Translations under genes and position numbers: made by a program
Notes under the pieces: generated by a model
Told to the model about the DNA's origin: nothing
The model's database searches: none
Seen by the model: the letters and a program-made list of their open reading frames with translations, nothing else
Assembly: GCF_022811645.1 (NCBI RefSeq)
Contig: NZ_CP094534.1
Coordinates: 4,774,001-4,838,000, forward strand
DNA length: 64,000 bases
DNA from: Hymenobacter monticola
GTDB taxonomy: Bacteria; Bacteroidota; Bacteroidia; Cytophagales; Hymenobacteraceae
Direction of reading: 5' to 3'
Part shown: positions 1 to 64,000 of the stretch, piece after piece
How positions within the stretch are numbered: the first letter of the stretch is position 1
Layout: every line of letters starts with the position of its first letter

Positions 1-643
1 ACCAGATGGTGTTGCCCAGGGCAAAAAACGAACGCACCAAGGCCGCTTCGCCGGTAAAGGGAGTCAGCGTGCTGGTTTGCGGAATGCGCGTCCAAGTCAC
101 ACCGCCGTTAGTAGTGCGTAGAATCTCGAAATAACCGTTGGTCGGGTCGCCCACGGCCACGCCTTCATTGGCATCGAACATGTGCACGAAGTCGAGGAAA
201 CCGCCATTGGCTGCCACAAATTGGGTATTGGTATTTGTGGTTTTGGTCCAGCTTTGGCCGCCCGTGGTGGTGCGCAGGATGTCGCCCCCGCCAGTTGAAC
301 CGTATTTCGCGGCCACGGCCGTAGTGGCCGAAACAGCAGATATGTTCGCCGTTTCGTAGGTAGCATTCTGCCCCGCGGCCGAGATGGCGTCAAAGTAGAA
401 TTCCGTACCGGTGGCGTTGTTGGTTGCGAAGAAATAGTTGGCAACACCGTTTGTAAGGTCTTCAGCCACCACCCACGACACGTTCGACGAAACGGTGTTC
501 ACATGCACGGTGCGATACCCGGGAGCAAACGAAGCGACGCTGGTCGTGTTCACCGGTACCCACGGGCCCAGGTTGACTGTCGGCTGCGCATAGGCGTTGC
601 TCACAGCTCCGAGCAAACCCAAGGAAAGTAGGAATTTCTTCAT
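1..643 (-). CDS. Secreted beta-propeller/YCF48-like protein, 5' part only
   Basis: The gene starts with ATG at 643 on the minus strand and runs off the left edge of the window, so only about 214 N-terminal residues are visible. It opens with a Sec signal peptide (MKKFLLSLGLLGAVSNAYAQ, cleavage probably after AYA). The mature part has two copies of an LRTTxGGxxW motif (RTTTGGQSW and RTTNGGVTW), separated by a segment with the sequence DANEGVAVGD. This is the pattern of Ycf48/BNR-like beta-propeller blades. In Bacteroidota such proteins often end in a type IX sorting domain, but that end lies outside the window. The substrate is unknown. Confidence 0.75.
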   Translation of the reverse strand, partial: MKKFLLSLGLLGAVSNAYAQPTVNLGPWVPVNTTSVASFAPGYRTVHVNTVSSNVSWVVAEDLTNGVANYFFATNNATGTEFYFDAISAAGQNATYETANISAVSATTAVAAKYGSTGGGDILRTTTGGQSWTKTTNTNTQFVAANGGFLDFVHMFDANEGVAVGDPTNGYFEILRTTNGGVTWTRIPQTSTLTPFTGEAALVRSFFALGNTIW

Positions 644-745
644 GGTTAAAAAAGGTAATTGGGGGTGGCTAAAAAGAAGGGGGGTGTAAAAGAAAGATGC
701 CTTTGGTCACAGCAGTCAGTTGGGTGTGCTAGCTGTGTTTGGGGC

Positions 746-753
746 CCAAGATA
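746..753 (-). promoter_or_regulatory. Possible -7 promoter box for the propeller gene
   Basis: On the minus strand this reads TATCTTGG, one mismatch from the Bacteroidota -7 consensus TAnnTTTG, about 100 nt upstream of the ATG at 643. The whole gap 644-950 has no convincing gene; two short overlapping frames there look like noise. Confidence 0.3.
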
Positions 754-915
754 CGGAAAACAGCCGATTCTCAGCGTGAGAAACGTTAGATTTAGCTTCG
801 GGGTTGTAGCCAGGCCTGCCATTCCGAATGCGACGATTGGCTTTTGTAATTTTGGTAACCAAGCTTTTCGTTAGTGGTCGATGCTTCGAATTGAAGCAAC
901 AAGCCATGCATGCAA

Positions 916-944
916 AAGCCCTTCCCTGAAGCAGGGAAGGGCTT
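916..944 (-). terminator. Rho-independent terminator after the tRNA cluster
   Basis: A perfect 13-bp stem (916-928 with 932-944) and a 3-nt loop lie 6 nt beyond the 3' end of tRNA-Arg. The minus strand reads TTTT directly after the stem, so it should end the minus-strand tRNA transcript. Confidence 0.8.
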
Positions 945-950
945 GAACAG

Positions 951-1024
951 TGGCCCCGTTTGGATTCGAACCAAAGACCGACTACTTAGAAGGTAGTTGC
1001 TCTATCCAGCTGAGCTACGGGGTC
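951..1024 (-). tRNA. tRNA-Arg (anticodon TCT)
   Basis: The minus strand folds as a cloverleaf: D-arm with TAGCTCAGCTGGATAGAGC, anticodon stem ACTAC/GTAGT around loop CTTCTAA (anticodon TCT), and a T-arm with TTCGAAT. The acceptor stem pairs except for one A-C at the second position. CCA is not encoded in full. It reads AGA codons. Confidence 0.92.
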
Positions 1025-1046
1025 GAAAACGGGGCGGGAAATAAAG

Positions 1047-1120
1047 TCGGGGTGGCAGGATTCGAACCTACGACCTCCTGCTCCCAAAGCAGGCGCGATA
1101 CCGGGCTACGCTACACCCCG
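1047..1120 (-). tRNA. tRNA-Pro (anticodon TGG)
   Basis: The minus strand gives CGGGGTG/CACCCCG acceptor pairing, anticodon stem CCTGC/GCAGG around loop TTTGGGA (anticodon TGG), and a TTCGAAT T-loop. It lies 22 nt upstream of tRNA-Arg on the same strand and is preceded by a hairpin with a T-run. Confidence 0.93.
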
Positions 1121-1198
1121 AAAAAAAATAATGTTGGGCTTAGAAAGCGTCCTACTGGGTGGAGCCCCAACGGGATGCTTTCGCAACCCAACATTATT
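1121..1198 (-). terminator. Hairpin plus T-run between tRNA-Ser and tRNA-Pro
   Basis: A perfect 12-bp inverted repeat (1127-1138 with 1187-1198) extends inward through a second, imperfect stem (GAAAGC with GCTTTC). On the minus strand it begins 2 nt after tRNA-Ser and is followed by a run of T residues just before tRNA-Pro. It looks like an intrinsic terminator or processing hairpin within the tRNA array. Confidence 0.65.
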
Positions 1199-1200
1199 AG

Positions 1201-1288
1201 TGGAGAAGGGGGGATTCGAACCCCCGGTAACCTTTAGAGCTACGGCAGTTTAGCAAACTACTGGTTTCAGCCACTCACCCACTTCTCC
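1201..1288 (-). tRNA. tRNA-Ser (anticodon GCT)
   Basis: An 88-nt class II tRNA on the minus strand with acceptor GGAGAAG/CTTCTCC, anticodon GCT in the loop TTTGCTAA, a long variable arm and a TTCGAAT T-loop. It is the first of the three tRNAs in the transcription direction and reads AGC/AGT codons. Confidence 0.93.
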
Positions 1289-1367
1289 GGCTGGTTTTCG
1301 CTTCCGTCCGAAGCGGGTGCAAATATACTAGCCGAACTGAATTGACCATGCCCTCATCGAAAAAAAA

Positions 1368-1375
1368 TATCTTTG
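1368..1375 (+). promoter_or_regulatory. -7 box TATCTTTG upstream of batB
   Basis: An exact match to the Bacteroidota TAnnTTTG element, 77 nt before the TTG start of the VWA gene. A TTG at 1342-1344 could serve as the -33 element. The box lies between divergent transcription units. Confidence 0.5.
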
Positions 1376-1452
1376 GGGCCCCGCTGTCACCAATTCGGGT
1401 TCGTGTTGTTGCTTTGGGGCAGGGCTGCCTTTCTGACTTTTAACTACTGCAT

Positions 1453-2421
1453 TTGCTAACCTGGGCTTATCCTGATTTTATTGCCGTGGGCGTCGCGCTG
1501 GCGCTGGCCTTGGCGCTGCTGGGCCGGCACTGGGCGCGCACGGGCCGGGCCGGCTGGGCACTGGGCAGCCGCGCCCGCCACCGCGGCTGGAAGCTGGCCC
1601 TGCGACTGGCGGCTGGTGTGGCCCTACTGGCGGCGGCCATGGGCCCCTCGCTGGGCGTGAGCCAGCGGCCGGTGCGCACGGCCGGCAAAGACGTGTGGCT
1701 GCTGGTGGACGTGTCGCGCTCGATGGACGCCCCCGACGTGACGCCCTCGCGCCTGCTGCGAGCCCAAGCCGAGCTGGAAGAACTGGTGGTCCAGTTTCCG
1801 GCCGACCGGCTGGGGCTGGTGGTGTTCGGGGCCGAAGCTAAGGTGCAATGCCCGCTGACCTATGACCAAGCGGCGGTGCAGGTGTTCATTCGAACATTGC
1901 GCACCAGCCTGCTGCCCGCCGGCCCCACCACCCTGCGCGAGCCGCTGGAATTGGTGCTAAAGCGCTTGGGCACCTCCCCGGCAGCCACGCCCCGAGCCAC
2001 GGCCCTGGTGCTGGTGAGCGACGGCGAGGACTTCGGCGAGAACCTGGAGCCGGTGCTGCGGGAGCTGGGCCGCACCGGCGCCCGCATCTACACCGTGGGC
2101 GTGGGCACGGCCAAAGGCGCCCGCATTCCCACCACGGCCGGGGGGTTTGTGCGCGACGGCAAGGGCCAAGTGGTGCAAACCCGACTGCGGGAAGCGACGC
2201 TCCTGCAGCTCGCGGCCCAGACGGGCGGGCAATACGTGGAACTGAACGACCAGCAAAACGGCTTCGCCCCCTTGCTCCGCCTGCTGCGCAACATGCCCGG
2301 CCTGGCCGAACAGGTGCGTACCGTGCCGGTGGCCGACAACCGCTACCGCTATGCTCTGGCGGCCGCGCTGCTGCTGCTGGCCCTGGATGTGGCCCTCACC
2401 GTAACCACCATACGGCTATGA
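1453..2421 (+). CDS. batB: VWA-domain membrane protein BatB-like
   Basis: A 322-residue inner-membrane protein of the Bat (Bacteroides aerotolerance) family. There are two hydrophobic segments near the N-terminus (about 8-23 and 47-64) and one at the C-terminus (about 300-318). Between them is a von Willebrand A domain whose MIDAS motif DVSRS is at residues 86-90, with the later GPTTL and VSDGED elements. The start is a TTG at 1453; no better in-frame ATG precedes it. The next gene overlaps by 4 nt, so the two are translationally coupled. In the family, Bat proteins act with a MoxR ATPase in envelope stress handling. Here the usual MoxR, DUF58 and BatA neighbours are absent, since the upstream DNA is tRNA genes. 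Confidence 0.8.
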   Translation: MLTWAYPDFIAVGVALALALALLGRHWARTGRAGWALGSRARHRGWKLALRLAAGVALLAAAMGPSLGVSQRPVRTAGKDVWLLVDVSRSMDAPDVTPSRLLRAQAELEELVVQFPADRLGLVVFGAEAKVQCPLTYDQAAVQVFIRTLRTSLLPAGPTTLREPLELVLKRLGTSPAATPRATALVLVSDGEDFGENLEPVLRELGRTGARIYTVGVGTAKGARIPTTAGGFVRDGKGQVVQTRLREATLLQLAAQTGGQYVELNDQQNGFAPLLRLLRNMPGLAEQVRTVPVADNRYRYALAAALLLLALDVALTVTTIRL

Positions 2422-3431
2422 AATATTGGGTATTGGCGGCATTGCTACTTAGTGGCCCCGGCTTGCAGTTGCTCACCCGCGTGCGCGACCGCAACGAGGC
2501 GGTGGCCACGGGCACCGCCGCTTACCGCCGGGGCGAAACCGCGCTGGCCGTGTACGCCTTCGAGAATGCGCTCAATGCCAAGGCCCGCCGCCCTGCCGAC
2601 CCCCGCCTGCTCCTGAACCTAGCCCACGCGCAAACCCGGGCGGGCATGCTGGTGCCCGCGCAGGCCACGTATGAGCGACTGCTTACGGGCTCGCCGGCCG
2701 CGCTGAGCAGCGTGGCGCGGCAGCAGTTGGCGGTGCAGGCCGCCCGGCAAGGCAAACTGGCCCAGGCAATTGGCTTGTTGCGCCAAGCATTGATACTGAA
2801 CCCAGGGAACGCGGGTGCCCGCTACGACTACGAAGTGCTAATCGAGTACCTGGGCAAGCGGCCGAACGCGCCGAAAATTCCGCCCCCGCCCACTCCTAAG
2901 GAAAAGAATGCGGCGGATGAAAAAGCAGCGCCCGAAAAAAACGGCACGGCCCAGAACCAACCCGCCGAGAAAGCCGGCACGGACCGCCAAGGCGAGGTGA
3001 ATGACTCGAAGCCCAGTCCGGTCCCACCCACGGGCCCACCGGACTCCCGACCCGACCCGGCCGGACAGCCCGACCAGCGCCAGCCCAGTGCTGCCCCTGC
3101 GAGCGCGGCCGCTGGCGGCCGCACCCTGGGCAACGGCACGCGGCAGCCTCTTCCTTCGGGCGAGGAGCCCGGGCAGCAGCGCGGCCTCGACCGCAGTGCA
3201 GGCGCCTCCTCCCCCACCGCAAATGGGCGCAGCAACCACCCCGGCACCGAGGCGGCCACGCCGGCCGACGTGCAGCTCCAAACCCAGCGCGAGCGCCTGC
3301 AAGCCATGAACCTGAGCCCGGCCCAGGCGCGCCAACTGCTGGAAACGTTGCGCGCACAGGAGCAACAGTACCTGCAGCAACTGGCGCGCCCACCGGCTCA
3401 AAAGCCCAACCCCAATAAGCCAACTTGGTAA
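2418..3431 (+). CDS. batC: TPR protein BatC-like
   Basis: A 337-residue protein with an N-terminal signal or anchor segment (about 1-20). TPR-like helices follow at about 30-145, in which pairs such as ALAVYAFENAL and GKLAQAIGLLRQALILNPGN are visible. A long low-complexity linker rich in Pro, Lys, Ala and Gly (about 150-280) comes next, then a helical Gln-rich tail. It overlaps the batB stop codon by ATGA. BatC proteins are small TPR partners of BatB, probably periplasmic or membrane-tethered. The composition of the linker suggests an extended spacer across the periplasm; that is inference. Confidence 0.7.
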   Translation: MKYWVLAALLLSGPGLQLLTRVRDRNEAVATGTAAYRRGETALAVYAFENALNAKARRPADPRLLLNLAHAQTRAGMLVPAQATYERLLTGSPAALSSVARQQLAVQAARQGKLAQAIGLLRQALILNPGNAGARYDYEVLIEYLGKRPNAPKIPPPPTPKEKNAADEKAAPEKNGTAQNQPAEKAGTDRQGEVNDSKPSPVPPTGPPDSRPDPAGQPDQRQPSAAPASAAAGGRTLGNGTRQPLPSGEEPGQQRGLDRSAGASSPTANGRSNHPGTEAATPADVQLQTQRERLQAMNLSPAQARQLLETLRAQEQQYLQQLARPPAQKPNPNKPTW

Positions 3432-3520
3432 TTTCAACCTGAAAACAAGCCCTTTAACTTGGTAACCAAAGCAGGCTAACGCCTGTTAGGCTGATTCCTC
3501 GCTGGGGGCCGGTAAATCCG

Positions 3521-3528
3521 TACTTTTG
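3521..3528 (+). promoter_or_regulatory. -7 box TACTTTTG upstream of the thiolase
   Basis: An exact TAnnTTTG match, 42 nt before the ATG at 3571. It lies downstream of batC, so the thiolase probably has its own promoter. Confidence 0.55.
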
Positions 3529-3570
3529 CGGCCAGATTCAACCTCCCACCCCACTTCAATTAACATCGGT

Positions 3571-4755
3571 ATGCAAACCAAAGAAGTTGTCATTATTTCC
3601 GCTGTCCGCACGCCCATCGGGTCGTTTGGCGGGGCGCTGGCGTCGTTGTCGGCCACTGAACTGGGCGGCATTGCGCTGAAAGGCGCCCTGGACAAGGCCG
3701 GCGTGGCGCCGTCGGAAGTTGAGCAGGTGATTATGGGCAACGTGATTTCGGCCAACCTGGGCCAGGCGCCCGCCCGCCAGGCCGCTAAAAAGGCCGGCCT
3801 GCCCGACACCGTGGAATGCACGACCGTGAATAAAGTATGCGCTTCGGGCTCGAAGGCCATCATGTTTGCCGCCCAGGCCATCATGCTGGGGCAAGCCGAT
3901 GTGATTCTGTCCGGCGGTATGGAGAGCATGAGCAACGTGCCCTATTACCTCGACAAAGCCCGTTTCGGCGCCAAGTACGGCCACGGGCAGATGATTGACG
4001 GGCTGGTGCGCGACGGCCTGTGGGACCCCTACCACGACTACGCCATGGGCAACGCGGCCGAAAACACGGCCAAGGAAATGGGCATCACCCGCGAACAGCA
4101 AGACGCTTTCGCCATCGAGAGCTACACGCGCAGCGCCGCTGCCGCCAAAGCCGGCAAGAAGAAGGACGAAATTGTGCCCGTGACCATTGAAAGCCGAGGC
4201 AAAACCACCGTTATCGAAGATGACGAGGAATACCTGAAGGTAGATTTCGCCAAAGTGCCCGGCCTGAAGCCCGCCTTCATCAAAGAAAACGGCACCGTGA
4301 CGGCCGCCAACGCCTCCACCCTGAACGACGGCGCCGCCGCCGTGCTGCTGATGAGCCGCGAGAAAGCCGACGCACTGGGCCTCACGCCCATCGGCCGCAT
4401 CCTGGGCTTTGCCGATGCCGAGCAGGCGCCGGAGTGGTTCACCACTTCGCCCGCGCTGGCCATTCCGAAAGCCCTGAAAAATGCCGGTAAGACGGCGGCT
4501 GACGTGGATTTCTACGAAATCAACGAAGCTTTCTCGGTGGTGAGCCTGGCCAACAACAAGCTGCTGAACCTGGAAGGCACCAAAGTGAACAAGTACGGCG
4601 GCGCCGTGAGCCTGGGCCACCCGCTGGGCGCTTCGGGCGCGCGCATCGTGACCACGCTGATGAACGTGCTCAAGAACGAGGGTGGCAAAATCGGGGTGAC
4701 GGGCATCTGCAACGGCGGCGGCGGCGCCAGCGCCATTGTGGTGGAGGCGCTGTAG
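3571..4755 (+). CDS. Acetyl-CoA C-acetyltransferase (thiolase)
   Basis: A 394-residue type II thiolase, the usual length for the family. The nucleophilic cysteine is C90 in NKVCASGSKA. The C-terminal signatures GHPLGASGAR (catalytic His) and GICNGGGGAS (second Cys) are intact. The start at ATG 3571 gives the standard N-terminus KEVVIISAVRTPIG; a longer frame to 3526 would run back to the promoter box. It condenses two acetyl-CoA to acetoacetyl-CoA or cleaves 3-ketoacyl-CoA, in the cytoplasm. No hydroxyacyl-CoA dehydrogenase or hydratase is adjacent, so the direction (beta-oxidation or acetoacetyl-CoA synthesis) cannot be told here. Confidence 0.93.
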   Translation: MQTKEVVIISAVRTPIGSFGGALASLSATELGGIALKGALDKAGVAPSEVEQVIMGNVISANLGQAPARQAAKKAGLPDTVECTTVNKVCASGSKAIMFAAQAIMLGQADVILSGGMESMSNVPYYLDKARFGAKYGHGQMIDGLVRDGLWDPYHDYAMGNAAENTAKEMGITREQQDAFAIESYTRSAAAAKAGKKKDEIVPVTIESRGKTTVIEDDEEYLKVDFAKVPGLKPAFIKENGTVTAANASTLNDGAAAVLLMSREKADALGLTPIGRILGFADAEQAPEWFTTSPALAIPKALKNAGKTAADVDFYEINEAFSVVSLANNKLLNLEGTKVNKYGGAVSLGHPLGASGARIVTTLMNVLKNEGGKIGVTGICNGGGGASAIVVEAL

Positions 4756-4781
4756 CGCGACGCTCGAACCGAAGTTTTAAG

Positions 4782-4816
4782 AGCCCCATCGATATTTCGG
4801 TGGGGCTTCTTTTTTT
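4782..4816 (+). terminator. Rho-independent terminator after the thiolase
   Basis: The stem AGCCCCA (4782-4788) pairs with TGGGGCT (4801-4807) and extends inward with a few more pairs. A T-run follows at 4810-4816. Confidence 0.8.
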
Positions 4817-4880
4817 GGCCCGAATTTTAAGAGCTTGCCATTCACTGCACGGAAATAGCATTTCCTGCGTTCTTGCGCCT

Positions 4881-6329
4881 ATGAAATACCTGGTTCCTGT
4901 TTTCTTTTTGCTGCTGGCGCTGCCCTCGCACGGGCAGCGGCTGCGGCGGTTTATCTCTTATTATGATTCGCTGAAAACCAACAAGCGCGAGGTGTACACG
5001 GCACTTGTGGCGGCCGATACGGTGCCGCAGGGCACCTACAAACGGTTTTACCGCAACGGCAAGCTGGAGCAACAAACCAGCTTCACCCAAGGCAAGCGCG
5101 ACTCGGCTTATGTGGAGTTTCACCCCACCGGCACCCGGCGGCTGGAGGCTACTTATAAGGACGGCATCCGGCAGGGTCCCTTCAAAACCTACTACAACGA
5201 CGGCCACGTGGCCCAGGCGGGCTTTTTTGAAAACGACGAGCCCACCGGCGAAATCACCTACTACCACCCCGACGGCTCGGTGAAGCTACGCACCACGCTG
5301 GTGAAGGGGCAGCCCAATGGCGCGCTGAAGGCGCTGTATCCGGATGGGAAAACGCAGGCCGAAATCAGCTACGTAGACGGCCAGCCGAACGGCGCGGTGA
5401 AGTTTTACTACCCCAACGGCGTGGTGCAGAGCGAGGGCAGCTTCACGAAAGGCTTGTTGTCGGGCCCGTATAAAACGTATTACCCCAACAGCCAGATTGA
5501 GGTGGAAGTGCTGGCCGACAAAAACGGCCGCGGCCGATACCGCAGCTACTACATGAGCGGCAAGCTGCAAACCGAGAGCACCTACGCCCCGGCCCCGCTG
5601 CAGCAGCGCGCGGTGAAAAACCCGCTGGGCGACGACCTGACCAAGCGCGCCGCCCCGGTGAGCGGCACCGCCAACCTCGACGGGCCGGCCACCAGCTACT
5701 ACGAGAGCGGGCAGGTGAAATCGAAGCTTACCTACAAGAACGGCATCCCTACCGGCCACGGCCTCGAATACTTCGAAAACGGCCACCTGCGCGAGGAAAC
5801 TGACTACGGCAACGGTGGCAAAGACCGCAAAATCACGCGCTACCAGGACCTGGCCGGGCAAGTAAAACAGGCTGAAGAACAGTTTAAGAACAACCGCCCG
5901 GCCGGTACCTGGCGCGAGTTTTATCCCGACGGCAAGACGCCCCGCAAGGTGGAAACCTATGGCCCCCAGGGCAAGCTGGTGGGCGAGCGCCTCACCTACT
6001 TCGAGAACGGCACGGTGCAGAGCCGGCAGCCCTACCTAAACGGCTTCATGGCCGGGGTGGCGCAGGAATATTTTCCCTCGGGCAAGGTGCGCAAGGAAAC
6101 CACCTACGTGCGCAGCCAGATTCAGGGCCCTTTTAAGGAGTACCGGGAAGATGGCACGCTGGCCGTGAATGGCCTCTACCGCAACAGCAAGCAGAGCGGC
6201 GTGTGGACCTATTACAAGGAAGACGGCACCACCGTTGACCGCACCGTGACTTACCGCAACGGCGTGCTGGTGGCCGACCCGGTGCACCAGCCCAAGCCAA
6301 AACCCAAGGCGCCGGTGAAGCGGCGGTAG
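4881..6329 (+). CDS. Secreted YwqK-family MORN-like repeat protein
   Basis: A 482-residue exported protein with a signal peptide (about 1-18, ending SHGQ). The rest is a run of about fifteen repeats of roughly 23 residues with the pattern GxxxxYYxxGxxxxExxYxxGxxxGxxxxYYPDG, as in NGAVKFYYPNGVVQSEGSF. This is the MORN-variant repeat of the YwqK/toxin-antitoxin-like group common in Bacteroidota. ATG 4881 was chosen because it precedes the signal peptide directly. The function is unknown; such repeats form an elongated beta sheet. The C-terminus is Lys/Pro-rich. The gene stands alone between two terminators. Confidence 0.8.
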   Translation: MKYLVPVFFLLLALPSHGQRLRRFISYYDSLKTNKREVYTALVAADTVPQGTYKRFYRNGKLEQQTSFTQGKRDSAYVEFHPTGTRRLEATYKDGIRQGPFKTYYNDGHVAQAGFFENDEPTGEITYYHPDGSVKLRTTLVKGQPNGALKALYPDGKTQAEISYVDGQPNGAVKFYYPNGVVQSEGSFTKGLLSGPYKTYYPNSQIEVEVLADKNGRGRYRSYYMSGKLQTESTYAPAPLQQRAVKNPLGDDLTKRAAPVSGTANLDGPATSYYESGQVKSKLTYKNGIPTGHGLEYFENGHLREETDYGNGGKDRKITRYQDLAGQVKQAEEQFKNNRPAGTWREFYPDGKTPRKVETYGPQGKLVGERLTYFENGTVQSRQPYLNGFMAGVAQEYFPSGKVRKETTYVRSQIQGPFKEYREDGTLAVNGLYRNSKQSGVWTYYKEDGTTVDRTVTYRNGVLVADPVHQPKPKPKAPVKRR

Positions 6330-6352
6330 CCCGCAAAAGTCTCCTGATTTGT

Positions 6353-6384
6353 AAAAGCCCCGGCCGGTTGGCCGGGGCTTTTTT
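6353..6384 (+). terminator. Strong terminator after the MORN-repeat gene
   Basis: A perfect 13-bp stem (6353-6365 with 6370-6382), a GGTT loop and a continued T-run. Confidence 0.9.
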
Positions 6385-6578
6385 GTGACCGATGGAAAAG
6401 TTTAGCCCATGGGCAACCCCACTATTGGCGCTTGCATCTATTAGCCGAACGCCACGCTCAGCCACTAATCCGCTTTCGAGTTCTCGCGCCCGCTTCAGGC
6501 CATAAAAATTTCTCCTTGTTAATCAATGGGTAATAAAATCAAAAGCTAAGCTTAAGGCAAATTATTTGAAACAGTACC

Positions 6579-6608
6579 TTGCTTTACAAAGTACCTGTTT
6601 TACATTTG
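6579..6608 (+). promoter_or_regulatory. Bacteroidota promoter for the TonB-dependent receptor
   Basis: TTG at 6579-6581, a 19-nt spacer and TACATTTG at 6601-6608 match the -33/-7 consensus in sequence and spacing. The surrounding 6520-6610 is markedly AT-rich. It would leave an untranslated leader of about 170 nt before the ATG at 6788. The gap 6385-6787 holds no other supported feature. Confidence 0.65.
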
Positions 6609-6787
6609 TTCCATACAACACCAAGTAGCTGCTGTTAGCGTGTACCAAAGACGGCCCGCTACTGCCCGGTTTCCTCCCACTCACCGGGATTAACGGGCGA
6701 CCAAGCTTCTCTCCTCCGCAGCGGAACCGCGGCCGCTGCCCGACCTGAGTTAGCCCCCTCGCCTACCCAATTCTCTTTTTCTGCATC

Positions 6788-9316
6788 ATGAAAACTTTTC
6801 CCACCTCCGCTCCCATTTCCTGCGTCGGCCGCGTGTTGCCTGGCCTGATTGTCGCTGCGCTGGCTTTGCCGCTGGCCGCGGCGGCCCAAACCAGCGGCCC
6901 CGGCGCGGTGAGCGGCAGCCTGGTAGAAGCGGCTTCCGGCCAGGCCGTGCCCTTCTCCGATGTGCTGTTGCTGCGCGCCGCCGACTCCACGTTTGTGACC
7001 GTGGCCCAGACCACGGAGCAGGGCACGTTTAAGGCCAGCGCGCTTCCGCTGGGCACCTACTTGCTGCGCGTGCAGGACTTGAACTATCAGGTGTTGCGCC
7101 GCCGCTTTACGCTGACGGCAGCGGCCCCGGCCGTGCAGCTCCCGGGGTTGAAAATGGCCGCAGCTACCGCTACCAAGCTGAACGAGGTGGTGGTGACGGG
7201 CCAGAAGGCGGCCGTGGTGGAAGAGCTGGGCAAGCGCGTGATTAACGTGGAAAAGGACCTGGCCAGCGTGGGCGGCACGGCGGCCAACGTGCTGCAAAAC
7301 GTGCCCTCGGTGAGCGTGGACGTGAACGGCACGGTCTCGATGCGCGGCACTTCCAACGTCACCATCCTCATCGACGGAAAGCCGGCCGGCGTGAGCAACG
7401 GCGGCTCGGGCGGCGGCCAGCGCCTCGACCAGATTCCGGCCTCGCGCATTGCCCAGGTGGAAGTTATTACCAACCCCTCGGCCAAGTACGACGCGGCCGG
7501 CGGCGGCGGGGTTATCAACCTGATTACGAAGAAAGAAACCCGCACGGGCACCAACGGCACGGCCGCCATCAACCTGGGTACCAACGACAAATACAGCGGC
7601 AACATCAGCCTGAGCCGCAAGGTGGGCAAGGCTACTTGGAGCGGCGGCTACGACGGCCGCGACGTGACCTACCGCAGCAAGGGCCACTCGGAACAGACGG
7701 CTTTGCTCGGCACCGAAACCATCCGCACCACGCAGGTGGCGGCCGGTAGCGAAGGCCACCGCAACCACTCGCTGCGGGCCGGCGTGGAGCTGGAATTGCC
7801 CAAGAGCCAGACGCTGGGCCTGAACGCCAGCATCGGCACCGAGCGCAACCTTGAAAGCGAAGGCCAGGAGCTGACCCAGCAAACCAACAACGGCCCCGTG
7901 CAGCGCGCCCGCGGCCAGCAGGACCTCGACGTGCAGGTGAAAGTGTACAACGCCGGCGGCAACTACCGCCGCACCTGGGCCGAGCACAAGGGCCGCGAGC
8001 TGTCGGCCAACTTTGGCGGCGTGGTGATTGACGCCACGGTGCCGGTGGTGCAGCGCCAGTACGCTGAGGTGGGCACCATTGCCCAGCCCGGCACCCGGCA
8101 GCAGCTCGACGTGCTGGCCAACATCCAGTTCGGACAGATTGACTACACCCACCCGCTGGCCGATGGCAAGGGCCGCCTCGAAATGGGCGCCAAGATTGAG
8201 CACCAGGGCAACCGCGGCAGCAACAGCTTCGGCTTCGCGGCCAACGAAAACCGCCCCAACGACTTCGTGAACGACCCCGCCCGCTCGCTCACCTACGCTT
8301 CCGACCAACTGGTGCCGGCCGCTTACGTCACGGCGCAGCACTCCTTCGGGCCGAAGTGGAACGCCCAGGCCGGCCTGCGTACTGAATACACCTACCTGAG
8401 CGGCAGCATTGCGGGCGGCGCGGGCGTGGCCCAGCGCGGCAGCCTGCAGCAGGACTACCTCAGCTTCTTCCCCTCGGCCCTCATTAGCCGCGACTTTGGC
8501 AAGGAGCCCGGCCAGAACCGCCTGCAGCTGAGCTACGCCCGCCGCCTCAACCGCCCTAACTTCATGCAGCAGCTGCCGCTGGCCATTTACCAGGACCCGC
8601 GCAGCTACCGCCTCGGCAACCCGCGTTTGCAGGCCGAGTTCAGCAACAACATCGAGCTGGGCCACCAGCTGACCGTGGGCCAGGCCACCATCACGAGCAC
8701 CGTGTTTGCCCGCATCACCACCAACAGCATCCAGCGCCTGCGCTTCGTGGACACCACCGCCACCCGCTTGGCCGGCAACTCGGGCCTGGTGATGGGCGAA
8801 ACCTACGACAACCTCGGCACCACTACCAACCTCGGCGCCGAGCTGAGCCTGAACCAGCCCCTGGCCAAGTGGTGGCGCCTGACGGCCAGCACCAGCCTCT
8901 ACCGCGCCCAGATTGCCGGCAACGGCATCGGTAACAACCGCACGGCCTTGGTAGGCACCGCCCGCCTCGCCAACAACTTCACCCTGCGCCCCACCCTCGA
9001 CCTGCAGCTGAGCGGCAACGTGCGCTCGGCCTCGCTCACGGCCCAGGGCCGGCAGCTGGCCTGGGGCCAGGTGGATTTGGCCCTGCGCCAGCGCCTCTTC
9101 TCCGACCGGGCCGCCCTCACCCTCCGCGTGTCCGACCTGTTCAACATGAACGCCTACCGCACCGAAATCGCCACCGCCGACCTCACCAGCACCCGCTACG
9201 CCAAGGACGAAACCCGCGTGGGCTGGCTGGGCTTCACCTGGTACATCGGCGCCAGCAAGGCCAAGCCGGGCCGCATCGAGGCCGCGCCCCAGGGCGGCGG
9301 CGGCTTCGGCGGCTGA
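6788..9316 (+). CDS. TonB-dependent receptor, outer-membrane beta-barrel family
   Basis: An 842-residue outer-membrane protein. A signal peptide (about 1-34, ending AAAQ) is followed by a carboxypeptidase-regulatory-like beta-sandwich (about 40-120). A TonB box-like segment LNEVVVTG comes next, then a plug domain (about 135-240) with RGTSNVTILIDGKP and GGGGVINLITKK, and a barrel of the OMP_b-brl_3 type to the end. The family imports large or scarce nutrients with TonB energy or acts in their uptake. No SusD partner or substrate-processing gene lies beside it, so the ligand is unknown. The C-terminus extends past the last barrel strand (TWYIG) with a Gly-rich tail. A separate promoter and a following terminator make it a single-gene unit. 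Confidence 0.88.
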   Translation: MKTFPTSAPISCVGRVLPGLIVAALALPLAAAAQTSGPGAVSGSLVEAASGQAVPFSDVLLLRAADSTFVTVAQTTEQGTFKASALPLGTYLLRVQDLNYQVLRRRFTLTAAAPAVQLPGLKMAAATATKLNEVVVTGQKAAVVEELGKRVINVEKDLASVGGTAANVLQNVPSVSVDVNGTVSMRGTSNVTILIDGKPAGVSNGGSGGGQRLDQIPASRIAQVEVITNPSAKYDAAGGGGVINLITKKETRTGTNGTAAINLGTNDKYSGNISLSRKVGKATWSGGYDGRDVTYRSKGHSEQTALLGTETIRTTQVAAGSEGHRNHSLRAGVELELPKSQTLGLNASIGTERNLESEGQELTQQTNNGPVQRARGQQDLDVQVKVYNAGGNYRRTWAEHKGRELSANFGGVVIDATVPVVQRQYAEVGTIAQPGTRQQLDVLANIQFGQIDYTHPLADGKGRLEMGAKIEHQGNRGSNSFGFAANENRPNDFVNDPARSLTYASDQLVPAAYVTAQHSFGPKWNAQAGLRTEYTYLSGSIAGGAGVAQRGSLQQDYLSFFPSALISRDFGKEPGQNRLQLSYARRLNRPNFMQQLPLAIYQDPRSYRLGNPRLQAEFSNNIELGHQLTVGQATITSTVFARITTNSIQRLRFVDTTATRLAGNSGLVMGETYDNLGTTTNLGAELSLNQPLAKWWRLTASTSLYRAQIAGNGIGNNRTALVGTARLANNFTLRPTLDLQLSGNVRSASLTAQGRQLAWGQVDLALRQRLFSDRAALTLRVSDLFNMNAYRTEIATADLTSTRYAKDETRVGWLGFTWYIGASKAKPGRIEAAPQGGGGFGG

Positions 9317-9376
9317 GTTACTGAATCACCTGCGTTTTCCCTGATACCACCCCGCTTTTCTCTCCTTTTTTCTGCA

Positions 9377-9415
9377 AAAAGCCCCGCCGTCGGTTCGCCC
9401 AGCGGCGGGGCTTTT
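9377..9415 (+). terminator. Terminator after the TonB-dependent receptor
   Basis: A 13-bp stem (9377-9389 with 9403-9415) with a T-rich end. The sequence closely resembles the terminator at 12332-12372. Confidence 0.88.
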
Positions 9416-9439
9416 AATTTTTCCCCATCCTTCCTGGCC

Positions 9440-10198
9440 ATGACCAAGTTTCTTTACCTGTTGCTCCCCGTCCTGCTGGCCGCCGGCCCTGCCACCGCCC
9501 AAACGGACCCACCGGCCACGGTCAACGTAGAAATTTCCATGCCCCGCGACAGCGCCCGCCAGTTTTTCGGCAGCTACCAGTTCGAGCCCAATTTCACGAT
9601 GCGCATTTTCAGCGAAAACGGGAAATATTATGGGCAACGCGTCGGCGACCCCGAGCGGTTTCAGCTTTTCGCTAAGCAGGCCAACCGTTTTTTCCTCAAG
9701 GCCATGCCGGCCGAGCTGGAATTTGTGCGCGACGCCCGCGGGCGCTACCAGACGCTGGTGCTGCACCAGGGCGGCCGCAACATGCGCGCCCAGCGCACCC
9801 AGGCCCAGCCGGTCGAGCTCTACGACACGGTGCTGCACCTCGACAGCCTCTTGTACGGCGCCTACAACCGCCGCAACCTGCCGGTGCTGCTGGGCTATTT
9901 CGCCCCCACCCTGGAATTTTATCACGACCAAACCGGCTTCACAACCTACGCGGAAAATGCCCGGCGCTTCAAGGAAAACTTTGCCAAGCCCACCGTGATG
10001 CGGCGCGAGCTGGCCCCGGGCAGCCTTGAAGTGTACCCCATTGCGGGCTTCGGCGCCATTGAAATCGGCACCCACCGCTTCTACCAAACCGACCCGGGCC
10101 AGCCGGAAAGGCTGGTAGCCGAGCCCCGCTTCCTGCACGTGTGGCAGAATACCCAAGGCCGCTGGCAAATTGTGCGCATTGTGAGCTACGACCATTGA
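9440..10198 (+). CDS. Secreted DUF3471-like plus NTF2/DUF4440-like protein
   Basis: A 252-residue protein with a signal peptide (about 1-20, ending ATAQ). Residues about 38-115 match the DUF3471 pattern (FFGSYQFEP, RFFLKAMPAELEFVRD, LVLHQGG), a module usually found at the C-terminus of serine beta-lactamase-like and peptidase proteins. Residues about 125-252 have the look of an NTF2/SnoaL fold of the DUF4440 type (an N-terminal helix followed by LGYFAPTLEFYHD and a final RWQIVRIVSYDH strand). No catalytic residues can be named. The neighbouring M28 peptidase also ends in a DUF3471-like module, but intergenic spacing and a possible promoter suggest separate transcripts. Confidence 0.65.
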   Translation: MTKFLYLLLPVLLAAGPATAQTDPPATVNVEISMPRDSARQFFGSYQFEPNFTMRIFSENGKYYGQRVGDPERFQLFAKQANRFFLKAMPAELEFVRDARGRYQTLVLHQGGRNMRAQRTQAQPVELYDTVLHLDSLLYGAYNRRNLPVLLGYFAPTLEFYHDQTGFTTYAENARRFKENFAKPTVMRRELAPGSLEVYPIAGFGAIEIGTHRFYQTDPGQPERLVAEPRFLHVWQNTQGRWQIVRIVSYDH

Positions 10199-10289
10199 GG
10201 CACGGCGAATAGCTCCGGCCCTGTAATGCCGGCGGCCCCGCTGCGATTTAGCTAGTAGCGAGGCTCATTCAGAAATGCTGCCGAAGCCG

Positions 10290-10297
10290 TAGTTTCG
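10290..10297 (+). promoter_or_regulatory. Possible -7 box TAGTTTCG upstream of the M28 peptidase
   Basis: It matches the TAnnTTCG variant also seen before the genes at 23317 and 32626, and lies 70 nt before the ATG at 10368. Confidence 0.35.
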
Positions 10298-10367
10298 CCG
10301 CCGAACCTGCAATTGCTTTATTCTTTCTGCTTTTTCTGCAACCCTCTTTCCTCACTATCTGACTTCT

Positions 10368-12308
10368 ATGTCGAAACAACTCCCCCTGGCCGTCGCGCTT
10401 CTACTGGCGGCCGGCACCGCTTCGGCCCAATCGGGCAAGGTCAAAATCAAGACCAAGCCCGGCCGCAACCAAGAAGCCGCCGCTGCTACCGCCCCGGCCG
10501 CCGCGCCCACCGACTGGTCCGTGACCTACGCCAACACCATCACCCCGGCGGGCCTCAAAGCCGACCTCGACGTGCTGGCCTCCGATGCCTACGAAGGCCG
10601 CGAAACCGGCAAGAAGGGACAGAAAATGGCCGCCGACTACATCGCCAAAGCCTTCGCCGCCGACGGCCTGACCGGCCCCGTACAGGGTTCCGACAACCCC
10701 TACATCCAGCACTTCGGCATGAAGCGCACCACCCTCGACCTGCCCGGCAGCACCGTGAAAGTGGGCAGCCAGACCTTCCAGGGCAAGCGCGACTTCTACG
10801 CGGCCCTGACCAAAGTCTTCGCCGCGCCCGCGCCGCTGCAGCCGGCGTTTGTGGGCTATGGCATCAAGGACGACAAATATTCCGACTTCGCCACGGCGGC
10901 CGACTACAAGGGCAAAGACCTGATTATGCTGGCCGGCGAGCCCCTGAACGCTCAGGGCAAGTCGCTGATTGGGGCTGATGGCAAGCCCAGCCAGTTCGCG
11001 CCGGCTTCGTTGGCCGGGCTGGGGGCGCGGCGCTCTATTTTCGCGCTGCAACCGCGTTCCATCATTGTGGTAATGCCCACGGCGGCCGCCTATGCGGCAG
11101 CGCCCAAATCCTACGACCAGGTGATGGGCCACGAGGAGCTGGAGTTTGACGACGCCAAGCCGAAGGGATTTCAGTTCAACATCTTTGTGGTATCGCCCGA
11201 GATGGGGGCCAAGCTGCTGGGCACCACCCCGGCCGGCCTCGACAAGTACCGCCAGAGCGTGGGCCAGGCCGGCAAGCCGGTGGCCTCGCCCTTCAAGCCT
11301 GCCGCGGCCACGGCCCAGGCCAAGCTGAACACGGAGCCCTTCACTACCGAAAACGTGCTGGGCTATCTCGAAGGCGGCGACAAGAAGGACGAAATCATCG
11401 TGGTGTCGGCCCACTACGACCACCTCGGCATCAAGGACGGCGTGGTGTTTAACGGGGCCGACGACGACGGCTCGGGCACGGTGAGCGTGCTGGCCATGGC
11501 CCGCGCTTTCACCCAGGCCAAAAAGGAGGGCCACGGCCCGCGCCGCAGCATGCTGTTTCTGGCCAATACGGGCGAGGAAGAGGGCCTGCTCGGCTCGCAG
11601 TACTACACCGACCACCCTGTGTTTCCGCTCGAAAAGACGGTTACGGACCTCAACATCGACATGGTGGGCCGCGTGGACAGCCTGCACCAGGGCAAGGGCG
11701 ACTACGTGTACCTGGTGGGCGCCGACCGCCTCAGCACCGAGCTAAACACCCTGAGCGAGGCCACCAACCAGCAGTACAGCCCGCTGGCCCTCGACTACAA
11801 ATACAACGACCCGGCCGACCCCGAGCAGATTTACTACCGCTCCGACCACTACAACTTCGCCAAGCACAACGTCCCGATTATCTTCTACACCAGCGGCCTG
11901 CACCCGCAGTACCACAAAGCCACCGATGACATCGCACTCATCGATTTCCCGGCTATGGCCCGGCGCGACCAGCTCATTTTCCACACGGCCTGGGCACTGG
12001 CCGAGCGCGACACCCGCGTGGCCCTGAAACCCGAGTTCCTGAGCACCGGCTTCACCCCCGCCCCGGCCGACCTCGACCGCTACGTCGGCACCTACGCCAG
12101 CGCCCAGATTCCGCTCAAAATCACCTTTACCCGCGAGGGCAACGCCCTCAAGGCCCAGGCCACCGGCCAGCCCGCCTTCACGCTGGAAGCCGTGAGCAAG
12201 GATGTGTTCAAGTTCGACCCCGCCCAGCTGCGCGTAGAGTTTTCAGCCGACCAGCCCACCTTCAAGATGAAGCAGGGCGGCGCCGAGCTGGAGTTTAAGA
12301 AAGAGTAG
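10368..12308 (+). CDS. Secreted M28-family zinc metallopeptidase
   Basis: A 646-residue exported peptidase with a signal peptide (about 1-20, ending ASAQ). A PA-like insert lies between the N-terminal part and the catalytic core. The two-zinc site is complete: His in SAHYDHLG (about 347), bridging Asp in GADDDGSG (about 364), the Glu pair in GEEEGLLGS (about 402-403), Asp in NIDMVGR (about 429) and His in PQYHKATDD (about 514). This is the pattern of M28 aminopeptidases. The last 85 residues (DLDRYVGTYAS onward) resemble a DUF3471 module. The enzyme probably trims peptides in the periplasm or outside the cell. A terminator follows. Confidence 0.88.
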   Translation: MSKQLPLAVALLLAAGTASAQSGKVKIKTKPGRNQEAAAATAPAAAPTDWSVTYANTITPAGLKADLDVLASDAYEGRETGKKGQKMAADYIAKAFAADGLTGPVQGSDNPYIQHFGMKRTTLDLPGSTVKVGSQTFQGKRDFYAALTKVFAAPAPLQPAFVGYGIKDDKYSDFATAADYKGKDLIMLAGEPLNAQGKSLIGADGKPSQFAPASLAGLGARRSIFALQPRSIIVVMPTAAAYAAAPKSYDQVMGHEELEFDDAKPKGFQFNIFVVSPEMGAKLLGTTPAGLDKYRQSVGQAGKPVASPFKPAAATAQAKLNTEPFTTENVLGYLEGGDKKDEIIVVSAHYDHLGIKDGVVFNGADDDGSGTVSVLAMARAFTQAKKEGHGPRRSMLFLANTGEEEGLLGSQYYTDHPVFPLEKTVTDLNIDMVGRVDSLHQGKGDYVYLVGADRLSTELNTLSEATNQQYSPLALDYKYNDPADPEQIYYRSDHYNFAKHNVPIIFYTSGLHPQYHKATDDIALIDFPAMARRDQLIFHTAWALAERDTRVALKPEFLSTGFTPAPADLDRYVGTYASAQIPLKITFTREGNALKAQATGQPAFTLEAVSKDVFKFDPAQLRVEFSADQPTFKMKQGGAELEFKKE

Positions 12309-12331
12309 CCTTCCTCCTCTCTTTCTGCGGA

Positions 12332-12372
12332 AAAGGCCCCGTCGTCGGTTCATCCGGCGGCGGGGTTTTGCT
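12332..12372 (+). terminator. Terminator between the M28 gene and the convergent XRE gene
   Basis: An imperfect GC-rich stem (GGCCCCGTCGTCGG with CCGGCGGCGGGG) flanked by AAAA and TTTT, so it could work in both directions. It is a near-copy of the terminator at 9377-9415. Confidence 0.7.
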
Positions 12373-12379
12373 TTTAGGG

Positions 12380-12994
12380 CTATGCTGGTTTCGACGCGTT
12401 CAATGCCGCTTCCAAATGCGCAATTTCTGCCTGCAAGCCCGCCAAGCGGGCTTCGAGCAGTGCCCGCGTCTGCACACCGAATTTTGCCAAATCCGACGTA
12501 GCATCCTCGGCCATGCGGCCGGCCCAGGCCAGGTTGGGCATCGATGGCTCATCGGGCAGGCTGGGCAATGGAGCCCGTGGGGGCAGCACCGCCAGCCGCG
12601 CCGGCAGGGCCCGCCGGTGCCGAGCGGCCTGCAGCCGCGGCAGTTGCTGCGCCAAGGCAAGGGCAAGCTTTTGGGCCTCGGTGCGGCATACTTCCAAGCG
12701 GCTTTGCAGTCCATCAAGTGTTTTAGCCGTCGATTCTGCCGGGTCGGGCGGTAGGTCGGCGGGGGCGCTACCGTGCGGCGGGGGCATCAGGCTCAGCAAG
12801 GGCAGCATGCGCCAGGTAGCCACCATCGGCAACGGCCGGCGGTCCGCTTCAATATGCGTCAGCAGGCTACGGTCGATGCCAAGATACTGGGCCAAATCGG
12901 CTTGGCTGAGCCCAAAATGCGTGCGCATGGCCCGCAGGGTTGAATTACTATGATTCACGAAATCAGGTAAATAGTTAATCGAATCAATTGTCAC
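12380..12994 (-). CDS. XRE-family helix-turn-helix regulator
   Basis: A 204-residue protein. Residues about 19-52 form an XRE-type helix-turn-helix (MRTHFGLSQADLAQYLGIDRS, then LLTHIEADRR). The rest is a Pro-rich linker and a helical, coiled-coil-like C-terminus rich in Ala, Leu, Glu and Arg. The start is GTG at 12994, whose bases lie inside a TGTGACAATT half-site; an internal ATG near residue 23 would cut off the first helix context. It is divergent from hisS across a 184-nt region with four copies of the same half-site, which suggests autoregulation. The target genes beyond this are unknown. Confidence 0.72.
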   Translation of the reverse strand: MTIDSINYLPDFVNHSNSTLRAMRTHFGLSQADLAQYLGIDRSLLTHIEADRRPLPMVATWRMLPLLSLMPPPHGSAPADLPPDPAESTAKTLDGLQSRLEVCRTEAQKLALALAQQLPRLQAARHRRALPARLAVLPPRAPLPSLPDEPSMPNLAWAGRMAEDATSDLAKFGVQTRALLEARLAGLQAEIAHLEAALNASKPA

Positions 12995-13110
12995 ACTATT
13001 TACGCAGTTTTAGTATAAAGTGACAATTAATATCACATTTAATTTCAAAACTTATAAATTTGTGACAATAATTGTCACATCTCATTATGGTGTTTGCGTT
13101 TTTGTGACAA
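12987..13110. promoter_or_regulatory. Operator array with TGTGACAAT half-sites
   Basis: An AT-rich divergent region holding one perfect 19-bp palindrome TGTGACAATAATTGTCACA (13061-13079). Partial copies occur at 12987-12996 (over the XRE start codon), at 13020-13036 (GTGAC...ATCAC) and at 13103-13110 (TGTGACAA). The best-supported reading is a binding array for the adjacent XRE regulator. Confidence 0.65.
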
Positions 13111-13162
13111 CACAGTATTAACCGTGGGCAGGTAGTTTTCGCCACTGGCTCGCCTAGCCCGT

Positions 13163-13170
13163 TACCTTTG
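13163..13170 (+). promoter_or_regulatory. -7 box TACCTTTG directly upstream of hisS
   Basis: An exact TAnnTTTG match that ends 8 nt before the hisS ATG. The transcript would have almost no leader. Confidence 0.6.
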
Positions 13171-13178
13171 CCTGCGTT

Positions 13179-14612
13179 ATGCAAAAACCGAGTATTCCCA
13201 AGGGCACCCGCGACTTTGGCCCCGCGCAGGTGGCGCGCCGCCAGCACATTTTCAACGTCATCCGCCGCACGTTCGAGTCGTTTGGCTACGCGCCGCTCGA
13301 AACGCCGACGCTGGAGAACCTGTCGGTGCTCACCGGCAAGTACGGCGACGAGGGCGACCAGCTGCTGTTCAAAGTGCTGAACTCTGGCGATTTTGCCAAG
13401 GACGTGACGGCCGACGACCTGGCCACCGGCTCGAAAGCACTGCTGCCAAAAGTGGCCGAAAAAGGCCTGCGCTACGACCTCACCGTGCCCTTCGCCCGCT
13501 ACGTGGCCATGAACCGCGGCACGCTCACCTTCCCCTTCAAGCGCTACCAGATGCAGCCCGTGTGGCGCGCCGACCGCCCCCAGCGCGGCCGCTACCGCGA
13601 GTTTTACCAGTGCGACGCCGACGTGGTGGGCACCGACTCGCTGCTCTGCGAAGCGGAAATCGTGCTCATGATGGCCCAGGTGCTCGGCGGCCTCGGCCTG
13701 CACGACTTCACCATCAAAATCAACCACCGCGGGGTACTGCGCAACATCTACCAGGCGCTGGGCGGCGAGGGCCGCGAAACGGATTTGTTCGTGGCCATCG
13801 ACAAGCTCGATAAAATCGGGCGCGACGGCGTGAGCAAGGAGCTGCTGGAACGCGGCTTCTCGGCGCCGACTATCGACACCTTGTTTGAGTTGCTCACGGT
13901 GGAGGGCACCTACGAGGAGAAGCTGCAGCGCCTGCTGGCCGGCTTTGTGACGGCGGGCGTGGAGCCCGACGGCGTGCGCCCCACCACCGCCGACGTGGAG
14001 GCCGACTCGCCCGAGCCGCTGGCCAACTACCTCGGCCTTACCGAGCTGGCCGAGGTGCTGGACATCCTGCACGCCTCCGGCTTCCGGCAGTTCGACCGGC
14101 TGGAGTTTGACCCCACGCTGGCGCGGGGTCTCTCCTACTACACGGGCTGCATTTTCGAGGTTAAAATCAACAACGTGCAGATGGGCAGCGTGAGCGGCGG
14201 CGGGCGCTACGACAACCTCACGGGCTCGTTCGGATTGCCAGGCGTGTCGGGCGTGGGCTTCTCGTTCGGCGTCGACCGGCTGTATGACTGCCTGGAAGCG
14301 CTGGACCTGTTCACGGTGACGGGCGAAACGCCCACCCGCTGCCTCATCACCCACTTCGACGTGGCCAGTGGCCGGGCCGCCCTGCCCCTGCTGGCCGAGC
14401 TGCGCGCCGCCGGCATCCCCAGCGAGCTGTACCCCGACGCCAGCAAGCTGCAGAAGCAGTTCAAGTACGCCGATGCCAAGGGCATTCCGCTGGTCATCAT
14501 CATGGGCCCGGAGGAAGCGGCGGCCGGCGTGGTGAAAATCAAAATCATGCAAACCGGCGTGGAGCGCGTGCTGCCGCTGGGCGAAGTGGTGGCGGCCCTC
14601 ACGGCGGAGTAA
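13179..14612 (+). CDS. hisS: Histidyl-tRNA synthetase
   Basis: A 477-residue class II aminoacyl-tRNA synthetase charging tRNA-His in the cytoplasm. Motif 2 is seen in QPVWRADRPQRGRYREFYQCD, the histidine-binding loop in GLSYYTG with GGGRYDNL, and motif 3 in GFSFGVDRL. The C-terminal anticodon-binding domain covers about the last 95 residues. The length is slightly above the bacterial norm, as in other Bacteroidota. The start ATG 13179 gives the standard N-terminus with PSIPKGTRDFGP. The next gene starts within the stop codon (TAATG). Confidence 0.96.
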   Translation: MQKPSIPKGTRDFGPAQVARRQHIFNVIRRTFESFGYAPLETPTLENLSVLTGKYGDEGDQLLFKVLNSGDFAKDVTADDLATGSKALLPKVAEKGLRYDLTVPFARYVAMNRGTLTFPFKRYQMQPVWRADRPQRGRYREFYQCDADVVGTDSLLCEAEIVLMMAQVLGGLGLHDFTIKINHRGVLRNIYQALGGEGRETDLFVAIDKLDKIGRDGVSKELLERGFSAPTIDTLFELLTVEGTYEEKLQRLLAGFVTAGVEPDGVRPTTADVEADSPEPLANYLGLTELAEVLDILHASGFRQFDRLEFDPTLARGLSYYTGCIFEVKINNVQMGSVSGGGRYDNLTGSFGLPGVSGVGFSFGVDRLYDCLEALDLFTVTGETPTRCLITHFDVASGRAALPLLAELRAAGIPSELYPDASKLQKQFKYADAKGIPLVIIMGPEEAAAGVVKIKIMQTGVERVLPLGEVVAALTAE

Positions 14613-15820
14613 TGAAACGGACCGGCGCGGGCTGGCAGCACGCCAGCGGCTTATTGATTTTAGCCGCGTTGGCCAGCTGCCAGCCCGAGCGGCCTAAAGA
14701 AAAACCCAACGGTGCCGGGCCGCGGCCACCCGCGCCGCCCGTGGCCGCGCAAGCCCCCGCCGCACCAGTAGCGGCCGGTGCATCAACTGATACCCTGCTA
14801 CGCTCAGCTCCGGCCCGCCCGGCAAACAAGGAGCCGGTGAAGCCGGGTTGGCAATTGGTGAGCAGCCCGGTCTTGCGGCGCGTGCTGCAAGTGCACCGCT
14901 ACGTGGGTACCATCGGTGGCCAGCTGGCCACAGCCGAATTGCAGTGGCACAACCCCGACTCAATAACCGGCCGCTTTTATCTGCACCGCACCGACTCCGA
15001 ACACCTTTGGGAGTACGTGAGAAAGGGAAAGTGTCCGGTGGTGTTCGACTTTGCCGAAGACGGGCAGTGGCGGCTGTCGGGCCTGCCCGGCGGGCCCACC
15101 CTGCGCGCCACTTGGCACCAAGGCCGCCGCCGACAGAGCGTAGCCCTGCAGGAGAATTACGCCGGGGCGGTGCGCTACGGCATCCGCCGCCTGTTGCGAG
15201 TCGAAGTGGCGGATACCACGGCCGGCTCGGCGTATGAAGTGAAGGCCTCGGTTGAGCGCGATTTTCTGATGCTGCCAGCTCCCGCCTCGGTGCGGCTGCC
15301 GCTGCGACGGCTGCTGAACCCTGGCCCCAAGGCCCGGCTTCGGCTGCTTCATGACCTTCAAGAAGGCAATTCCGTCGTAACCCATCGGCTAAACGTGCGC
15401 CTTAATGACTTTGGCCTGTTCAGCTATCAAACCTGCCATTTCTCGCGTGAGTCGGGTGGTACCCCCAGCGTAGGTTTCGAAAGCACGCTGCTGGACCTGA
15501 CCACCGGGCGGCCTATCACCGTGGACAGCCAGCTGCGGCCCGGCTATGAGCTGGCCCTGCGGCAGCTGATTATGCAGCATGTTCTGCACGATGCTGAATT
15601 TGATGAACAAGAGCGGAAATGGTTGACAGACGATTGGAAAAGCACTCATCTGGCAGACTTTCCGGATATGGATTTGGGTTTGACCGCGACCGGGCTGGAA
15701 GCGGTGTATTGGCAGCCCATGTATCCCGAATCGGTGTTCATTCCCTACCGCGAATTGCGCCCGCTGGTGCGCCCCGGTACCCCGCTGGCCCGCATGCTGT
15801 CCGCCCGCAAGCTATGGTAG
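14612..15820 (+). CDS. Putative lipoprotein, tandem paralogue 1
   Basis: A 402-residue lipoprotein. The N-terminal signal ends in lipobox LASC with the acylated Cys near residue 23, followed by a Pro/Ala-rich linker to about 60. The body is not recognised with confidence. The C-terminal third (LLDLTTGRPITVDSQLRPGYE, then FIPYRELRPLVRPGTPLA) resembles the DUF3298/RsiV-like region found in other bacterial lipoproteins. The ATG overlaps the hisS stop. The next gene is a paralogue: both share a Cys-Gln-Pro start, the phrase PDSITGRFY and the ending RPLVRPGTPLARML followed by a terminal W. No function is assigned. Confidence 0.7.
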   Translation: MKRTGAGWQHASGLLILAALASCQPERPKEKPNGAGPRPPAPPVAAQAPAAPVAAGASTDTLLRSAPARPANKEPVKPGWQLVSSPVLRRVLQVHRYVGTIGGQLATAELQWHNPDSITGRFYLHRTDSEHLWEYVRKGKCPVVFDFAEDGQWRLSGLPGGPTLRATWHQGRRRQSVALQENYAGAVRYGIRRLLRVEVADTTAGSAYEVKASVERDFLMLPAPASVRLPLRRLLNPGPKARLRLLHDLQEGNSVVTHRLNVRLNDFGLFSYQTCHFSRESGGTPSVGFESTLLDLTTGRPITVDSQLRPGYELALRQLIMQHVLHDAEFDEQERKWLTDDWKSTHLADFPDMDLGLTATGLEAVYWQPMYPESVFIPYRELRPLVRPGTPLARMLSARKLW

Positions 15821-15837
15821 TTGCCCTGCACACTTAT

Positions 15838-17115
15838 ATGGTCCACGAATGCCGGCCGCTGCGGCTGGCCAGCGGCTTGCTGCTGCTCGCCGTCCTGTCC
15901 GGCTGCCAGCCCGACCCGCCAAAGGAGCAGCCGGCTCAGGCATCAAAGCCGCCCCCCCCACCATTCACCGAGCGGCCGCCGGCGGCCTGGGCAACTGCGC
16001 AACTGCCGCCTTACACCATCGAGCGCCAAGCGGCGATGGAGGCAGAAGCCGCCGCCGCCGACACCTTGGGGTGCGTGCCGCAGCCTATGCGCTTCAGCGC
16101 CTTAGCAACCGGGCCGGTATTCCGCCGCTACACCGGTATAATTGACCAGGCGCGCGTGACCGTGGAGTTGGGCTGGACGCGCCCGGACTCGATAACCGGC
16201 CGTTTCTACCGCTGGCGGGGCGGGCCGGAGTATGCGCTAGGTGCCGTTGACCAGCCATCCAAGCCGTTGGTGCTGCCGGTGCTAGAAAGCTTCAACGGAG
16301 TCGGCGCGGGCACCTGGCGACTGGCGCGGGTGCCCACATCGGTACTGGCCGGCGTGTGGGTCGACACCAGCGGTCACCGCCATCCTTTTCAGCTGCGCGA
16401 AAACTACACCGGCGCGGTGCCCTATGAAATCCAGGTGCTGAAACAAACCGGCGGCAAGCCCAATTCCGACGAGCCGCACGACTGCCGGGTTCCTTTTTTG
16501 CGGCAGGAGTATCTGCACCTGCGGGGCGTAGCGGGCCGTCGCCCGGCGCTGCGCCGCCTGCAACCGCCGCCCCTGGCCGTGCGCCGCCGGCACCTGCGGG
16601 CCGCGTATGAGTTCTCCCGCACCGAATGCGGCGTGGTGGTGCGGCTCAACGGCTTCAACCTCCTGAGCTACGAAGCCACCTACCAGGATGACCAATTCGG
16701 AGGAAATCGGCCGCTGACCAGCGTGAAAAGCTTTCTGGTAGACCTGGCTACCGGGCAGCCGCTCACCATCGCCAGCCAGCTGCGGCCCGACTATGAGCGG
16801 CCCTTGCGCCAGCTGCTCACCGAACAGCTCCTAAAAGATTACGGCCCGGACGAGGACTGGAAATGGCAGCAGCCGGACCGCGCCCCCGCCGACCAGCTGG
16901 CCGACCTGCCCCGGCCCGAGGACGAACCCCTCACCGACGAAGAGCTGTTGCTAACCGGCGAAGGCCTGGAAGCCACCTACTCCAAGTACAGTGTGTACGC
17001 CAACCCCGGGCCGGTGCCGCCAGCTTACGTCCGCATTCCCTACCGGGCGCTGCGCCCGCTGGTGCGCCCCGGTACCCCGCTGGCCCGCATGCTGGCCGCG
17101 CGGGGGCTGTGGTAG
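15838..17115 (+). CDS. Putative lipoprotein, tandem paralogue 2
   Basis: A 425-residue lipoprotein with lipobox LSGC and a Pro-rich linker. The shared motifs with the gene upstream are PDSITGRFYRW, LRENYTGAVPYEI, LVDLATGQPLTIASQLRPDYE and RPLVRPGTPLARMLAARGLW. ATG 15838 gives the best signal peptide; ATG 15814, which overlaps the previous stop, is also possible. The insert at about residues 150-215 differs most from paralogue 1. The pair looks like an old tandem duplication of a gene of unknown function, transcribed with hisS. Confidence 0.7.
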   Translation: MVHECRPLRLASGLLLLAVLSGCQPDPPKEQPAQASKPPPPPFTERPPAAWATAQLPPYTIERQAAMEAEAAAADTLGCVPQPMRFSALATGPVFRRYTGIIDQARVTVELGWTRPDSITGRFYRWRGGPEYALGAVDQPSKPLVLPVLESFNGVGAGTWRLARVPTSVLAGVWVDTSGHRHPFQLRENYTGAVPYEIQVLKQTGGKPNSDEPHDCRVPFLRQEYLHLRGVAGRRPALRRLQPPPLAVRRRHLRAAYEFSRTECGVVVRLNGFNLLSYEATYQDDQFGGNRPLTSVKSFLVDLATGQPLTIASQLRPDYERPLRQLLTEQLLKDYGPDEDWKWQQPDRAPADQLADLPRPEDEPLTDEELLLTGEGLEATYSKYSVYANPGPVPPAYVRIPYRALRPLVRPGTPLARMLAARGLW

Positions 17116-17146
17116 CCCGGGCTGTCGCCGGGGCCGGAATTGCCGC

Positions 17147-17154
17147 TATTTTTG
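17147..17154 (+). promoter_or_regulatory. -7 box TATTTTTG upstream of hutH
   Basis: An exact TAnnTTTG match, 34 nt before the hutH ATG. It falls just after the stop of the second lipoprotein. Confidence 0.5.
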
Positions 17155-17188
17155 TAGCCACCCCTCACCGCCCCTCACCCCTCGTTTA

Positions 17189-18682
17189 ATGCCCACCCAT
17201 ACCCTTTCGCCCGCGCAGCCCCTCACCCTGGCCGCGCTGGCCACCATGCTGGCCGACGGCCGCCCCGTGCAGCTCGGCGACGACGCTAAGCAGCAGATTG
17301 CCGCCTGCCATGCCTACCTGCACCAGCGCCTGGCCCACGACGACCAGCCGATTTACGGCATCAACACCGGTTTCGGCTCCTTATATAACGTGGGCATTGC
17401 GCCCGAGGAGCGCGCCCAATTACAGGTAAACCTGATGATGTCGCACGCCTGCGGCACCGGCGCCGAAGTGCCCCAGCACCTGGTGCGCCTTATGCTTTTC
17501 CTCAAAGCTCAAAGCCTGAGCTACGGCCACAGCGGCGTGCAGGTGGCTTCCGTCGAGCGCCTTGTGGCCATGTACAACCGCGAGCTGCTGCCCGTGGTGT
17601 ACGAGCAGGGCAGCCTCGGTGCCTCTGGCGACTTGGCCCCGCTGGCTCACCTGTGTTTGCCGCTGCTGGGCTTGGGCGAGGTGAACTACCAAGGTTACCG
17701 CCTGGCGGCGGCCGACGCCATGAGCCTCTTCAGCTGGGAGCCCATCGCGCTGCAAGCCAAGGAAGGGCTGGCGCTGCTGAACGGCACCCAGTTTATGCTG
17801 GCCTACGCCGTGGATGGCGTGCTGCGCGCCCAACGCCTGGCCAACGCGGCCGACGTCATCGGCGCGCTTTCCACCGAAGCCTTCGGGGGCTGCGACGACC
17901 CGTTCAACGAGAACCTGCACCGCATCCGGCCCCACGCCGGGCAGGTGACGGTGGCCCGGCGCCTGCGCGAGCTGCTGACCGGCTCGGAACTGCAAACCCA
18001 GCCGCGCCACGCCGTGCAGGACCCCTACTCCTTCCGCTGCCAGCCGCAGGTGCACGGCGCCTCGCGCGATGCCCTGGCCTACGTGGCCCAGGTGGTGGAA
18101 ACCGAGTGCAACTCCGTGACCGACAACCCCAACATCTTCCCCGACGAAGACCTGATACTAAGCGGCGGCAACTTCCACGGCCAGCCCTTGGCCCTGGCCC
18201 TCGACCACCTGGCCGTGGCCGTGGCCGAGTTGGGCAGCATCTCGGAGCGCCGCACCTACCAGCTCATTTCGGGCCAGCGTGGCCTGCCCACCTACCTGGT
18301 GGCCGAACCCGGCCTGAACTCCGGCCTGATGATTCCGCAGTACACCGCCGCGGGCATTGTGAGCCAGAACAAGCAGCTCTGCACGCCGGCGTCGGTGGAC
18401 AGCATCGTGAGCAGCAACGGCCAGGAAGACCACGTGAGCATGGGCGCCAACGCCGCCACCAAGAGCCGCCGCGTGCTCGACAACGTGGAGCAGGTGCTGG
18501 GCATTGAACTGCTGACGGCCGTGCAGGCGTTGGCTTTCCGCCGCCCCGGCCGCACCTCGGCGGCGCTGGAGCGCGTGGTGCAGGCCTTTGGCGAGGAAGT
18601 GAAGTTTGTGGTGCGGGACCGGGTGCTGTACCCAGACCTGCACAAGGCGGCCGCTTTTGTTCGGACGTTTGACTGGCAATAA
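17189..18682 (+). CDS. hutH: Histidine ammonia-lyase
   Basis: A 497-residue member of the MIO-dependent ammonia-lyase family, which removes ammonia from L-histidine to give urocanate. The MIO cofactor forms from Ala145-Ser146-Gly147 in GSLGASGDLAPL. Other family signatures are YGINTGFGSL, LLNGTQFM, QDPYSFRCQPQVHGA and SGGNFHGQPL. The Gln-Asp and His features fit histidine rather than phenylalanine or tyrosine as substrate. ATG 17189 follows a promoter box. No hutU, hutI or hutG gene is adjacent, so the rest of the pathway must lie elsewhere if it exists. Confidence 0.92.
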   Translation: MPTHTLSPAQPLTLAALATMLADGRPVQLGDDAKQQIAACHAYLHQRLAHDDQPIYGINTGFGSLYNVGIAPEERAQLQVNLMMSHACGTGAEVPQHLVRLMLFLKAQSLSYGHSGVQVASVERLVAMYNRELLPVVYEQGSLGASGDLAPLAHLCLPLLGLGEVNYQGYRLAAADAMSLFSWEPIALQAKEGLALLNGTQFMLAYAVDGVLRAQRLANAADVIGALSTEAFGGCDDPFNENLHRIRPHAGQVTVARRLRELLTGSELQTQPRHAVQDPYSFRCQPQVHGASRDALAYVAQVVETECNSVTDNPNIFPDEDLILSGGNFHGQPLALALDHLAVAVAELGSISERRTYQLISGQRGLPTYLVAEPGLNSGLMIPQYTAAGIVSQNKQLCTPASVDSIVSSNGQEDHVSMGANAATKSRRVLDNVEQVLGIELLTAVQALAFRRPGRTSAALERVVQAFGEEVKFVVRDRVLYPDLHKAAAFVRTFDWQ

Positions 18683-18791
18683 GCGAACAGGGTTGTTCGT
18701 AATGAGTTCGGTTTTGTCGAACCATTCGCCGCGGCCCGAATTTTGTGCGTTGCAGGGCCGTGGTGCTTTTCCTACGAATTGAAAGTTATTT

Positions 18792-20858
18792 ATGAGGTGG
18801 GTGTACTGGTTTTATTGTTTCGTGGTGCTGGGATTGGGCTTCTCAACGCCCTCTTACGCCCAACCTCCTCAACCTTCCCAGTGCGCGAGTACCCCACAGC
18901 CCGACAGTACTTTCCACGCTGTTGATGTGCAAACCGGCAAGCGGGTGACTTCCTTTTGCGTGGGCCGCAGCGTGCAGTTCAGGCTCGACGGGGGCCGCAA
19001 TATTGCTAACCCCAATAACTTCGTGTATTACGGCGTGAAACCGGGCACCGGTGCGGCTGCCGACTGGCCGGCCTGCACCCCGAACCCCTCGAATAGCAAT
19101 CCGGCCGCCCCTAATTACGCCACTTACGTGTACACGCCCACCCGCGCCGATGTGGGGCTCGTCACGGTTTCGGAGCTGGCCACCGCTGATAATACGATTC
19201 TGCCGCCACGCGGCGCAACCTATTACATTCACACTTACCAGGTATTCGACAATGTAGCGCCCACCTTCACGGTGGCGCCGTGCCCCAGCAACAATGCGCT
19301 GGTGACCATCACCGATATCACTTACAACAGCTACACCGTCCAGGCTGGCACCGGCGCGGTGCAAACCATCGCACCTGGTCAATCAAAAGTCAATACCGTT
19401 ACGCTAAATGGGGCCACTTCCGTCACGGTTCGGGGTTTTCATAATGCCCCCAACACCTGCGAAAGCCTCCCCTCGACGCAGACTATTGCCCCGCTGGCGC
19501 CCCCCCAAACTCCGCTCCTGACCTCGCTTACCCTCCAGGCCTCCCTGCCCAGCGGCGCAGCCACGCTAGTCGTGGGCCAGCTGCCGACCGGCTACACCTA
19601 CACCTTGCAGCGCACCGATGCTAGCGCGCCTGGTGGCTACACCCCGGTGGCCAACGTGCCGGCCGGCAGTCCTCCTATCACCTTGGGCACTGTGGTTGCC
19701 AATAGTGGCTACCGCCTGTTGCGCACCGACCCTTGTAACAGTCTTCCTGACGTTTCGGAGCAACTCTATCCTCTCAGCTTAAGCGGCAATTCTACACAGA
19801 ATCGTAACCAGCTGCTTTTCAACGACGGCGGTGCGCCCGGCACCACCTATACCGTGACGCGCGATGACATTCCGTTCACCGCCTTCACCGTCATTCCCGG
19901 CGGGCTGGAAGATGCTACCGGAACCTGTAAGACCCGTTACCGCTACCGGGTGACGGCTACCTACCCGCGCGGCGGCAAGTCGGTTTCCAACGAAATCACC
20001 ATTCTCACGCAGTCCAACTTACCGCCGCCTCAGCCCAAGCTGCTGGCCAGCTTCAACGTGCGCAACGTGGTGGAGCTGACGCCCCTGCTCACTCCCCCCA
20101 CGCTACCCACCGGCAGCACGCTTTACTACCGCAAGGCCAGCGGCGGGGGCACGCCGGTCGCCCTGGCCACCACCACCACGGCGCGCCCCGCGCGCGACTC
20201 TACCGCCCTGGCCGACCTACGCGCCTCGCCACCTTGCTACTCGCTGCGCCAAGCCGATGTATGCGAAAACGCATCGCCCGAAAGCGCCAGCACCTGCCCG
20301 GCCCTGCTCAGCGCGAGCCCGGCCGATGCCGACGGCAGCACCGCCACCCTGACCTGGACGCCCTTCACCGGCCCCGACCCCAGCCAGCCGGCCACCTACG
20401 TGCTCCAGCGCCTGGGGCCGGACAATGCCGTGCAGCCCGGCAGCGTGCCCGTGACGGGCAGCACCTATACCGACCTGACGCCGCCCACCAACCGGCAAGT
20501 GCTGCGCTACCGCCTGCAAATCAGCGGCGCGGGCTTGCCGCCGGGCACGTTCAGCTACTCCAACATTGCCATCGTCTCGCGCCGGCTGTCGCTCACCATC
20601 CCCACGGCCTTCACGCCCAACGGCGACGGACTGAACGACGGGCTGGAAGTGAAAGGCAAGTACCTGGATAACTACAAGTTTGTGGTGGTGGACCGCAACG
20701 GGCAGGAGGTATTTCGGGGCACCAAGCGGACCGATGTGTGGGACGGCACCATCCGGGGCCACGCGCCGGTAATGGGCGCTTACGTGTGGCGCTTCAGCCA
20801 AAACAACGAGGACGGCAGCCCGTTCACGGCCACGGGCACGGTCACCATTCTGAAATAA
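18792..20858 (+). CDS. T9SS type B sorted extracellular protein
   Basis: A 688-residue secreted protein with a signal peptide (about 1-24, ending SYAQ). The middle consists of beta-sandwich repeats of fibronectin III or PKD style, with recurring segments such as YVLQRLGPD and RYRYRVTATYPRG. The last 85 residues are a gliding-motility-associated (CHU_C, type B) sorting domain: TIPTAFTPNGDGLNDGLEV, FVVVDRNGQEVFRG and the final TGTVTILK. Such proteins cross the outer membrane through the type IX system. The ligand is unknown. The gene stands alone, 109 nt after hutH. Confidence 0.85.
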   Translation: MRWVYWFYCFVVLGLGFSTPSYAQPPQPSQCASTPQPDSTFHAVDVQTGKRVTSFCVGRSVQFRLDGGRNIANPNNFVYYGVKPGTGAAADWPACTPNPSNSNPAAPNYATYVYTPTRADVGLVTVSELATADNTILPPRGATYYIHTYQVFDNVAPTFTVAPCPSNNALVTITDITYNSYTVQAGTGAVQTIAPGQSKVNTVTLNGATSVTVRGFHNAPNTCESLPSTQTIAPLAPPQTPLLTSLTLQASLPSGAATLVVGQLPTGYTYTLQRTDASAPGGYTPVANVPAGSPPITLGTVVANSGYRLLRTDPCNSLPDVSEQLYPLSLSGNSTQNRNQLLFNDGGAPGTTYTVTRDDIPFTAFTVIPGGLEDATGTCKTRYRYRVTATYPRGGKSVSNEITILTQSNLPPPQPKLLASFNVRNVVELTPLLTPPTLPTGSTLYYRKASGGGTPVALATTTTARPARDSTALADLRASPPCYSLRQADVCENASPESASTCPALLSASPADADGSTATLTWTPFTGPDPSQPATYVLQRLGPDNAVQPGSVPVTGSTYTDLTPPTNRQVLRYRLQISGAGLPPGTFSYSNIAIVSRRLSLTIPTAFTPNGDGLNDGLEVKGKYLDNYKFVVVDRNGQEVFRGTKRTDVWDGTIRGHAPVMGAYVWRFSQNNEDGSPFTATGTVTILK

Positions 20859-20990
20859 ATACGTCCCGACATTTGGGCCGCAACAAACCCTGAAGCCCGT
20901 TTGGGCGTCTTTGGGTGGCAATGCGCAAGATGGCACTCTTCTCAGCGGCCCAATTGTTCATTGCTCATTGATTAACTGACAACTGATACC

Positions 20991-21329
20991 ATGGCATTCG
21001 ATATCACCGGCATGATGGGCAAAGTGAAAGAGCTGCAAGACAAAATGCAGCAGGCCCAGCAGGAAATTCAACACATCACGGCTACCGGCGAAGCCGGCGG
21101 CGGCCTGGTGCGCGCCACGGCCAATGGCCACCGCAAAATCCTAAAGCTCGAAATCGACGACACCCTGCTCACCCCGCAAGACCGCGACATGCTGGCCGAC
21201 CTCGTGGTGGCCGCCGTGAACAAAGCCCTCGATGAAGCCGCTGAGCTGGCGGCCCAGGAATTGAAGCGCAAAACCAGTGGCCTGATGCCCAACGTGCCCG
21301 GCCTCGACCTGAGTGGCTTTGGCGCCTAG
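20991..21329 (+). CDS. ybaB: YbaB/EbfC nucleoid-associated protein
   Basis: A 112-residue protein of normal family length. The pattern is that of YbaB: an N-terminal helix KVKELQDKMQQAQQEIQ, a central sheet with TANGHRKILKLEIDDTLL, and a C-terminal helix with VVAAVNKALDEAAELAAQEL. It forms DNA-binding dimers. In many bacteria it sits beside dnaX or recR, but here a glycosyltransferase overlaps its end by 17 nt. Confidence 0.9.
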   Translation: MAFDITGMMGKVKELQDKMQQAQQEIQHITATGEAGGGLVRATANGHRKILKLEIDDTLLTPQDRDMLADLVVAAVNKALDEAAELAAQELKRKTSGLMPNVPGLDLSGFGA

Positions 21330-22368
21330 TGCGGCCCGGGTCGGCGTGTGCGCCGACGTGGCCATCGTCATCCTGAACTGGAACGGCGCTGCTTTCCTAA
21401 GCCGCTTCCTGCCCGGCGTCATCACCCACGCCGACGGCGCCCGCATCATCGTGGCCGATAACGCCTCGACCGACGACTCGGCCGAGGTGCTTTCGCGCGA
21501 CTTCCCGCAAGTGGAAATGATGCTGCTGGAGCGCAACTTCGGCTTTTGTGAAGGCTACAACCAAGCGCTAGCGCAGGTCGACAGCGACTTTTTCGTGCTG
21601 CTCAATTCCGACGTGGAAGTGACCCTGGGCTGGCTGCGTCCGCTGCGTGCCCTGCTCGAGGCCCAGCCGCGGGTGGCCGCCGTGCAGCCCAAAATCCTGG
21701 CCGCCGCCGACCCCACTTACTTCGAGTATGCCGGTGCCGGGGGCGGCTACCTCGACCGCTTGGCCTACCCCTTCTGCCGCGGCCGCTTGTTTGATACGCT
21801 CGAAAAAGACCACGGCCAATACGACGACCCGCGCCCCGTGGCCTGGGCCAGCGGCGCCTGCCTGCTGGTGCGCCGCAGCGCCTGGCAAACCCTGGGCGGC
21901 CTGGAACCGGCCTTTTTCGCCCACATGGAGGAAATCGATTTCTGCTGGCGCTTGCAGAATGCCGGACACGAGGTGTGGTACCACGGCGGCAGTGCCGTGC
22001 ACCACGTGGGCGGCGGCACCCTACCCAAAACCAACCCCCGCAAAACCTTCCTCAACTTCCGCAACGGCCTGGCCCTACTTTACAAAAACGCGGCCCCCAG
22101 CGAGCTACTTTGGGCCATGTGGCAGCGCCTGGTGCTCGATGGCGTGGCGGGGCTGAAATTCCTGGCCAGCGGCGAGTTTGGCAATTTTTGGGCGGTGCTG
22201 CGGGCGCACTTTAGCTTTTACGGCGCCTTTGGTTACTGGCGCCAGCGGCGCAAGGCCGCCCGCCCGCACCTGCGCGTGGGCCAACGGGCCGGCGTGTACA
22301 AAGGCAGCGTAGTGTGGGCCTATTTTGCCCGGGGCAAACGCAAATTTTCAGAGTTAGGTATTCACTGA
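21313..22368 (+). CDS. Family 2 glycosyltransferase
   Basis: A 351-residue GT-A glycosyltransferase of the rhamnosyltransferase-like GT2 group. The signatures are VAIVILNWNGAAFL at the N-terminus, VADNASTDDS, NFGFCEGYNQAL and the acceptor-side motif GACLLVRRSAWQTLGGL with HMEEIDFCWRL. The metal-binding DxD equivalent is NSDVE. The start is taken at GTG 21313, overlapping ybaB; GTG near 21346 is an alternative. It probably extends a surface polysaccharide at the cytoplasmic face of the membrane. A long palindrome follows 16 nt after the stop. Confidence 0.85.
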   Translation: MALAPSAARVGVCADVAIVILNWNGAAFLSRFLPGVITHADGARIIVADNASTDDSAEVLSRDFPQVEMMLLERNFGFCEGYNQALAQVDSDFFVLLNSDVEVTLGWLRPLRALLEAQPRVAAVQPKILAAADPTYFEYAGAGGGYLDRLAYPFCRGRLFDTLEKDHGQYDDPRPVAWASGACLLVRRSAWQTLGGLEPAFFAHMEEIDFCWRLQNAGHEVWYHGGSAVHHVGGGTLPKTNPRKTFLNFRNGLALLYKNAAPSELLWAMWQRLVLDGVAGLKFLASGEFGNFWAVLRAHFSFYGAFGYWRQRRKAARPHLRVGQRAGVYKGSVVWAYFARGKRKFSELGIH

Positions 22369-22384
22369 CATCTAACTTGAGTTA

Positions 22385-22472
22385 GCCAGAACGTGTACCC
22401 CGAAGCTCCGCTTCGGTTCTTTGAACAATTTCAATACGGGCCAAAGCGGAGCTTCGGGGTACACGTTCTGGC
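22385..22472. repeat. Intergenic palindrome, family B copy 1
   Basis: Perfect 29-nt inverted arms (22385-22413 with 22444-22472) around a 30-nt loop. The arm core GTACCCCGAAGCTCCGCTTC recurs, with small changes, at 27037-27114. Confidence 0.9.
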
Positions 22473-22512
22473 CTTACCTTGCTGCCAAACCAACTTTATT
22501 TCCTGCTTCGCG

Positions 22513-22836
22513 ATGAAAAAATCGCTGCTTTTGCTATTGGCCAGCTTGCTGCTAGTCCTGACTTCGCCAGCCCCCGCGAACGCGCAGATGTTTCATCGCC
22601 TGGGCCACGCCAACCGCTCTCGCACCAAAAAGGCAGAGCACTCGAACAAGCACGTCAAGCACCGCGACAAGAAAAAGGTCAAGAAGAAAAAACCCGAGAA
22701 CGACAAAAGCCGCCGCCGCAAAGAAGCCAAGCTGCAAAAGGAGCGCCGCGAGGACGGCGGCCGGATTCCCGCCGAAGCTACGGAGCCTGAAAAGTCGGAT
22801 TCAGATAAATCGGAATCGGATAAAAAGGAGGAATAA
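22513..22836 (+). CDS. Small secreted, highly charged protein
   Basis: A 107-residue protein with a clear signal peptide (about 1-24, ending ANAQ). The mature part is extremely basic (clusters such as KKKVKKKK and RRRKEAK) and then turns acidic and Ser-rich in the last 15 residues (SDSDKSESDKKEE). No domain is recognised and the mature part is probably disordered. ATG 22513 was chosen because it begins the signal peptide; a longer frame would run back into the palindrome. Its role could be binding an acidic polymer or surface, but this is a guess. Confidence 0.6.
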   Translation: MKKSLLLLLASLLLVLTSPAPANAQMFHRLGHANRSRTKKAEHSNKHVKHRDKKKVKKKKPENDKSRRRKEAKLQKERREDGGRIPAEATEPEKSDSDKSESDKKEE

Positions 22837-22867
22837 ATGCCAACAAGTCCTACATAGGTATCAACAA

Positions 22868-22897
22868 GAAAGGGAACCCCGTTGGGGCTCCCTTTTC
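22868..22897 (+). terminator. Terminator after the small charged protein
   Basis: The stem GAAAGGGA-CCCC pairs with GGGG-TCCCTTTTC around a 3-nt loop, with one internal mismatch. It lies between convergent genes. Confidence 0.7.
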
Positions 22898-22935
22898 TAT
22901 GAAACAACTTTAAAGCAAGCCGAAGCTTTGCGTCT

Positions 22936-23154
22936 TTACAAATCCCACACGGTGCTGCGCTGCTGGCGCATGGCCCGGCGCACGTTCATCCAGAACGCTC
23001 CGGCAAAGTAGAGCACGATGGGCGAGCCAAACGTGAAAAACGACGCGTACACAAACGAGAGCCGCACGCTGCGCGTGCTGAACCCCCACTTTTGGGCCAG
23101 GGCCGAGCACAAACCAAAAGACTGCGTTTCGAGGTAGTCGGTGAAGCGTTTCAT
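22936..23154 (-). CDS. PspC-domain small membrane protein
   Basis: A 72-residue protein that is essentially one PspC domain: FGLCSALAQKWGFSTRSVRLSFVYASF matches the GVCxGLAxxxGxxxxxVRLxFV signature, followed by one membrane segment (about 33-55) and a short basic tail. Full PspC proteins in Bacteroidota are usually longer, so this is a minimal form. It may tune an envelope stress response, but no psp partner is nearby. The ATG at 23154 gives the compact domain; a longer frame from 23221 adds an unrelated hydrophobic stretch. Confidence 0.7.
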   Translation of the reverse strand: MKRFTDYLETQSFGLCSALAQKWGFSTRSVRLSFVYASFFTFGSPIVLYFAGAFWMNVRRAMRQQRSTVWDL

Positions 23155-23232
23155 GGGCGGTAGCGGCTAACAAAATACAGATTGTCTGGGCTAAGATAAG
23201 GCTTTGGGCAACCGAGGGCAAGCCCGGCCACG

Positions 23233-23240
23233 TAATTTCG
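23233..23240 (+). promoter_or_regulatory. Possible -7 box TAATTTCG
   Basis: A TAnnTTCG-type box, 76 nt before the chosen ATG at 23317. Confidence 0.35.
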
Positions 23241-23316
23241 CCGGCCCGGGCCCGACTAATTGGACGCCTTTTACGTTGAAAGGGCTAGCTTTCGTTTTCC
23301 GTTGTTGCATATTTTG

Positions 23317-25128
23317 ATGAGTTATTTTTTGCGGCCGGTGGCCCACGGGTTGCTGGCAGCCACTTTGTTACTCTCGGCCTGTGCCCTACCGCGGGTGCTG
23401 AAACAGGCCGAAGCCGGGCGCACCGTGGCGGCTCGCCCCGCCCCCTTGCTGGCCTCGGGCGAGGCCGTGCCGTTTGAGGTAACGGCCCGCGTGCCAGCCA
23501 GCCACCTGCACAAGGGTGTCGCTTACGAGCTGCTGCTGCGCTACCGCTACGAGCACGGCCTGCGCGAAGACACGCTGGGCCGCCTCACCTTCACGTCGGG
23601 CAATTATGTGTACGACGACGAGCACAAGGGCCTGCTCGTCGCCACTCAAAAATTCAGCATTCCCAACACGCCCGGCCGCAACCCCGGCGAGTTGCTGGCC
23701 CACGGCCAAGTGCGCGAGCTGAAAAAGAACGGCAAAGTGCTGCGCGCCACCGCCGACGTGCTGGTAGCCCGCGGCATTGCCGACCCGGCCCGCCTCGTGA
23801 CGCGCGAAGACACTGTGCTGACGCTGCTGTCCGAGCATGCCAACAACACCATGAGCGGCACCCGCGTGCTGCCTTTTTATTTCGATGAGGATAAGTGGTT
23901 TATCCGTGGCTACCTGGGCACCAACGTGCAGGCCTTGGAAGACCTCATCGACGCCAACCAGCACACCAGGCAGGTGCTCATCATCGCGGGCCACTCGCCC
24001 GACTCGACAGACGCCCACAACCGCGCCCTGGCCAGCAAGCGCGTGCGCATGCTGCTCTACTACTACAAGCAGCGGGTGAAAACCTTCTCGTATCTCAATA
24101 AAAACGAGAACATTCGTTACGACACGCTGGCCTACGTGCGCAAGTGGGATACCTTCCTGAGCAAAGTCACGTCCTCCGCCCTCAAGCCCGACCAGATTGA
24201 CTCCGTGGTGTCCATCATCAACGACACGCGCGGCACCTTCGAGCAAAAGGAAAAGGCCCTGCACAAGCTCTCCTATTTCGATTACATCGAAGACTACATC
24301 TACCCCGTGCTGCGCTTCGGCACCGTGGCCGTGACCTACACCGCTCCCAAGCGCTACGACTCGGAGGTATATCTGCTCTCGAAAAAAATCGTGGAAAAGC
24401 AGGTAGAAGCCGACGCCCTCACGCCCGAGGAGCTGCGCTATTCGGCCACGCTCACGCCGCTGCTGGCCGAGAAGCAGCGCATCTACGAAGTGGCCGCCGC
24501 CAACAATCCCAACAGCTGGGAAGCTTTCCACAACCTGGGCGTAGTGCTGCTGCAGCGCGGGGAAAAAGAGCCTACCGCCAAAACCCAGAAGGCCTATTAT
24601 CACCGCGCCGCTGTGAATTTCACGCTGGCCGCCCACCGCAACCCCACGGCTGAGTTCTTTTACCACGCCGCCACCGCCTACCACCGCGCCGGCGACCGCC
24701 TCGAAGCCCTGCAGAATTACGACTACGCCATCAAGCTGGGCGGCCCGCGCCCGCTGCTGCGCAAAATTTTCTCCGACCGCGCCGCACTGGAAATCGAAGT
24801 AGGCCAGCCCGATGAGGCCCTGCGCAACCTGCAATACGCCGGCCCCTCCTACCAGAACGCCCTCAACAAGGGCCTGATTCTGGTGGGCCGCGAGGGCTAC
24901 GACCTGGCCCTGGAGCAGTACCGCCTCGCCCAGGCCCTGCGCCCCACGGCCGCCGCGCCCGTCTACGGCATGGCCGTGGTAGCCGCCCGCCAGAAAAACG
25001 AGGCCGAGATGGGCCAGCTACTCAAGCAAGCCATCGCCCTCGACCGCAGCTACGCCCAGCGCGCCGTGGAAGACCTGGAGTTTCAGGACTACGCGCAGGG
25101 CAAGGTGTTTCGGGAGGCGTTAAAATAG
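23317..25128 (+). CDS. Lipoprotein with OmpA-like and TPR regions
   Basis: A 603-residue lipoprotein. ATG 23317 starts a signal that ends in lipobox LLSAC with the Cys near residue 22. Residues about 215-255 (VLIIAGHSPDSTDAHNRALASKRV) resemble the peptidoglycan-binding core of OmpA-family domains, but a long helical insert (about 260-340) follows. The C-terminal 220 residues contain TPR-like units (AFHNLGVVLLQRG, FFYHAATAYHRAGDRLEALQNYDYAIKLG, PVYGMAVVAARQKN). This suggests a periplasmic scaffold tied to the outer membrane and possibly to peptidoglycan. The stop codon TAG is part of the following palindrome. Confidence 0.72.
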   Translation: MSYFLRPVAHGLLAATLLLSACALPRVLKQAEAGRTVAARPAPLLASGEAVPFEVTARVPASHLHKGVAYELLLRYRYEHGLREDTLGRLTFTSGNYVYDDEHKGLLVATQKFSIPNTPGRNPGELLAHGQVRELKKNGKVLRATADVLVARGIADPARLVTREDTVLTLLSEHANNTMSGTRVLPFYFDEDKWFIRGYLGTNVQALEDLIDANQHTRQVLIIAGHSPDSTDAHNRALASKRVRMLLYYYKQRVKTFSYLNKNENIRYDTLAYVRKWDTFLSKVTSSALKPDQIDSVVSIINDTRGTFEQKEKALHKLSYFDYIEDYIYPVLRFGTVAVTYTAPKRYDSEVYLLSKKIVEKQVEADALTPEELRYSATLTPLLAEKQRIYEVAAANNPNSWEAFHNLGVVLLQRGEKEPTAKTQKAYYHRAAVNFTLAAHRNPTAEFFYHAATAYHRAGDRLEALQNYDYAIKLGGPRPLLRKIFSDRAALEIEVGQPDEALRNLQYAGPSYQNALNKGLILVGREGYDLALEQYRLAQALRPTAAAPVYGMAVVAARQKNEAEMGQLLKQAIALDRSYAQRAVEDLEFQDYAQGKVFREALK

Positions 25129-25216
25129 GGTAAGAGGGTGCAGGGGTAGGAGGGCATGAGTTATTCGCTGATTGAAAAACTCATACCCTCCTACCCCCGC
25201 ACCCTCTTACCCTATT
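25124..25216. repeat. Intergenic palindrome, family C copy 1
   Basis: 43-nt arms (25124-25166 with 25174-25216) with three mismatches and a 7-nt loop. The left arm contains the stop codon of the gene before it (TAG at 25126-25128). The arms are built from 8-nt words of the form GGGTNNGN. The same words occur at 45784-45969. Confidence 0.92.
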
Positions 25217-25241
25217 ATTTGCCCACCGCCGCCGCCTGTCG

Positions 25242-25249
25242 TAGCTTTG
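25242..25249 (+). promoter_or_regulatory. -7 box TAGCTTTG upstream of pdhB
   Basis: An exact TAnnTTTG match, 38 nt before the ATG at 25288 and 25 nt after the palindrome. Confidence 0.55.
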
Positions 25250-25287
25250 CCGAACGGCTGAAAACCGGCTTTACCCTAAAGAAAACC

Positions 25288-26271
25288 ATGCGTCAAATTC
25301 AATTTCGTGAGGCCTTGCGCGAGGCCCTGTCCGAGGAAATGCGCCGCGACCCGCGGGTGTTCCTCATGGGCGAAGAAGTGGCCCAGTACAACGGTGCCTA
25401 CAAAGTGAGCCAAGGGATGCTCGACGAGTTCGGCCCCGAGCGCGTGATTGACACCCCGATTGCTGAGCTGGGTTTTGCCGGCATCGGCGTGGGCGCCGCT
25501 GCCAACGGCCTGATTCCGGTCATCGAATTCATGACCTTTAACTTCTCGCTGGTAGCTATTGACCAGGTGATTAACTCGGCTGCCAAGCTGTATTCAATGT
25601 CGGGCGGTCAGTACTCCTGCCCCATCGTATTCCGCGGCCCGACGGGCAACGCCGGCATGCTCAGCAGCCAGCACTCGCAGAACTTCGAGAATTGGTACGC
25701 CAACACGCCCGGCCTGAAAGTGGTGGTTCCCTCGAACCCCTACGACGCCAAGGGCCTGCTGAAATCGGCCATTCGCGACCCCGACCCGGTTATTTTCATG
25801 GAGTCGGAGCTGATGTACGGCGACAAGGGCGAAGTGCCCGAGGAAGAGTACCTGCTCGAAATCGGCAAAGCCAACGTGGTGCGCCAGGGCAAACACGTGA
25901 CGCTGGTGAGCTTCGGCAAAATGATGAAGATTGCCTACACCGCCGCCGACGAGCTGGCCAAGGAAGGCATCGAAGCCGAAGTAATCGACTTGCGCTCGGT
26001 GCGCCCGATTGACTACGACACGCTCATCGCCTCGGTGAAGAAAACCAACCGCATGGTGGTAATTGAGGAAGCCTGGCCGCTGGCCAGCATCTCGAGCGAG
26101 CTGAGCTACATCGTGCAGCGCCGCGCCTTCGATTTCCTCGACGCGCCCGTTATCCGCATCACCTGCGCCGACGTGCCCCTGCCCTACGCGCCCACGCTCA
26201 TCGAAGCCTCGCTGCCCAACGTGGCCCGCGTGGTGAAAGCCGTGAAGGAAGTGACTTACGCCAAGGCGTAA
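25288..26271 (+). CDS. pdhB: Pyruvate dehydrogenase E1 component, beta subunit
   Basis: A 327-residue transketolase-like protein of the alpha-keto acid dehydrogenase E1 beta family, of normal length. Family signatures are FREALREALSEEM, GEEVAQYNGAYKVSQGM, DTPIAELGFAGIGVGAA and EFMTFNFSLVAIDQ. A C-terminal transketolase domain includes EVIDLRSVRPIDYDTL. It binds thiamine diphosphate with the alpha subunit and feeds acetyl-CoA production. The alpha subunit is not in this window, which is common in Bacteroidota. ATG 25288 gives the standard N-terminus MRQIQFREAL; a longer frame would translate the palindrome. Confidence 0.92.
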   Translation: MRQIQFREALREALSEEMRRDPRVFLMGEEVAQYNGAYKVSQGMLDEFGPERVIDTPIAELGFAGIGVGAAANGLIPVIEFMTFNFSLVAIDQVINSAAKLYSMSGGQYSCPIVFRGPTGNAGMLSSQHSQNFENWYANTPGLKVVVPSNPYDAKGLLKSAIRDPDPVIFMESELMYGDKGEVPEEEYLLEIGKANVVRQGKHVTLVSFGKMMKIAYTAADELAKEGIEAEVIDLRSVRPIDYDTLIASVKKTNRMVVIEEAWPLASISSELSYIVQRRAFDFLDAPVIRITCADVPLPYAPTLIEASLPNVARVVKAVKEVTYAKA

Positions 26272-26292
26272 TTTCTGGCTCAGTTTTAGATT

Positions 26293-26328
26293 AAAAGCCC
26301 CGCTGGTACCGCCAGCGGGGCTTTTTCT
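26293..26328 (+). terminator. Terminator after pdhB
   Basis: A 14-bp stem (26293-26306 with 26312-26325) and a T-run. It is one of the strongest terminators in the window. Confidence 0.9.
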
Positions 26329-26457
26329 TTACCCGACAATAAATAACCGGGGCGGCAGCTCGCCATAAAATTGTTGAGTTTAACGGGGCAATGCCGCTAC
26401 CCAGCCGGAAACTTCCCGTACTTTTCCGCACTCCCACCAATCCCAATTCCCACCGCC

Positions 26458-27030
26458 ATGAACCACCGCCTGCACCTCAAGCTTGAACAGCTGGAACGCG
26501 CCACCGAACGCCTGCTGGCCTCGGCTGAAGCGCTGGGGCCGGACAGCAGCAAGGCGCCGGCACCGGGCAGTTGGTCGGCCAACCAAGTGGTGCATCACCT
26601 GCTGTTTATTGAGGGCAACATTGTGCAGTACATTCAGAAAAAGATGCACGCCGAAGAAATGTTGCCCAAAGTGGGCATGCTGACGCGGCTGCGGGCCCGC
26701 GTGGTGCGGCTGTTGCTGCGGCTGCCCGGCTTCAAGTACAAGGCCCCGCGCGGCGTGGCCACCCTCACCAATGCCGGCAACCTGCCTAGCCTCCCCGAAC
26801 TGCGCCAGAACTGGGAAACCACCCGCCGCCAACTGGAGCGCCTGCTCAACGAGTTTCCGGGCCGGCAGCTGAACCGGGCCATTTTCCCGCACCCCCGCTC
26901 GGGTCGCATCACCATCTATCAGGTGATGGAATTTTTGCTCGACCACCTGCTACACCACCAGCAGCAGATGAACCGCATCACGAAGACGCTCCGACCGGGC
27001 GCTGTGGTTCGGAATGCGGTTGAGGCCTAA
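26458..27030 (+). CDS. DinB-superfamily protein
   Basis: A 190-residue four-helix-bundle protein of the DinB/YfiT group. The metal-binding histidines appear as H46/H47 in QVVHHLLFIEG and as the pair of His in LLDHLLHHQQQM near residues 162-166. Members include metal-dependent thiol S-transferases and many of unknown role. The SWSANQVVHHLL pattern is typical. ATG 26458 gives a normal N-terminus; a longer frame from 26371 would include a possible promoter region (GTACTTTTC near 26418). It is convergent with the thioesterase across a palindrome. Confidence 0.78.
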   Translation: MNHRLHLKLEQLERATERLLASAEALGPDSSKAPAPGSWSANQVVHHLLFIEGNIVQYIQKKMHAEEMLPKVGMLTRLRARVVRLLLRLPGFKYKAPRGVATLTNAGNLPSLPELRQNWETTRRQLERLLNEFPGRQLNRAIFPHPRSGRITIYQVMEFLLDHLLHHQQQMNRITKTLRPGAVVRNAVEA

Positions 27031-27036
27031 AGCCCA

Positions 27037-27114
27037 AGTACCCCGAGGCTCCTGCTTCGGCCCGGTAGGATATCAGTTGTTCCAGGTGGGCCGAAGCAGG
27101 AGCTTCGGGGTACT
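27037..27114. repeat. Intergenic palindrome, family B copy 2
   Basis: 27-nt arms (27037-27063 with 27088-27114) with one mismatch and a 24-nt loop. It starts 6 nt after the DinB stop and ends 14 nt before the stop of the convergent thioesterase. Confidence 0.9.
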
Positions 27115-27128
27115 CGTGCCATGCGGCG

Positions 27129-27557
27129 CTACTTGACCGGGGTTTCGTATACCGGCATTGATTTGAAGGCTTCGGCTAGCTCCGTGGGCGGCACGGTGAG
27201 TTTGCGGCGGTCGAGGTCGAGCCAGGCGCCGTCGACGGTGACGGTGGCGGCCACGCGGCCATCGGCTTTGAAAATGGTATGCACGATGGTCCAGCGCGAG
27301 CCGTCTTCACTGGCGGCGGCCAGGTGTCCGTCCACGCGGATTTCTTCGCCGATGTTTACCTCTTTCAGGTATTTGGTTTCTTCCCGAAACAGGATGGGGC
27401 CGAGGCGCAGCTCAGCGAAGCGTTTCACATCGAAGCCCCACTGGGCCAGTAGTACCACGCGCTGGTCAGCGGCAAAATCGGCGTAGGCGGAGTGGCGCAT
27501 GTGGCCATTGGGGTCCATGTCGGCCCAGCGCGTGCGGTAGGTAATAGCGTTGGTCAT
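27129..27557 (-). CDS. Acyl-CoA thioesterase, hot-dog fold
   Basis: A 142-residue protein of the 4-hydroxybenzoyl-CoA thioesterase/YbgC group. The N-terminal strand and active-site loop RWADMDPNGHMRHSAY carry the catalytic Asp (D15) and the following N-G-H. The later segment YLKEVNIGEEIRV is the second conserved part. It would hydrolyse acyl-CoA in the cytoplasm, chain length unknown. The start at 27557 gives the expected N-terminus. A possible -7 box lies upstream at 27599-27606. Confidence 0.85.
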   Translation of the reverse strand: MTNAITYRTRWADMDPNGHMRHSAYADFAADQRVVLLAQWGFDVKRFAELRLGPILFREETKYLKEVNIGEEIRVDGHLAAASEDGSRWTIVHTIFKADGRVAATVTVDGAWLDLDRRKLTVPPTELAEAFKSMPVYETPVK

Positions 27558-27598
27558 TTTTGAGGATGAGAAATTAAGTTAGAAGCAGACGGTTATGC

Positions 27599-27606
27599 CG
27601 AACATA
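27599..27606 (-). promoter_or_regulatory. Possible -7 box TATGTTCG for the thioesterase
   Basis: A TAnnTTCG-type box on the minus strand, 41 nt upstream of the start codon at 27557. Confidence 0.35.
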
Positions 27607-27633
27607 GTCGGGACACAATCGGCAGGTTATTCT

Positions 27634-28374
27634 CTACTGGTTCAAGGGCGTCAGTCGCACCAGGTATTGCTCGTTGTCGTCTTCGCCAATAAAATCGGCG
27701 GCGTAGCCAGCAGCTTCGGCAGCGTCGTTGAGCAGGGCTGCGTCTACAAACAGCCAGGGGAAGGGCTCGCCGGTTTGGCCTTTGTAGCTGAGCGTATATT
27801 CTACCTCGCCGTAGTAGGGGCCGTTGAGGTTGATGAGCAAAGCGCCGTCTTCGTCCTCGTAGAGGTAGCGCACGTCGGAGGACGTGGCCAGAATCTGGCC
27901 GCCGGGCGCCAGCAGCGTGCGGGCGTGAGCCAGGAATTTGTCGAGGCCTTCGAGCGTACCGGTCAGGCCGAGGCCGTTCATGAGCAGCAGAATGGTATCG
28001 TAGGGCAATTCGGTGGCGGGCTTAGGAGCAAACAAGTCGTGGCGGGCCACGTTGCGCACGCCGCGCTCGGTCATCACCTGCACCGCGCCGGCCGATACGT
28101 CCACCGCTTTCACGTAGTCGAAGCCCCGGCTCTGTAGTTCCAGGCTGTGGCAGCCGGCGCCCGCGCCGAGGTCGAGCACGCGGCCGCGGCTCTCGTCGAG
28201 GGCCTGACGCTCCAGCTCGGGCATTTGCAGCACGGTGCGGAAGAAATAGGCGGCGGGCAGCGGCTCGTCGTCGGCCGCACTGCAGTGCACGGTAACGGCG
28301 GCGGCCTTGGCCTTGCCGTGGTGGTAGTCGAGCAGGGCCTGGCCCAAGATGTCGGGAGCGGAAGTGGTGGTCAT
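27634..28374 (-). CDS. Class I SAM-dependent methyltransferase
   Basis: A 246-residue protein with a Rossmann-like SAM-binding core. Motif I is VLDLGAGAGCHSLEL (about residues 66-80), then VKAVDVSAGAV for the ribose-binding acidic loop and YDTILLLMNGLG for motif IV. The N-terminus has DYHHGKAKA and the C-terminus ends in beta strands with EDDNEQYLVRLTP. The substrate is unknown. Next downstream on the same strand is the thioesterase. Confidence 0.82.
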   Translation of the reverse strand: MTTTSAPDILGQALLDYHHGKAKAAAVTVHCSAADDEPLPAAYFFRTVLQMPELERQALDESRGRVLDLGAGAGCHSLELQSRGFDYVKAVDVSAGAVQVMTERGVRNVARHDLFAPKPATELPYDTILLLMNGLGLTGTLEGLDKFLAHARTLLAPGGQILATSSDVRYLYEDEDGALLINLNGPYYGEVEYTLSYKGQTGEPFPWLFVDAALLNDAAEAAGYAADFIGEDDNEQYLVRLTPLNQ

Positions 28375-28510
28375 AAGAAAATAGGCCGCGTACTGGCCAC
28401 AACGCCGAAACCGGCGCCGGTGCTACCTACGGCTTTGAGGGCGAAAAGTACCTAAAACTTCGCGGGGGTGGCGGCCGTTTGCCTGTTATCTCGCTTCACC
28501 TGCACTCCCA

Positions 28511-28684
28511 ATGCTTCCCGCCAAACTTCGTAAAGGCCAGTTGCCCACCAAAATCTGCGTTACCTGCGGCCGGCCATTTGAATATCGCAAAAAATGGCGC
28601 GCCAACTGGGACGAGGTGAAATATTGCGGCGAGAAGTGCCAGCGCAACCGCCCGCCCAGCACCCCAAATGCTGCCACCGCTTGA
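28511..28684 (+). CDS. DUF2256 zinc-ribbon-like small protein
   Basis: A 57-residue protein. The sequence KICVTCGRPFEYRKKWRANW is followed by DEVKYCGEKC, which matches the DUF2256 pattern: two CxxC-like pairs and the RKKW core. The four cysteines probably hold a zinc ion. In other bacteria DUF2256 genes often lie beside cryptochrome or photolyase-like genes; none is seen here. The start is ATG 28511, and the stop is TGA 28682-28684. The function is unknown. Confidence 0.85.
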   Translation: MLPAKLRKGQLPTKICVTCGRPFEYRKKWRANWDEVKYCGEKCQRNRPPSTPNAATA

Positions 28685-28762
28685 GCAGCCCGCAACCGGG
28701 CTGCATCTTTTTACTCACCGGCCCGTTTTGCTGAAACACCATTCGCTTAGCTTACCCCACTC

Positions 28763-29071
28763 ATGGCCTCCAACCTCGATTACCTGGACCCCGCCCTCAA
28801 ACCCCTAGAAGAAAAAGTTGACGCTTACCTGGAAGCCGAAAAAGCGCTGAACCGCGCAAAAGTGGCGCACGAAAACGGCGAAAGCCCCCAGGATGTGCCC
28901 GGTCTGCAAGCCGACTTGGCTCGCTTGGAGCAGGAAATCATCGGCATGCTGCCCACCCGCGACGAATGGCTTAAAGTGAACCTTGGCTACGGCCCTAGCC
29001 GCGTGGGCGCGTGGCACGTGCCGGCCCTTAATGGCGCGCCTGAACGGTACGAGTTGCGGGTCATCCATTAG
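28763..29071 (+). CDS. Hypothetical protein, small helical
   Basis: A 102-residue protein not assigned to a family. The first 65 residues are charged and predicted helical (PLEEKVDAYLEAEKALNRAKVAHENG, with LARLEQEIIGML later), which fits a short coiled coil. The second part has the more conserved-looking GYGPSRVGAWHVPA. There is no signal peptide. Its last codon and stop, CAT TAG, are the first bases of the palindrome that follows. Confidence 0.6.
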   Translation: MASNLDYLDPALKPLEEKVDAYLEAEKALNRAKVAHENGESPQDVPGLQADLARLEQEIIGMLPTRDEWLKVNLGYGPSRVGAWHVPALNGAPERYELRVIH

Positions 29072-29178
29072 GTGAAACGGTGAGGTAGTGAAATGGTGAG
29101 TTTGGTGTTCTGGCAGCGCGGTCTGCGCAATTTGAACATCAAACTCACCATTTCACTATCTCACCGTTTCACCTAATG
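29066..29178. repeat. Palindrome shared by two convergent stop codons (family D)
   Basis: 45-nt arms (29066-29110 with 29134-29178) with two mismatches and a 23-nt loop. Each arm begins with CATTAG, so the final His codon and TAG stop of the plus gene and of the minus gene are both palindrome sequence. The arms contain near-repeats of GGTGAAAC/GGTGAGGT words. Confidence 0.93.
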
Positions 29179-29997
29179 CCCCGAGTCCCAGTCGTAGCCC
29201 ATTTCGGCCCATAGGTCTTTTGGCCGGGTGTCGGCGAAGGCGATGGTGCCGATGCGCTTGAGGTGCTTGATGCCGTACTTGAGCGGGGTGACGAGGCGAA
29301 GGGGGGCGCCGTGCTCGGGCGTGAGGGGCTTGCCGTTCATTTCGTAGCACAGCAGCGTTTGCGGGTGCAGCACGGTGTCCATGTCGAGGCCCACGTAGTA
29401 TTTCCCGTCGGGCGTGACGATGCCGGCGTAGGGCGCCAGGTCAGCCGGTGGGTTGCGCGGGTCGACGGGGCGGCCGCTGCGGGTGGCCAGGGGGTATTTG
29501 GCCAGAAAATCGGAGAAGCGGGCACCGGCCCAGTGCACCACTACGCTCCAGCCCTCGATGCACTTTAGTTCGGTCACCATCTCGATTTTAGGCAAGGCCT
29601 GCACGTCGGCCAGCGTAAACTCCTGGGTTTTGTCGGTGCCATAGGCTTGCACCTGCATGCGCCAGGTTTCGGGGTCCAGCTCACTTTTGAGCCCGTAGCG
29701 GCCATTGACGCGGGGCCGGCGGGCGCGGCTGCGGGCAAACTCCGGCGCCAGCCGCGTTTCCTTGTAATAGGCGTGGCTGAGGCGGCCGTTGGCGTCCAGC
29801 ACCTTGCGCAGCGGGCGCGGGATGCCCTCGTCTTCAGGCTGCGAAATGAGCCATTTCCAGCCGCCCAGGCCCGCCAGCCCAGCCAGGCCCAGGCCGATAA
29901 ACGAGCGGCGCGAGCGGCGACGGGCTTCGGCCAGCACCTCGGCTTCGGGGCGGAGGGGCGGCTGGTTGGGGGTAGTATCGGAAGTTTGGTCCGTCAT
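29173..29997 (-). CDS. Periplasmic molybdopterin-dependent oxidoreductase, MsrP-like
   Basis: A 274-residue protein of the sulfite-oxidase fold. A twin-arginine signal is present (RRSRRSFIG, residues 27-35), so it is probably exported folded with its cofactor. The molybdenum-binding cysteine is C146 in ELKCIEGWS. Later conserved segments are GLDMDTVLHPQTLLCYEMNG and HGAPLRLVTPLKYGIK, which are typical of MsrP/YedY and related enzymes. The adjacent gene on the same strand encodes a cytochrome b membrane partner, 12 nt upstream, so the pair is likely a membrane-coupled reductase. A role in methionine sulfoxide repair is possible but not proven. Confidence 0.85.
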   Translation of the reverse strand: MTDQTSDTTPNQPPLRPEAEVLAEARRRSRRSFIGLGLAGLAGLGGWKWLISQPEDEGIPRPLRKVLDANGRLSHAYYKETRLAPEFARSRARRPRVNGRYGLKSELDPETWRMQVQAYGTDKTQEFTLADVQALPKIEMVTELKCIEGWSVVVHWAGARFSDFLAKYPLATRSGRPVDPRNPPADLAPYAGIVTPDGKYYVGLDMDTVLHPQTLLCYEMNGKPLTPEHGAPLRLVTPLKYGIKHLKRIGTIAFADTRPKDLWAEMGYDWDSGH

Positions 29998-30009
29998 TTC
30001 AGAAGCAGG

Positions 30010-30738
30010 CTACTTGGTTTGCGAAAGGGAAGCATCCGCGGCCGGGCCTGAAGTGGGGCCAGCCTTGATTTCGCGCGTAGCGGGTGCTACTTCCACTATC
30101 TCAAAGCCGGCCACCATGGCCCGGAAATTATTCCAGCCGGCGCGCACCACCTGGGCAATGTGCACGATGAAAAACAGCACATAGCCAATGGTGAGCGCAA
30201 AGTGAATGATGCGCGCAAACTCGTAGCCGCCCAGCAACTGCGTGAGCCAGGCAAACTGCACCGGCTTATAGATGGCCAGCCCGCTGAGCACCGAGCCCAC
30301 GCCCATCAGAATCACGCTGGTGTAGGCTATCTGCTGGGCGCCGTTGAACTTGCGCACCGGCAGCGGCTTCTTGTAGAGGCCCAAATCATGAAGAGTTACC
30401 AGCACGGCCTCTCTAAATGAATGCCGGGTGGGCACCAAATAGCGCCACTCGCCCGAGAAAATGGTGTAGAGCACGTAGAGCAGGCCATTCAGGGAAAACA
30501 CCCACATCAGCACAAAGTGCCAGCTCATGCCTTTGGCGAGCTGAAAGGGAATGTTGAACGCCTCGTAAAACGACTGCGGGAAGAACTTGAGCAGCGTGGT
30601 TTTGCCCCAACCGAGGCGGTACACGTCGTTGGCCCAGTATATCCACAGCCCGCTCCAAATCATGAGGCTGAGGACGGGAAAATTGACCCAGTGAAACCAG
30701 CGAATGGCCAGCGGGTGCTTTTCAACGAGTTGTTTCAT
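30010..30738 (-). CDS. Cytochrome b membrane subunit
   Basis: A 242-residue integral membrane protein with four main membrane segments and conserved histidines (H8, H16, one near 72, two near 182-193) suited to bind heme b. It resembles the cytochrome b561/thiosulfate-reductase type. ATG 30738 gives MKQLVEKHPLAIRWFHWVN, the typical start; a longer frame to 30819 adds an unrelated stretch. It probably passes electrons from quinol to the molybdoprotein encoded next in the operon. The last 40 residues are a soluble tail. Confidence 0.85.
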   Translation of the reverse strand: MKQLVEKHPLAIRWFHWVNFPVLSLMIWSGLWIYWANDVYRLGWGKTTLLKFFPQSFYEAFNIPFQLAKGMSWHFVLMWVFSLNGLLYVLYTIFSGEWRYLVPTRHSFREAVLVTLHDLGLYKKPLPVRKFNGAQQIAYTSVILMGVGSVLSGLAIYKPVQFAWLTQLLGGYEFARIIHFALTIGYVLFFIVHIAQVVRAGWNNFRAMVAGFEIVEVAPATREIKAGPTSGPAADASLSQTK

Positions 30739-30845
30739 ACACAGCGGGAGGGTCGGGAATGCGGCGCAAGGTACGCCGGGCCGCCGGCTGGCCTTGCCTC
30801 CGTAGACGCCTTCAACCACGTTGCCTTACAGGCAGTTTTGGCGAA

Positions 30846-30873
30846 TAAAAAAAGGACGACGCAGAGCGCCGTC
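30846..30873 (-). terminator. Orphan minus-strand terminator
   Basis: On the minus strand, a GGGACGGCGC stem pairs with GCGTCGTCC, and T7 follows. It lies about 155 nt past the ffh terminator and upstream of the cytochrome b gene, without a recognised gene ending at it. The gap 30739-31102 otherwise holds no convincing gene. Confidence 0.65.
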
Positions 30874-31028
30874 CCTTTCCATACCAAAACACCTTAAAAA
30901 ACTATTCTTTCACGATGAGGCTAACAACAATTGCACCAAAAGATTCCAGCGAAGTGGAAATTTCTCTCAACTATTTTGTATTGTGGAGTTTATCCTAGCC
31001 ATCCTTACAAAAACCCAACCCAGAAAAG

Positions 31029-31080
31029 CAAGCCTCACCAAAAAGCCCCGACGTGTGTCGGGGCTTTTTGGTGAGGCTTG
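31029..31080. terminator. Bidirectional terminator after ffh
   Basis: A perfect 24-bp stem (31029-31052 with 31057-31080) and a GTGT loop, with A5 and T5 runs inside the stem. It lies 22 nt after the ffh stop. Confidence 0.88.
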
Positions 31081-31102
31081 AAAAACGAAACCAGGAGAAG
31101 CC

Positions 31103-32470
31103 TTAGCGGCCCATCATGCCGCCGCCACCGCCGCGCATGCCGCCCATCATCTTCTGCATCTGGGCGAGGCCGCCTTTGGTTTGGCTAAGCTTGTTCATTT
31201 TGCGCATCATCTGGCGCATCTGGTCGAACTGCTTCATCAGGTCGTTCACCTGCTGCAGCTCCGTGCCCGAGCCTTTGGCCAGGCGGCGCTTGCGCGAGGC
31301 ATTCAGCAGGTCGGGGTTGGCGCGCTCTTGCTTGGTCATGCTGCGGATGATGGCCTCGACGGGCTTGAAGGCGTCGTCGTCGATTTCCACATCCTTCATG
31401 GCCTTGCTCATGCCCGGAATCATGCCCATCAAGTCCTTGATGTTGCCCATCTTCTTGATTTGCTCGAGCTGGCCGAGGAAGTCGTTGAAGTCGAACTGGT
31501 TCTTGCGGATTTTCTTCTCGATGCGCTTGGCTTCGTCCTCGTCGAACTGCTGCTGCGCGCGCTCTACCAGCGAAATCACGTCGCCCATGCCCAAGATGCG
31601 CTGGGCCATTCGGTCGGGGTAGAACAGGTCGAGCGCGTCCATTTTCTCGCCCGTCGAGATGAACTTGATAGGCTTCTCGACCACCGCGCGGATGGAGAGG
31701 GCCGCACCGCCGCGCGAGTCGCCGTCGAGCTTGGTGAGCACCACACCGTCGAAATTCAGGCGGTCGTTGAAGGTTTTAGCGGTGTTCACGGCGTCCTGGC
31801 CGGTCATCGAGTCCACCACGAACAGCGTTTCGCTGGGGTTGATGGCCGACTTCACCTGCTCAATCTCGCGCATCATCTGCTCATCCACGGCCAGGCGGCC
31901 GGCGGTGTCGATGATGACCACCTTCTTGCCGTTTTTCTTGGCGTAGTCGATGGCGTTGCGCGAAATCTCAACGGGGTTCTTGTTCTCGACTTCGGCGTAC
32001 ACTTCCACGCCGATTTGCTCGCCGAGCACCTTCAGCTGGTCGATAGCGGCGGGGCGGTACACGTCGCAGGCCACGAGCAGGGTGTTGCGGCCCGATTTCT
32101 TGATGTGGCTGGCCAGCTTGCCCGCAAACGTGGTTTTGCCCGAGCCCTGCAGGCCCGAGAGCAGAATCACGGCCGGTTCGCCCTTGATGACGATGTCCTT
32201 CTTCTCGCCGCCCATGAGCTCGGTGAGCTCATCGTAGACGATTTTGACCATGAGCTGGCCCGGCGACACGGCCGTGAGCACGTCGCGGCCCATGGCGGCA
32301 TCCTTGATTTTGTCGGTTACTTCTTTGGCAACCTTGTAGTTAACGTCGGCATCGACCAGGGCGCGGCGGATTTCCTTGATGGTGGCCGCCACGTTGATTT
32401 CCGAGATGCTGCCCTGACCTTTCAGGGTTTTGATGGCCCGGTCGAGCTTATTGGAAAGATTATCGAACAT
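31103..32470 (-). CDS. ffh: Signal recognition particle protein Ffh
   Basis: A 455-residue SRP GTPase. The N domain is followed by the G domain with GLQGSGKTTFAGKLA (P-loop), DTAGRLAVDE and TKLDGDSRGGAAL. The C-terminal M domain is methionine-rich and ends in a Gly/Met tail (MMGGMRGGGGGMMGR). It binds signal sequences of nascent membrane proteins together with 4.5S RNA and docks with FtsY. The 4.5S RNA gene was not found in the window. The length is normal for the family. Confidence 0.97.
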   Translation of the reverse strand: MFDNLSNKLDRAIKTLKGQGSISEINVAATIKEIRRALVDADVNYKVAKEVTDKIKDAAMGRDVLTAVSPGQLMVKIVYDELTELMGGEKKDIVIKGEPAVILLSGLQGSGKTTFAGKLASHIKKSGRNTLLVACDVYRPAAIDQLKVLGEQIGVEVYAEVENKNPVEISRNAIDYAKKNGKKVVIIDTAGRLAVDEQMMREIEQVKSAINPSETLFVVDSMTGQDAVNTAKTFNDRLNFDGVVLTKLDGDSRGGAALSIRAVVEKPIKFISTGEKMDALDLFYPDRMAQRILGMGDVISLVERAQQQFDEDEAKRIEKKIRKNQFDFNDFLGQLEQIKKMGNIKDLMGMIPGMSKAMKDVEIDDDAFKPVEAIIRSMTKQERANPDLLNASRKRRLAKGSGTELQQVNDLMKQFDQMRQMMRKMNKLSQTKGGLAQMQKMMGGMRGGGGGMMGR

Positions 32471-32550
32471 GAAACGCTGAGTTGAGCGGGAGAAACTGAC
32501 GCACTGACCGCCGACGAAGAGCCGCGCAAAATCAGGCAGTTATTGAACCC

Positions 32551-32558
32551 CAAAAGTA
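32551..32558 (-). promoter_or_regulatory. -7 box TACTTTTG for ffh
   Basis: An exact TAnnTTTG match on the minus strand, 80 nt upstream of the ffh start. A TTTG lies 22 nt further upstream. Confidence 0.5.
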
Positions 32559-32589
32559 ACCACAAAAGGCCGAAAACCGGCAAAGCACG

Positions 32590-32597
32590 TACCTTCG
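32590..32597 (+). promoter_or_regulatory. Possible -7 box TACCTTCG
   Basis: A TAnnTTCG-type box, 28 nt before the GTG start of the glycosyltransferase at 32626. It is divergent from the ffh promoter. Confidence 0.4.
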
Positions 32598-32625
32598 CGC
32601 CCCGCCTGCCCTCCCCTGCTGTTCC

Positions 32626-33936
32626 GTGTCCGCCACTCGTCCGCTGCGCCTGCTCGTCATCACCTACTATTGGCCGCCTTCGGGCGGGGCTGGCGTGCAG
32701 CGTTGCCTGAAATTTGTGAAGCACCTGGGGCATTTCGGCGTCGAGCCCACCGTGATAACCGTGGACCCGGCCCAGGCCACCTACCCGGTGCGCGACGAAA
32801 GCTTGCTGGCCGAGGTGCCGCCGGGTGTGCGCGTCATCCGCACCCGCACCACCGAGCCGTTTGAGAGCTATAAGAAGCTGACCGGCCGCGCCGTTCCCTA
32901 CGGCGGCTTCGCCAACGAGGGCAAGCCGGGCGCCATGCAAAAGGCCCTGCGCTTTGTGCGCGGCAACCTGTTCATTCCGGACCCGCGCCGGGGCTGGAAC
33001 CGCCACGCCCTGGCCGCCGTCGAAAAGCTATTGGCCGCCGGCGAGCAGTTCGACGCCGTGCTCACGTCGTCGCCGCCGCACTCCACGCAACTCATCGGCT
33101 TGGAATTGAAGAAGCGTCACGGCCTGCGCTGGCTGGCCGATATGCGTGACCCCTGGACGGATATTTACTATTACAAAGAACTGCACCACACGCCGCTAGC
33201 TGCCTGGCTTGATGCCCGCTACGAGCGGCAGGTGCTGACGCAGGCCGATACCGTGCTGGTGACCTCGCCCGAAACCAAGCGGCTGTTTTCGGCCAAGCTG
33301 CCGGCGCTGCCATCCACCAAGTTTCAGGTGCTGCCCAACGGCTACGACGAAACCGACTTCCGGCAGCCCTCGCAGCCACCGACGGACTGCCTGCGTATCA
33401 CGCACACCGGCACCATTACCGAGCTATACCACATCGAATGCCTGCTGGAGGCTATAGCCGCTTGCGCCAAGAAGCACCCCGATGTGCCGTTGCGGCTACG
33501 CTTCGTGGGGCAAGTGTCGGCCCAACTGCGCGGGCAGATTGAGCGGGCCGGGTTGCTGCCAGCCACGGAGTTTATTCCCTTCGTGCCGCACGACGAATCG
33601 GTAGAATACCTGCTGCATTCTTCGGTGCTGCTGATGGCCATACCCGACGTGCCGCGCAACTTCGGCATTCTGCCGGGCAAGATTTTCGAGTACCTGGCGG
33701 CCAACAAGCCCATCCTCTGCGTGGGCCCGGCCGGCTCCGACGCCGACAACCTATTGCAGGAGTGCGAGGCGGGCCAAGCCCTGCCCTACAGCAACTCGAC
33801 CCTGATGCTGAGCACGCTGGAAGCCTTGGTAGCCCAGTGGCGCCGCAGCCCCAACCTGGATTTGCCCGCCGTGAGCCACAACCGCTACTCGCGCCGCGCG
33901 CTGGCGGGCCGGCTGTCCGAAATTGCCGCCCGCTAA
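32626..33936 (+). CDS. GT4-like glycosyltransferase
   Basis: A 436-residue GT-B glycosyltransferase. The N-terminal domain starts LLVITYYWPPSGGAGVQRC, the usual glycine-rich beginning of the GT4 group. The C-terminal nucleotide-binding domain has VLPNGYDETDF, THTGTITELYHIECLLEA and FGILPGKIFEYLAANKPILCVG (the family E-x7-E region). The start is GTG 32626. It probably adds a sugar to a membrane-bound surface glycan. It is the first gene of a glycan locus and is followed directly by a membrane protein. Confidence 0.87.
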   Translation: MSATRPLRLLVITYYWPPSGGAGVQRCLKFVKHLGHFGVEPTVITVDPAQATYPVRDESLLAEVPPGVRVIRTRTTEPFESYKKLTGRAVPYGGFANEGKPGAMQKALRFVRGNLFIPDPRRGWNRHALAAVEKLLAAGEQFDAVLTSSPPHSTQLIGLELKKRHGLRWLADMRDPWTDIYYYKELHHTPLAAWLDARYERQVLTQADTVLVTSPETKRLFSAKLPALPSTKFQVLPNGYDETDFRQPSQPPTDCLRITHTGTITELYHIECLLEAIAACAKKHPDVPLRLRFVGQVSAQLRGQIERAGLLPATEFIPFVPHDESVEYLLHSSVLLMAIPDVPRNFGILPGKIFEYLAANKPILCVGPAGSDADNLLQECEAGQALPYSNSTLMLSTLEALVAQWRRSPNLDLPAVSHNRYSRRALAGRLSEIAAR

Positions 33937-35679
33937 ATGGAACGAAACGCCATAACAAGCGGGAGCCCTTTGCTCCGGCCGCTGCCCCTGGCGCTGGTGG
34001 GCCTGGCGCTGTTTCTGCTGCCGTTCCTGCTGCTGGGCAGCCACAGCTACCTCATTATTCACGACAACCTCGACACCGAAATTGGCAGCCCCTACCTGCT
34101 GAATAAATTTCACGCCGTGTTCGATTACCGGCCCACGACGGTCATTCACAGCATCATGAACGGGCTGCCGCGCAATGCCCTGCGCTCGGGTCTGAACCCC
34201 ACGGTGTGGCTGTTTGGCCTGTTGCCACCTTGGGCCGCATACCTCGTGAACCAGGCGCTGGTGCGGCTGCTGGGGCTGCTGGGCATGAGGGCCCTGCTGC
34301 GGGCGCGCTGGCTGCCCGAGCCGAGGCAGCGTGGGCTGGCGGCGGGACTGGCGTTGGCCTGGGCCACGCTGCCCATCTACTCCATTTACGGGCTTACGGT
34401 GCTGGGCCAGCCGGCCCTGCTGCTGGCGGTGCTGCGCCTGCGCGAAGGCCGCGCGCGCGGCTGGGACTGGCTGCTGGTGGCGGCGTTTCCAGTATGGACG
34501 TTTTTCGTGTTCGTAGGACCATTCATCGGGGCGGCGCTGGGCGGGCTGGTGCTCTATGACTTCTGGCAGGGGCGACGGGCGTCAGCTGCGCGCGTGGCGC
34601 TGGCCACGGGCCTACTGATGACCATGTACGTGGTGGTGGAGTGGCCGCTCTTTAATTCGCTGCTGGTGGCGCAGCAGTTCGTGTCGCACCGCACCGAGCA
34701 CGACTTGCTGCAGCAAGTGCAACTTGGGATGGGTGCCGGCTTGCGGCAGACGCTTAACTTCCTGGTGCTGGGTCAGTACCATTCGAGCCAATTTTTTCGG
34801 GGCGCCGTAGGCTTGGCAGTGCTGGCCGCCCTGGCCGGGGCGCCAGGCGGCTGGCGAGTGGCGGCGCGCAAGCTGGCACCGTGGCTGCTGGGCATTTTGG
34901 GTGTGAGCGTGTTCTGCGGCTTTGTGCTGCAGGGCGTGGCGCTGGTGCAGCATCAGCTGCCCTTGCTGCATGCCTTCAACCTCACACGGCTGGGCTTTTT
35001 GCTGCCGCTGGCCTGCTTCGGCGTGTTGGCGCTGAGCTTGCGCTTGCTGCCAGCCGGCCGGCGCGGGGCAGCGGTCGGACTGGTGGGTTTGCAGCTGCTC
35101 ATCGGCCTGCTAATGAACACGGAATGGACCAGCAACCTGCGCGAGCTGGCCGGGCATCCAAAAAAAGGCCAGCCCAACTACGCGCAGTACGTAGCTAAGC
35201 CACTGTTTGACAACATTAAACAATACCTCGCCCAACGCACGGGCCTGCCGCCCAGCGGCTACCGGGTGGGCTGCCTGGGCTTTGCACCCGCTGTGGCCCA
35301 GCTCAACGACTTCTACACCCTCGACAGTAACCAGAACAACTACCCGCTCGCCTACAAGCACCGGTTCCGGCCGCTCATCGCCAATGAGCTGGCCAAAGAC
35401 GCGGCCCTGCGCAACTACTTCGATGCTTGGGGCAACCGCTGCTTTTTCTTTTCGCACGAGCTGGGCCGCGACTTTCTGGTGCCGGCCGTGCCCGTCCGCA
35501 CCGTGCAGGATTGGGCCCTCGACGCAGCAGCCTTCCGGCGACTGGGCGGCCGGTTTATTCTCAGCGCCGCCCGGCTGGCAAATCCCGCCCGGAGCGGCCT
35601 GCGCCCGGTGGCCGATTTCAGCAACCCCAGTGCCTACTGGCGCATTTACGTGTACGAAGTGGCGCAAGCAACCAAGTAA
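33937..35679 (+). CDS. Polytopic membrane protein, GT-C-like
   Basis: A 580-residue protein whose ATG follows the previous stop codon directly. About ten to twelve membrane segments fill residues 15-390. A first loop with HDNLDTEIG follows membrane segment 1, like the acidic loop of GT-C lipid-linked sugar transferases. The C-terminal 180 residues are soluble. It resembles the DUF6044 group as far as memory allows, but no characterised member is known. A role in transferring sugars at the outer face of the membrane is inference from the locus. Confidence 0.65.
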   Translation: MERNAITSGSPLLRPLPLALVGLALFLLPFLLLGSHSYLIIHDNLDTEIGSPYLLNKFHAVFDYRPTTVIHSIMNGLPRNALRSGLNPTVWLFGLLPPWAAYLVNQALVRLLGLLGMRALLRARWLPEPRQRGLAAGLALAWATLPIYSIYGLTVLGQPALLLAVLRLREGRARGWDWLLVAAFPVWTFFVFVGPFIGAALGGLVLYDFWQGRRASAARVALATGLLMTMYVVVEWPLFNSLLVAQQFVSHRTEHDLLQQVQLGMGAGLRQTLNFLVLGQYHSSQFFRGAVGLAVLAALAGAPGGWRVAARKLAPWLLGILGVSVFCGFVLQGVALVQHQLPLLHAFNLTRLGFLLPLACFGVLALSLRLLPAGRRGAAVGLVGLQLLIGLLMNTEWTSNLRELAGHPKKGQPNYAQYVAKPLFDNIKQYLAQRTGLPPSGYRVGCLGFAPAVAQLNDFYTLDSNQNNYPLAYKHRFRPLIANELAKDAALRNYFDAWGNRCFFFSHELGRDFLVPAVPVRTVQDWALDAAAFRRLGGRFILSAARLANPARSGLRPVADFSNPSAYWRIYVYEVAQATK

Positions 35680-35684
35680 CGGGG

Positions 35685-36616
35685 TTATAGCGCGGGCAAT
35701 ATTTTACCCAAATCGTTAGCCAATTGCTCGCTGAAGGCCGCGCTGGCGTCGCGCTGCAGGTGGTTGCCGTCGGTGGTGGCGTAGGGCGCGGCGCTGTAGT
35801 CGAGGTAGGGCACGGCCTGCTCGGCAGCCATTTCTCGAATCCGCTGGTCGAAACCGGGCTGATGGGTGTGCTCTAAGGCCAACAGTGCCGGGCCCACAGG
35901 CAGGCGCACCAGCACCACGTGGCCGTGCTGTTTTAAGAGCCGCACGGTTTGGGCCAGCGCCTGCAAGCGGCCGGCCGAGAGGTGCTGCGTTGTGGCCAGC
36001 TTCTGGTAGTCTGCCAGCTTGCGGGCGGTGCGGGCGCGCACCTGGGCGCTGTCGGTGCCGATGTTCACTTCGAGCCAGCCGTCGGGGTGCAGGCGCTCGG
36101 TGGCGGTGGCGTAGTCGAGCAGCAGGCGGTAGAGCGGCTTGGTTTGGTAGCGCGTGAGGTAGGGCAGGTTCGGGTTCTGGCTGACCTGGCGGAGCTGGCC
36201 GATGAACGATTGGCTTTCGGGAAAAACGCCTTCCGGCCCCATGAGCGACAACGACCACGGGTCGACGGCCACGAGGAACAGGCCATTCTTTACCTCCGGC
36301 CGCAGCTTGCGCTCAATGCTGCGCAAATAGGCCGGCCCGTAGGGCGAGTGCGTGAGCGTGAAGGCATAATTCAGCAACGGCCCCTCGAACCGCCCGCCCA
36401 GCCGCGCCGCCAGCACCGCCGGCCGGATGCCCTGCGCCGCCCGCGAGGTGCCCAGAATCAGCGAGCCCGCTGGTGGGCTGGTGAAGCGACCATAAAAGGC
36501 ATCGACCTGCCCGCGCTGCAGCACCGGGCCCAGCGCCAGCGCCCCTAGCAGTAGGGCGCCGCCTAGCAGCACCAGCCGCCCGAGCAGCTTCAGAACCGCA
36601 GATTTTTCGGGCTGCT

Positions 36617-36620
<4 letters not shown>
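35685..36620 (-). CDS. Membrane-anchored SGNH/DltD-like protein, partner of the MBOAT
   Basis: A 311-residue protein with one N-terminal membrane anchor (about 12-30) and an extracytoplasmic domain. ILGTSRAAQG (about 56-65) fits the nucleophile block of SGNH-type or DltD/AlgJ-like proteins, and DGNHLQRDASAAFSEQL near the C-terminus gives the D-x-x-H block. The start is taken at TTG 36620, which overlaps the MBOAT stop codon (TTGA), as in coupled gene pairs. Together with the MBOAT it would move an acyl group onto an extracellular or periplasmic glycan. The acyl donor and acceptor are unknown. Confidence 0.72.
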
Positions 36621-38089
<1,469 letters not shown>

Positions 38090-38123
38090 GCGCGCGGCGG
38101 CCGGGGCGTGGCGGGCCAAAGGT

Positions 38124-38213
38124 CGGGAATGTAGCGTGGACTCTGCGAGTCCGCGCCCGCGTGGTGTTCGTTCGTGCAAGGCGCGGACTCGCAGAGTCCA
38201 CGCTACATTCCTG
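38124..38213. repeat. Intergenic palindrome, family A copy 1
   Basis: 34-nt arms (38124-38157 with 38180-38213; one G-T pair) around a 22-nt loop, between the divergent MBOAT and pseB genes. The arm core TGTAGCGTGGACTCTGCGAG recurs at 55676-55757. Confidence 0.93.
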
Positions 38214-38218
38214 CCGAC

Positions 38219-38226
38219 TACTTTTG
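38219..38226 (+). promoter_or_regulatory. -7 box TACTTTTG for the pse operon
   Basis: An exact TAnnTTTG match, 5 nt after the palindrome and 27 nt before the pseB ATG. It is the probable promoter of the nonulosonic-acid genes. Confidence 0.62.
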
Positions 38227-38253
38227 CAGTCTTGTTTCGGCTTCCCCTAATTC

Positions 38254-39273
38254 ATGGCTCTCGACCTCAACCACAAATCCATCCTCGTCACGGGCGGCAC
38301 CGGCTCGTTCGGCAAGCAATTCGTGCGCACCGTTTTCGAACAATTTCCGCAGGTGAAACGCCTCGTGGTGTTCTCGCGCGACGAGCTGAAGCAGTACGAA
38401 ATGAGCCAGGAATTTAGCCCGGCCAAGTACCCGGCCATCCGCTACTTCATCGGCGACGTGCGCGACCCGCAGCGCCTGCACCGCGCCTGCGAGGGCATCG
38501 ACATTGTGATTCACGCCGCCGCCCTCAAGCAGGTGCCCGCTGCCGAGTACAACCCGATGGAGTGCATCAAAACCAACATCTTCGGGGCCGAAAACGTCAT
38601 CAACGCCGCCCTCGATTGCGGCGTGAAGGACGTGGTGGCCCTGAGCACCGACAAGGCCGCCGCGCCCATCAACCTCTACGGCGCCACCAAGCTGTGCTCG
38701 GATAAGCTCTTCGTGGCGGCCAACAACATGAAGGGTGCCCGCGACCTGCGTTTCTCGGTGGTGCGCTACGGCAACGTCATTGGCTCGCGCGGCTCGGTGG
38801 TGCCGTTCTTCCTGCAGGAGCGCCACAAGGGCGTGCTGCCCATCACGCACCCCGATATGACGCGCTTCAACATCTCGCTCGAAGAAGGCGTGGACCTGGT
38901 GCTCTATGCGCTGGAGCACGCCTGGGGCGGCGAGATTTTCGTGCCGAAAATTCCCTCCTACAAAATCACGGAAGTAGCCCGCGCCATCGGCCCCGAGTGC
39001 GAGCAGCGCATCGTGGGCATCCGCCCCGGCGAGAAGCTGCACGAGGCCATGATAACCGAAACCGACGCCCTGAGCACTGTGGAGCTGGACCGCTACTACG
39101 TTATCCTGCCCGCGATGCCGACCTGGGATGTAGAAAAATTCATCAAGGAATTCAACGGGCAGCGCGTGCCGCTGGGCTTCTACTACGACTCGGCCAACAA
39201 CGAGGAATGGCTGGATGCGGAGCAGATTCGCGAGGAAATCCGCCTGCACGTGGACGCGGACTTTGCGGTGTAG
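38254..39273 (+). CDS. pseB: UDP-GlcNAc 4,6-dehydratase (inverting), PseB
   Basis: A 339-residue extended SDR. The NAD(P) motif is VTGGTGSFG (12-20). The catalytic residues are D133, K134 and Y142 in STDKAAAPINLYGATK, the arrangement of the inverting dehydratases of the PseB/FlaA1 group. It converts UDP-GlcNAc to UDP-4-keto-6-deoxy-L-AltNAc, the first step toward pseudaminic acid. The overall sequence (HAAALKQVPAAEYNPMECIKTN, VRYGNVIGSRGSVVPFFL) matches PseB closely. It is the first gene of a plus-strand operon to at least pseI. Confidence 0.93.
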   Translation: MALDLNHKSILVTGGTGSFGKQFVRTVFEQFPQVKRLVVFSRDELKQYEMSQEFSPAKYPAIRYFIGDVRDPQRLHRACEGIDIVIHAAALKQVPAAEYNPMECIKTNIFGAENVINAALDCGVKDVVALSTDKAAAPINLYGATKLCSDKLFVAANNMKGARDLRFSVVRYGNVIGSRGSVVPFFLQERHKGVLPITHPDMTRFNISLEEGVDLVLYALEHAWGGEIFVPKIPSYKITEVARAIGPECEQRIVGIRPGEKLHEAMITETDALSTVELDRYYVILPAMPTWDVEKFIKEFNGQRVPLGFYYDSANNEEWLDAEQIREEIRLHVDADFAV

Positions 39274-39343
39274 TTTTTAGGCTTCTGGCAGATAGCTACC
39301 AGCCAGAATTCGTTCTCTTTACCTGAACAACAGCTAGCAGTTA

Positions 39344-40537
39344 ATGGCCAACAGCTCAACAGTGCCTGACCGCCCCCTTCCCTACGGCCGCCAGCACATC
39401 ACCGACGCCGACGTGGCCGCTGTGACGGCCGCCCTGCACGCCGACTACCTCACCCAGGGCCCCACCGTGGCCGAGTTTGAGCGGCAGTTTGCCGAGTACG
39501 TTGGGGCCAGGTACGCCGTGGCCGTAAGCAACGGCACCGCTGCATTGCACCTCTGCGCCCTGGCCCTGAACGTGCAGCCCGGCCAGCGCATCATTACTAC
39601 GCCCCTCACCTTTTCGGCCTCGGCCAACTGCGTGCGCTACTGCGGCGGCGAGGTGCACTTTGCCGACATCGACCCACAAACCGGATTGGTGGATTTAGGA
39701 TTGGTGCGCCAGATGCTCGAAGCGCACCCAAAAGGCTATTTCACCGGCCTGATTCCGGTGGATTTTGCCGGACTGGCCGTAAACTTGGAAGAAGCCCGGA
39801 AGCTGGCCGACGAGTTCGGCCTCTGGATAATTGAGGACGCCTGCCACGCGCCCGGCGGCTTTTTCGTCGACTCGGCGGGCCGGGAGCAGCGCTGCGGCAA
39901 CGGCCACTTTGCCGACCTAGCCATCTTCAGCTTCCACCCCGTGAAGCACATTGCCACCGGCGAAGGCGGCATGATTACCACCAACTCGGAGGCGCTGTTT
40001 CACCACCTGCTGCGCCTGCGCACCCACGGCATTACCCGCGACCCGGCCGACCTCGTACGTGAGCCCGACGGCGGCTGGTACATGGAAATGCAGGAGCTGG
40101 GCTACAACTACCGCCTGCCCGATTTCAACTGCGCTCTGGGCCTGAGCCAGCTGGCCCGCGCCGACGAAGGCCTGGCCCGCCGCCGCCAGCTGGCCGCCCG
40201 CTACGATGCCGCCTTTGCCGCGTTGCCGGGTGTGACGGTGCTGGCCCCCGGCCGGCCCGGCCACGCCTACCACCTTTATGTCATTCAAGTAGCGCAGCGG
40301 CGGGAGCTGTATGACTTTTTAAAAACCAAGCAGATATTTGCGCAGGTGCATTACATCCCGGTGCACCGCATGCCGTACTACGAAGGCCTGGGCTGGCGCG
40401 CGGGCGACTTCCCGCTCGTGGAGAATTATTACGCGCACTGCCTAAGCATCCCCATGTTTCCGACGCTGACCGACGCGGAGCAAGACTACGTGGTGGCGTG
40501 CATTCGGGAGTTCGTCGAAGCACCCCATGCCCGCTGA
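39344..40537 (+). CDS. pseC: UDP-4-amino-4,6-dideoxy-AltNAc transaminase, PseC
   Basis: A 397-residue PLP-dependent aminotransferase of the DegT/DnrJ/EryC1 family. PLP would bind to K201 in FHPVKHIATGEGG. Other marks are YGRQHITDADVAAV, NGTAALHLCALAL and DACHAPGG. It adds an amino group at C4 of the PseB product. The final segment YIPVHRMPYYEGLGWRAGDFP is typical of PseC. It starts 70 nt after pseB and overlaps the next gene by 11 nt. Confidence 0.9.
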   Translation: MANSSTVPDRPLPYGRQHITDADVAAVTAALHADYLTQGPTVAEFERQFAEYVGARYAVAVSNGTAALHLCALALNVQPGQRIITTPLTFSASANCVRYCGGEVHFADIDPQTGLVDLGLVRQMLEAHPKGYFTGLIPVDFAGLAVNLEEARKLADEFGLWIIEDACHAPGGFFVDSAGREQRCGNGHFADLAIFSFHPVKHIATGEGGMITTNSEALFHHLLRLRTHGITRDPADLVREPDGGWYMEMQELGYNYRLPDFNCALGLSQLARADEGLARRRQLAARYDAAFAALPGVTVLAPGRPGHAYHLYVIQVAQRRELYDFLKTKQIFAQVHYIPVHRMPYYEGLGWRAGDFPLVENYYAHCLSIPMFPTLTDAEQDYVVACIREFVEAPHAR

Positions 40538-41444
40538 TATGGCCGCGGCTGACGCGCAGGACTTTACCGGCCGCTTGGCGCTGGGCACCGTGCAGTTTGG
40601 CCTTGATTACGGCATCAATAACACTGCTGGCCGCCCCGACGACGCCACGGTGGCCGAAATCCTGAGCATCGCCCAAGCCGCGGGCATTAACCTTTTGGAT
40701 ACGGCCGCCGCCTACGGCGACAGCGAAACCCGCCTGGGTGATTGGCTCGGTCAAGCCGGAGCCGAGCCCTATCCGTTTGCATTGGTGACCAAGCTGGCCG
40801 CGGGGCCAGCCGGGCACGTGTGGCATGCGTTTCAGAACTCGCTTAAACGCCTGCGGCTGACGTCGGTTTACGGGGTGCTGTTCCACCAGTTTGCTGGCTT
40901 TCGCGACAAGCCGGCGGCCTGGGAGGTATTGTGCGATGCGCAGGCGGCGGGCCTTGTGCAACGCATTGGCGTGTCGCTCTACCATCCCGAAGAAGCCGAG
41001 TGGCTGCTGGCCAACCCGCTGGGTGTAAGCTTGGTGCAGCTGCCCTTTAATGTGTTTGACCAGCGGTTTGGGCCTCTGTTGCCGGCCTTGCAGCGTGCCG
41101 GTATCGAGGTGCACGTGCGGTCGGCTTTTCTACAAGGACTGCTGCTGCGCGACCCGGCCACGCTGCCCGCTTTCTTTGCGCCGCTGGCGCCTAAACTCGT
41201 GCAGTTGCGGGCCTTAGCCCAGCGCGCGGGCATTCCGCTGGCTAGTTTGCTCCTGCTCTTTGCCGCTTACGCACCGGGCGTGGGCCGCGCGGTCATTGGC
41301 GTCGACACGGCGGCCAACCTGCGCGAAAACCTGGCCGCCGGCGCCTACCGGGTGCCGGCCGAGCTGCTGCGGGCTGAGCTGGAAACCCTGGCCGAAACAA
41401 CTACCGATTTTATTTTGCCCTATACATGGCCTCCTCGTCCTTAG
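40527..41444 (+). CDS. Aldo/keto reductase in the nonulosonate operon
   Basis: A 305-residue TIM-barrel aldo/keto reductase. The tetrad can be traced: Asp in NLLDTAAAYGDSE, Tyr in the same segment, Lys in LVTKLAAG and His in GVLFHQF. NADPH-binding residues would lie near AVIGVDTAANLRENL. It overlaps both pseC and the next gene, so it belongs to the operon. The known PseB-to-PseI route has no such step. It may reduce or epimerise a sugar intermediate, but the substrate cannot be read from the sequence. ATG 40539 is an alternative start. Confidence 0.82.
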   Translation: MPADMAAADAQDFTGRLALGTVQFGLDYGINNTAGRPDDATVAEILSIAQAAGINLLDTAAAYGDSETRLGDWLGQAGAEPYPFALVTKLAAGPAGHVWHAFQNSLKRLRLTSVYGVLFHQFAGFRDKPAAWEVLCDAQAAGLVQRIGVSLYHPEEAEWLLANPLGVSLVQLPFNVFDQRFGPLLPALQRAGIEVHVRSAFLQGLLLRDPATLPAFFAPLAPKLVQLRALAQRAGIPLASLLLLFAAYAPGVGRAVIGVDTAANLRENLAAGAYRVPAELLRAELETLAETTTDFILPYTWPPRP

Positions 41445-42232
41445 CCCCTTACGCCAACTTGTTCGACCTGACGGACCGGCTGATTCTCATCACAGGCGGC
41501 TACGGGCACCTGGGCCGCGGCATGGTGCGCGGCCTGCTGGCCCATGGCGCCACCGTGGTGGTGCTTGGGCGCGACGAAAACCAGTTCAAGGCCACCTTCG
41601 CGGAGGAAATCCCGGACGGAGCGCTGCATTTTGTGAGCTGCGACATTGCCACCACGCCTTCGGTGCAGGCGGCGCTGGCGGCCTGCCGGGAACGGCACGG
41701 CCTGCCCCACGTCCTCATCAACAACGCCGTGTACAGCGCCGGCCAGCAGCCCGATGCCCTGACCGACGAGCAATTTGCCCGCGGCCTCGACGGCTCGGCG
41801 GGCAGCGCCTACCGCTGCCTGCGCGAAGTGCTGCCCTACCTGCGCGAAAACGGCGGCGGCAAAATCATCAACGTAGCTTCGATGTACGGCCTCGTCGCCC
41901 CCGACTTCGCGGCCTACGACGAGTACCCGCAGTTTCTGAACCCGCCGCACTACGGCGCGGCCAAAGCCGCTGTAATTCAGCTCACCAAGTACTTTGCTTC
42001 TTACCTTGGCGCCGAAAACATTCAGGTAAACTGCGTGTCGCCGGGCCCTTTTCCCAGCGAAAGCGTGCAGGCAGAAAGTGGTTTTGTGGCGGAGCTGCAA
42101 AAGCGCAACCCCTTGGGGCGCATTGGCCGGCCTGATGACCTGGCCGGGGCTTTTGTGTACCTCTGCGCGGCGGCTTCTGACTTTGTTACCGGCCACAACC
42201 TCGTGGTGGACGGCGGCTGGACCATTCGCTAA
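41426..42232 (+). CDS. PtmA-like short-chain dehydrogenase/reductase
   Basis: A 268-residue SDR. The cofactor motif is TGGYGHLG (about 23-30) and the catalytic pair is Y-x-x-x-K in PPHYGAAKAAV. The rest fits PtmA-type enzymes of flagellin glycosylation: LTKYFASYLGAENIQVNCVSPG, NPLGRIGRPDDLAGAFVYL and the end VTGHNLVVDGGWTIR. It overlaps the aldo/keto reductase gene by 19 nt and precedes the cytidylyltransferase by 8 nt. Such genes sit in Campylobacter and other nonulosonate clusters. The exact reaction is not established. Confidence 0.82.
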   Translation: MASSSLAPYANLFDLTDRLILITGGYGHLGRGMVRGLLAHGATVVVLGRDENQFKATFAEEIPDGALHFVSCDIATTPSVQAALAACRERHGLPHVLINNAVYSAGQQPDALTDEQFARGLDGSAGSAYRCLREVLPYLRENGGGKIINVASMYGLVAPDFAAYDEYPQFLNPPHYGAAKAAVIQLTKYFASYLGAENIQVNCVSPGPFPSESVQAESGFVAELQKRNPLGRIGRPDDLAGAFVYLCAAASDFVTGHNLVVDGGWTIR

Positions 42233-42240
42233 TACCCCGC

Positions 42241-42993
42241 ATGATGCTCCCCTCCTGGCCCGTTCGCGTTGTCGTCATCATTCAGGCGCGCATGAACTCT
42301 TCCCGCCTGCCGGGCAAGGTACTGCTGCCCCTGCCTTTATCGGCCGAAACCAGCATTCTGGGCCATGTAGTGGCGCGCGCCGCGCTGGTGGTGCCGGGCC
42401 CGCAGGTGGTGGTGGCCACCTCCACCCAAGCGGCCGATGATGCCGTAGTCGCTGCCGCGCAGGCCCTGCAGGTGCCGGTATTTAGGGGCGACGAGCAGGA
42501 CGTGCTGGGCCGCTTCGTGGGGGCCGCAGCGGCCCATCAAGCCGAGGCAGTGGTTCGCCTCACAGCCGACAACCCGGCCGTAGACCCTGCTTTTGTGCGG
42601 GCCTGCGTGGCCCATCACCAGGCCACGCAGGCCGATTATACCCTGACCACGGGCCTGCCGCTGGGCACCAATGTAGAGGTCATCGCGGCAGCAGCCCTGC
42701 GCCGAGCTGCCGACGCCGCCACGCGCCCTGAGGAGCGCGAGCACGTGACGCCCTACCTGCGCCGCCACCCCAACCTTTTCCGGCTTGAAGAGTTGCCTTG
42801 CGCCGTGCCGGCTGCCGTGGCCGGGCTGCGCCTGACGGTGGATTACCCAAGCGACTACGCACTACTGCAGCTGCTGTATTCAGAGTTGCCTGCCGGTTTT
42901 TCGCTCACCGACCCGGCCGGGCTGCCCGCTTTGCTGGCAAAGCACCCCTGGCTGGCGCAGATTAACAGCCAAAACAGCCAGGTTCAACCCTAA
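42241..42993 (+). CDS. SpsF-like cytidylyltransferase
   Basis: A 250-residue protein of the MobA-like nucleotidyltransferase fold. The N-terminal signature VVIIQARMNSSRLPGKVLL is that of SpsF from the Bacillus spore-coat polysaccharide operon. Other parts are VFRGDEQDVLGRFV and VRLTADNPAVDPAFV. It would activate the nonulosonate as a CMP-sugar. It replaces the classical PseF/NeuA-type CMP-sugar synthetase, which is not present in the window. The coupled order with the SDR and acyltransferases supports this role. Confidence 0.8.
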   Translation: MMLPSWPVRVVVIIQARMNSSRLPGKVLLPLPLSAETSILGHVVARAALVVPGPQVVVATSTQAADDAVVAAAQALQVPVFRGDEQDVLGRFVGAAAAHQAEAVVRLTADNPAVDPAFVRACVAHHQATQADYTLTTGLPLGTNVEVIAAAALRRAADAATRPEEREHVTPYLRRHPNLFRLEELPCAVPAAVAGLRLTVDYPSDYALLQLLYSELPAGFSLTDPAGLPALLAKHPWLAQINSQNSQVQP

Positions 42994-43036
42994 AGCGCCG
43001 GTTTTTCTATCAACTTTCCATTCCTGCCCGTTTTCC

Positions 43037-43627
43037 ATGCCCGAGCTCTCCTACCTGGCCTTGCGCTCCAACCCGTACGAGCACGACGGCTACTGCCTGC
43101 GGCCCATCCGTTACGAAGACCGGGAGCCCATCCGGCAGTGGCGCAACGCCCAGCTGCAGGTGCTGCGTCAGGCCGTGCCGCTCACTGTCGAGCAGCAGGA
43201 CGCGTATTTCCAGCGCGTGGTGCTGCCGCTATTCGAGCAGGAACGGCCTGGCCAGCTACTATTTTCGTTGCTGCATCACAATGAGTTGGTGGCCTACGGC
43301 GGCCTGGTGCATATTTCCTGGCCCGACGAGCGGGCTGAGATTTCCTTTCTGGCCGCCCCGGCGCGCGTGAGAAACCCGGCCACCTACCGGCAGGACTTTC
43401 TCACGTTCCTGCAATTGCTCTACCGGGTGGCTTTCGAAGACCTGCGCCTGAACCGGCTGGTGACCGAAACCTACGACCTGCGGCCGGCGCACGTCGCCAT
43501 CATGGAAGAAAGCGGCTTGAAGCCCGAGGGCCGGCTGCGCCAGCACGTGCAGTTGGCACCCGGTACCTTTGCCGACTCGCTCATGCACGGGCTGCTGGCC
43601 GCGGACTACGCAGCCACCGCGCCCTGA
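43037..43627 (+). CDS. GNAT-family N-acyltransferase 1
   Basis: A 196-residue GNAT protein. The N-terminal LRPIRYEDREPIRQWRN is the usual beta-alpha start of the family. The core has YGGLVHISWPDERAEISFLAAP and LRLNRLVTETYDLRPAHVAIMEESGL, with the end HVQLAPGTFADSLMHGLL. It does not look like the PseH of the next gene and may acylate a different position. The acyl donor would be acetyl-CoA or another acyl-CoA. It starts 43 nt after the cytidylyltransferase. Confidence 0.75.
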   Translation: MPELSYLALRSNPYEHDGYCLRPIRYEDREPIRQWRNAQLQVLRQAVPLTVEQQDAYFQRVVLPLFEQERPGQLLFSLLHHNELVAYGGLVHISWPDERAEISFLAAPARVRNPATYRQDFLTFLQLLYRVAFEDLRLNRLVTETYDLRPAHVAIMEESGLKPEGRLRQHVQLAPGTFADSLMHGLLAADYAATAP

Positions 43628-43689
43628 AGTGGTGCCGGCGCTGCGGCCCGCTGCTTTTCCCGTGTAAATCTGTTCTTGTTTTATTGCCC

Positions 43690-44235
43690 ATGAATAACGA
43701 CATCCTGCGCCCCCTCACCGCCGACGACCTGGAAATGGTGCGCGCCTGGCGCAATTCCGACGCTGTGGCTCAGTACATGTACACCGCCACGCCCGTTTCG
43801 GCCGAGCAGCAGCAGGCGTGGTTTGCCCGCATCAGCGCCGACGCCAGCAAGGAGTACTGGATTATTCAGAACCAGGGCCGGGCCGTGGGCGTGGCCAACC
43901 TCTACGACATCAACCCCGCGTTTAAATCCTGCTACTGGGCCTTTTACCTGGGCGAAACCGACCTGCGCGGCAGCGGCCTGGGCGCTAAAGTAGAAATGGC
44001 CGTGCTCGATTACGTGTTTGAGGAGCGCAAGCTGAACAAGCTGCTTTGTGAGGTATTTGTGAGCAACGACAAGGTGATTGCCATGCACGAGAAGTTTGGC
44101 TTTCGGCGCGAGTCGTATTTTCGCCAGCACATCTACAAAGACGGCGCCTTTCACGATGTAGTAGGCCTGGCCATGCTGCAGCGCGAGTGGCAGCAGTTGC
44201 GCGAGGGCCTCAGGGCCCGGTTTTTGCGGGCCTGA
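43690..44235 (+). CDS. pseH: PseH-like N-acetyltransferase (GNAT 2)
   Basis: A 181-residue GNAT protein. LRPLTADDLEMVRAWRNSD at the start, WFARISADASKEYWIIQNQGRAVGVANLYDIN and GSGLGAKVEMAVLDYVF match PseH, which acetylates the 4-amino group of UDP-4-amino-4,6-dideoxy-AltNAc. FEERKLNKLLCEVFVSN and HEKFGFRRE are also family-like. ATG 43690 was chosen over TTG 43684. With another GNAT just before it, the operon can probably place two different N-acyl groups. Confidence 0.8.
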   Translation: MNNDILRPLTADDLEMVRAWRNSDAVAQYMYTATPVSAEQQQAWFARISADASKEYWIIQNQGRAVGVANLYDINPAFKSCYWAFYLGETDLRGSGLGAKVEMAVLDYVFEERKLNKLLCEVFVSNDKVIAMHEKFGFRRESYFRQHIYKDGAFHDVVGLAMLQREWQQLREGLRARFLRA

Positions 44236-44277
44236 GCGCGGTCCCGGCCCGCTTCCGTTTCTCCCCAACCTCGCGCC

Positions 44278-44688
44278 ATGCCCCTGGCTCCCGGCGATAC
44301 CGCCTCCCTCAGCAAAACCATCACCGAAGCCGACGTGCAGCAGTTCGCCGCGCTCTCGCTCGACACTAACCCGCTGCACCTCGACGAGGAGTACGCCCGG
44401 GAAGCACGGTTTGGGCGGCGCATCAGCCACGGCATGCTCTACGGGGCGCTGGTGAGCGCCGTGATTGGCACGCAGCTGCCCGGGCCGGGCACCATTTACA
44501 TCAGCCAAAGCTTCACCTTCCTGAAGCCGGTGTTTCGCGAAGACGTCATCACGGCCACCGTGACCGTGACGGCAGTGGAAGCCGCCCGCCGGCAAGCCGT
44601 GCTGCGCACCGACTGCCACAACCAGCACGGCACCCTGGTGCTCACCGGCGAAGCCCGCGTGCTGCTGCCCCCTGCCGCAGGCCAGTAA
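44278..44688 (+). CDS. MaoC-like (R)-enoyl-CoA hydratase
   Basis: A 136-residue hot-dog protein of the MaoC/PhaJ group. The hydratase motif is complete: D29 and H34 in DTNPLHLDEEYA, and RISHGML (about 48-54). PhaJ-type enzymes turn crotonyl-CoA and related enoyl-CoAs into (R)-3-hydroxyacyl-CoA. No fatty-acid or PHA genes surround it; it lies between pseH and pseI in a sugar operon. It could supply a 3-hydroxyacyl group for N-acylation of the nonulosonate. A different use, such as sugar dehydration, is not excluded. Confidence 0.8.
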   Translation: MPLAPGDTASLSKTITEADVQQFAALSLDTNPLHLDEEYAREARFGRRISHGMLYGALVSAVIGTQLPGPGTIYISQSFTFLKPVFREDVITATVTVTAVEAARRQAVLRTDCHNQHGTLVLTGEARVLLPPAAGQ

Positions 44689-44715
44689 GCGCCGAATGGG
44701 CGGCGCGGCGCCCGT

Positions 44716-44723
44716 TACCTTTG
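44716..44723 (+). promoter_or_regulatory. -7 box TACCTTTG upstream of pseI
   Basis: An exact TAnnTTTG match, 19 nt before the pseI ATG. pseI may be transcribed separately as well as from the upstream operon. Confidence 0.55.
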
Positions 44724-44742
44724 CGTTCTTGCTTTTTTGCTC

Positions 44743-45786
44743 ATGACTGAGATTACCATTGGCGGCCGCTTGGTCGGCCCGGCCCACAAGCCGTTCATCA
44801 TCGCCGAAATGTCGGGCAACCACAACCAGAGCCTCGAGCGGGCCCTGGCTTTGGTCGATGCCGCCGCCGCGGCCGGCGTCGATGCCCTCAAGCTGCAGAC
44901 TTACACGGCCGACACCATTTCGATGGACACCGGCTTTGCCATTGCCGAGCAGGGCCAGTCGCTGTGGGAGGGCCAGAACCTCTACAAGCTCTACCAGGAG
45001 GCGCACACGCCCTGGGAATGGCACGCCGAACTGTTTGCCCGCGCCCGGCAGCACGGCCTGCTAGCCTTCAGCTCGCCGTTCGACGAGACGGCGGTGGACT
45101 TTCTGGAGACGCTCGACGTGCCGGCCTACAAAATTGCCTCTTTCGAAAACGCCCACTGGCCGCTGCTGCGCAAAGTAGCCGCTACCGGCAAGCCCGTGAT
45201 AGTGAGCACCGGCGCCGCCACCCTGGCCGAGATTGACGACGCCGTGCGGGTGCTGCGCGGAGCCGGCTGCCGCGAACTGGTGCTGCTCAAGTGTACCAGC
45301 ACCTACCCCGCCTCGCCCGCCAACACCAACCTGCGCACCATCCCGGTGCTGGCCGAAACCTTCGGCTGCCCCATCGGCCTGAGCGACCACACCATGGGCG
45401 TGGGCGCGAGCGTGGCGGCCGTGGCCCTGGGCGCCTGCGTCATTGAGAAGCACTTCACCACCAGCCGTGCCGAGGGCGGCGTCGATTCCGCCTTCTCGCT
45501 GGAGCCGCACGAGCTGAAGCTGCTGGTGGAAGAAACCGAGCGCGCCCACCAGGCGCTGGGCGGCGTGCAGCTCTGCGTTCAGCCCAACGAGGAGAAAAGC
45601 CGCCTCTACAAGCGCAGCATCTACGTGTCGAAGCCCATTGCGGCCGGCGAAGAATTCACCACCGATAACCTGAAAATCATTCGCCCCGGCGACGGCCTCT
45701 GGCCCCGGCACTGGGACACCGTGCTGGGCCGCCGGGCGGTGAAGGACCTCAAACCCGGCACGCCGCTTACGTGGGAAGCCATTTAG
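44743..45786 (+). CDS. pseI: Pseudaminic acid synthase, PseI
   Basis: A 347-residue NeuB-family enzyme that condenses a 2,4-diamino hexose with phosphoenolpyruvate. The TIM-barrel part has FIIAEMSGNHNQSLERAL, ALKLQTYTADTISM, HTPWEWHAELF, LLAFSSPFDETAVDFLE and LLKCTSTYPAS, all close to PseI of Campylobacter rather than NeuB. The C-terminal SAF domain (about 285-347) has RSIYVSKPIAAGEEFT. ATG 44743 was chosen over a TTG two codons earlier. The stop codon TAG is the first part of the octamer array that follows. Confidence 0.93.
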   Translation: MTEITIGGRLVGPAHKPFIIAEMSGNHNQSLERALALVDAAAAAGVDALKLQTYTADTISMDTGFAIAEQGQSLWEGQNLYKLYQEAHTPWEWHAELFARARQHGLLAFSSPFDETAVDFLETLDVPAYKIASFENAHWPLLRKVAATGKPVIVSTGAATLAEIDDAVRVLRGAGCRELVLLKCTSTYPASPANTNLRTIPVLAETFGCPIGLSDHTMGVGASVAAVALGACVIEKHFTTSRAEGGVDSAFSLEPHELKLLVEETERAHQALGGVQLCVQPNEEKSRLYKRSIYVSKPIAAGEEFTTDNLKIIRPGDGLWPRHWDTVLGRRAVKDLKPGTPLTWEAI

Positions 45787-45876
45787 GGTAAGAGGGTATG
45801 AGGGTATGAGGGTAAGAGGGTAAGAGGGTAAGAGGGTAAGAGGGTAAGAGGGTAAGAGGGTAAGAGGGTAAGAGGG
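45784..45876 (+). repeat. Array of eleven 8-nt repeats, GGGTAAGA
   Basis: Eleven consecutive 8-nt units from 45786 to 45873 plus GGG; units 2 and 3 read GGGTATGA, the others GGGTAAGA. The array starts in the pseI stop codon. A reverse-oriented stretch of similar words (GGGTAGGA, GGGTGGGC, GGGTATGG on the minus strand) lies at 45935-45969, so the region looks like a family C palindrome in which the left arm expanded. Confidence 0.95.
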
Positions 45877-45909
45877 CTTACTTTAACCAGGATTTGAGGT
45901 TTTGCACGC

Positions 45910-47235
45910 ATGTCGACTACGCCAACAGAAACAACTCCTACCCCCATACCCGCCCACCCTCCTACCCTAGTCAAGCGCCTGCGCGACATCCTGCAGCTGC
46001 GCTTCTCCGACGTGTATGCCGACCTGCCCGCGGCGGCCATGGCCAGCATTTCGCCCGCCAACCCACTGAAACGGCTGGCGCGAGTGCTGGCCTACGCGAG
46101 CTTGCGGCTGGTGGGCAACGTGTTTCGGCCCATCCGCAACCCCGACAACCTGCACGGCCAGGTGTGGCTCTACGTGGTGAGCGCCAACAACTATGATGCG
46201 CTTTCTTTCATTAAAGCCGCGCGGACCGATGCTGTGCTGCTAGCCGGGCAAGCCAAAAACATTGGGCGCTACAACGGGGCCGTAAACCGGCTATCGCTGC
46301 GCCGCAAGCTGCTGTACTACTGGCAGTTTCCCTGGGCTTTCATCGGGCTGCTGCGTTCGGAAGGACGGCGGGCGTGGCGGTACTTCGATTTTATTTTCTA
46401 CGCCATTGGCTATTACGAGGTGTACCGGCGGGCTTTGCGCCATTACCGCCCGCGCGCCGTGGTGTTTTCCAACGACCACAACGACGACTCCCGCTCGCTG
46501 CTGCTGGCCTGCCAGGCCGAGGGCGTGCCCACGGCCTACATTCAGCACGCCAGCGTGAGCACGAGCTTCCCGCCCCTGGGCTTCGACCTCAGCCTGCTCG
46601 AAGGCCAGGACGCCCTGGACAAGTACCGCCAGTGCGGCCCGGTGCGCGGCCGGGTGGAGCTGGTGGGCATGCCCAAGGCGGACGCTTTTTTGGGCCAGAA
46701 AAACACGCAACCGGCCGTGAAGCGGGTAGGCTTGGCCTGCAACGTGCACGACCCCGTATCGGCTCTCACCGAAACCCTCTCCTACCTGATGGCGGAGCTG
46801 CCGGGCCTGACCTTCACCCTGCGCCCGCACCCCAGCGACCCGCGCGATTTTCAGCCGCTGCGGCGGGCGCTGCCCCTGCTGCAATGGTCTGACTCCAAGC
46901 AGGAAAACGTGTTTGCTTTCCTGCAAAAACACGACGCGCTGATTGCCGCCGATACCTCAACCCACCTGGAAGCCATCCTGCTGAATCTGGCCAGTATCTA
47001 CTTCCAGTTTAGCGGTAATGCTGCCATCAACGATTACTACGGCTATGTGGCCCACGGCCTGATTGACGCGGCGCAGGACCTGCCCGCGTTGAAAGCCCTA
47101 TTGCTTCAATACCAGGCAAGGAAGCCGACCGACCTGTTCCGGCGCGCTTCCTATTACAACGCCACGGTAGGAACGGAGCACGAAGACCGCAGTCAGGAAC
47201 TAGCGGCCGATATTATTACGAAATGGATGCGGTAG
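45910..47235 (+). CDS. Capsule-type glycosyltransferase, candidate nonulosonate transferase
   Basis: A 441-residue protein that looks like a GT-B transferase of the capsular polysaccharide/PseD-like kind. The N-terminal 35 residues are Pro/Thr-rich and partly encoded by the right arm of a repeat. The core has YYEVYRRALRHYRPRAVVFSNDHND, TAYIQHASVSTSFPPLGFDLSLLEG and a C-terminal LRPHPSDPRDF with DALIAADTSTHLEAILLNLASIYF, which resembles the donor-site region of KpsC/KpsS- and sialyltransferase-like enzymes. It directly follows pseI, so transfer of the CMP-activated nonulosonate is a likely role. The true start may be downstream, for example the Met near residue 44. Confidence 0.65.
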   Translation: MSTTPTETTPTPIPAHPPTLVKRLRDILQLRFSDVYADLPAAAMASISPANPLKRLARVLAYASLRLVGNVFRPIRNPDNLHGQVWLYVVSANNYDALSFIKAARTDAVLLAGQAKNIGRYNGAVNRLSLRRKLLYYWQFPWAFIGLLRSEGRRAWRYFDFIFYAIGYYEVYRRALRHYRPRAVVFSNDHNDDSRSLLLACQAEGVPTAYIQHASVSTSFPPLGFDLSLLEGQDALDKYRQCGPVRGRVELVGMPKADAFLGQKNTQPAVKRVGLACNVHDPVSALTETLSYLMAELPGLTFTLRPHPSDPRDFQPLRRALPLLQWSDSKQENVFAFLQKHDALIAADTSTHLEAILLNLASIYFQFSGNAAINDYYGYVAHGLIDAAQDLPALKALLLQYQARKPTDLFRRASYYNATVGTEHEDRSQELAADIITKWMR

Positions 47236-47265
47236 CTTTAGCATTTCCACCGCTGCCCCTGCACC

Positions 47266-49344
47266 GTGCTTCTACCATTCTTCTACATATCGGCCACCGG
47301 TTGGGTCCGAGGGCTGTGCGCCATTGCACTGCTATTGCTTTGTGTGCTGCGCTTTGGCTGCCCGCAGGCGTGGGCTCAGGCACGGTCGTTGCCAGGCTCC
47401 GGCAACTCGCTGTTTTTTAACGGCATCGACAGCTACGTGGATTGCGGCCCCACCAATCGGGCAATTCGGGACCAACTGGTCCTCACCGTCTGGGTAAAGA
47501 CTCAGAATTCAGGTTATCAATGCGTGGTCAGTAAGTTTTCGGACGGCCCGGCCGAGGACAAAGGGTTTTTCCTGTACACCTCGGGCGGCAAAGCGGGCTT
47601 TAGCGGCCGCAACGGCTCGGGACGGCTCATGAGTTCGGGCCTGTCCACCTCGCGCATCGACGACGGACGCTGGCACCACTTGGCGGGCATTTGCAGCGGC
47701 AACCCTTGGCGGTGGCAAATTGTGGTCGATGGCATTCTGGAAAACACGGGCAACTACTCGAACGCGGGCACGTTGGAGTTAGCGAGCACCGCGCCGCTGC
47801 TCATCGGGTGTGACTACGTAGCAAATGGACACTATTTCGAGGGAGAGATTGATGAACTAAAAATTGCTTCGGCTCCATCTAACGATTACAGTATACGCCT
47901 GTCCATGTGTTCCAAGTACACCACGGCACCGCAGACTATGTGGTTCAACTACCGCTTTGACATGAGCGCCGGCACCACCCTGGTCGACAACGGGTCGAGA
48001 CCGGCCGATGGCACCCTCCACAACTTTGGCAATAACCCGTGGCGCACCTCGGGCGCCCCGATTGGGGACCGGACGCTGGCGGTGTATGGAGACTTATTAG
48101 CACCGCTTCCGCTTAACCAGCCCTGGCGCATGGAAACAGCGGAGGGCGACAGCATCATTATTGATAACATTTCACCTTCCACCCGAGGAATCCATATCTA
48201 CCTGGTCGACGAGCCGCCTTCCATCCTGCCTTCGGGCCCCTCGGGCGGAGCTTATTTCGGCGTTTTCACGGTTGGAGACCCAAGCGCCAATAGCTACACC
48301 CTCAGCATCAGGCCTGCCGGCGGGGCGGGCTGCCGCAATGCTTACACCCGGCTGAGCAACGACAGGCAGTGGTCCTTGCCTGCCCAGCTGCCCTCCAGCC
48401 GCGACCGGCTGCTGATACCCACCACGGTCTACCGCAGCGAGCATATTCTGACGCGTGGGCCTGAAACCCTGGCAACCATCAGCGGTGATTCCGTGGCCTG
48501 CGCGGGCGGCCGCGCAACGCTGGCCGTAGCGGGCGCAGGCATCACGGGCATTCGGTGGAACACCGGCGCAACCACTCCTACCCTCAGCGCGGGGCCCGGC
48601 GCCTACACGGCCGTTGTCACTTTTGCCTCGGGCTGCTCGCGGGTGTTGCAGCACATCGTGCGGAGCATCACCCCGGGCTTAATCATCACCGGAGATTCCA
48701 CCCTCTGTCCGGGCCGGGCTACCTCCTTAACGGCGCTAGCCGCCCGCGCCACTTCCTACCGCTGGAGCACCGGGGCCACCACGGCCACGGTGCAATTAAC
48801 CCAGTCCGGCACTTACACGGTGACGGCAACCTACCCTGGGGGCTGCACAGTATCGGCCCGACGCACCGTGCGCCTGAATACAGAACTGGTTCCAACATTC
48901 ACCCTCGGCGTCGATACGACCCTGTGCGAGGGCGAACAAGTGCTGTTGCAGGGGCCGGCCGGTGCTTCCTACCGCTACCAGTGGTCGGACGGCTCGACCA
49001 ACCGGCAACTGCTGGCGCAGGCAGCCGGGCGCTACACCTTGCGGGTGAGCACGGCCTGCGGCGAACAAAGCGCCAGCCGCACCGTGGCTGTGGCCTCCTG
49101 CCTGAAAGTGCCCAACATTATAACCGCCAATGGCGATAAGCACAACGACCGGTTCACGGTGCAGGGCCTGAAGGGCGAGGGCTGGGTGCTGGACGTATAC
49201 AACCGTTGGGGCCGGGCCGTGTTCCAGACGGCCAACTACCACAACGAGTGGGGCGCCGACGCCGCGCCCGGCGTGTACTATGTGCTGCTGCGTCGGCCCG
49301 CCACGGGCTTCGTGTACAAGGGCTGGCTGGAAGTAGTCCGCTAG
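47266..49344 (+). CDS. LamG-domain T9SS type B sorted protein
   Basis: A 692-residue secreted protein. The signal peptide is long (about 1-38, ending AWAQ). Residues about 45-205 form a LamG/concanavalin-like domain (NSLFFNGIDSYVDCG, DDGRWHHLAGICSG, FEGEIDELKIA). Ig/PKD-like repeats follow (GDSVACAGGRATLAVAG, GDSTLCPGRATSLTALA, DTTLCEGEQVLLQG). The last 75 residues are the type B sorting domain: KVPNIITANGDKHNDRFTV, LDVYNRWGRAVFQ and the final YKGWLEVVR. The start is GTG 47266. It is embedded in the glycan locus, which is unusual for a cargo gene. Confidence 0.85.
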   Translation: MLLPFFYISATGWVRGLCAIALLLLCVLRFGCPQAWAQARSLPGSGNSLFFNGIDSYVDCGPTNRAIRDQLVLTVWVKTQNSGYQCVVSKFSDGPAEDKGFFLYTSGGKAGFSGRNGSGRLMSSGLSTSRIDDGRWHHLAGICSGNPWRWQIVVDGILENTGNYSNAGTLELASTAPLLIGCDYVANGHYFEGEIDELKIASAPSNDYSIRLSMCSKYTTAPQTMWFNYRFDMSAGTTLVDNGSRPADGTLHNFGNNPWRTSGAPIGDRTLAVYGDLLAPLPLNQPWRMETAEGDSIIIDNISPSTRGIHIYLVDEPPSILPSGPSGGAYFGVFTVGDPSANSYTLSIRPAGGAGCRNAYTRLSNDRQWSLPAQLPSSRDRLLIPTTVYRSEHILTRGPETLATISGDSVACAGGRATLAVAGAGITGIRWNTGATTPTLSAGPGAYTAVVTFASGCSRVLQHIVRSITPGLIITGDSTLCPGRATSLTALAARATSYRWSTGATTATVQLTQSGTYTVTATYPGGCTVSARRTVRLNTELVPTFTLGVDTTLCEGEQVLLQGPAGASYRYQWSDGSTNRQLLAQAAGRYTLRVSTACGEQSASRTVAVASCLKVPNIITANGDKHNDRFTVQGLKGEGWVLDVYNRWGRAVFQTANYHNEWGADAAPGVYYVLLRRPATGFVYKGWLEVVR

Positions 49345-49360
49345 CCGCACACCTGGCGGC

Positions 49361-49368
49361 TATCTTCG
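49361..49368 (+). promoter_or_regulatory. -7 box TATCTTCG directly upstream of the deacetylase
   Basis: A TAnnTTCG-type box that ends only 6 nt before the ATG at 49375. A transcript from it would be almost leaderless. Confidence 0.45.
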
Positions 49369-49374
49369 CGCCCT

Positions 49375-50781
49375 ATGGCAGCCCCGGCACTTTCCGCACC
49401 ACCGCTTCCGGCCACGCCGACGGTTACGCCCGCGGTGCGGCTGGCTTACGTGCTGCAGCATTTCTGGCAGGCGTACCCAGCCGCTCAGCAAGTGCCCATT
49501 GGCTACGAGCCCGCGCCAGCGGGCGTGACCGTACTTGCCGGGGCAGGAGCCTTTTTTTCCGGAACGAACCCCTACCCGCCCGCTCCGCATTGGCGCGATT
49601 GGGCCGGTCAGTCCATCCCTTTTTTCTTCGATGCTGCTCCTGGTGCGCCGTTGTTCACGCTACACCCCGGTGCTGTCACAGTGCATACCGACCTTATTTC
49701 GGCGGCTTTCTACCTACTCAGCGGCTGGCAGGAATACTTCTCGTCGGAGCGCGACCGGCACGGGCGCTTTCCCTATGCCGCCAGCGTGCAAAAGCAGTAT
49801 GACTTCGTGACCGTGCCGGTGGTGAACTACTACTTTGACGTGCTGAAAACCGCCGTGGAGCACGTTTCGGGGCAGAAGCTGCCGCCGCGCCGCTGGGCTG
49901 ATGATGCGCCATTTGGGGCCTTTATCACCCACGACATCGACAACCTGCACAGTGCCTGGAAAGCCCCGGCGAAAGCGGACCTCAAGCGGGGGAATCTTTG
50001 GGGTTTCGCACGAAAGATGTGGCAGCATGTCACGCAGCCCGATGCCTGGGACAACCTGGAAGCCGTGGCCGCTGCCGTGGCGGCGGACGGAGCGAAGTCG
50101 ACTTTTTTCGTGCTGCCCGCCCGCCAGCCGGGTGCAGACGGCACACCCAATGCCGATTACCGGCTCGACGACGCCCTTTGGAACCGCTTTCACCGGCTCG
50201 CCGCTGCTGGTCGGCACGAAATAGCGTTGCATGGCAGCATTGGCACGGCTGTGAGTGCGACGCAGCTTGGTGGGGAAGCACAAGATTTCCTGCAAGCCCG
50301 CGCGCTTTTTCCCTTCGGCAACCGGTTTCACTACCTCCGCTGGGAGCCCCGGCTGACCCCGCAACTACTGGAAGCGGGCGCAGACGCGCTGGAAATTGGC
50401 CCCAAATACGATTCTACGCTGGGCTTTGCCGAGCATTTTGGTTTTCGACACTCTTATTGTCACCCGTTCTACCCCTTCAATTTTTCTACGGCCGAGGCAC
50501 ATAGCTTCTTGGAAATTCCGCTGAATGTGATGGATGCCACGCTGCACCACCCCCACTACCTTCAGCTTCAGGCCGATGAAATTTTGCCTGCCCTCCGGCC
50601 CATGCTGCAGGAAATCGAGCGCTTCGGGGGGGTAGCCACGGTGCTGTGGCACAACGACCATTTCGACCCTGCCAACGACACCACCGGCCCGCGCCAGTTT
50701 GCCGAGATTGTGAAGCACCTGCGGCAGCGCGGCGCGGCGTTTCTGACGGGCTGGGAAATATGGCGGCAGTTTGAGAGTTAA
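49375..50781 (+). CDS. Polysaccharide deacetylase-like protein
   Basis: A 468-residue protein. The N-terminal third resembles the DUF7033 region found before deacetylase domains in Bacteroidota. The catalytic-type domain begins at about residue 180 with AFITHDIDNLHSAWK, where HDID corresponds to the acidic motif 1, and has HEIALHGSIG as motif 2 with its zinc histidines. It may remove acetyl groups from surface sugars. There is no clear signal peptide, so a cytoplasmic location is possible. It overlaps the flippase frame, though the flippase probably starts later. Confidence 0.75.
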   Translation: MAAPALSAPPLPATPTVTPAVRLAYVLQHFWQAYPAAQQVPIGYEPAPAGVTVLAGAGAFFSGTNPYPPAPHWRDWAGQSIPFFFDAAPGAPLFTLHPGAVTVHTDLISAAFYLLSGWQEYFSSERDRHGRFPYAASVQKQYDFVTVPVVNYYFDVLKTAVEHVSGQKLPPRRWADDAPFGAFITHDIDNLHSAWKAPAKADLKRGNLWGFARKMWQHVTQPDAWDNLEAVAAAVAADGAKSTFFVLPARQPGADGTPNADYRLDDALWNRFHRLAAAGRHEIALHGSIGTAVSATQLGGEAQDFLQARALFPFGNRFHYLRWEPRLTPQLLEAGADALEIGPKYDSTLGFAEHFGFRHSYCHPFYPFNFSTAEAHSFLEIPLNVMDATLHHPHYLQLQADEILPALRPMLQEIERFGGVATVLWHNDHFDPANDTTGPRQFAEIVKHLRQRGAAFLTGWEIWRQFES

Positions 50782-50857
50782 GCATGGCGGTGGAACTGCA
50801 CCGCCATTGCCGCGTTTGCTCGGCAGTCATTTATTTGTTCACTTACCTACATACCGC

Positions 50858-52348
50858 TTGGGCATCGTTCTTCGCCAGGGTATCCGCAACACCCTGATTT
50901 CCTACGTCGGCCTGGCCATTGGCTTCGTCAACACCATTCTGATAATGCCGCGGCTGCTTTCGCCGGCCCAGATTGGCCTGACGGCCAGCGTGCTGCTGCC
51001 GCTGGCCACCGTGGGCGCGCAGGTGGCGTCGTTTGGGTTTGCCAACATGGGCATCCGGTATTTTCCGTTTTTCCGCAACCAGGGGCGCAATCACGCGGGC
51101 TTTTTTCCTCTGCTGCTGGGGCCGCCGTTGCTGGGGTTCGTGGTGGTGGCACTGGCGCTGCTGGCGGGCAAGCCTTTGCTGCTGCGCTGGTACGACGCGG
51201 CCGATGCGGCCCTACTGGCGCCGCACTACCTGGCCGCCATTGCGCTAGCGGGCTGCATCATGCTGGGCTCCTTGCAGGATGCCTACCTGCGCTCGCTCTA
51301 TCACACCTCGTTTTCCTCGTTTTGCCAGGAAATTCTGCTGCGGCTGGTGCTGGTGGGCGCCGCCGTGGCCTACAGCCAGGGCTACCTCAGCTTCCACGGC
51401 TACGTGCTAGCCTATGTAGGGGCCTACGCGCTGGTAGCGGTGCTGCTGGCCATTTACCTCGCGGCCATAGGCGAGTTGCACCTACGGCCCACGCGGGCGG
51501 CGCTGCGCATCAAGCCCCTGCGCGAGATGCTGGGTTTTGGAGCTTTTGTGCTGCTGAGCAACATCTCAGGCACAGTGCTGCTCAACATCGACAGCCTGAT
51601 GGTGGGCGCCAAAGTGAGTTTGGCGGCAGCCGGTATCTACCTCATTGCCACCAACGTGAGCACGGCGCTGGTGCTGCCCTTTCGGGCGCTCTACAAAACG
51701 GCCTTTACACTCATTGCCGAATACTGGAAAGAAGGCGATATGGCCAAAATGGCCGACTTCTACCGGCGCAGCACCCGCATCAACACGCTGCTGGGCTGCT
51801 ACCTGGCGCTGGGCATCGGGCTGAATTTGCCGTTCATCTACGGTCTCATTCACAAGCCCGAGTACGCGGCCGGCACCGGCGCCGTACTATTGCTCCTGGC
51901 CGGCCGGCTGTTCGACGGCATCACCGGCGTCAACGGCATCATCGTGGCCACCTCGCCGCGCTACCGCTTCGATTTGGTGTTCAATGTCTCGCTGGCCGCC
52001 GCTGTGGTAGTGCTCAACTGGCTGCTGATTCCGCGCATCCAACTGGAAGGCGCGGCCCTGGCTTACTGCATTGCCCTGGTTAGCATCAACACGGCCCGCA
52101 CCTGGTTTGTGTGGCGCAGCTACGGCATGCAGCCCTTCGATGGGCAGGTTCTGCGCATTCTGCTGGTGGCAGCTGGGGCCGGCTTTGTGGCCTGGGCCCT
52201 GCCCGACACCGGCAACGCCTGGCTCACCCTGCTGCTGCGCGGCGGCGTGCTCACGGTGCTGTATGGCGCCGGCGTGCTGCTCACGGGCACCGCCCCGGAG
52301 GCCGTGGCTCTGCTGAACAAGATGCGCGGCCGGGACCTTACCCCCTGA
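50858..52348 (+). CDS. Wzx-type oligosaccharide flippase
   Basis: A 496-residue polytopic membrane protein with about twelve to fourteen membrane segments, of the polysaccharide biosynthesis/MATE-like flippase group. The N-terminus IVLRQGIRNTLISYVGLAIGFVNTILIMPRLLS is typical. The start is taken at TTG 50858, because the longer frame from 50771 adds a Gly/Pro-rich non-membrane stretch. It would move lipid-linked glycan units across the inner membrane. Its final codons and TGA stop lie in a palindrome shared with the convergent efflux operon. Confidence 0.85.
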   Translation: MGIVLRQGIRNTLISYVGLAIGFVNTILIMPRLLSPAQIGLTASVLLPLATVGAQVASFGFANMGIRYFPFFRNQGRNHAGFFPLLLGPPLLGFVVVALALLAGKPLLLRWYDAADAALLAPHYLAAIALAGCIMLGSLQDAYLRSLYHTSFSSFCQEILLRLVLVGAAVAYSQGYLSFHGYVLAYVGAYALVAVLLAIYLAAIGELHLRPTRAALRIKPLREMLGFGAFVLLSNISGTVLLNIDSLMVGAKVSLAAAGIYLIATNVSTALVLPFRALYKTAFTLIAEYWKEGDMAKMADFYRRSTRINTLLGCYLALGIGLNLPFIYGLIHKPEYAAGTGAVLLLLAGRLFDGITGVNGIIVATSPRYRFDLVFNVSLAAAVVVLNWLLIPRIQLEGAALAYCIALVSINTARTWFVWRSYGMQPFDGQVLRILLVAAGAGFVAWALPDTGNAWLTLLLRGGVLTVLYGAGVLLTGTAPEAVALLNKMRGRDLTP

Positions 52349-52388
52349 CTCCCCGCTTTTTGGGAGAGGAGTCAGAGGGTGAGGTCCC
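52332..52388. repeat. Palindrome over the end of the flippase gene
   Basis: 21-nt arms (52332-52352 with 52368-52388), one mismatch and one G-T pair, with a 15-nt loop containing TTTTT. The TGA stop codon at 52346-52348 is inside the left arm. It separates convergent genes and may act as a bidirectional terminator. Confidence 0.78.
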
Positions 52389-52396
52389 CCGCCAGG

Positions 52397-55300
52397 TTAG
52401 GCCCCTACCAACACCGGCTCCGCCTTGCGCCGCCGCTTGGGCGAGGGCCCGTTCTGGTTCATTTCGCGGTAGAAGAAGGCGAAGATGAGCGGGAAAATGA
52501 GCAGCGTGAGCACCGTGGCCGTCACCAGTCCTCCGATGACGACGATGGCCAGCGGCTTCTGCGTTTCGGAACCGATGCCGGTGCTGAGGGCGGCCGGGAA
52601 CAGGCCTATCATGGCCATGAGGGCCGTCATCACTACCGGGCGCACGCGCGAGGCCACGCCGGCCAGCAGGCTGTCGGTCAGGCTCATCTTCTTGCGCAGA
52701 TTTTCCTTGAACACGGTGATGAGCACAATGCCGTTCTGAATACATATCCCGAGCAGGGCAATGAATCCGATGCCGGCCGAAATGGAGAAGTTGACGCCCG
52801 TGATGTGCAGCGCTGCGATACCGCCGATGAGCGCAAACGGCACGTTGGCCAACACCAGCGCCGCGTCCTTGCCGTTGCCGAAGGTGATAAACAGCAAAAT
52901 GAAAATGATAACCAGCGACACCGGCACCACCTGGCCCAGGCGCTTGGTGGCCCGCACCTGGTTCTCGAATTCGCCGGCCCACTCGATGCGGTAGCCCTTG
53001 TCGAGCTTGATGGCCTGTTCCATTTTCTGCTGCGCCTCGGCCACGGTGGAGCCCATATCCCGGTCGCGGATGCTGAACTTCACGGCAATGAAGCGCTGGC
53101 CGTTGTCGTGGTACACAAACGCCGGGCCGTTGCTGGTACCAATGTCGGCTATTTCCTTCAGCGCCACCTTGCTGCCACGGATGGTGGGCACGCGCAGCTC
53201 GCCGATTTTGCCTTCGGTGTCGCGGGCGTCCTTGGGGTAGCGCACGGTCACGTCGAACTTACGCTCGCCCTCGTAAATCTGGGTGGCGGCCTTGCCGCCC
53301 ACGGCCATTTCCACCACGGTTTGGGCGTCGGCAGTTTGGACGCCGTAGGCGGCCATGCGGGTCTGGTCGAGCTTCACGCTCATTTCGGGCTGGCCCAGGT
53401 TGCGCAAAATGCCCAGGTCCTTCACGCCGCGCACGCTGCTGAGCACCCGCATCACCTCGTTGGCCTTGCCATCAAGCTCCTTGAGGTCGTTGCCGAAAAT
53501 CTTCACCGCCAGCGCCGCGTTGATGCCGGCCACGGCCTCCTCCACGTTGTCGATGATGGGCTGCGAGTAGTTGAAAATGATGCCGGGGTATTCCTTCAGC
53601 TTCTTGTCCATCTCGTCAATCAGCTGCTCCTTGGTGATGTTGCGCTTCCACTCCTCTTTAGGCTTGAGGTTGACCTGCGCCTGCACGTAGTAGATGCCCG
53701 AGGGGTCGGTACCGTCGTTGGAACGGCCCGTCTGGCTCAGCACCGACACCACTTCCGGGAACGACCGCAGGATGCGGCGGTAGTTGGCCGCCATCTTGTT
53801 GGTCTCGGTCAGCGAGGACGACATCGGCAGCTTGGTTTCCACCCACAGCGCGCCCTCGTTTAGCTCCGGCAGAAACTCCGAGCCCAGGAATTTAAACGAA
53901 TACAGCCCGGCCACCACCAGCCCCATCGCCACCCCGAAACTCAGCAGCTGGTGGCGGTAGGTGAAGCCAAAGGCCTTGGTCACAATGTTGTCGAAGAAGG
54001 TCACAACGGGGTTGTGCTTCTCCTTCACGTTCTTGTTCAGCAGCAGCGAGCACAGCACCGGCACCAGCGTCAGTGTGAGAATAAGCGCGCCAATCAGCGC
54101 GAAACCCAGCGTGTAGGCCAGTGGGCTGAACATCTTCCCCTCCACCTTCTCAAAAGCGAAAATGGGCAGCAAGCAGGTCAGAATGATGAGCTTGGAGAAA
54201 AACACGGCCTTGCCCAACTCGCCGCCGGTCTTGCGAATGAGCCCGAGCTTGGCCAGCTTATTAAACTTCTCCATGCCCACCTTTTCCGCTTTGTGGTCGA
54301 GCACCACGAAAATGCCCTCCACCATCACCACCGCCCCGTCGATAATAATGCCGAAGTCGATGGCGCCCATGCTCAGCAAGTTGGCGCTCATGCCCTTCAG
54401 GCGTAGGCACACAAAGGCAAACAACAATGCCAGCGGCACTACCACCCCCACCGTGAGCGTGGTCCGCCAGTCGGCCATGAAAATCAGCACAATGAACGTC
54501 ACCAGCACAATGCCCTCAATCAGGTTGTGAATCACGGTGTGCGTGCAGTGGTCCATCAGCACGTCGCGGTCGTAGAAGGTTTTGAGGTACACGTCGTTGG
54601 GCAGCACCTTTTCGTTGAGCTCCGCAATTTTGGCTTTCACGCGACTCAGCACCTCGGCGGGGTTTTCGCCCTTGCGCATAATCACGATGCCCTCCACCAC
54701 GTCGCTCTGGTCGTCGAGGCCGGCCTGGCCCACGCGGGGGGCGTTGCTTTCGGTCACCTGGGCCACGTTGCGCACCAGCACGGGCACGTTGTTCACGTCC
54801 TTGACGATGATGTTGCCGATGTCTTCGGGCTTGGTGAGCAGGCCGATGCCGCGCACCACGTAGCTCTGCGAGTTCTTCTCAATCACGTCACCGCCCACGT
54901 TCAGGTTGCTCTTCTGCACGGCGTCGTACACTTCCAGCGGGGTCATGTCGTACTTGACCAGCATGGCGGGGTTCACGCTGATTTCGTACACTTTACGCGT
55001 GCCGCCGAAGGCCGCGATGTCGGCCACGCCGGGCACCGATTTCAGCTGCCGCTCCACCGTCCAGTCCTGAATGGCCAGCAACTCGTTGGTGCTACGGCCG
55101 GCGCGGCTCTGCACCGTGTAGCGGAAAATCTCGCCCGTGGGCCCGTACGGCGGCTGCACGTGGGAGTCGCAGCCGGACGGCAGGTTCACGCCGCTCAGCA
55201 GGTTGTTCACCTGCTGCCGGGCGAAGAAATCCTCCACGTTGTCCTCGAAGTTTATCTTGAGCACCGACAAGCCGAACATGCTGATGCTGCGCATGTTGCT

Positions 55301-55546
55301 CTTCATCTGCACCGAGTTCATGGCCACCTCAATCGGCGTGCTCACGAAGCGCTCTACCTCCTCGGCCGAGCGGCCGGGCCAGAGGCTCACGATAATCATC
55401 TGGGTGTTCGTCACGTCCGGAAACGCCTCGATGGGTGTGTGCACGTAGCTGTAGGTGCCTCCGGCCACCAGCAGCGCCGTCATGAAGAAGACAAAAAAGC
55501 GGTTCTTCAGCGAGAAGGCAACAATGCCGGAAATAAACTTATTCAT
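52397..55546 (-). CDS. czcA: CzcA-type heavy-metal efflux RND pump 2
   Basis: A 1049-residue inner-membrane RND transporter of normal length, with twelve membrane segments expected. The proton-relay region is AIDFGIIIDGAVVMVEG, with the Asp, Asp and Glu arrangement of the CzcA (zinc, cobalt, cadmium) class rather than the CusA class. EAFPDVTNTQMIIVSLWPGRSAEEVE and PYGPTGEIFRYTV are other family marks. It is the last gene of the operon, 211 nt after its paralogue, with a terminator and a palindrome in between. The C-terminus is basic (SPKRRRKAEPVLVGA). Confidence 0.92.
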   Translation of the reverse strand: MNKFISGIVAFSLKNRFFVFFMTALLVAGGTYSYVHTPIEAFPDVTNTQMIIVSLWPGRSAEEVERFVSTPIEVAMNSVQMKSNMRSISMFGLSVLKINFEDNVEDFFARQQVNNLLSGVNLPSGCDSHVQPPYGPTGEIFRYTVQSRAGRSTNELLAIQDWTVERQLKSVPGVADIAAFGGTRKVYEISVNPAMLVKYDMTPLEVYDAVQKSNLNVGGDVIEKNSQSYVVRGIGLLTKPEDIGNIIVKDVNNVPVLVRNVAQVTESNAPRVGQAGLDDQSDVVEGIVIMRKGENPAEVLSRVKAKIAELNEKVLPNDVYLKTFYDRDVLMDHCTHTVIHNLIEGIVLVTFIVLIFMADWRTTLTVGVVVPLALLFAFVCLRLKGMSANLLSMGAIDFGIIIDGAVVMVEGIFVVLDHKAEKVGMEKFNKLAKLGLIRKTGGELGKAVFFSKLIILTCLLPIFAFEKVEGKMFSPLAYTLGFALIGALILTLTLVPVLCSLLLNKNVKEKHNPVVTFFDNIVTKAFGFTYRHQLLSFGVAMGLVVAGLYSFKFLGSEFLPELNEGALWVETKLPMSSSLTETNKMAANYRRILRSFPEVVSVLSQTGRSNDGTDPSGIYYVQAQVNLKPKEEWKRNITKEQLIDEMDKKLKEYPGIIFNYSQPIIDNVEEAVAGINAALAVKIFGNDLKELDGKANEVMRVLSSVRGVKDLGILRNLGQPEMSVKLDQTRMAAYGVQTADAQTVVEMAVGGKAATQIYEGERKFDVTVRYPKDARDTEGKIGELRVPTIRGSKVALKEIADIGTSNGPAFVYHDNGQRFIAVKFSIRDRDMGSTVAEAQQKMEQAIKLDKGYRIEWAGEFENQVRATKRLGQVVPVSLVIIFILLFITFGNGKDAALVLANVPFALIGGIAALHITGVNFSISAGIGFIALLGICIQNGIVLITVFKENLRKKMSLTDSLLAGVASRVRPVVMTALMAMIGLFPAALSTGIGSETQKPLAIVVIGGLVTATVLTLLIFPLIFAFFYREMNQNGPSPKRRRKAEPVLVGA

Positions 55547-55637
55547 GAACGAAATCGGGTGGGACCAGGCAGAGAATGAGAATCTGGTGAAAAGTTGATG
55601 AAAAATCCATGAGGGTTAGATGAAGCCGCGGGGCATA

Positions 55638-55673
55638 AAAAAGCCCGCTGCCTGATGAGGCAGCGGGCTTTTT
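55638..55673 (-). terminator. Terminator between the two CzcA genes
   Basis: A perfect 16-bp stem (55638-55653 with 55658-55673) and a GATG loop, with five A and five T at the ends of the arms. It would work in both directions and lower transcription of the second pump. Confidence 0.85.
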
Positions 55674-55675
55674 CT

Positions 55676-55757
55676 TGTAGCGTGGACTCTGCGAGTCCGC
55701 GCATCGTTCGCGAAAATCAGGTTGCATAGGGCGCGGACTCGCAGAGTCCACGCTACA
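55676..55757. repeat. Intergenic palindrome, family A copy 2
   Basis: Perfect 27-nt arms (55676-55702 with 55731-55757) and a 28-nt loop. Its right end touches the stop codon of the CzcA gene at 55758. The arm sequence is the same as at 38124-38213, while the loop differs. Confidence 0.93.
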
Positions 55758-58700
55758 CTAAGCACCTACTGTTTGGCGGCTGCCGGCACGTTCGGCCGCC
55801 AAGTCGTCGCCATAGTGCGTGTGCTCAGCGCGGTAAAAGCGCTCGAACACCAGCGGGAAGATGAAGAGAGTGAGAATGGTACCCGTTATCAGCCCGCCAA
55901 TCACCACAATGGCCAGCGGCTTGCTCGTTTCAGAACCGATGCCGGTGCTGATGGCGGCCGGCATCAGGCCGATGGTGGCCATTAGCGCCGTCATCACCAC
56001 GGGCCGCACCCGCGAAATCACGCCTTCGTTGATACTGTGGTCAAGCGTGTGCTTCTTCACCAGGTTTTGCTTGAACACGGAGATGAGAATAACGCCGTTC
56101 TGAATGCAGATGCCGAACAGCGCGATGAAGCCAATGCCGGCCGAAATTGAGAAGTTGGTGTGGGTGAGCAACAGTGCCGCGATGCCGCCGATGATGGCAA
56201 ACGGCACGTTGAGCAGCACTAGCCCGGCGTCTTTCAGGTTGCCAAACAGAATGAACAGGATGAAGAAGATGAGGCCCAGCGAGATGGGCACCACCTGCGT
56301 GAGGCGCTGCGTGGCGCGGCGCTGGTTCTCAAAGTCGCCGGTCCATTTCTGCTCGTAGCCGGCGGGCAGTTGCACGTGGCGATTCACCTTTTCCTGCGCC
56401 TCGGCAATGGTGGAGCCCATGTCGCGGCCGCGGATACTGAACTTGACGGCGGCAAAGCGGCGGTTGTCGTCGCGGTAAATGAGGCTGGGGCCCGTTACGG
56501 AGCCGATGTTGGCAATTTCCGTGAGCGGAATGGTTTTGCCCGACTGCGTGGGCACCATCAGGCCGCTGATTTCGGTGGGCGTCTGGCGGAACTGGGGCTC
56601 ATAGCGCACGCGGATGGGGAATTTGCGCTCGCCCTCGTAAAGCTGGGTGGCCTCTTTGCCGCCCACGGCCATTTCCAGCACCGCCGCCGCGTCCGACTTG
56701 CTCACGCCGTAGCTGGCCATGCGGCTTTCGTCGAGGTCGACGTGGAACTCGGGCTGGCCGATGTTGCGCAGCACGCCCAGGTCGTCGATGCCTTTCACCG
56801 TTTTCAGCACCTCGTACACCTCGCGGGCCTTGGCTTCGAGCGTGGCCAGGTCGGTGCCATAAATTTTCACGGCAATGGAGCCCTTCACGCCCGAGGCAGC
56901 CTCTTCCACGTTGTCGGTGATGGGCTGTGAGAAGTTGAAGTCCACGCCGGTATACTTGTCGAGCTTGGCCTTCATGCGCTCCACCAAATCCTCGCGGTAC
57001 ACCTTGGATTTCATCTTCTTCTCCACCTCCGGCGTGTGCTTAAGCTGCACCAGGAATTCGTTGTTGTAGAAGCCCGTCGGGTCTGTTCCGTCGTTGGGCC
57101 GGCCGGTCTGGCTCACCACGTCGCTCACCTCAGGGAAGCTCAGGAAGTCGCGCCGCATTTGGTTGCACAGCTCATTGCTCGATTGCAAGCTAATGCTCAG
57201 CGGCAGCTGGGCCCGCACGTAAATCGAGCCCTCGTTCAGCTCCGGCAAAAACTCTGAGCCCAGAAAGGAGAACGAATACAAGCCCATTGCCGTCACGGCA
57301 AAGGCAATGACCAGGCTGGCCGTTTTGCGGGCATAGGTGAAGGCGAAGAAGCGCGCCGCGCCCCGATTCACGGCCCGCACGAAGAAGTTTTCCTTCTCCT
57401 TCACGTCCTTTTTCAGCAGGATGCTCACCAGCACCGGCACCAGCGTGAGGGTGAACAGCAGGGCGCCCAGCAGAGCAAAACCCAGCGTCCAGGCCAGCGG
57501 GCTGAACACCTTGCCTTCTACTTTCTCAAAGGAGAAAATGGGCAACAAGGCCGTGATAATAATGGCTTTGGCAAAGAAAATTGATTTGCCCATGTCGCGG
57601 CCCGACTTCTTAATCAACCCGAGCTTGGAGAGCTTGTTGAACCGCTCCATGCCCATTTCGTGCGCCTTGTGGTCGAGGGCCACAAAGAGGCCTTCCACCA
57701 TTACCACCGCGCCGTCGATGATGATGCCGAAGTCAATGGCGCCCATACTCAGCAGGTTGGCGCTCATGCCGCGCAAACGCAGGCAGATGAAGGCAAACAG
57801 CAGCGCCAGCGGAATAATCACCGACACAATCACCGTCGTGCGCCAGTCGGCCATGAACAGGAATACAATGAGCGTCACCAGCACTATTCCTTCCAACAGG
57901 TTGTGAATCACCGTTTCCGTTGAGAAGTCGATGAGCTGCTGCCGGTCATAGAAGGTTTTCATCTTCACGTCGGGCGGCAGGATTTTCGCGTTCAGCTCGG
58001 CCACCTTGTCGTGCAGGCGGGAAATGACCTCCGAGGGGTTTTCGCCCTTGCGCATCACCACGATGCCTTCCAGTTTGTCGTCCTCAAAGCCGCGGCCCAC
58101 CTGGCCCAGGCGGGGCAGGGCGCTTTCGGTCACCTTCGCCACATCGCGCACCAGAATGGGCACGTTGTTCACGTTCTTAATCACCGTGTTGTTGATGTCG
58201 CCAATGTTATTGAGCAAGCCGATGCCGCGCACCACGTAGTTCTGCTGGCCCTGGTTGATGACGTCGCCGCCCACGTTGATGTTGGAGCGTTGCACGGCGT
58301 TATACAGGTCAAGCGGCGTGAGGCCGAAGTCCTGCAGCTTACCGGGGTTCACCGCGATTTCGTAGGCCTTCACCTCGCCGCCGAAGCTGTTCACGTCGGC
58401 CACGCCGGGCACGGCCTTCAGGTTGCGCTCAATCACCCAGTCCTGCAGGGTTTTCAGCTCGCGCACCGTTTTCGTCTTGCTTTCCAGCGTGTAGCGGTAG
58501 ATTTCGCCGGTGGGGCCATACGGCGGCTGCACGTCGGGCGTGATACCGTCGGGCAGGTCCACCTCGCGCAGCAGGTTGTTTACCTGCGGCCGGGCGAAGG
58601 CGTCATCCACGCCGTCGTCGAAAATCACCTTCACCACCGACAAGCCAAACAGGGTGGTGCTGCGCACCGAGGCCTTTTTCTGCACCGGGTTCAGCGCGAT

Positions 58701-58919
58701 TTCGATGGGCACGGTCACGAACTTCTCCATCTCCTCGGCCGAGCGGCCGGGCCACTGCGTGATGATGGTGATTTCGGTATTGGTCACGTCCGGAAACGCC
58801 TCGATGGGCGTGTTCCGGTAGCTCACCACGCCCATGATGACGACAGCCAGCGTCAGCAAAAAGACGAAGCCTTTGTTCTTGAGCGAGAAAGCAATGATGC
58901 CTTGAATGAACTTATTCAT
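55758..58919 (-). CDS. czcA: CzcA-type heavy-metal efflux RND pump 1
   Basis: A 1053-residue RND transporter, clearly a paralogue of the gene that follows. It also has AIDFGIIIDGAVVMVEG in the fourth membrane segment, EAFPDVTNTEITIITQWPGRSAEEME near the N-terminus, FLGSEFLPELNEGSIYV and the C-terminal MATIGLMPAAISTGIGSE. It exports divalent metal ions from periplasm or cytoplasm through the TolC-like channel. It lies 114 nt after the adaptor gene. The short C-terminal tail differs from its paralogue. Confidence 0.93.
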   Translation of the reverse strand: MNKFIQGIIAFSLKNKGFVFLLTLAVVIMGVVSYRNTPIEAFPDVTNTEITIITQWPGRSAEEMEKFVTVPIEIALNPVQKKASVRSTTLFGLSVVKVIFDDGVDDAFARPQVNNLLREVDLPDGITPDVQPPYGPTGEIYRYTLESKTKTVRELKTLQDWVIERNLKAVPGVADVNSFGGEVKAYEIAVNPGKLQDFGLTPLDLYNAVQRSNINVGGDVINQGQQNYVVRGIGLLNNIGDINNTVIKNVNNVPILVRDVAKVTESALPRLGQVGRGFEDDKLEGIVVMRKGENPSEVISRLHDKVAELNAKILPPDVKMKTFYDRQQLIDFSTETVIHNLLEGIVLVTLIVFLFMADWRTTVIVSVIIPLALLFAFICLRLRGMSANLLSMGAIDFGIIIDGAVVMVEGLFVALDHKAHEMGMERFNKLSKLGLIKKSGRDMGKSIFFAKAIIITALLPIFSFEKVEGKVFSPLAWTLGFALLGALLFTLTLVPVLVSILLKKDVKEKENFFVRAVNRGAARFFAFTYARKTASLVIAFAVTAMGLYSFSFLGSEFLPELNEGSIYVRAQLPLSISLQSSNELCNQMRRDFLSFPEVSDVVSQTGRPNDGTDPTGFYNNEFLVQLKHTPEVEKKMKSKVYREDLVERMKAKLDKYTGVDFNFSQPITDNVEEAASGVKGSIAVKIYGTDLATLEAKAREVYEVLKTVKGIDDLGVLRNIGQPEFHVDLDESRMASYGVSKSDAAAVLEMAVGGKEATQLYEGERKFPIRVRYEPQFRQTPTEISGLMVPTQSGKTIPLTEIANIGSVTGPSLIYRDDNRRFAAVKFSIRGRDMGSTIAEAQEKVNRHVQLPAGYEQKWTGDFENQRRATQRLTQVVPISLGLIFFILFILFGNLKDAGLVLLNVPFAIIGGIAALLLTHTNFSISAGIGFIALFGICIQNGVILISVFKQNLVKKHTLDHSINEGVISRVRPVVMTALMATIGLMPAAISTGIGSETSKPLAIVVIGGLITGTILTLFIFPLVFERFYRAEHTHYGDDLAAERAGSRQTVGA

Positions 58920-58973
58920 TTTCAGTTCTTAGCAATGAGGATATGATGAAGAAGGAGTCGACTTTAACGGCAA

Positions 58974-59016
58974 CAGTGACCCTGGGCATGGCCGCAAAGC
59001 CTGCCCAGAATCACTG
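58974..59016. repeat. Inverted repeat upstream of the adaptor stop
   Basis: CAGTGA (58974-58979) and CTGGGCA pair with TGCCCAG and TCACTG (59011-59016), with small unpaired bases. It lies between the adaptor and the first CzcA gene, without a T-run, so it may be an mRNA processing or stability element. Confidence 0.5.
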
Positions 59017-59033
59017 CCGAATGGGGAGTTGGG

Positions 59034-60113
59034 TTAGTCGTTCAGCTCGTCGTACACGAGCAACTGGTCTTTGGCAATGACTACATCACCGGGCTTGAGG
59101 CCGGTGCTCACGTAGCTGTAGTCGCCCACGGTTTTGGTGAGCGTTACGGGGCGGGTTTCCACGTGGGTGCGGTCGCGGTACACCATCACGAAGTTGCGGT
59201 CCTTGTCAAACACCACCGATTTGGCGGGCACGGCCAGGGCCTTGGCGCCTTCGGTGTTTTCTACGCGTACCTGCGCATACATTTCGGGCTTAAGCAGATA
59301 GCCGGGGTTGTCGAGGCGCACGCGCACCTTCATCACCTTGCTGTCGGGGTCCAGCACGTTGAACACCTTGTCGATTTTGCCCCGGAAATGCTTGTCCGGG
59401 TAGCTCAGCGTGGTCACGTCGGCGTCGTAGCCCACCTTCACCTTCGAAATGTCCGACTCAAACACGTTGGCCATAATCCAGACGTCATCCAGGTTGCTCA
59501 CCGTGAACAAGTTGCCCACGTTGTCGTTGTTGAACTGCTCGTGCTCCGTCGCGTTTTTCTCGGTGATGAAGCCCGAGATGGGCGCCTTCAACTCGTACAC
59601 GCCGTCCTTGCCCACGCCGTACACGCTCAGCTGCTTGCGGTTTTTGCCCACCGTGCCGCGGGCCTTGGTCACTTCGGCGCGGGCCAGCACCACGTCGCGC
59701 TCCGAGTTGAGCCCGGCTTTGTACATGTCCTCGGCCACAGCCAGGTTTTTTCGGGCAATGTCATAGTCAGAAGTAGCGGCCGTGGTCTGGTTCTGCACAT
59801 CGGCAATCTCGCTCGACTTGATAACCGCCAGCACCTGGCCCTTGGTCACCTTGTCGCCGAGCTGCACTTTCAGCTGCTCCACCACGCCGCCCACCAGCGG
59901 GTACACCTTCACGGTGTTGTCGCCGTCCGATTGGATTTCGCCGGTCAGCACCAGTTCGTCCTGCACCGGGCGCAGGCGCACTGTGTCCAGCACAATCTGC
60001 GACATCATGGTGTCGGAAAGCTTAAAGCCCTCCTTCTTCTCTTCTTTGACTTCGGGTTTGGAGCAGCCAACCAGCGAAACGGCGGTGAGCAATGCAAGAA
60101 AGGTGCGGTTCAT
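59034..60113 (-). CDS. czcB: RND efflux periplasmic adaptor, CzcB-like
   Basis: A 359-residue membrane-fusion protein. The N-terminus is a lipoprotein signal with lipobox LVGC near residue 17. It contains the barrel-sandwich halves (VKVYPLVGGVVEQLKVQLGDKV and YELKAPISGFITEKN), a helical hairpin between them (about 115-170), a beta-barrel (VWIMANVFESDISKVKVG) and a membrane-proximal end (VSTGLKPGDVVIAKDQLLV). It links the pump and the outer-membrane channel. It is next after the TolC-like gene in the operon. Confidence 0.93.
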   Translation of the reverse strand: MNRTFLALLTAVSLVGCSKPEVKEEKKEGFKLSDTMMSQIVLDTVRLRPVQDELVLTGEIQSDGDNTVKVYPLVGGVVEQLKVQLGDKVTKGQVLAVIKSSEIADVQNQTTAATSDYDIARKNLAVAEDMYKAGLNSERDVVLARAEVTKARGTVGKNRKQLSVYGVGKDGVYELKAPISGFITEKNATEHEQFNNDNVGNLFTVSNLDDVWIMANVFESDISKVKVGYDADVTTLSYPDKHFRGKIDKVFNVLDPDSKVMKVRVRLDNPGYLLKPEMYAQVRVENTEGAKALAVPAKSVVFDKDRNFVMVYRDRTHVETRPVTLTKTVGDYSYVSTGLKPGDVVIAKDQLLVYDELND

Positions 60114-60120
60114 TATTTGA

Positions 60121-60214
60121 AGCTGTTAGCTACTAGCGCTTAGCCGTTAGCTTTTGATGAGGTACAGGAAAATGGATTGGCAGAAAAGCCAACGGCTTAA
60201 GGCCATCAGCTAAT
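60121..60214. repeat. Imperfect palindrome between the tolC-like and adaptor genes
   Basis: Arms at 60125-60155 and 60184-60214 match at about three quarters of positions. The left arm contains several TTAGC words. It is 7 nt from the adaptor start codon, so it lies in the leader of that gene. Confidence 0.55.
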
Positions 60215-60224
60215 CACTCCCGCC

Positions 60225-61532
60225 TTATTGGTCGGCCCGGAACACCGGCTTGCCAACGGCAAAATTCAGCTGCTCGAAGGCCCGCACGCGGTTAGCTCGT
60301 AGGGTGTTGAGCTGCACCAGGTTGTTCTTATAGGACTCAAAAAAATCGAGGTATTCCACCACGCTCAGGATGCGTTTGGCGTAGCTCTGCTCGATGCCCA
60401 CCATCAGCCGCGCAAACGGGGCAGTGTCGCGGTCAGTGTTCTGGAAAAGCTCGTCGTTTCGGGCCGCCAGTTGATAAGCCTGGTGCACTTCGTTTTGCAC
60501 CACCAGCTGCTGCTGGTCCACTTGCAGCTTGCTGGCCGCCACCTGGGCCTTTGCCGCCTGAATGTTGCCCTGGTTGCGGTTGAAAACCGGCACGGCCACG
60601 CCCAGCGTCAGGGCGCTGTAGTTGTTGATGTAGTTGCCGGCCTTGTCGTAGGTGTAGCCCACGGTGAGGTCGGGCGCGGCCAGCTTCTGCTGCAGGCGCA
60701 GGCTAAGGTTTTGCTGCTCCAGGGTGGCGCGGCGGGCGTTCAGGTCGGTGCGGCGCACCAAGGCCGTGTCCACCAGCGCCTGCTCCGGGTAGCCGTTCAA
60801 AGTCAGGTCGCGGGTGCGGCGCGTATCCACCAAAGGCACGTACTGGCTGCCGGTGGCATCGCGCAGCAGCACGTGCAGGTCCGTCTGGTCCGAGGCCACG
60901 TCGTTCAGCAACGTCTGTCGCTCACTCTGCAGCGTGAACAAGAAGGCGCGCAGGCGAATCACCTCTTTCAGCGCAATGTTGCCCTTTTCATACTGCGTCT
61001 GGTACAAGCCCACGGTGCGCGTCAGCGAAGCTATTTCGGTGGCGTAGGCCCGCAACGTCTGCTGTTTGAAGAATAAGTCGTAGTAGGTAGTGCGCAACTG
61101 GTAGCGCAGGTTGCGCAGCAGGTCCTGCAGGTTGTACTGCTCCACCACGGCGCCCTGCTGGGCGGCCTGGCCGGCCGCCTTGCGCCGGCCGGCCAGCGAA
61201 AACAACTGCTGAACACTTACCACCGCCTCGCTGGCGGCGGTGCCTTCGGGCACCGTGGGCCGGGTGATGCGGCGTCGCAGCACGTCCTGCTCCACATATA
61301 TCGTTGGGTTGTCGATGAGCCGGGCCTGCACGGCTTGTGCTTGGGCCACGGTCACATTGTACTGCTGGGCCAGCACGGCCAGGTTGTTCTGGAAAAAGCG
61401 TTGCTCGGCATCGGGCAGCGAGAGCCGCACGGTATCAGCTGGGGCGGTGGCCGCGGGCTGGGCTTGGGCCGCTGCCGAACCGGCGGTCAGTAACACGGCC
61501 CCCAGCAGGGCAATAAAATGTAGACGAAACAT
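60225..61532 (-). CDS. czcC: TolC-family outer-membrane channel, CzcC-like
   Basis: A 435-residue outer-membrane efflux protein. A signal peptide (about 1-24, ending SAAAQAQ) is followed by two related long-helix halves, as in TolC. Typical parts are LPDAEQRFFQNNLAVLAQQYNV, QQLFSLAGRRKAAGQ, LEQQNLSLRLQQKLAAPDLTVGYTYD and GVAVPVFNRNQGNIQAAKAQV. It is the first gene of the operon for heavy-metal export. A possible promoter box is upstream at 61553-61560. Confidence 0.92.
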   Translation of the reverse strand: MFRLHFIALLGAVLLTAGSAAAQAQPAATAPADTVRLSLPDAEQRFFQNNLAVLAQQYNVTVAQAQAVQARLIDNPTIYVEQDVLRRRITRPTVPEGTAASEAVVSVQQLFSLAGRRKAAGQAAQQGAVVEQYNLQDLLRNLRYQLRTTYYDLFFKQQTLRAYATEIASLTRTVGLYQTQYEKGNIALKEVIRLRAFLFTLQSERQTLLNDVASDQTDLHVLLRDATGSQYVPLVDTRRTRDLTLNGYPEQALVDTALVRRTDLNARRATLEQQNLSLRLQQKLAAPDLTVGYTYDKAGNYINNYSALTLGVAVPVFNRNQGNIQAAKAQVAASKLQVDQQQLVVQNEVHQAYQLAARNDELFQNTDRDTAPFARLMVGIEQSYAKRILSVVEYLDFFESYKNNLVQLNTLRANRVRAFEQLNFAVGKPVFRADQ

Positions 61533-61552
61533 ACTCAGCGTTGATTACCCGA

Positions 61553-61560
61553 CAAAGATG
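61553..61560 (-). promoter_or_regulatory. Possible -7 box for the efflux operon
   Basis: The minus strand reads CATCTTTG, one mismatch from TAnnTTTG, 20 nt upstream of the start codon at 61532. No metal-regulator gene lies beside the operon. Confidence 0.3.
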
Positions 61561-61656
61561 AAGGGGCACGCATGAGGATAAAATGAATGATTCTATAGGG
61601 CCGCGAACAGGCATAGATACTCGGTGAACCACCCGTTTTGCGGGGCCAAAGCGTGC

Positions 61657-62493
61657 TTAGAACAACCCCAGCTCCTTTGTTTCGAGCGGGCGGGGCCCGG
61701 TTTCGCCTTCCATCTCCTGGCTCACGGCGTTAGCCGGCAGCTGCACCATGGCCGGGTGCGCTGGGGCCTCGTTACCGGCTGCAGTTTCGGCCAGCACGAA
61801 ACAGAGCATTACCACCCCTCCCACCAAGGCCACCAACGCGCCGTAGCGGCGCACGGTCCAGTCCACCGCCGAACCGGCCCGTTCGCGCATCACCGATGTC
61901 AGACTCCGCGCAGGAGGCACCGGCTGCTTTGCCCCGGTAGCCAGGCCGCTCAACCAAAGCAAGCTTACCAGCCCCTGCAGCCCCGCAGGCAGCATGGCCC
62001 GCACCGGCCCTTTCAGAGCGGCCAGCTCGGTTGCCAGTCCGGCCGCTTGCAGCTGGCGGCTGGCAGCATATTGGCCCAGCAGGGCCGGCAGCACCGTGCC
62101 CACCAGCCGCAGCAAGGTATCGGCCGATTCTGCCCGGATGCCCGCAAATGCTGTAATCGGCTCCACCAGCACCCGGCTGCCGGTGCCAAACAGTTTTTCC
62201 AACACGTCGTGGCCCTGCACCAAGCCCGTGGCAGCGCTGCTCCCCATCACCCCCAGTACGCCGGTGGTGGTACTCACATTATAATGCGTGCCCAGCCAGG
62301 CCTGGCGGCTTAGGTTGAAAACGGCCTGACGGGCCCCGGCCCCGGCTTGGTTTACCAATCCGCAGAGCACCAGGGGCACTATTCCTCCCAACGCCTTGCT
62401 TACGCTCGACTCTGCTTCCCCAAGCCGGCTCGCCACATGACGAACCAGCTCGCGCGAAAAAGCAGCTTTGACGATGTCGAGCAAGCTGGGCAT
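61657..62493 (-). CDS. DUF937-family protein
   Basis: A 278-residue protein. The start SLLDIVKAAFSRELVRHVASRLGE, with two repeats of a helical unit that includes VSKALGGIVPLVLCGLV and ADTLLRLVGTVLPALLG, is the DUF937 pattern. One membrane segment lies near residues 225-243 (ALVALVGGVVMLCFVLAE), and a short extracytoplasmic tail follows. The function of the family is unknown; similar Bacteroidota proteins often carry an OmpA domain, which is missing here. It runs parallel to the efflux operon, 124 nt upstream of it. Confidence 0.78.
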   Translation of the reverse strand: MPSLLDIVKAAFSRELVRHVASRLGEAESSVSKALGGIVPLVLCGLVNQAGAGARQAVFNLSRQAWLGTHYNVSTTTGVLGVMGSSAATGLVQGHDVLEKLFGTGSRVLVEPITAFAGIRAESADTLLRLVGTVLPALLGQYAASRQLQAAGLATELAALKGPVRAMLPAGLQGLVSLLWLSGLATGAKQPVPPARSLTSVMRERAGSAVDWTVRRYGALVALVGGVVMLCFVLAETAAGNEAPAHPAMVQLPANAVSQEMEGETGPRPLETKELGLF

Positions 62494-62737
62494 TCTTTAT
62501 GAATTAGAATGTATCGTGAATAATTTTAACCGAACTTATTTCAAGTAAAATAACTACAGAAAAAATGCACATTCGCGCTTTTCCCGTTGAATAGTACGCT
62601 TTGGCGGCCCAACAGTTGAATATAGCCGCCTAAACCTCTTTTCACCCTGTTGAAAAACCTTGCCCGAGGCGCAAAAGGCTGTCAAGCCAATCAACAACTG
62701 TTCAGGTTTAAGTCAGCCTTGGGGCGAACCTTGTCGT

Positions 62738-63076
62738 TTAATCGTCTTCATAGTCCAGCCCCAGGCAGCTGTTTAGTGCCTGCAGCAGTTCGCTGGCGGC
62801 GTGCTGCTGGCCGGCCTTGCGAGCCACCACGAGGCCCGTGCGATACACTTTTTCAGCTTCATCTTTCCGGCCAAACTGCTCCAGCAGCTTGCCGGCGTGG
62901 TAGTAAGTGCCCACGTAATCGGGGTGCTCGGCCAGTAGTTTCTGGTAGAATTCCCAGGCGCGCTCCGGCTCCTGGGCCCGGTATTCGGTGGCCAAGGCGT
63001 AGATGGTGAAGGCGTCGGTGGGGTCGTCCTGGTAGAAAGCGAGCAACTGTTGCAAACGGGTGGGTGGCGTGTTCAT
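62738..63076 (-). CDS. Small TPR-like protein
   Basis: A 112-residue cytoplasmic protein of three TPR-like helix pairs: DAFTIYALATEYRAQEPERAWEFYQKLLAEHPDY, then VGTYYHAGKLLEQFGRKDEAEKVYRTGLVVARKAG. The start LQQLLAFYQDDPTDAF is typical of small TPR proteins in Bacteroidota. It has no signal peptide and ends in acidic residues. It probably acts as a protein-protein adaptor. The gap 62494-62737 before it is AT-rich, with no gene seen. Confidence 0.72.
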   Translation of the reverse strand: MNTPPTRLQQLLAFYQDDPTDAFTIYALATEYRAQEPERAWEFYQKLLAEHPDYVGTYYHAGKLLEQFGRKDEAEKVYRTGLVVARKAGQQHAASELLQALNSCLGLDYEDD

Positions 63077-63094
63077 CAGGGAGGGAGTTTTGTT

Positions 63095-63102
63095 TACCTT
63101 TG
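63095..63102 (+). promoter_or_regulatory. -7 box TACCTTTG upstream of etfB
   Basis: An exact TAnnTTTG match, 127 nt before the etfB ATG and just past the start of the divergent TPR gene. Confidence 0.4.
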
Positions 63103-63229
63103 GGGCAAAAATGCGGCTTTTCTACGGCAATTCTGCTTTATTGATTGGCTTTTGGAAACCGTAGAGCCCCTGCTGGTTGTTATGCATGCAGCCTTTTTTC
63201 ACTGATTCCGCCACCCAAACCCTCTTTCA

Positions 63230-63970
63230 ATGAAGTTTCTGGTTTGTATTTCCAACGTGCCCGACACGACCACCAAAATCACCTTTACGCCCGATAACAA
63301 GGAGTTCAACAAGGCCGGGGTGCAGTTCGTGATTAACCCCTGGGACGAATACGCCCTCACCCGCGCCATCGAGCTGAAGGAAGCGGCCGGCAGCGGCACC
63401 GTCACCGTCCTCAACGTGGGCGAAGCCGACACCGAGCCCAACATCCGCAAGGCCCTGGCCATTGGCGCCGACGACGCCATCCGGGTGAACGCCGCGCCGA
63501 CCGACGCCTACTTCGTGGCCGAGCAGATTGCCGCCATCGCCAAGGAAGGCGCCTACGACGTGATTCTGATGGGCAAGGAAAGCATCGACTACAACGGCTT
63601 CCAGGTGCACGGCATGGTGGGCGAGATGCTGGGCATCCCGACCGTAGCGCCGGCCATGAAGCTGGACCTGAGCGGCAACACCGCCACGCTGGAGCGCGAG
63701 ATTGAAGGCGGCAAGGAGATTGTGACCGTGAACACGCCTTTCGTGGCCTCGTGCCAGCAGCCCATGTGCGAACCCCGCATCCCCAACATGCGCGGCATCA
63801 TGACGGCCCGCACCAAGCCCCTGAAAGTGGTGCCCGCCGTGGGCGAGCCCGCCCGCACCCAGGTGCAGGAGTACGCGCTGCCGCCCAAAAAGCAGGGCGT
63901 GAAGCTCATCGATGCCGAAAATGCCGGTGAGCTCATCAAACTGCTCCGCAACGAAGCCAAAGTAATCTAG
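63230..63970 (+). CDS. etfB: Electron transfer flavoprotein, beta subunit
   Basis: A 246-residue protein of normal length. The N-terminus MKFLVCISNVPDTTTKITF is followed by INPWDEYALTRAIELKE, the AMP-binding region and VTVLNVGEAD. Other typical parts are ADDAIRVNA, GKESIDYNGFQVHGMVGEMLGIP and the recognition loop near PFVASCQQPMCEPRIPN. It carries electrons from acyl-CoA dehydrogenases to the quinone pool with EtfA. The alpha subunit gene is expected just beyond the window edge. Confidence 0.95.
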   Translation: MKFLVCISNVPDTTTKITFTPDNKEFNKAGVQFVINPWDEYALTRAIELKEAAGSGTVTVLNVGEADTEPNIRKALAIGADDAIRVNAAPTDAYFVAEQIAAIAKEGAYDVILMGKESIDYNGFQVHGMVGEMLGIPTVAPAMKLDLSGNTATLEREIEGGKEIVTVNTPFVASCQQPMCEPRIPNMRGIMTARTKPLKVVPAVGEPARTQVQEYALPPKKQGVKLIDAENAGELIKLLRNEAKVI

Positions 63971-64000
63971 TTTAGACACGAGACAGTGAGACACGAGAAG
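63968..64000 (+). repeat. Possible left arm of another stop-codon palindrome
   Basis: After the etfB stop TAG comes a run of GACACGAG and GACAGTGAG words up to the end of the window. The style is like families C and D. The other arm would be outside the window. Confidence 0.45.

Follow-up and report, generated by a model that had tools for sequence, protein, structure and literature searches.

A nonulosonic acid operon with an unusual gene set

The window analysed here, a stretch of 64,000 nucleotides of the Hymenobacter monticola genome, carries a nonulosonic acid operon at positions 38254-45786 (Table 1). As stated in the initial annotation, PseB, PseC, PseH and PseI are clear; all four exceed the curated NCBIfam cut-offs. 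The proteins described as inserted in the same row are also all present by Pfam or sequence: an aldo/keto reductase (AKR), an SDR, an SpsF-like cytidylyltransferase (CTP_transf_3), a second GNAT (termed GNAT1) and a MaoC protein. The description of the row as overlapping applies to the PseC/AKR and AKR/SDR junctions only, and the remaining junctions are gaps of 8 to 70 bases. For PseH and PseI, the ATG codons at 43690 and 44743 are the more likely starts.

Table 1. Genes of the H. monticola operon and the adjoining PostGT gene (positions within the window)
Feature	Position	Strand	Evidence
PseB, UDP-GlcNAc 4,6-dehydratase (inverting)	38254..39273	+	NCBIfam TIGR03589 520 bits, cut-off 408
PseC, UDP-4-amino-4,6-dideoxy-L-AltNAc transaminase	39344..40537	+	TIGR03588 457 bits, cut-off 424
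AKR (aldo/keto reductase), putative counterpart of the EpaA AKR half (C8 epimerisation)	40527..41444	+	PF00248 102 bits
SDR oxidoreductase, putative EpaB counterpart	41426..42232	+	PF13561 157 bits
SpsF-like cytidylyltransferase	42241..42993	+	PF02348 98 bits; TIGR03584: no match
GNAT1 (second GNAT), GNAT-fold protein, proposed PseG replacement	43037..43627	+	PF13420 42 bits
PseH, N-acetyltransferase	43690..44235	+	TIGR03585 151 bits, cut-off 93; RxxGxG motif = RGSGLG
MaoC/(R)-hydratase-like protein	44278..44688	+	PF01575 80 bits; NF006045 144 bits, below cut-off 282
PseI, pseudaminic acid synthase	44743..45786	+	TIGR03586 479 bits, cut-off 340
PostGT, conserved protein after PseI, candidate nonulosonic acid transferase	45910..47235	+	NF046086 glycosyltransferase weak match, E 6e-4; Pfam: no match

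PostGT lies 3' of PseI, either directly or a few genes on, in 17 of the 19 family loci. The other two (L049 and L051) stop short of PseI, and PostGT is present in their continuations (L074 and L075). The operon looks to be under maintaining selection, since dN/dS values for the ten genes from PseB through PostGT, obtained by comparison with H. ruricola, are 0.06-0.21.

PseG and PseF were not detected in the genome

The textbook pathway to pseudaminic acid always includes PseG, so a genome lacking this enzyme would be judged unable to make the sugar. Neither PseG nor a classical PseF had been seen by the initial annotation, which advised a profile search for both genes elsewhere and named their presence as part of what would speak against its reading. 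This search covered the whole 6.12 Mb genome (7 contigs, completeness 100%) and found neither of them. There were no PseG matches at E <= 0.001, and no protein scored above the TIGR03584 (PseF) cut-off of 206. Three proteins of the genome contain PF02348: the operon's own SpsF-like enzyme, which has no TIGR03584 match, KdsB, which has the best score (35 bits), and a protein in another NeuB locus (24 bits). That second NeuB locus, considered as a source of the missing activities, was rejected; it encodes a class-III aminotransferase, an SDR, NeuB and a cytidylyltransferase, with no PseG or NeuC recognised.

Within the operon, the SpsF-like enzyme is the only candidate CMP-nonulosonate synthetase, judging by domain content. 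Its gene is found at the same position in family clusters both with and without PseG. According to two papers (PMC7439481, PMC7591256), cytidylyltransferases other than classical PseF, namely SpsF of Bacillus subtilis and FlmC of Caulobacter, are proposed activating enzymes, and these pathways employ SpsG in B. subtilis and the UDP-sugar hydrolase FlmD in Caulobacter. Deletion of Caulobacter flmD has a published, visible phenotype in motility and a flagellin shift. The operon has a non-PseF cytidylyltransferase in common with these systems; here it adjoins the AKR and SDR. Compared with the canonical pathway of Campylobacter and Helicobacter (PseB, PseC, PseH, PseG, PseI and PseF), the operon shares PseB, PseC, PseH and PseI, that is, the start and the condensation step. 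In contrast, GNAT1 stands in the place of PseG and the SpsF-like enzyme in that of PseF, while AKR, SDR and MaoC are extra.

The AKR, SDR and cytidylyltransferase point to a probable 8-epimerisation

In Acinetobacter prophages, the pair of EpaA (CTP_transf_3 and AKR domains) and EpaB (SDR) leads to 8-epipseudaminic acid (PMC12053666). The operon encodes the same row of CTP_transf_3, Aldo_ket_red and SDR (adh_short_C2) domains together with the Pse pathway, a likeness in domain content. Unlike the prophage-borne EpaA/EpaB, its AKR and cytidylyltransferase are unfused and lie within the pse operon. The nab cluster of Vibrio B9-25K2 (PMC7371886) resembles the operon in having PseB, PseC, an SpsF-like protein with AKR, a dehydrogenase and a PseH domain, but differs in that PseG is present and AKR and SpsF-like are fused. 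A CTP_transf-AKR fusion is also found in Marinovum, and the operon's AKR is 39% identical to its AKR half; the operon's SDR is 38% identical to that of Marinovum and 40% identical to that of a Priestia locus. Residues D58, Y63, K89 and H120, which correspond to the AKR tetrad, are invariant in an alignment of 11 sequences. Searches of phage and viral collections identified no EpaA/EpaB homologues. The AKR matched 5 phage records, all with a query coverage below 80%, and two loci in viral contigs (23-25% identity), while the SDR matched 114 phage records, 22 of them from Acinetobacter (about 31% identity), with no more than 32% identity among the matches listed.

Because the three proteins match the published 8-epimerisation pair in domain content, we consider the end product to be probably modified, though in a known rather than a new way. 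The modified product suggested by the initial annotation is thus retained, probably as the 8-epimer of pseudaminic acid, and not as an unknown kind of product. It is possible, though doubtful, that AKR and SDR serve something other than C8 epimerisation, such as the synthesis of an acyl donor or of another stereoisomer. Their assignment was made from domain content and context, and in one locus (L183) MaoC and SDR form a single 399 aa frame, so that the SDR could act in acyl metabolism. However, AKR, SDR and cytidylyltransferase occur without a MaoC match in most AKR-bearing family loci, and the Marinovum fusion with its accompanying SDR has the EpaA/EpaB layout. The MaoC protein itself contains the D-x-N-P-x-H motif, is 95% identical in H. 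ruricola and is a stand-alone gene only in these two species among the examined loci; it might perhaps supply 3-hydroxyacyl-CoA.

The same three enzymes were also considered as a PseG substitute and rejected because they are found alongside PseG. This AKR is encoded in 42 family genomes (E <= 1e-60), 36 of which encode PseG as well, and on a Priestia plasmid an AKR, an SDR and an SpsF-like ('spore coat') gene adjoin pseG, pseH and pseI.

GNAT1 and PseG do not co-occur in the genomes compared

PseI was detected above the cut-off in 134 of the 150 genomes of the host's family. PseG is encoded in 115 of these and GNAT1 in 19; none has both and none lacks both. The remaining 16 genomes are PseI-negative and are without either protein. 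In this scoring, a weak PseG match (20 bits, G112) counted as absent, a match of 151.8 bits against the cut-off of 153.55 (G100) as PseG, and a genome with 290 bits for the PseI model, below its cut-off (G111), as PseI-negative. It is because of this complementarity (134/134) that we place the alternative hydrolysis step, raised by the initial annotation, on GNAT1 and not on the AKR, SDR or SpsF-like enzyme. In a class sample of 395 genomes, all counted irrespective of PseI, GNAT1 occurs in 23 and PseG (E <= 1e-15) in 68, with an overlap of 0 versus 4.0 expected (P 0.011), a value that is too strong, since the GNAT1 genomes are mutually related and phylogeny is ignored. With PseG above the cut-off only (n=38), the exclusion is weak (overlap 0 versus 2.2 expected, P 0.09) and the same reservation applies.

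PseG-less clusters carrying GNAT1 are widespread: PseG scored above the cut-off in none of the 27 genomes underlying GNAT1 loci, which represent at least four phyla. None of the 83 clusters compared has both proteins, which is the only informative count there, as the clusters were fetched via AKR, GNAT1, PseG or PseI matches. Two clusters (L074 and L075) were given the GNAT1 label by hand because their core sits in L049 and L051. Relatives of GNAT1 number 2133 database proteins at E <= 1e-10, and the names among the 120 listed are acetyltransferase for the most part, otherwise hypothetical protein. A plasmid search returned two weak matches.

The exchange can also be followed within closely related operons. 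The PseI tree of the 83 clusters needs 12 changes between the GNAT1 and PseG labels, at least 7 of them forced by strongly supported branches. In the cleanest sister pair (L158 and L181), PseB (92%), PseI (93%) and the PseG-partner acetyltransferase domain (66%) are common, and the position held by GNAT1 in one is taken by PseG and a methyltransferase in the other; PseC is absent from both stretches. A second pair (L172 and L182) has further gene differences besides the swap, and a third (L171 and L180) was discarded, its operons being widely different. Moreover, 8 loci encode GNAT1 as a fusion with this acetyltransferase domain, which is otherwise found attached to PseG.

GNAT1 is adjoined by PseH or a PseG-type GNAT, another GNAT (L164, L171), a formyltransferase (L165, L166, L169, L170) or an ATP-grasp protein. 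Judged by these neighbours, GNAT1 is not the N-acylation step, because genes for acylation already adjoin it.

GNAT1 lacks the acetyl-CoA motif at its place

GNAT1 is 196 residues long and appears distantly related to PseH-type GNATs. Its near-invariant residues include R44, E101, D147, R149, E164, H170, D180 and H184. Besides its Pfam match, the fold is indicated by hhalign against PseH and PseG-partner GNATs (97.8% probability, 11% identity), a comparison of sequence profiles only. Among solved sequences, profile comparison places H. pylori PseH (4ri1, E 0.003) nearest to it, and GNAT1 has the WRN motif in common with PseH and other GNAT acetyltransferases. Neither TIGR03585 (the PseH equivalog) nor any other NCBIfam model matched it at E <= 0.001. 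The main difference concerns RxxGxG/A, presumably the acetyl-CoA binding motif of GNATs. The pattern [RQ]xxGx[GA] is present in 24 of 27 PseG-partner domains and in 5 of 5 PseH, whereas only 9 of 60 distinct GNAT1 sequences contain it, all at offsets 78 or 121, off the aligned motif place. L122, which has in-frame stop codons, was omitted from one of the alignments (A3). In the close relatives, the motif region that follows has the sequence TYD[IL]RPxH. GNAT1 is found here in addition to PseH and in the place of PseG.

These data are best read as a non-orthologous gene replacement, in which GNAT1, probably a UDP-sugar hydrolase of GNAT fold, stands in for PseG. We also lean, by a modest degree, towards a broader proposal, in which GNAT1 would be a GNAT-fold nucleotide-sugar hydrolase whose PseH-like ancestor lost acetyl-CoA binding, gained the next step of the pathway and repeatedly displaced PseG across several phyla. 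In the openly accessible PMC literature we found no report of a GNAT-fold nucleotide-sugar hydrolase, which sets a prior against this assignment, and none of a PseG-less Pse pathway.

Alternative explanations for the missing PseG

It might be argued that GNAT1 is an ordinary or divergent N- or O-acyltransferase and that UDP is removed by an accompanying, unlinked enzyme of unknown family. The fold, the names of the listed relatives and the proximity to H. pylori PseH would agree with this. In addition, a canonical acetyltransferase adjoins GNAT1 in at least 15 of 60 clusters (13, plus L164 and L171), making a second acylation possible. Nevertheless, we regard this explanation as unlikely. It predicts neither the one-for-one replacement of PseG and the fusion to PseG's partner domain nor the occurrence of GNAT1 beside formyltransferase and ATP-grasp genes, and the CoA motif is off its place in all 60 GNAT1 sequences.

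The ATP-grasp protein could be an alternative candidate for the PseG substitute. It is present in 40 of the 60 GNAT1 clusters, 37 of which also have an epimerase domain and 38 a HAD hydrolase. Such a module might remove UDP by pyrophosphate cleavage followed by dephosphorylation, with GNAT1 as a mere companion. The block of GNAT1, epimerase/ATP-grasp, HAD and PseI is kept across phyla, and a metallophosphoesterase occupies the HAD position in L116. Yet, apart from weak HAD matches, none of these genes was found in the window's genome or in H. ruricola, although the operon appears selected in both, and the module was rejected as the substitute here. Furthermore, 17 of 21 class-sample GNAT1 loci have no ATP-grasp match (L158-L173 and L176; present in L154-L157), and L184 pairs an ATP-grasp protein with an intact PseG. 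We therefore consider this explanation improbable. Least credible of all is an operon decaying after the loss of PseG and making no pseudaminic acid: PseG is indeed absent from the genome, but the ten frames are conserved in two species at the low dN/dS values given above, and PseG-less GNAT1 clusters are widespread.

Proposed pathway and implications

Taken as a whole, the operon is likely to produce CMP-activated pseudaminic acid, probably the 8-epimer, with GNAT1 carrying out UDP release instead of PseG. In the proposed scheme, PseB and PseC would convert UDP-GlcNAc to UDP-4-amino-4,6-dideoxy-L-AltNAc and PseH would acylate the amine. GNAT1, in place of PseG, would then free the sugar from UDP, and PseI would condense the freed sugar with PEP. 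SDR and AKR may jointly invert C8 and the SpsF-like enzyme may add CMP, in this presumed order of the last steps. As for its origin, GNAT1 may have kept UDP-sugar binding, lost the acetyl-CoA motif and taken over the PseG step.

If GNAT1 does replace PseG, verdicts of 'no pseudaminic acid' would be wrong for many bacteria, and many of the GNAT1 relatives named acetyltransferase may be functionally misannotated. The reactions of the GNAT fold would then also include nucleotide-sugar hydrolysis, with one enzyme of a pathway having evolved into the next.

Gene content of the operon

Reading frames and a domain search reproduced the gene row described in the initial annotation, and the four identities it proposed, PseB, PseC, PseH (N-acetyltransferase) and PseI (pseudaminic acid synthase), all scored above curated NCBIfam cut-offs. 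The annotation had also reported seeing no PseG (UDP-sugar hydrolase) and no classical PseF (cytidylyltransferase), while allowing that both might lie elsewhere in the genome. A whole-genome profile search found neither of them elsewhere: there was no match to the PseG model, and none of the three PF02348 proteins (KdsB, the operon's own protein and that of a second NeuB locus) came near the PseF cut-off. The second locus (L067) encodes a NeuB-like synthase, an SDR, a class-III (glutamate-semialdehyde type) aminotransferase and a cytidylyltransferase; neither NeuC nor PseG was recognised within it. Such a second PseI-model match (about 200 bits, below the cut-off) recurs in 14 of 17 further genomes compared.

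The closest GNAT1 (the second GNAT of the operon and the proposed replacement of PseG) among named loci is that of H. ruricola (88%), where the gene set is the same as in the window. Between the two, dN/dS ranges from 0.06 to 0.21 for ten genes, from PseB to the gene after PseI, and the operon, though without PseG, therefore looks maintained by selection. PKD-like genes with a CHU_C-type end, whose products we take to be T9SS cargo-like, lie on the opposite strand within or next to the family's pse clusters, at varying positions (L048, L049, L050, L052, L053, L064, L065, L078, L079 and L081); a LamG-like one comes after the cluster of the window.

Features in the window and in related loci
Feature	Locus	Position	Strand	Remark
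Operon	window	38254-45786
GNAT1	window	43037-43627	+
Tandem array	window	45785-45876		11.5 copies of AGGGTAAG; lies after PseI and before the following gene
Downstream gene	window	45910-47235		conserved gene after PseI
LamG-like protein gene	window	47266-49344		follows the pse cluster
Second ulosonic-acid-like locus	L067 (own genome, C1:3545000-3564000)	7755-13782
Fused epimerase/ATP-grasp protein	L049	2447-4399		adjoins GNAT1; relatives likewise, several phyla
Metallophosphoesterase	L116	11292-11993		at the position of the HAD hydrolase in related clusters
MaoC and SDR matches in one frame	L183	1835-3034		399 aa; near a PseG-type Pse cluster

Distribution of PseG and GNAT1

PseI is above the cut-off in 134 of the 150 genomes of the Hymenobacteraceae sample. 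PseG (E < 1e-40) was found in 115 genomes and GNAT1 in 19; according to a script run on the listed genomes, the two sets have zero overlap and together account for all 134 PseI genomes, none of which has neither gene. The 16 remaining genomes contain neither PseG nor GNAT1. The Fisher value for this exclusion (2e-23) ignores phylogeny and is not a true probability, because the GNAT1 genomes are confined to three genera and relatedness matters. The class sample of 395 genomes includes 23 with GNAT1, 68 with PseG (E <= 1e-15) and none with both, against an expected overlap of 4.0 (P 0.011, phylogeny-naive, from searches for GNAT1 and PseG). If only the 38 PseG above the cut-off are counted, the expected overlap is 2.2 (P 0.09).

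Scanning species genomes with the GNAT1 alignment yielded 36 loci, the named records belonging to Bacteroidota, Bacillota, Nitrospirota and Actinomycetota. PseI lay inside the fetched stretch in 34 of the 36 and a PseG segment in none, and PseG above the cut-off was absent from all 27 searched genomes behind these loci (seven gave weak matches, none above 34 bits). PseI is present in every one of L154-L176, the 23 loci retrieved for GNAT1 from the class and the family. Among the fetched clusters, PseG-domain matches were found in none of 60 GNAT1 loci, and the best GNAT1 score among 23 PseG loci was 36 bits. The genome and locus sets partly overlap; H. ruricola, for example, is G102, L050 and L088.

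Fusions and exchanges

Eight loci encode a fusion with GNAT1 as its N-terminal half and an acetyltransferase domain as its C-terminal half; in 15 other frames the fusion partner of that domain is PseG. Loci L158 and L181 have PseB and PseI in common (92% and 93%), as well as a cytidylyltransferase gene (65%) and this acetyltransferase domain (66%), whereas between PseB and PseI L158 carries GNAT1 and L181 PseG and a methyltransferase. Their outer genes are partly different, and no PseC was seen in the stretch of either. A second pair, L172 and L182 (PseC 97%, PseI 92%), differs in other genes too. A looser case is G138 (L055), a genome with PseG whose PseH and PseI are 76% and 84% identical to those of the window. 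L171 and L180 were rejected as a pair, as their operons differ widely. In a tree of 83 PseI proteins, built by a quick method without bootstrap, 12 changes between the GNAT1 and PseG states are required, at least seven of them forced by strongly supported branches.

GNAT1 and N-acylation

The Pse pathway has one free amine available for acylation. Of the 60 GNAT1 clusters, 39 encode an ATP-grasp protein and match no PseH-type model (one of them, L116, additionally has a PseH-like GNAT), 12 encode PseH or the PseG-type acetyltransferase, one has both and eight have neither by these models. Of these eight, L074 and L075 are outer parts with an ATP-grasp protein in the cluster core, L164 and L171 have another GNAT, and L165, L166, L169 and L170 a formyltransferase. 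The 23 PseG clusters include 20 with the acetyltransferase, one with an ATP-grasp protein (L184) and two with neither by models: L183, with another GNAT, and L185, where a PIG-L deacetylase is the only one of the tested genes. By these neighbour counts, the N-acylating gene varies and GNAT1 or PseG is constant. GNAT1 is predicted not to be the N-acylation step of the pathway.

A profile comparison (97.8%, 11% identity) points to GNAT1 as a relative of the PseH/PseG-type GNATs in which the motif region has been replaced. The pattern [RQ]xxGx[GA] occurs in 24 of 27 PseG-type acetyltransferase domains and in all five PseH, and at the usual place in none of 60 distinct GNAT1 sequences, where the nine matches all lie elsewhere. 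Near-invariant residues among 61 GNAT1 sequences include R36, N37, L43, R44, Q45, Q54, Y87, G88, G89, W95, E101, T143, D147, R149, E164, H170, D180 and H184.

Many clusters without PseG carry genes for an epimerase/ATP-grasp protein and a HAD hydrolase after GNAT1. A search for these genes in the genomes of the window and H. ruricola returned only weak HAD matches; GNAT1, PseH and MaoC are kept in both. The SDR half of the L049-type fusion has Thr for Tyr of the YxxxK motif (TGMAK and TGSAK; two sequences, by eye), and the L116 cluster has a cytidylyltransferase and a class-III aminotransferase in one frame.

Among the loci examined, a stand-alone MaoC gene is found only in the window and H. 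ruricola. The frame in L183 may hint at hydroxyacyl donors in the Pse pathway, and a study of Acinetobacter predicts 7-N-3-hydroxybutanoyl pseudaminic acid from psaG/psaH (PMC6586298). As a guess, MaoC could be the source of (R)-3-hydroxyacyl-CoA for PseH.

AKR, SDR and the SpsF-like cytidylyltransferase

A clear AKR orthologue (E <= 1e-60) is present in 42 of the 150 family genomes, 36 of which also have PseG, and the AKR, SDR and cytidylyltransferase are therefore ruled out as a PseG substitute. The usual order among the 19 family loci examined (L048-L066) is PseB-PseC-AKR-SDR-cytidylyltransferase-(PseG or GNAT1)-PseI-downstream gene. AKR residues D58, Y63, K89 and H120, which we take to be the catalytic tetrad, do not vary across 11 aligned sequences. 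On a Marinovum plasmid, where a gene for pseudaminic acid synthase lies close by on the opposite strand, a fused cytidylyltransferase-AKR adjoins an SDR; the window's AKR, cytidylyltransferase and SDR match these proteins at 39%, 37% and 38%.

NMR work in a 2025 report established 8-epipseudaminic acid as the product that EpaA (CTP_transf_3 and Aldo_ket_red) and EpaB (SDR) form from pseudaminic acid (PMC12053666). The three domains are shared with the window, but there they are separate genes, and the agreement is one of domain content and context only. A Vibrio cluster described elsewhere combines PseG with a dehydrogenase and an SpsF-like+AKR protein (PMC7371886), and in B. subtilis there is genetic support for SpsF as the activating enzyme (PMC7439481).

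Proposed pathway

PseB, PseC and PseH would produce a UDP-diacylamino sugar, from which GNAT1 would release UDP, and PseI would form Pse. The SDR and AKR may carry out an inversion at C8, and the SpsF-like protein would add CMP. The flmD deletion in Caulobacter supports a PseG-type step being otherwise required (PMC7591256). PseI is nearly unchanged when its partner is exchanged, which suggests that the free sugar supplied by the PseG and GNAT1 routes is of the same kind.
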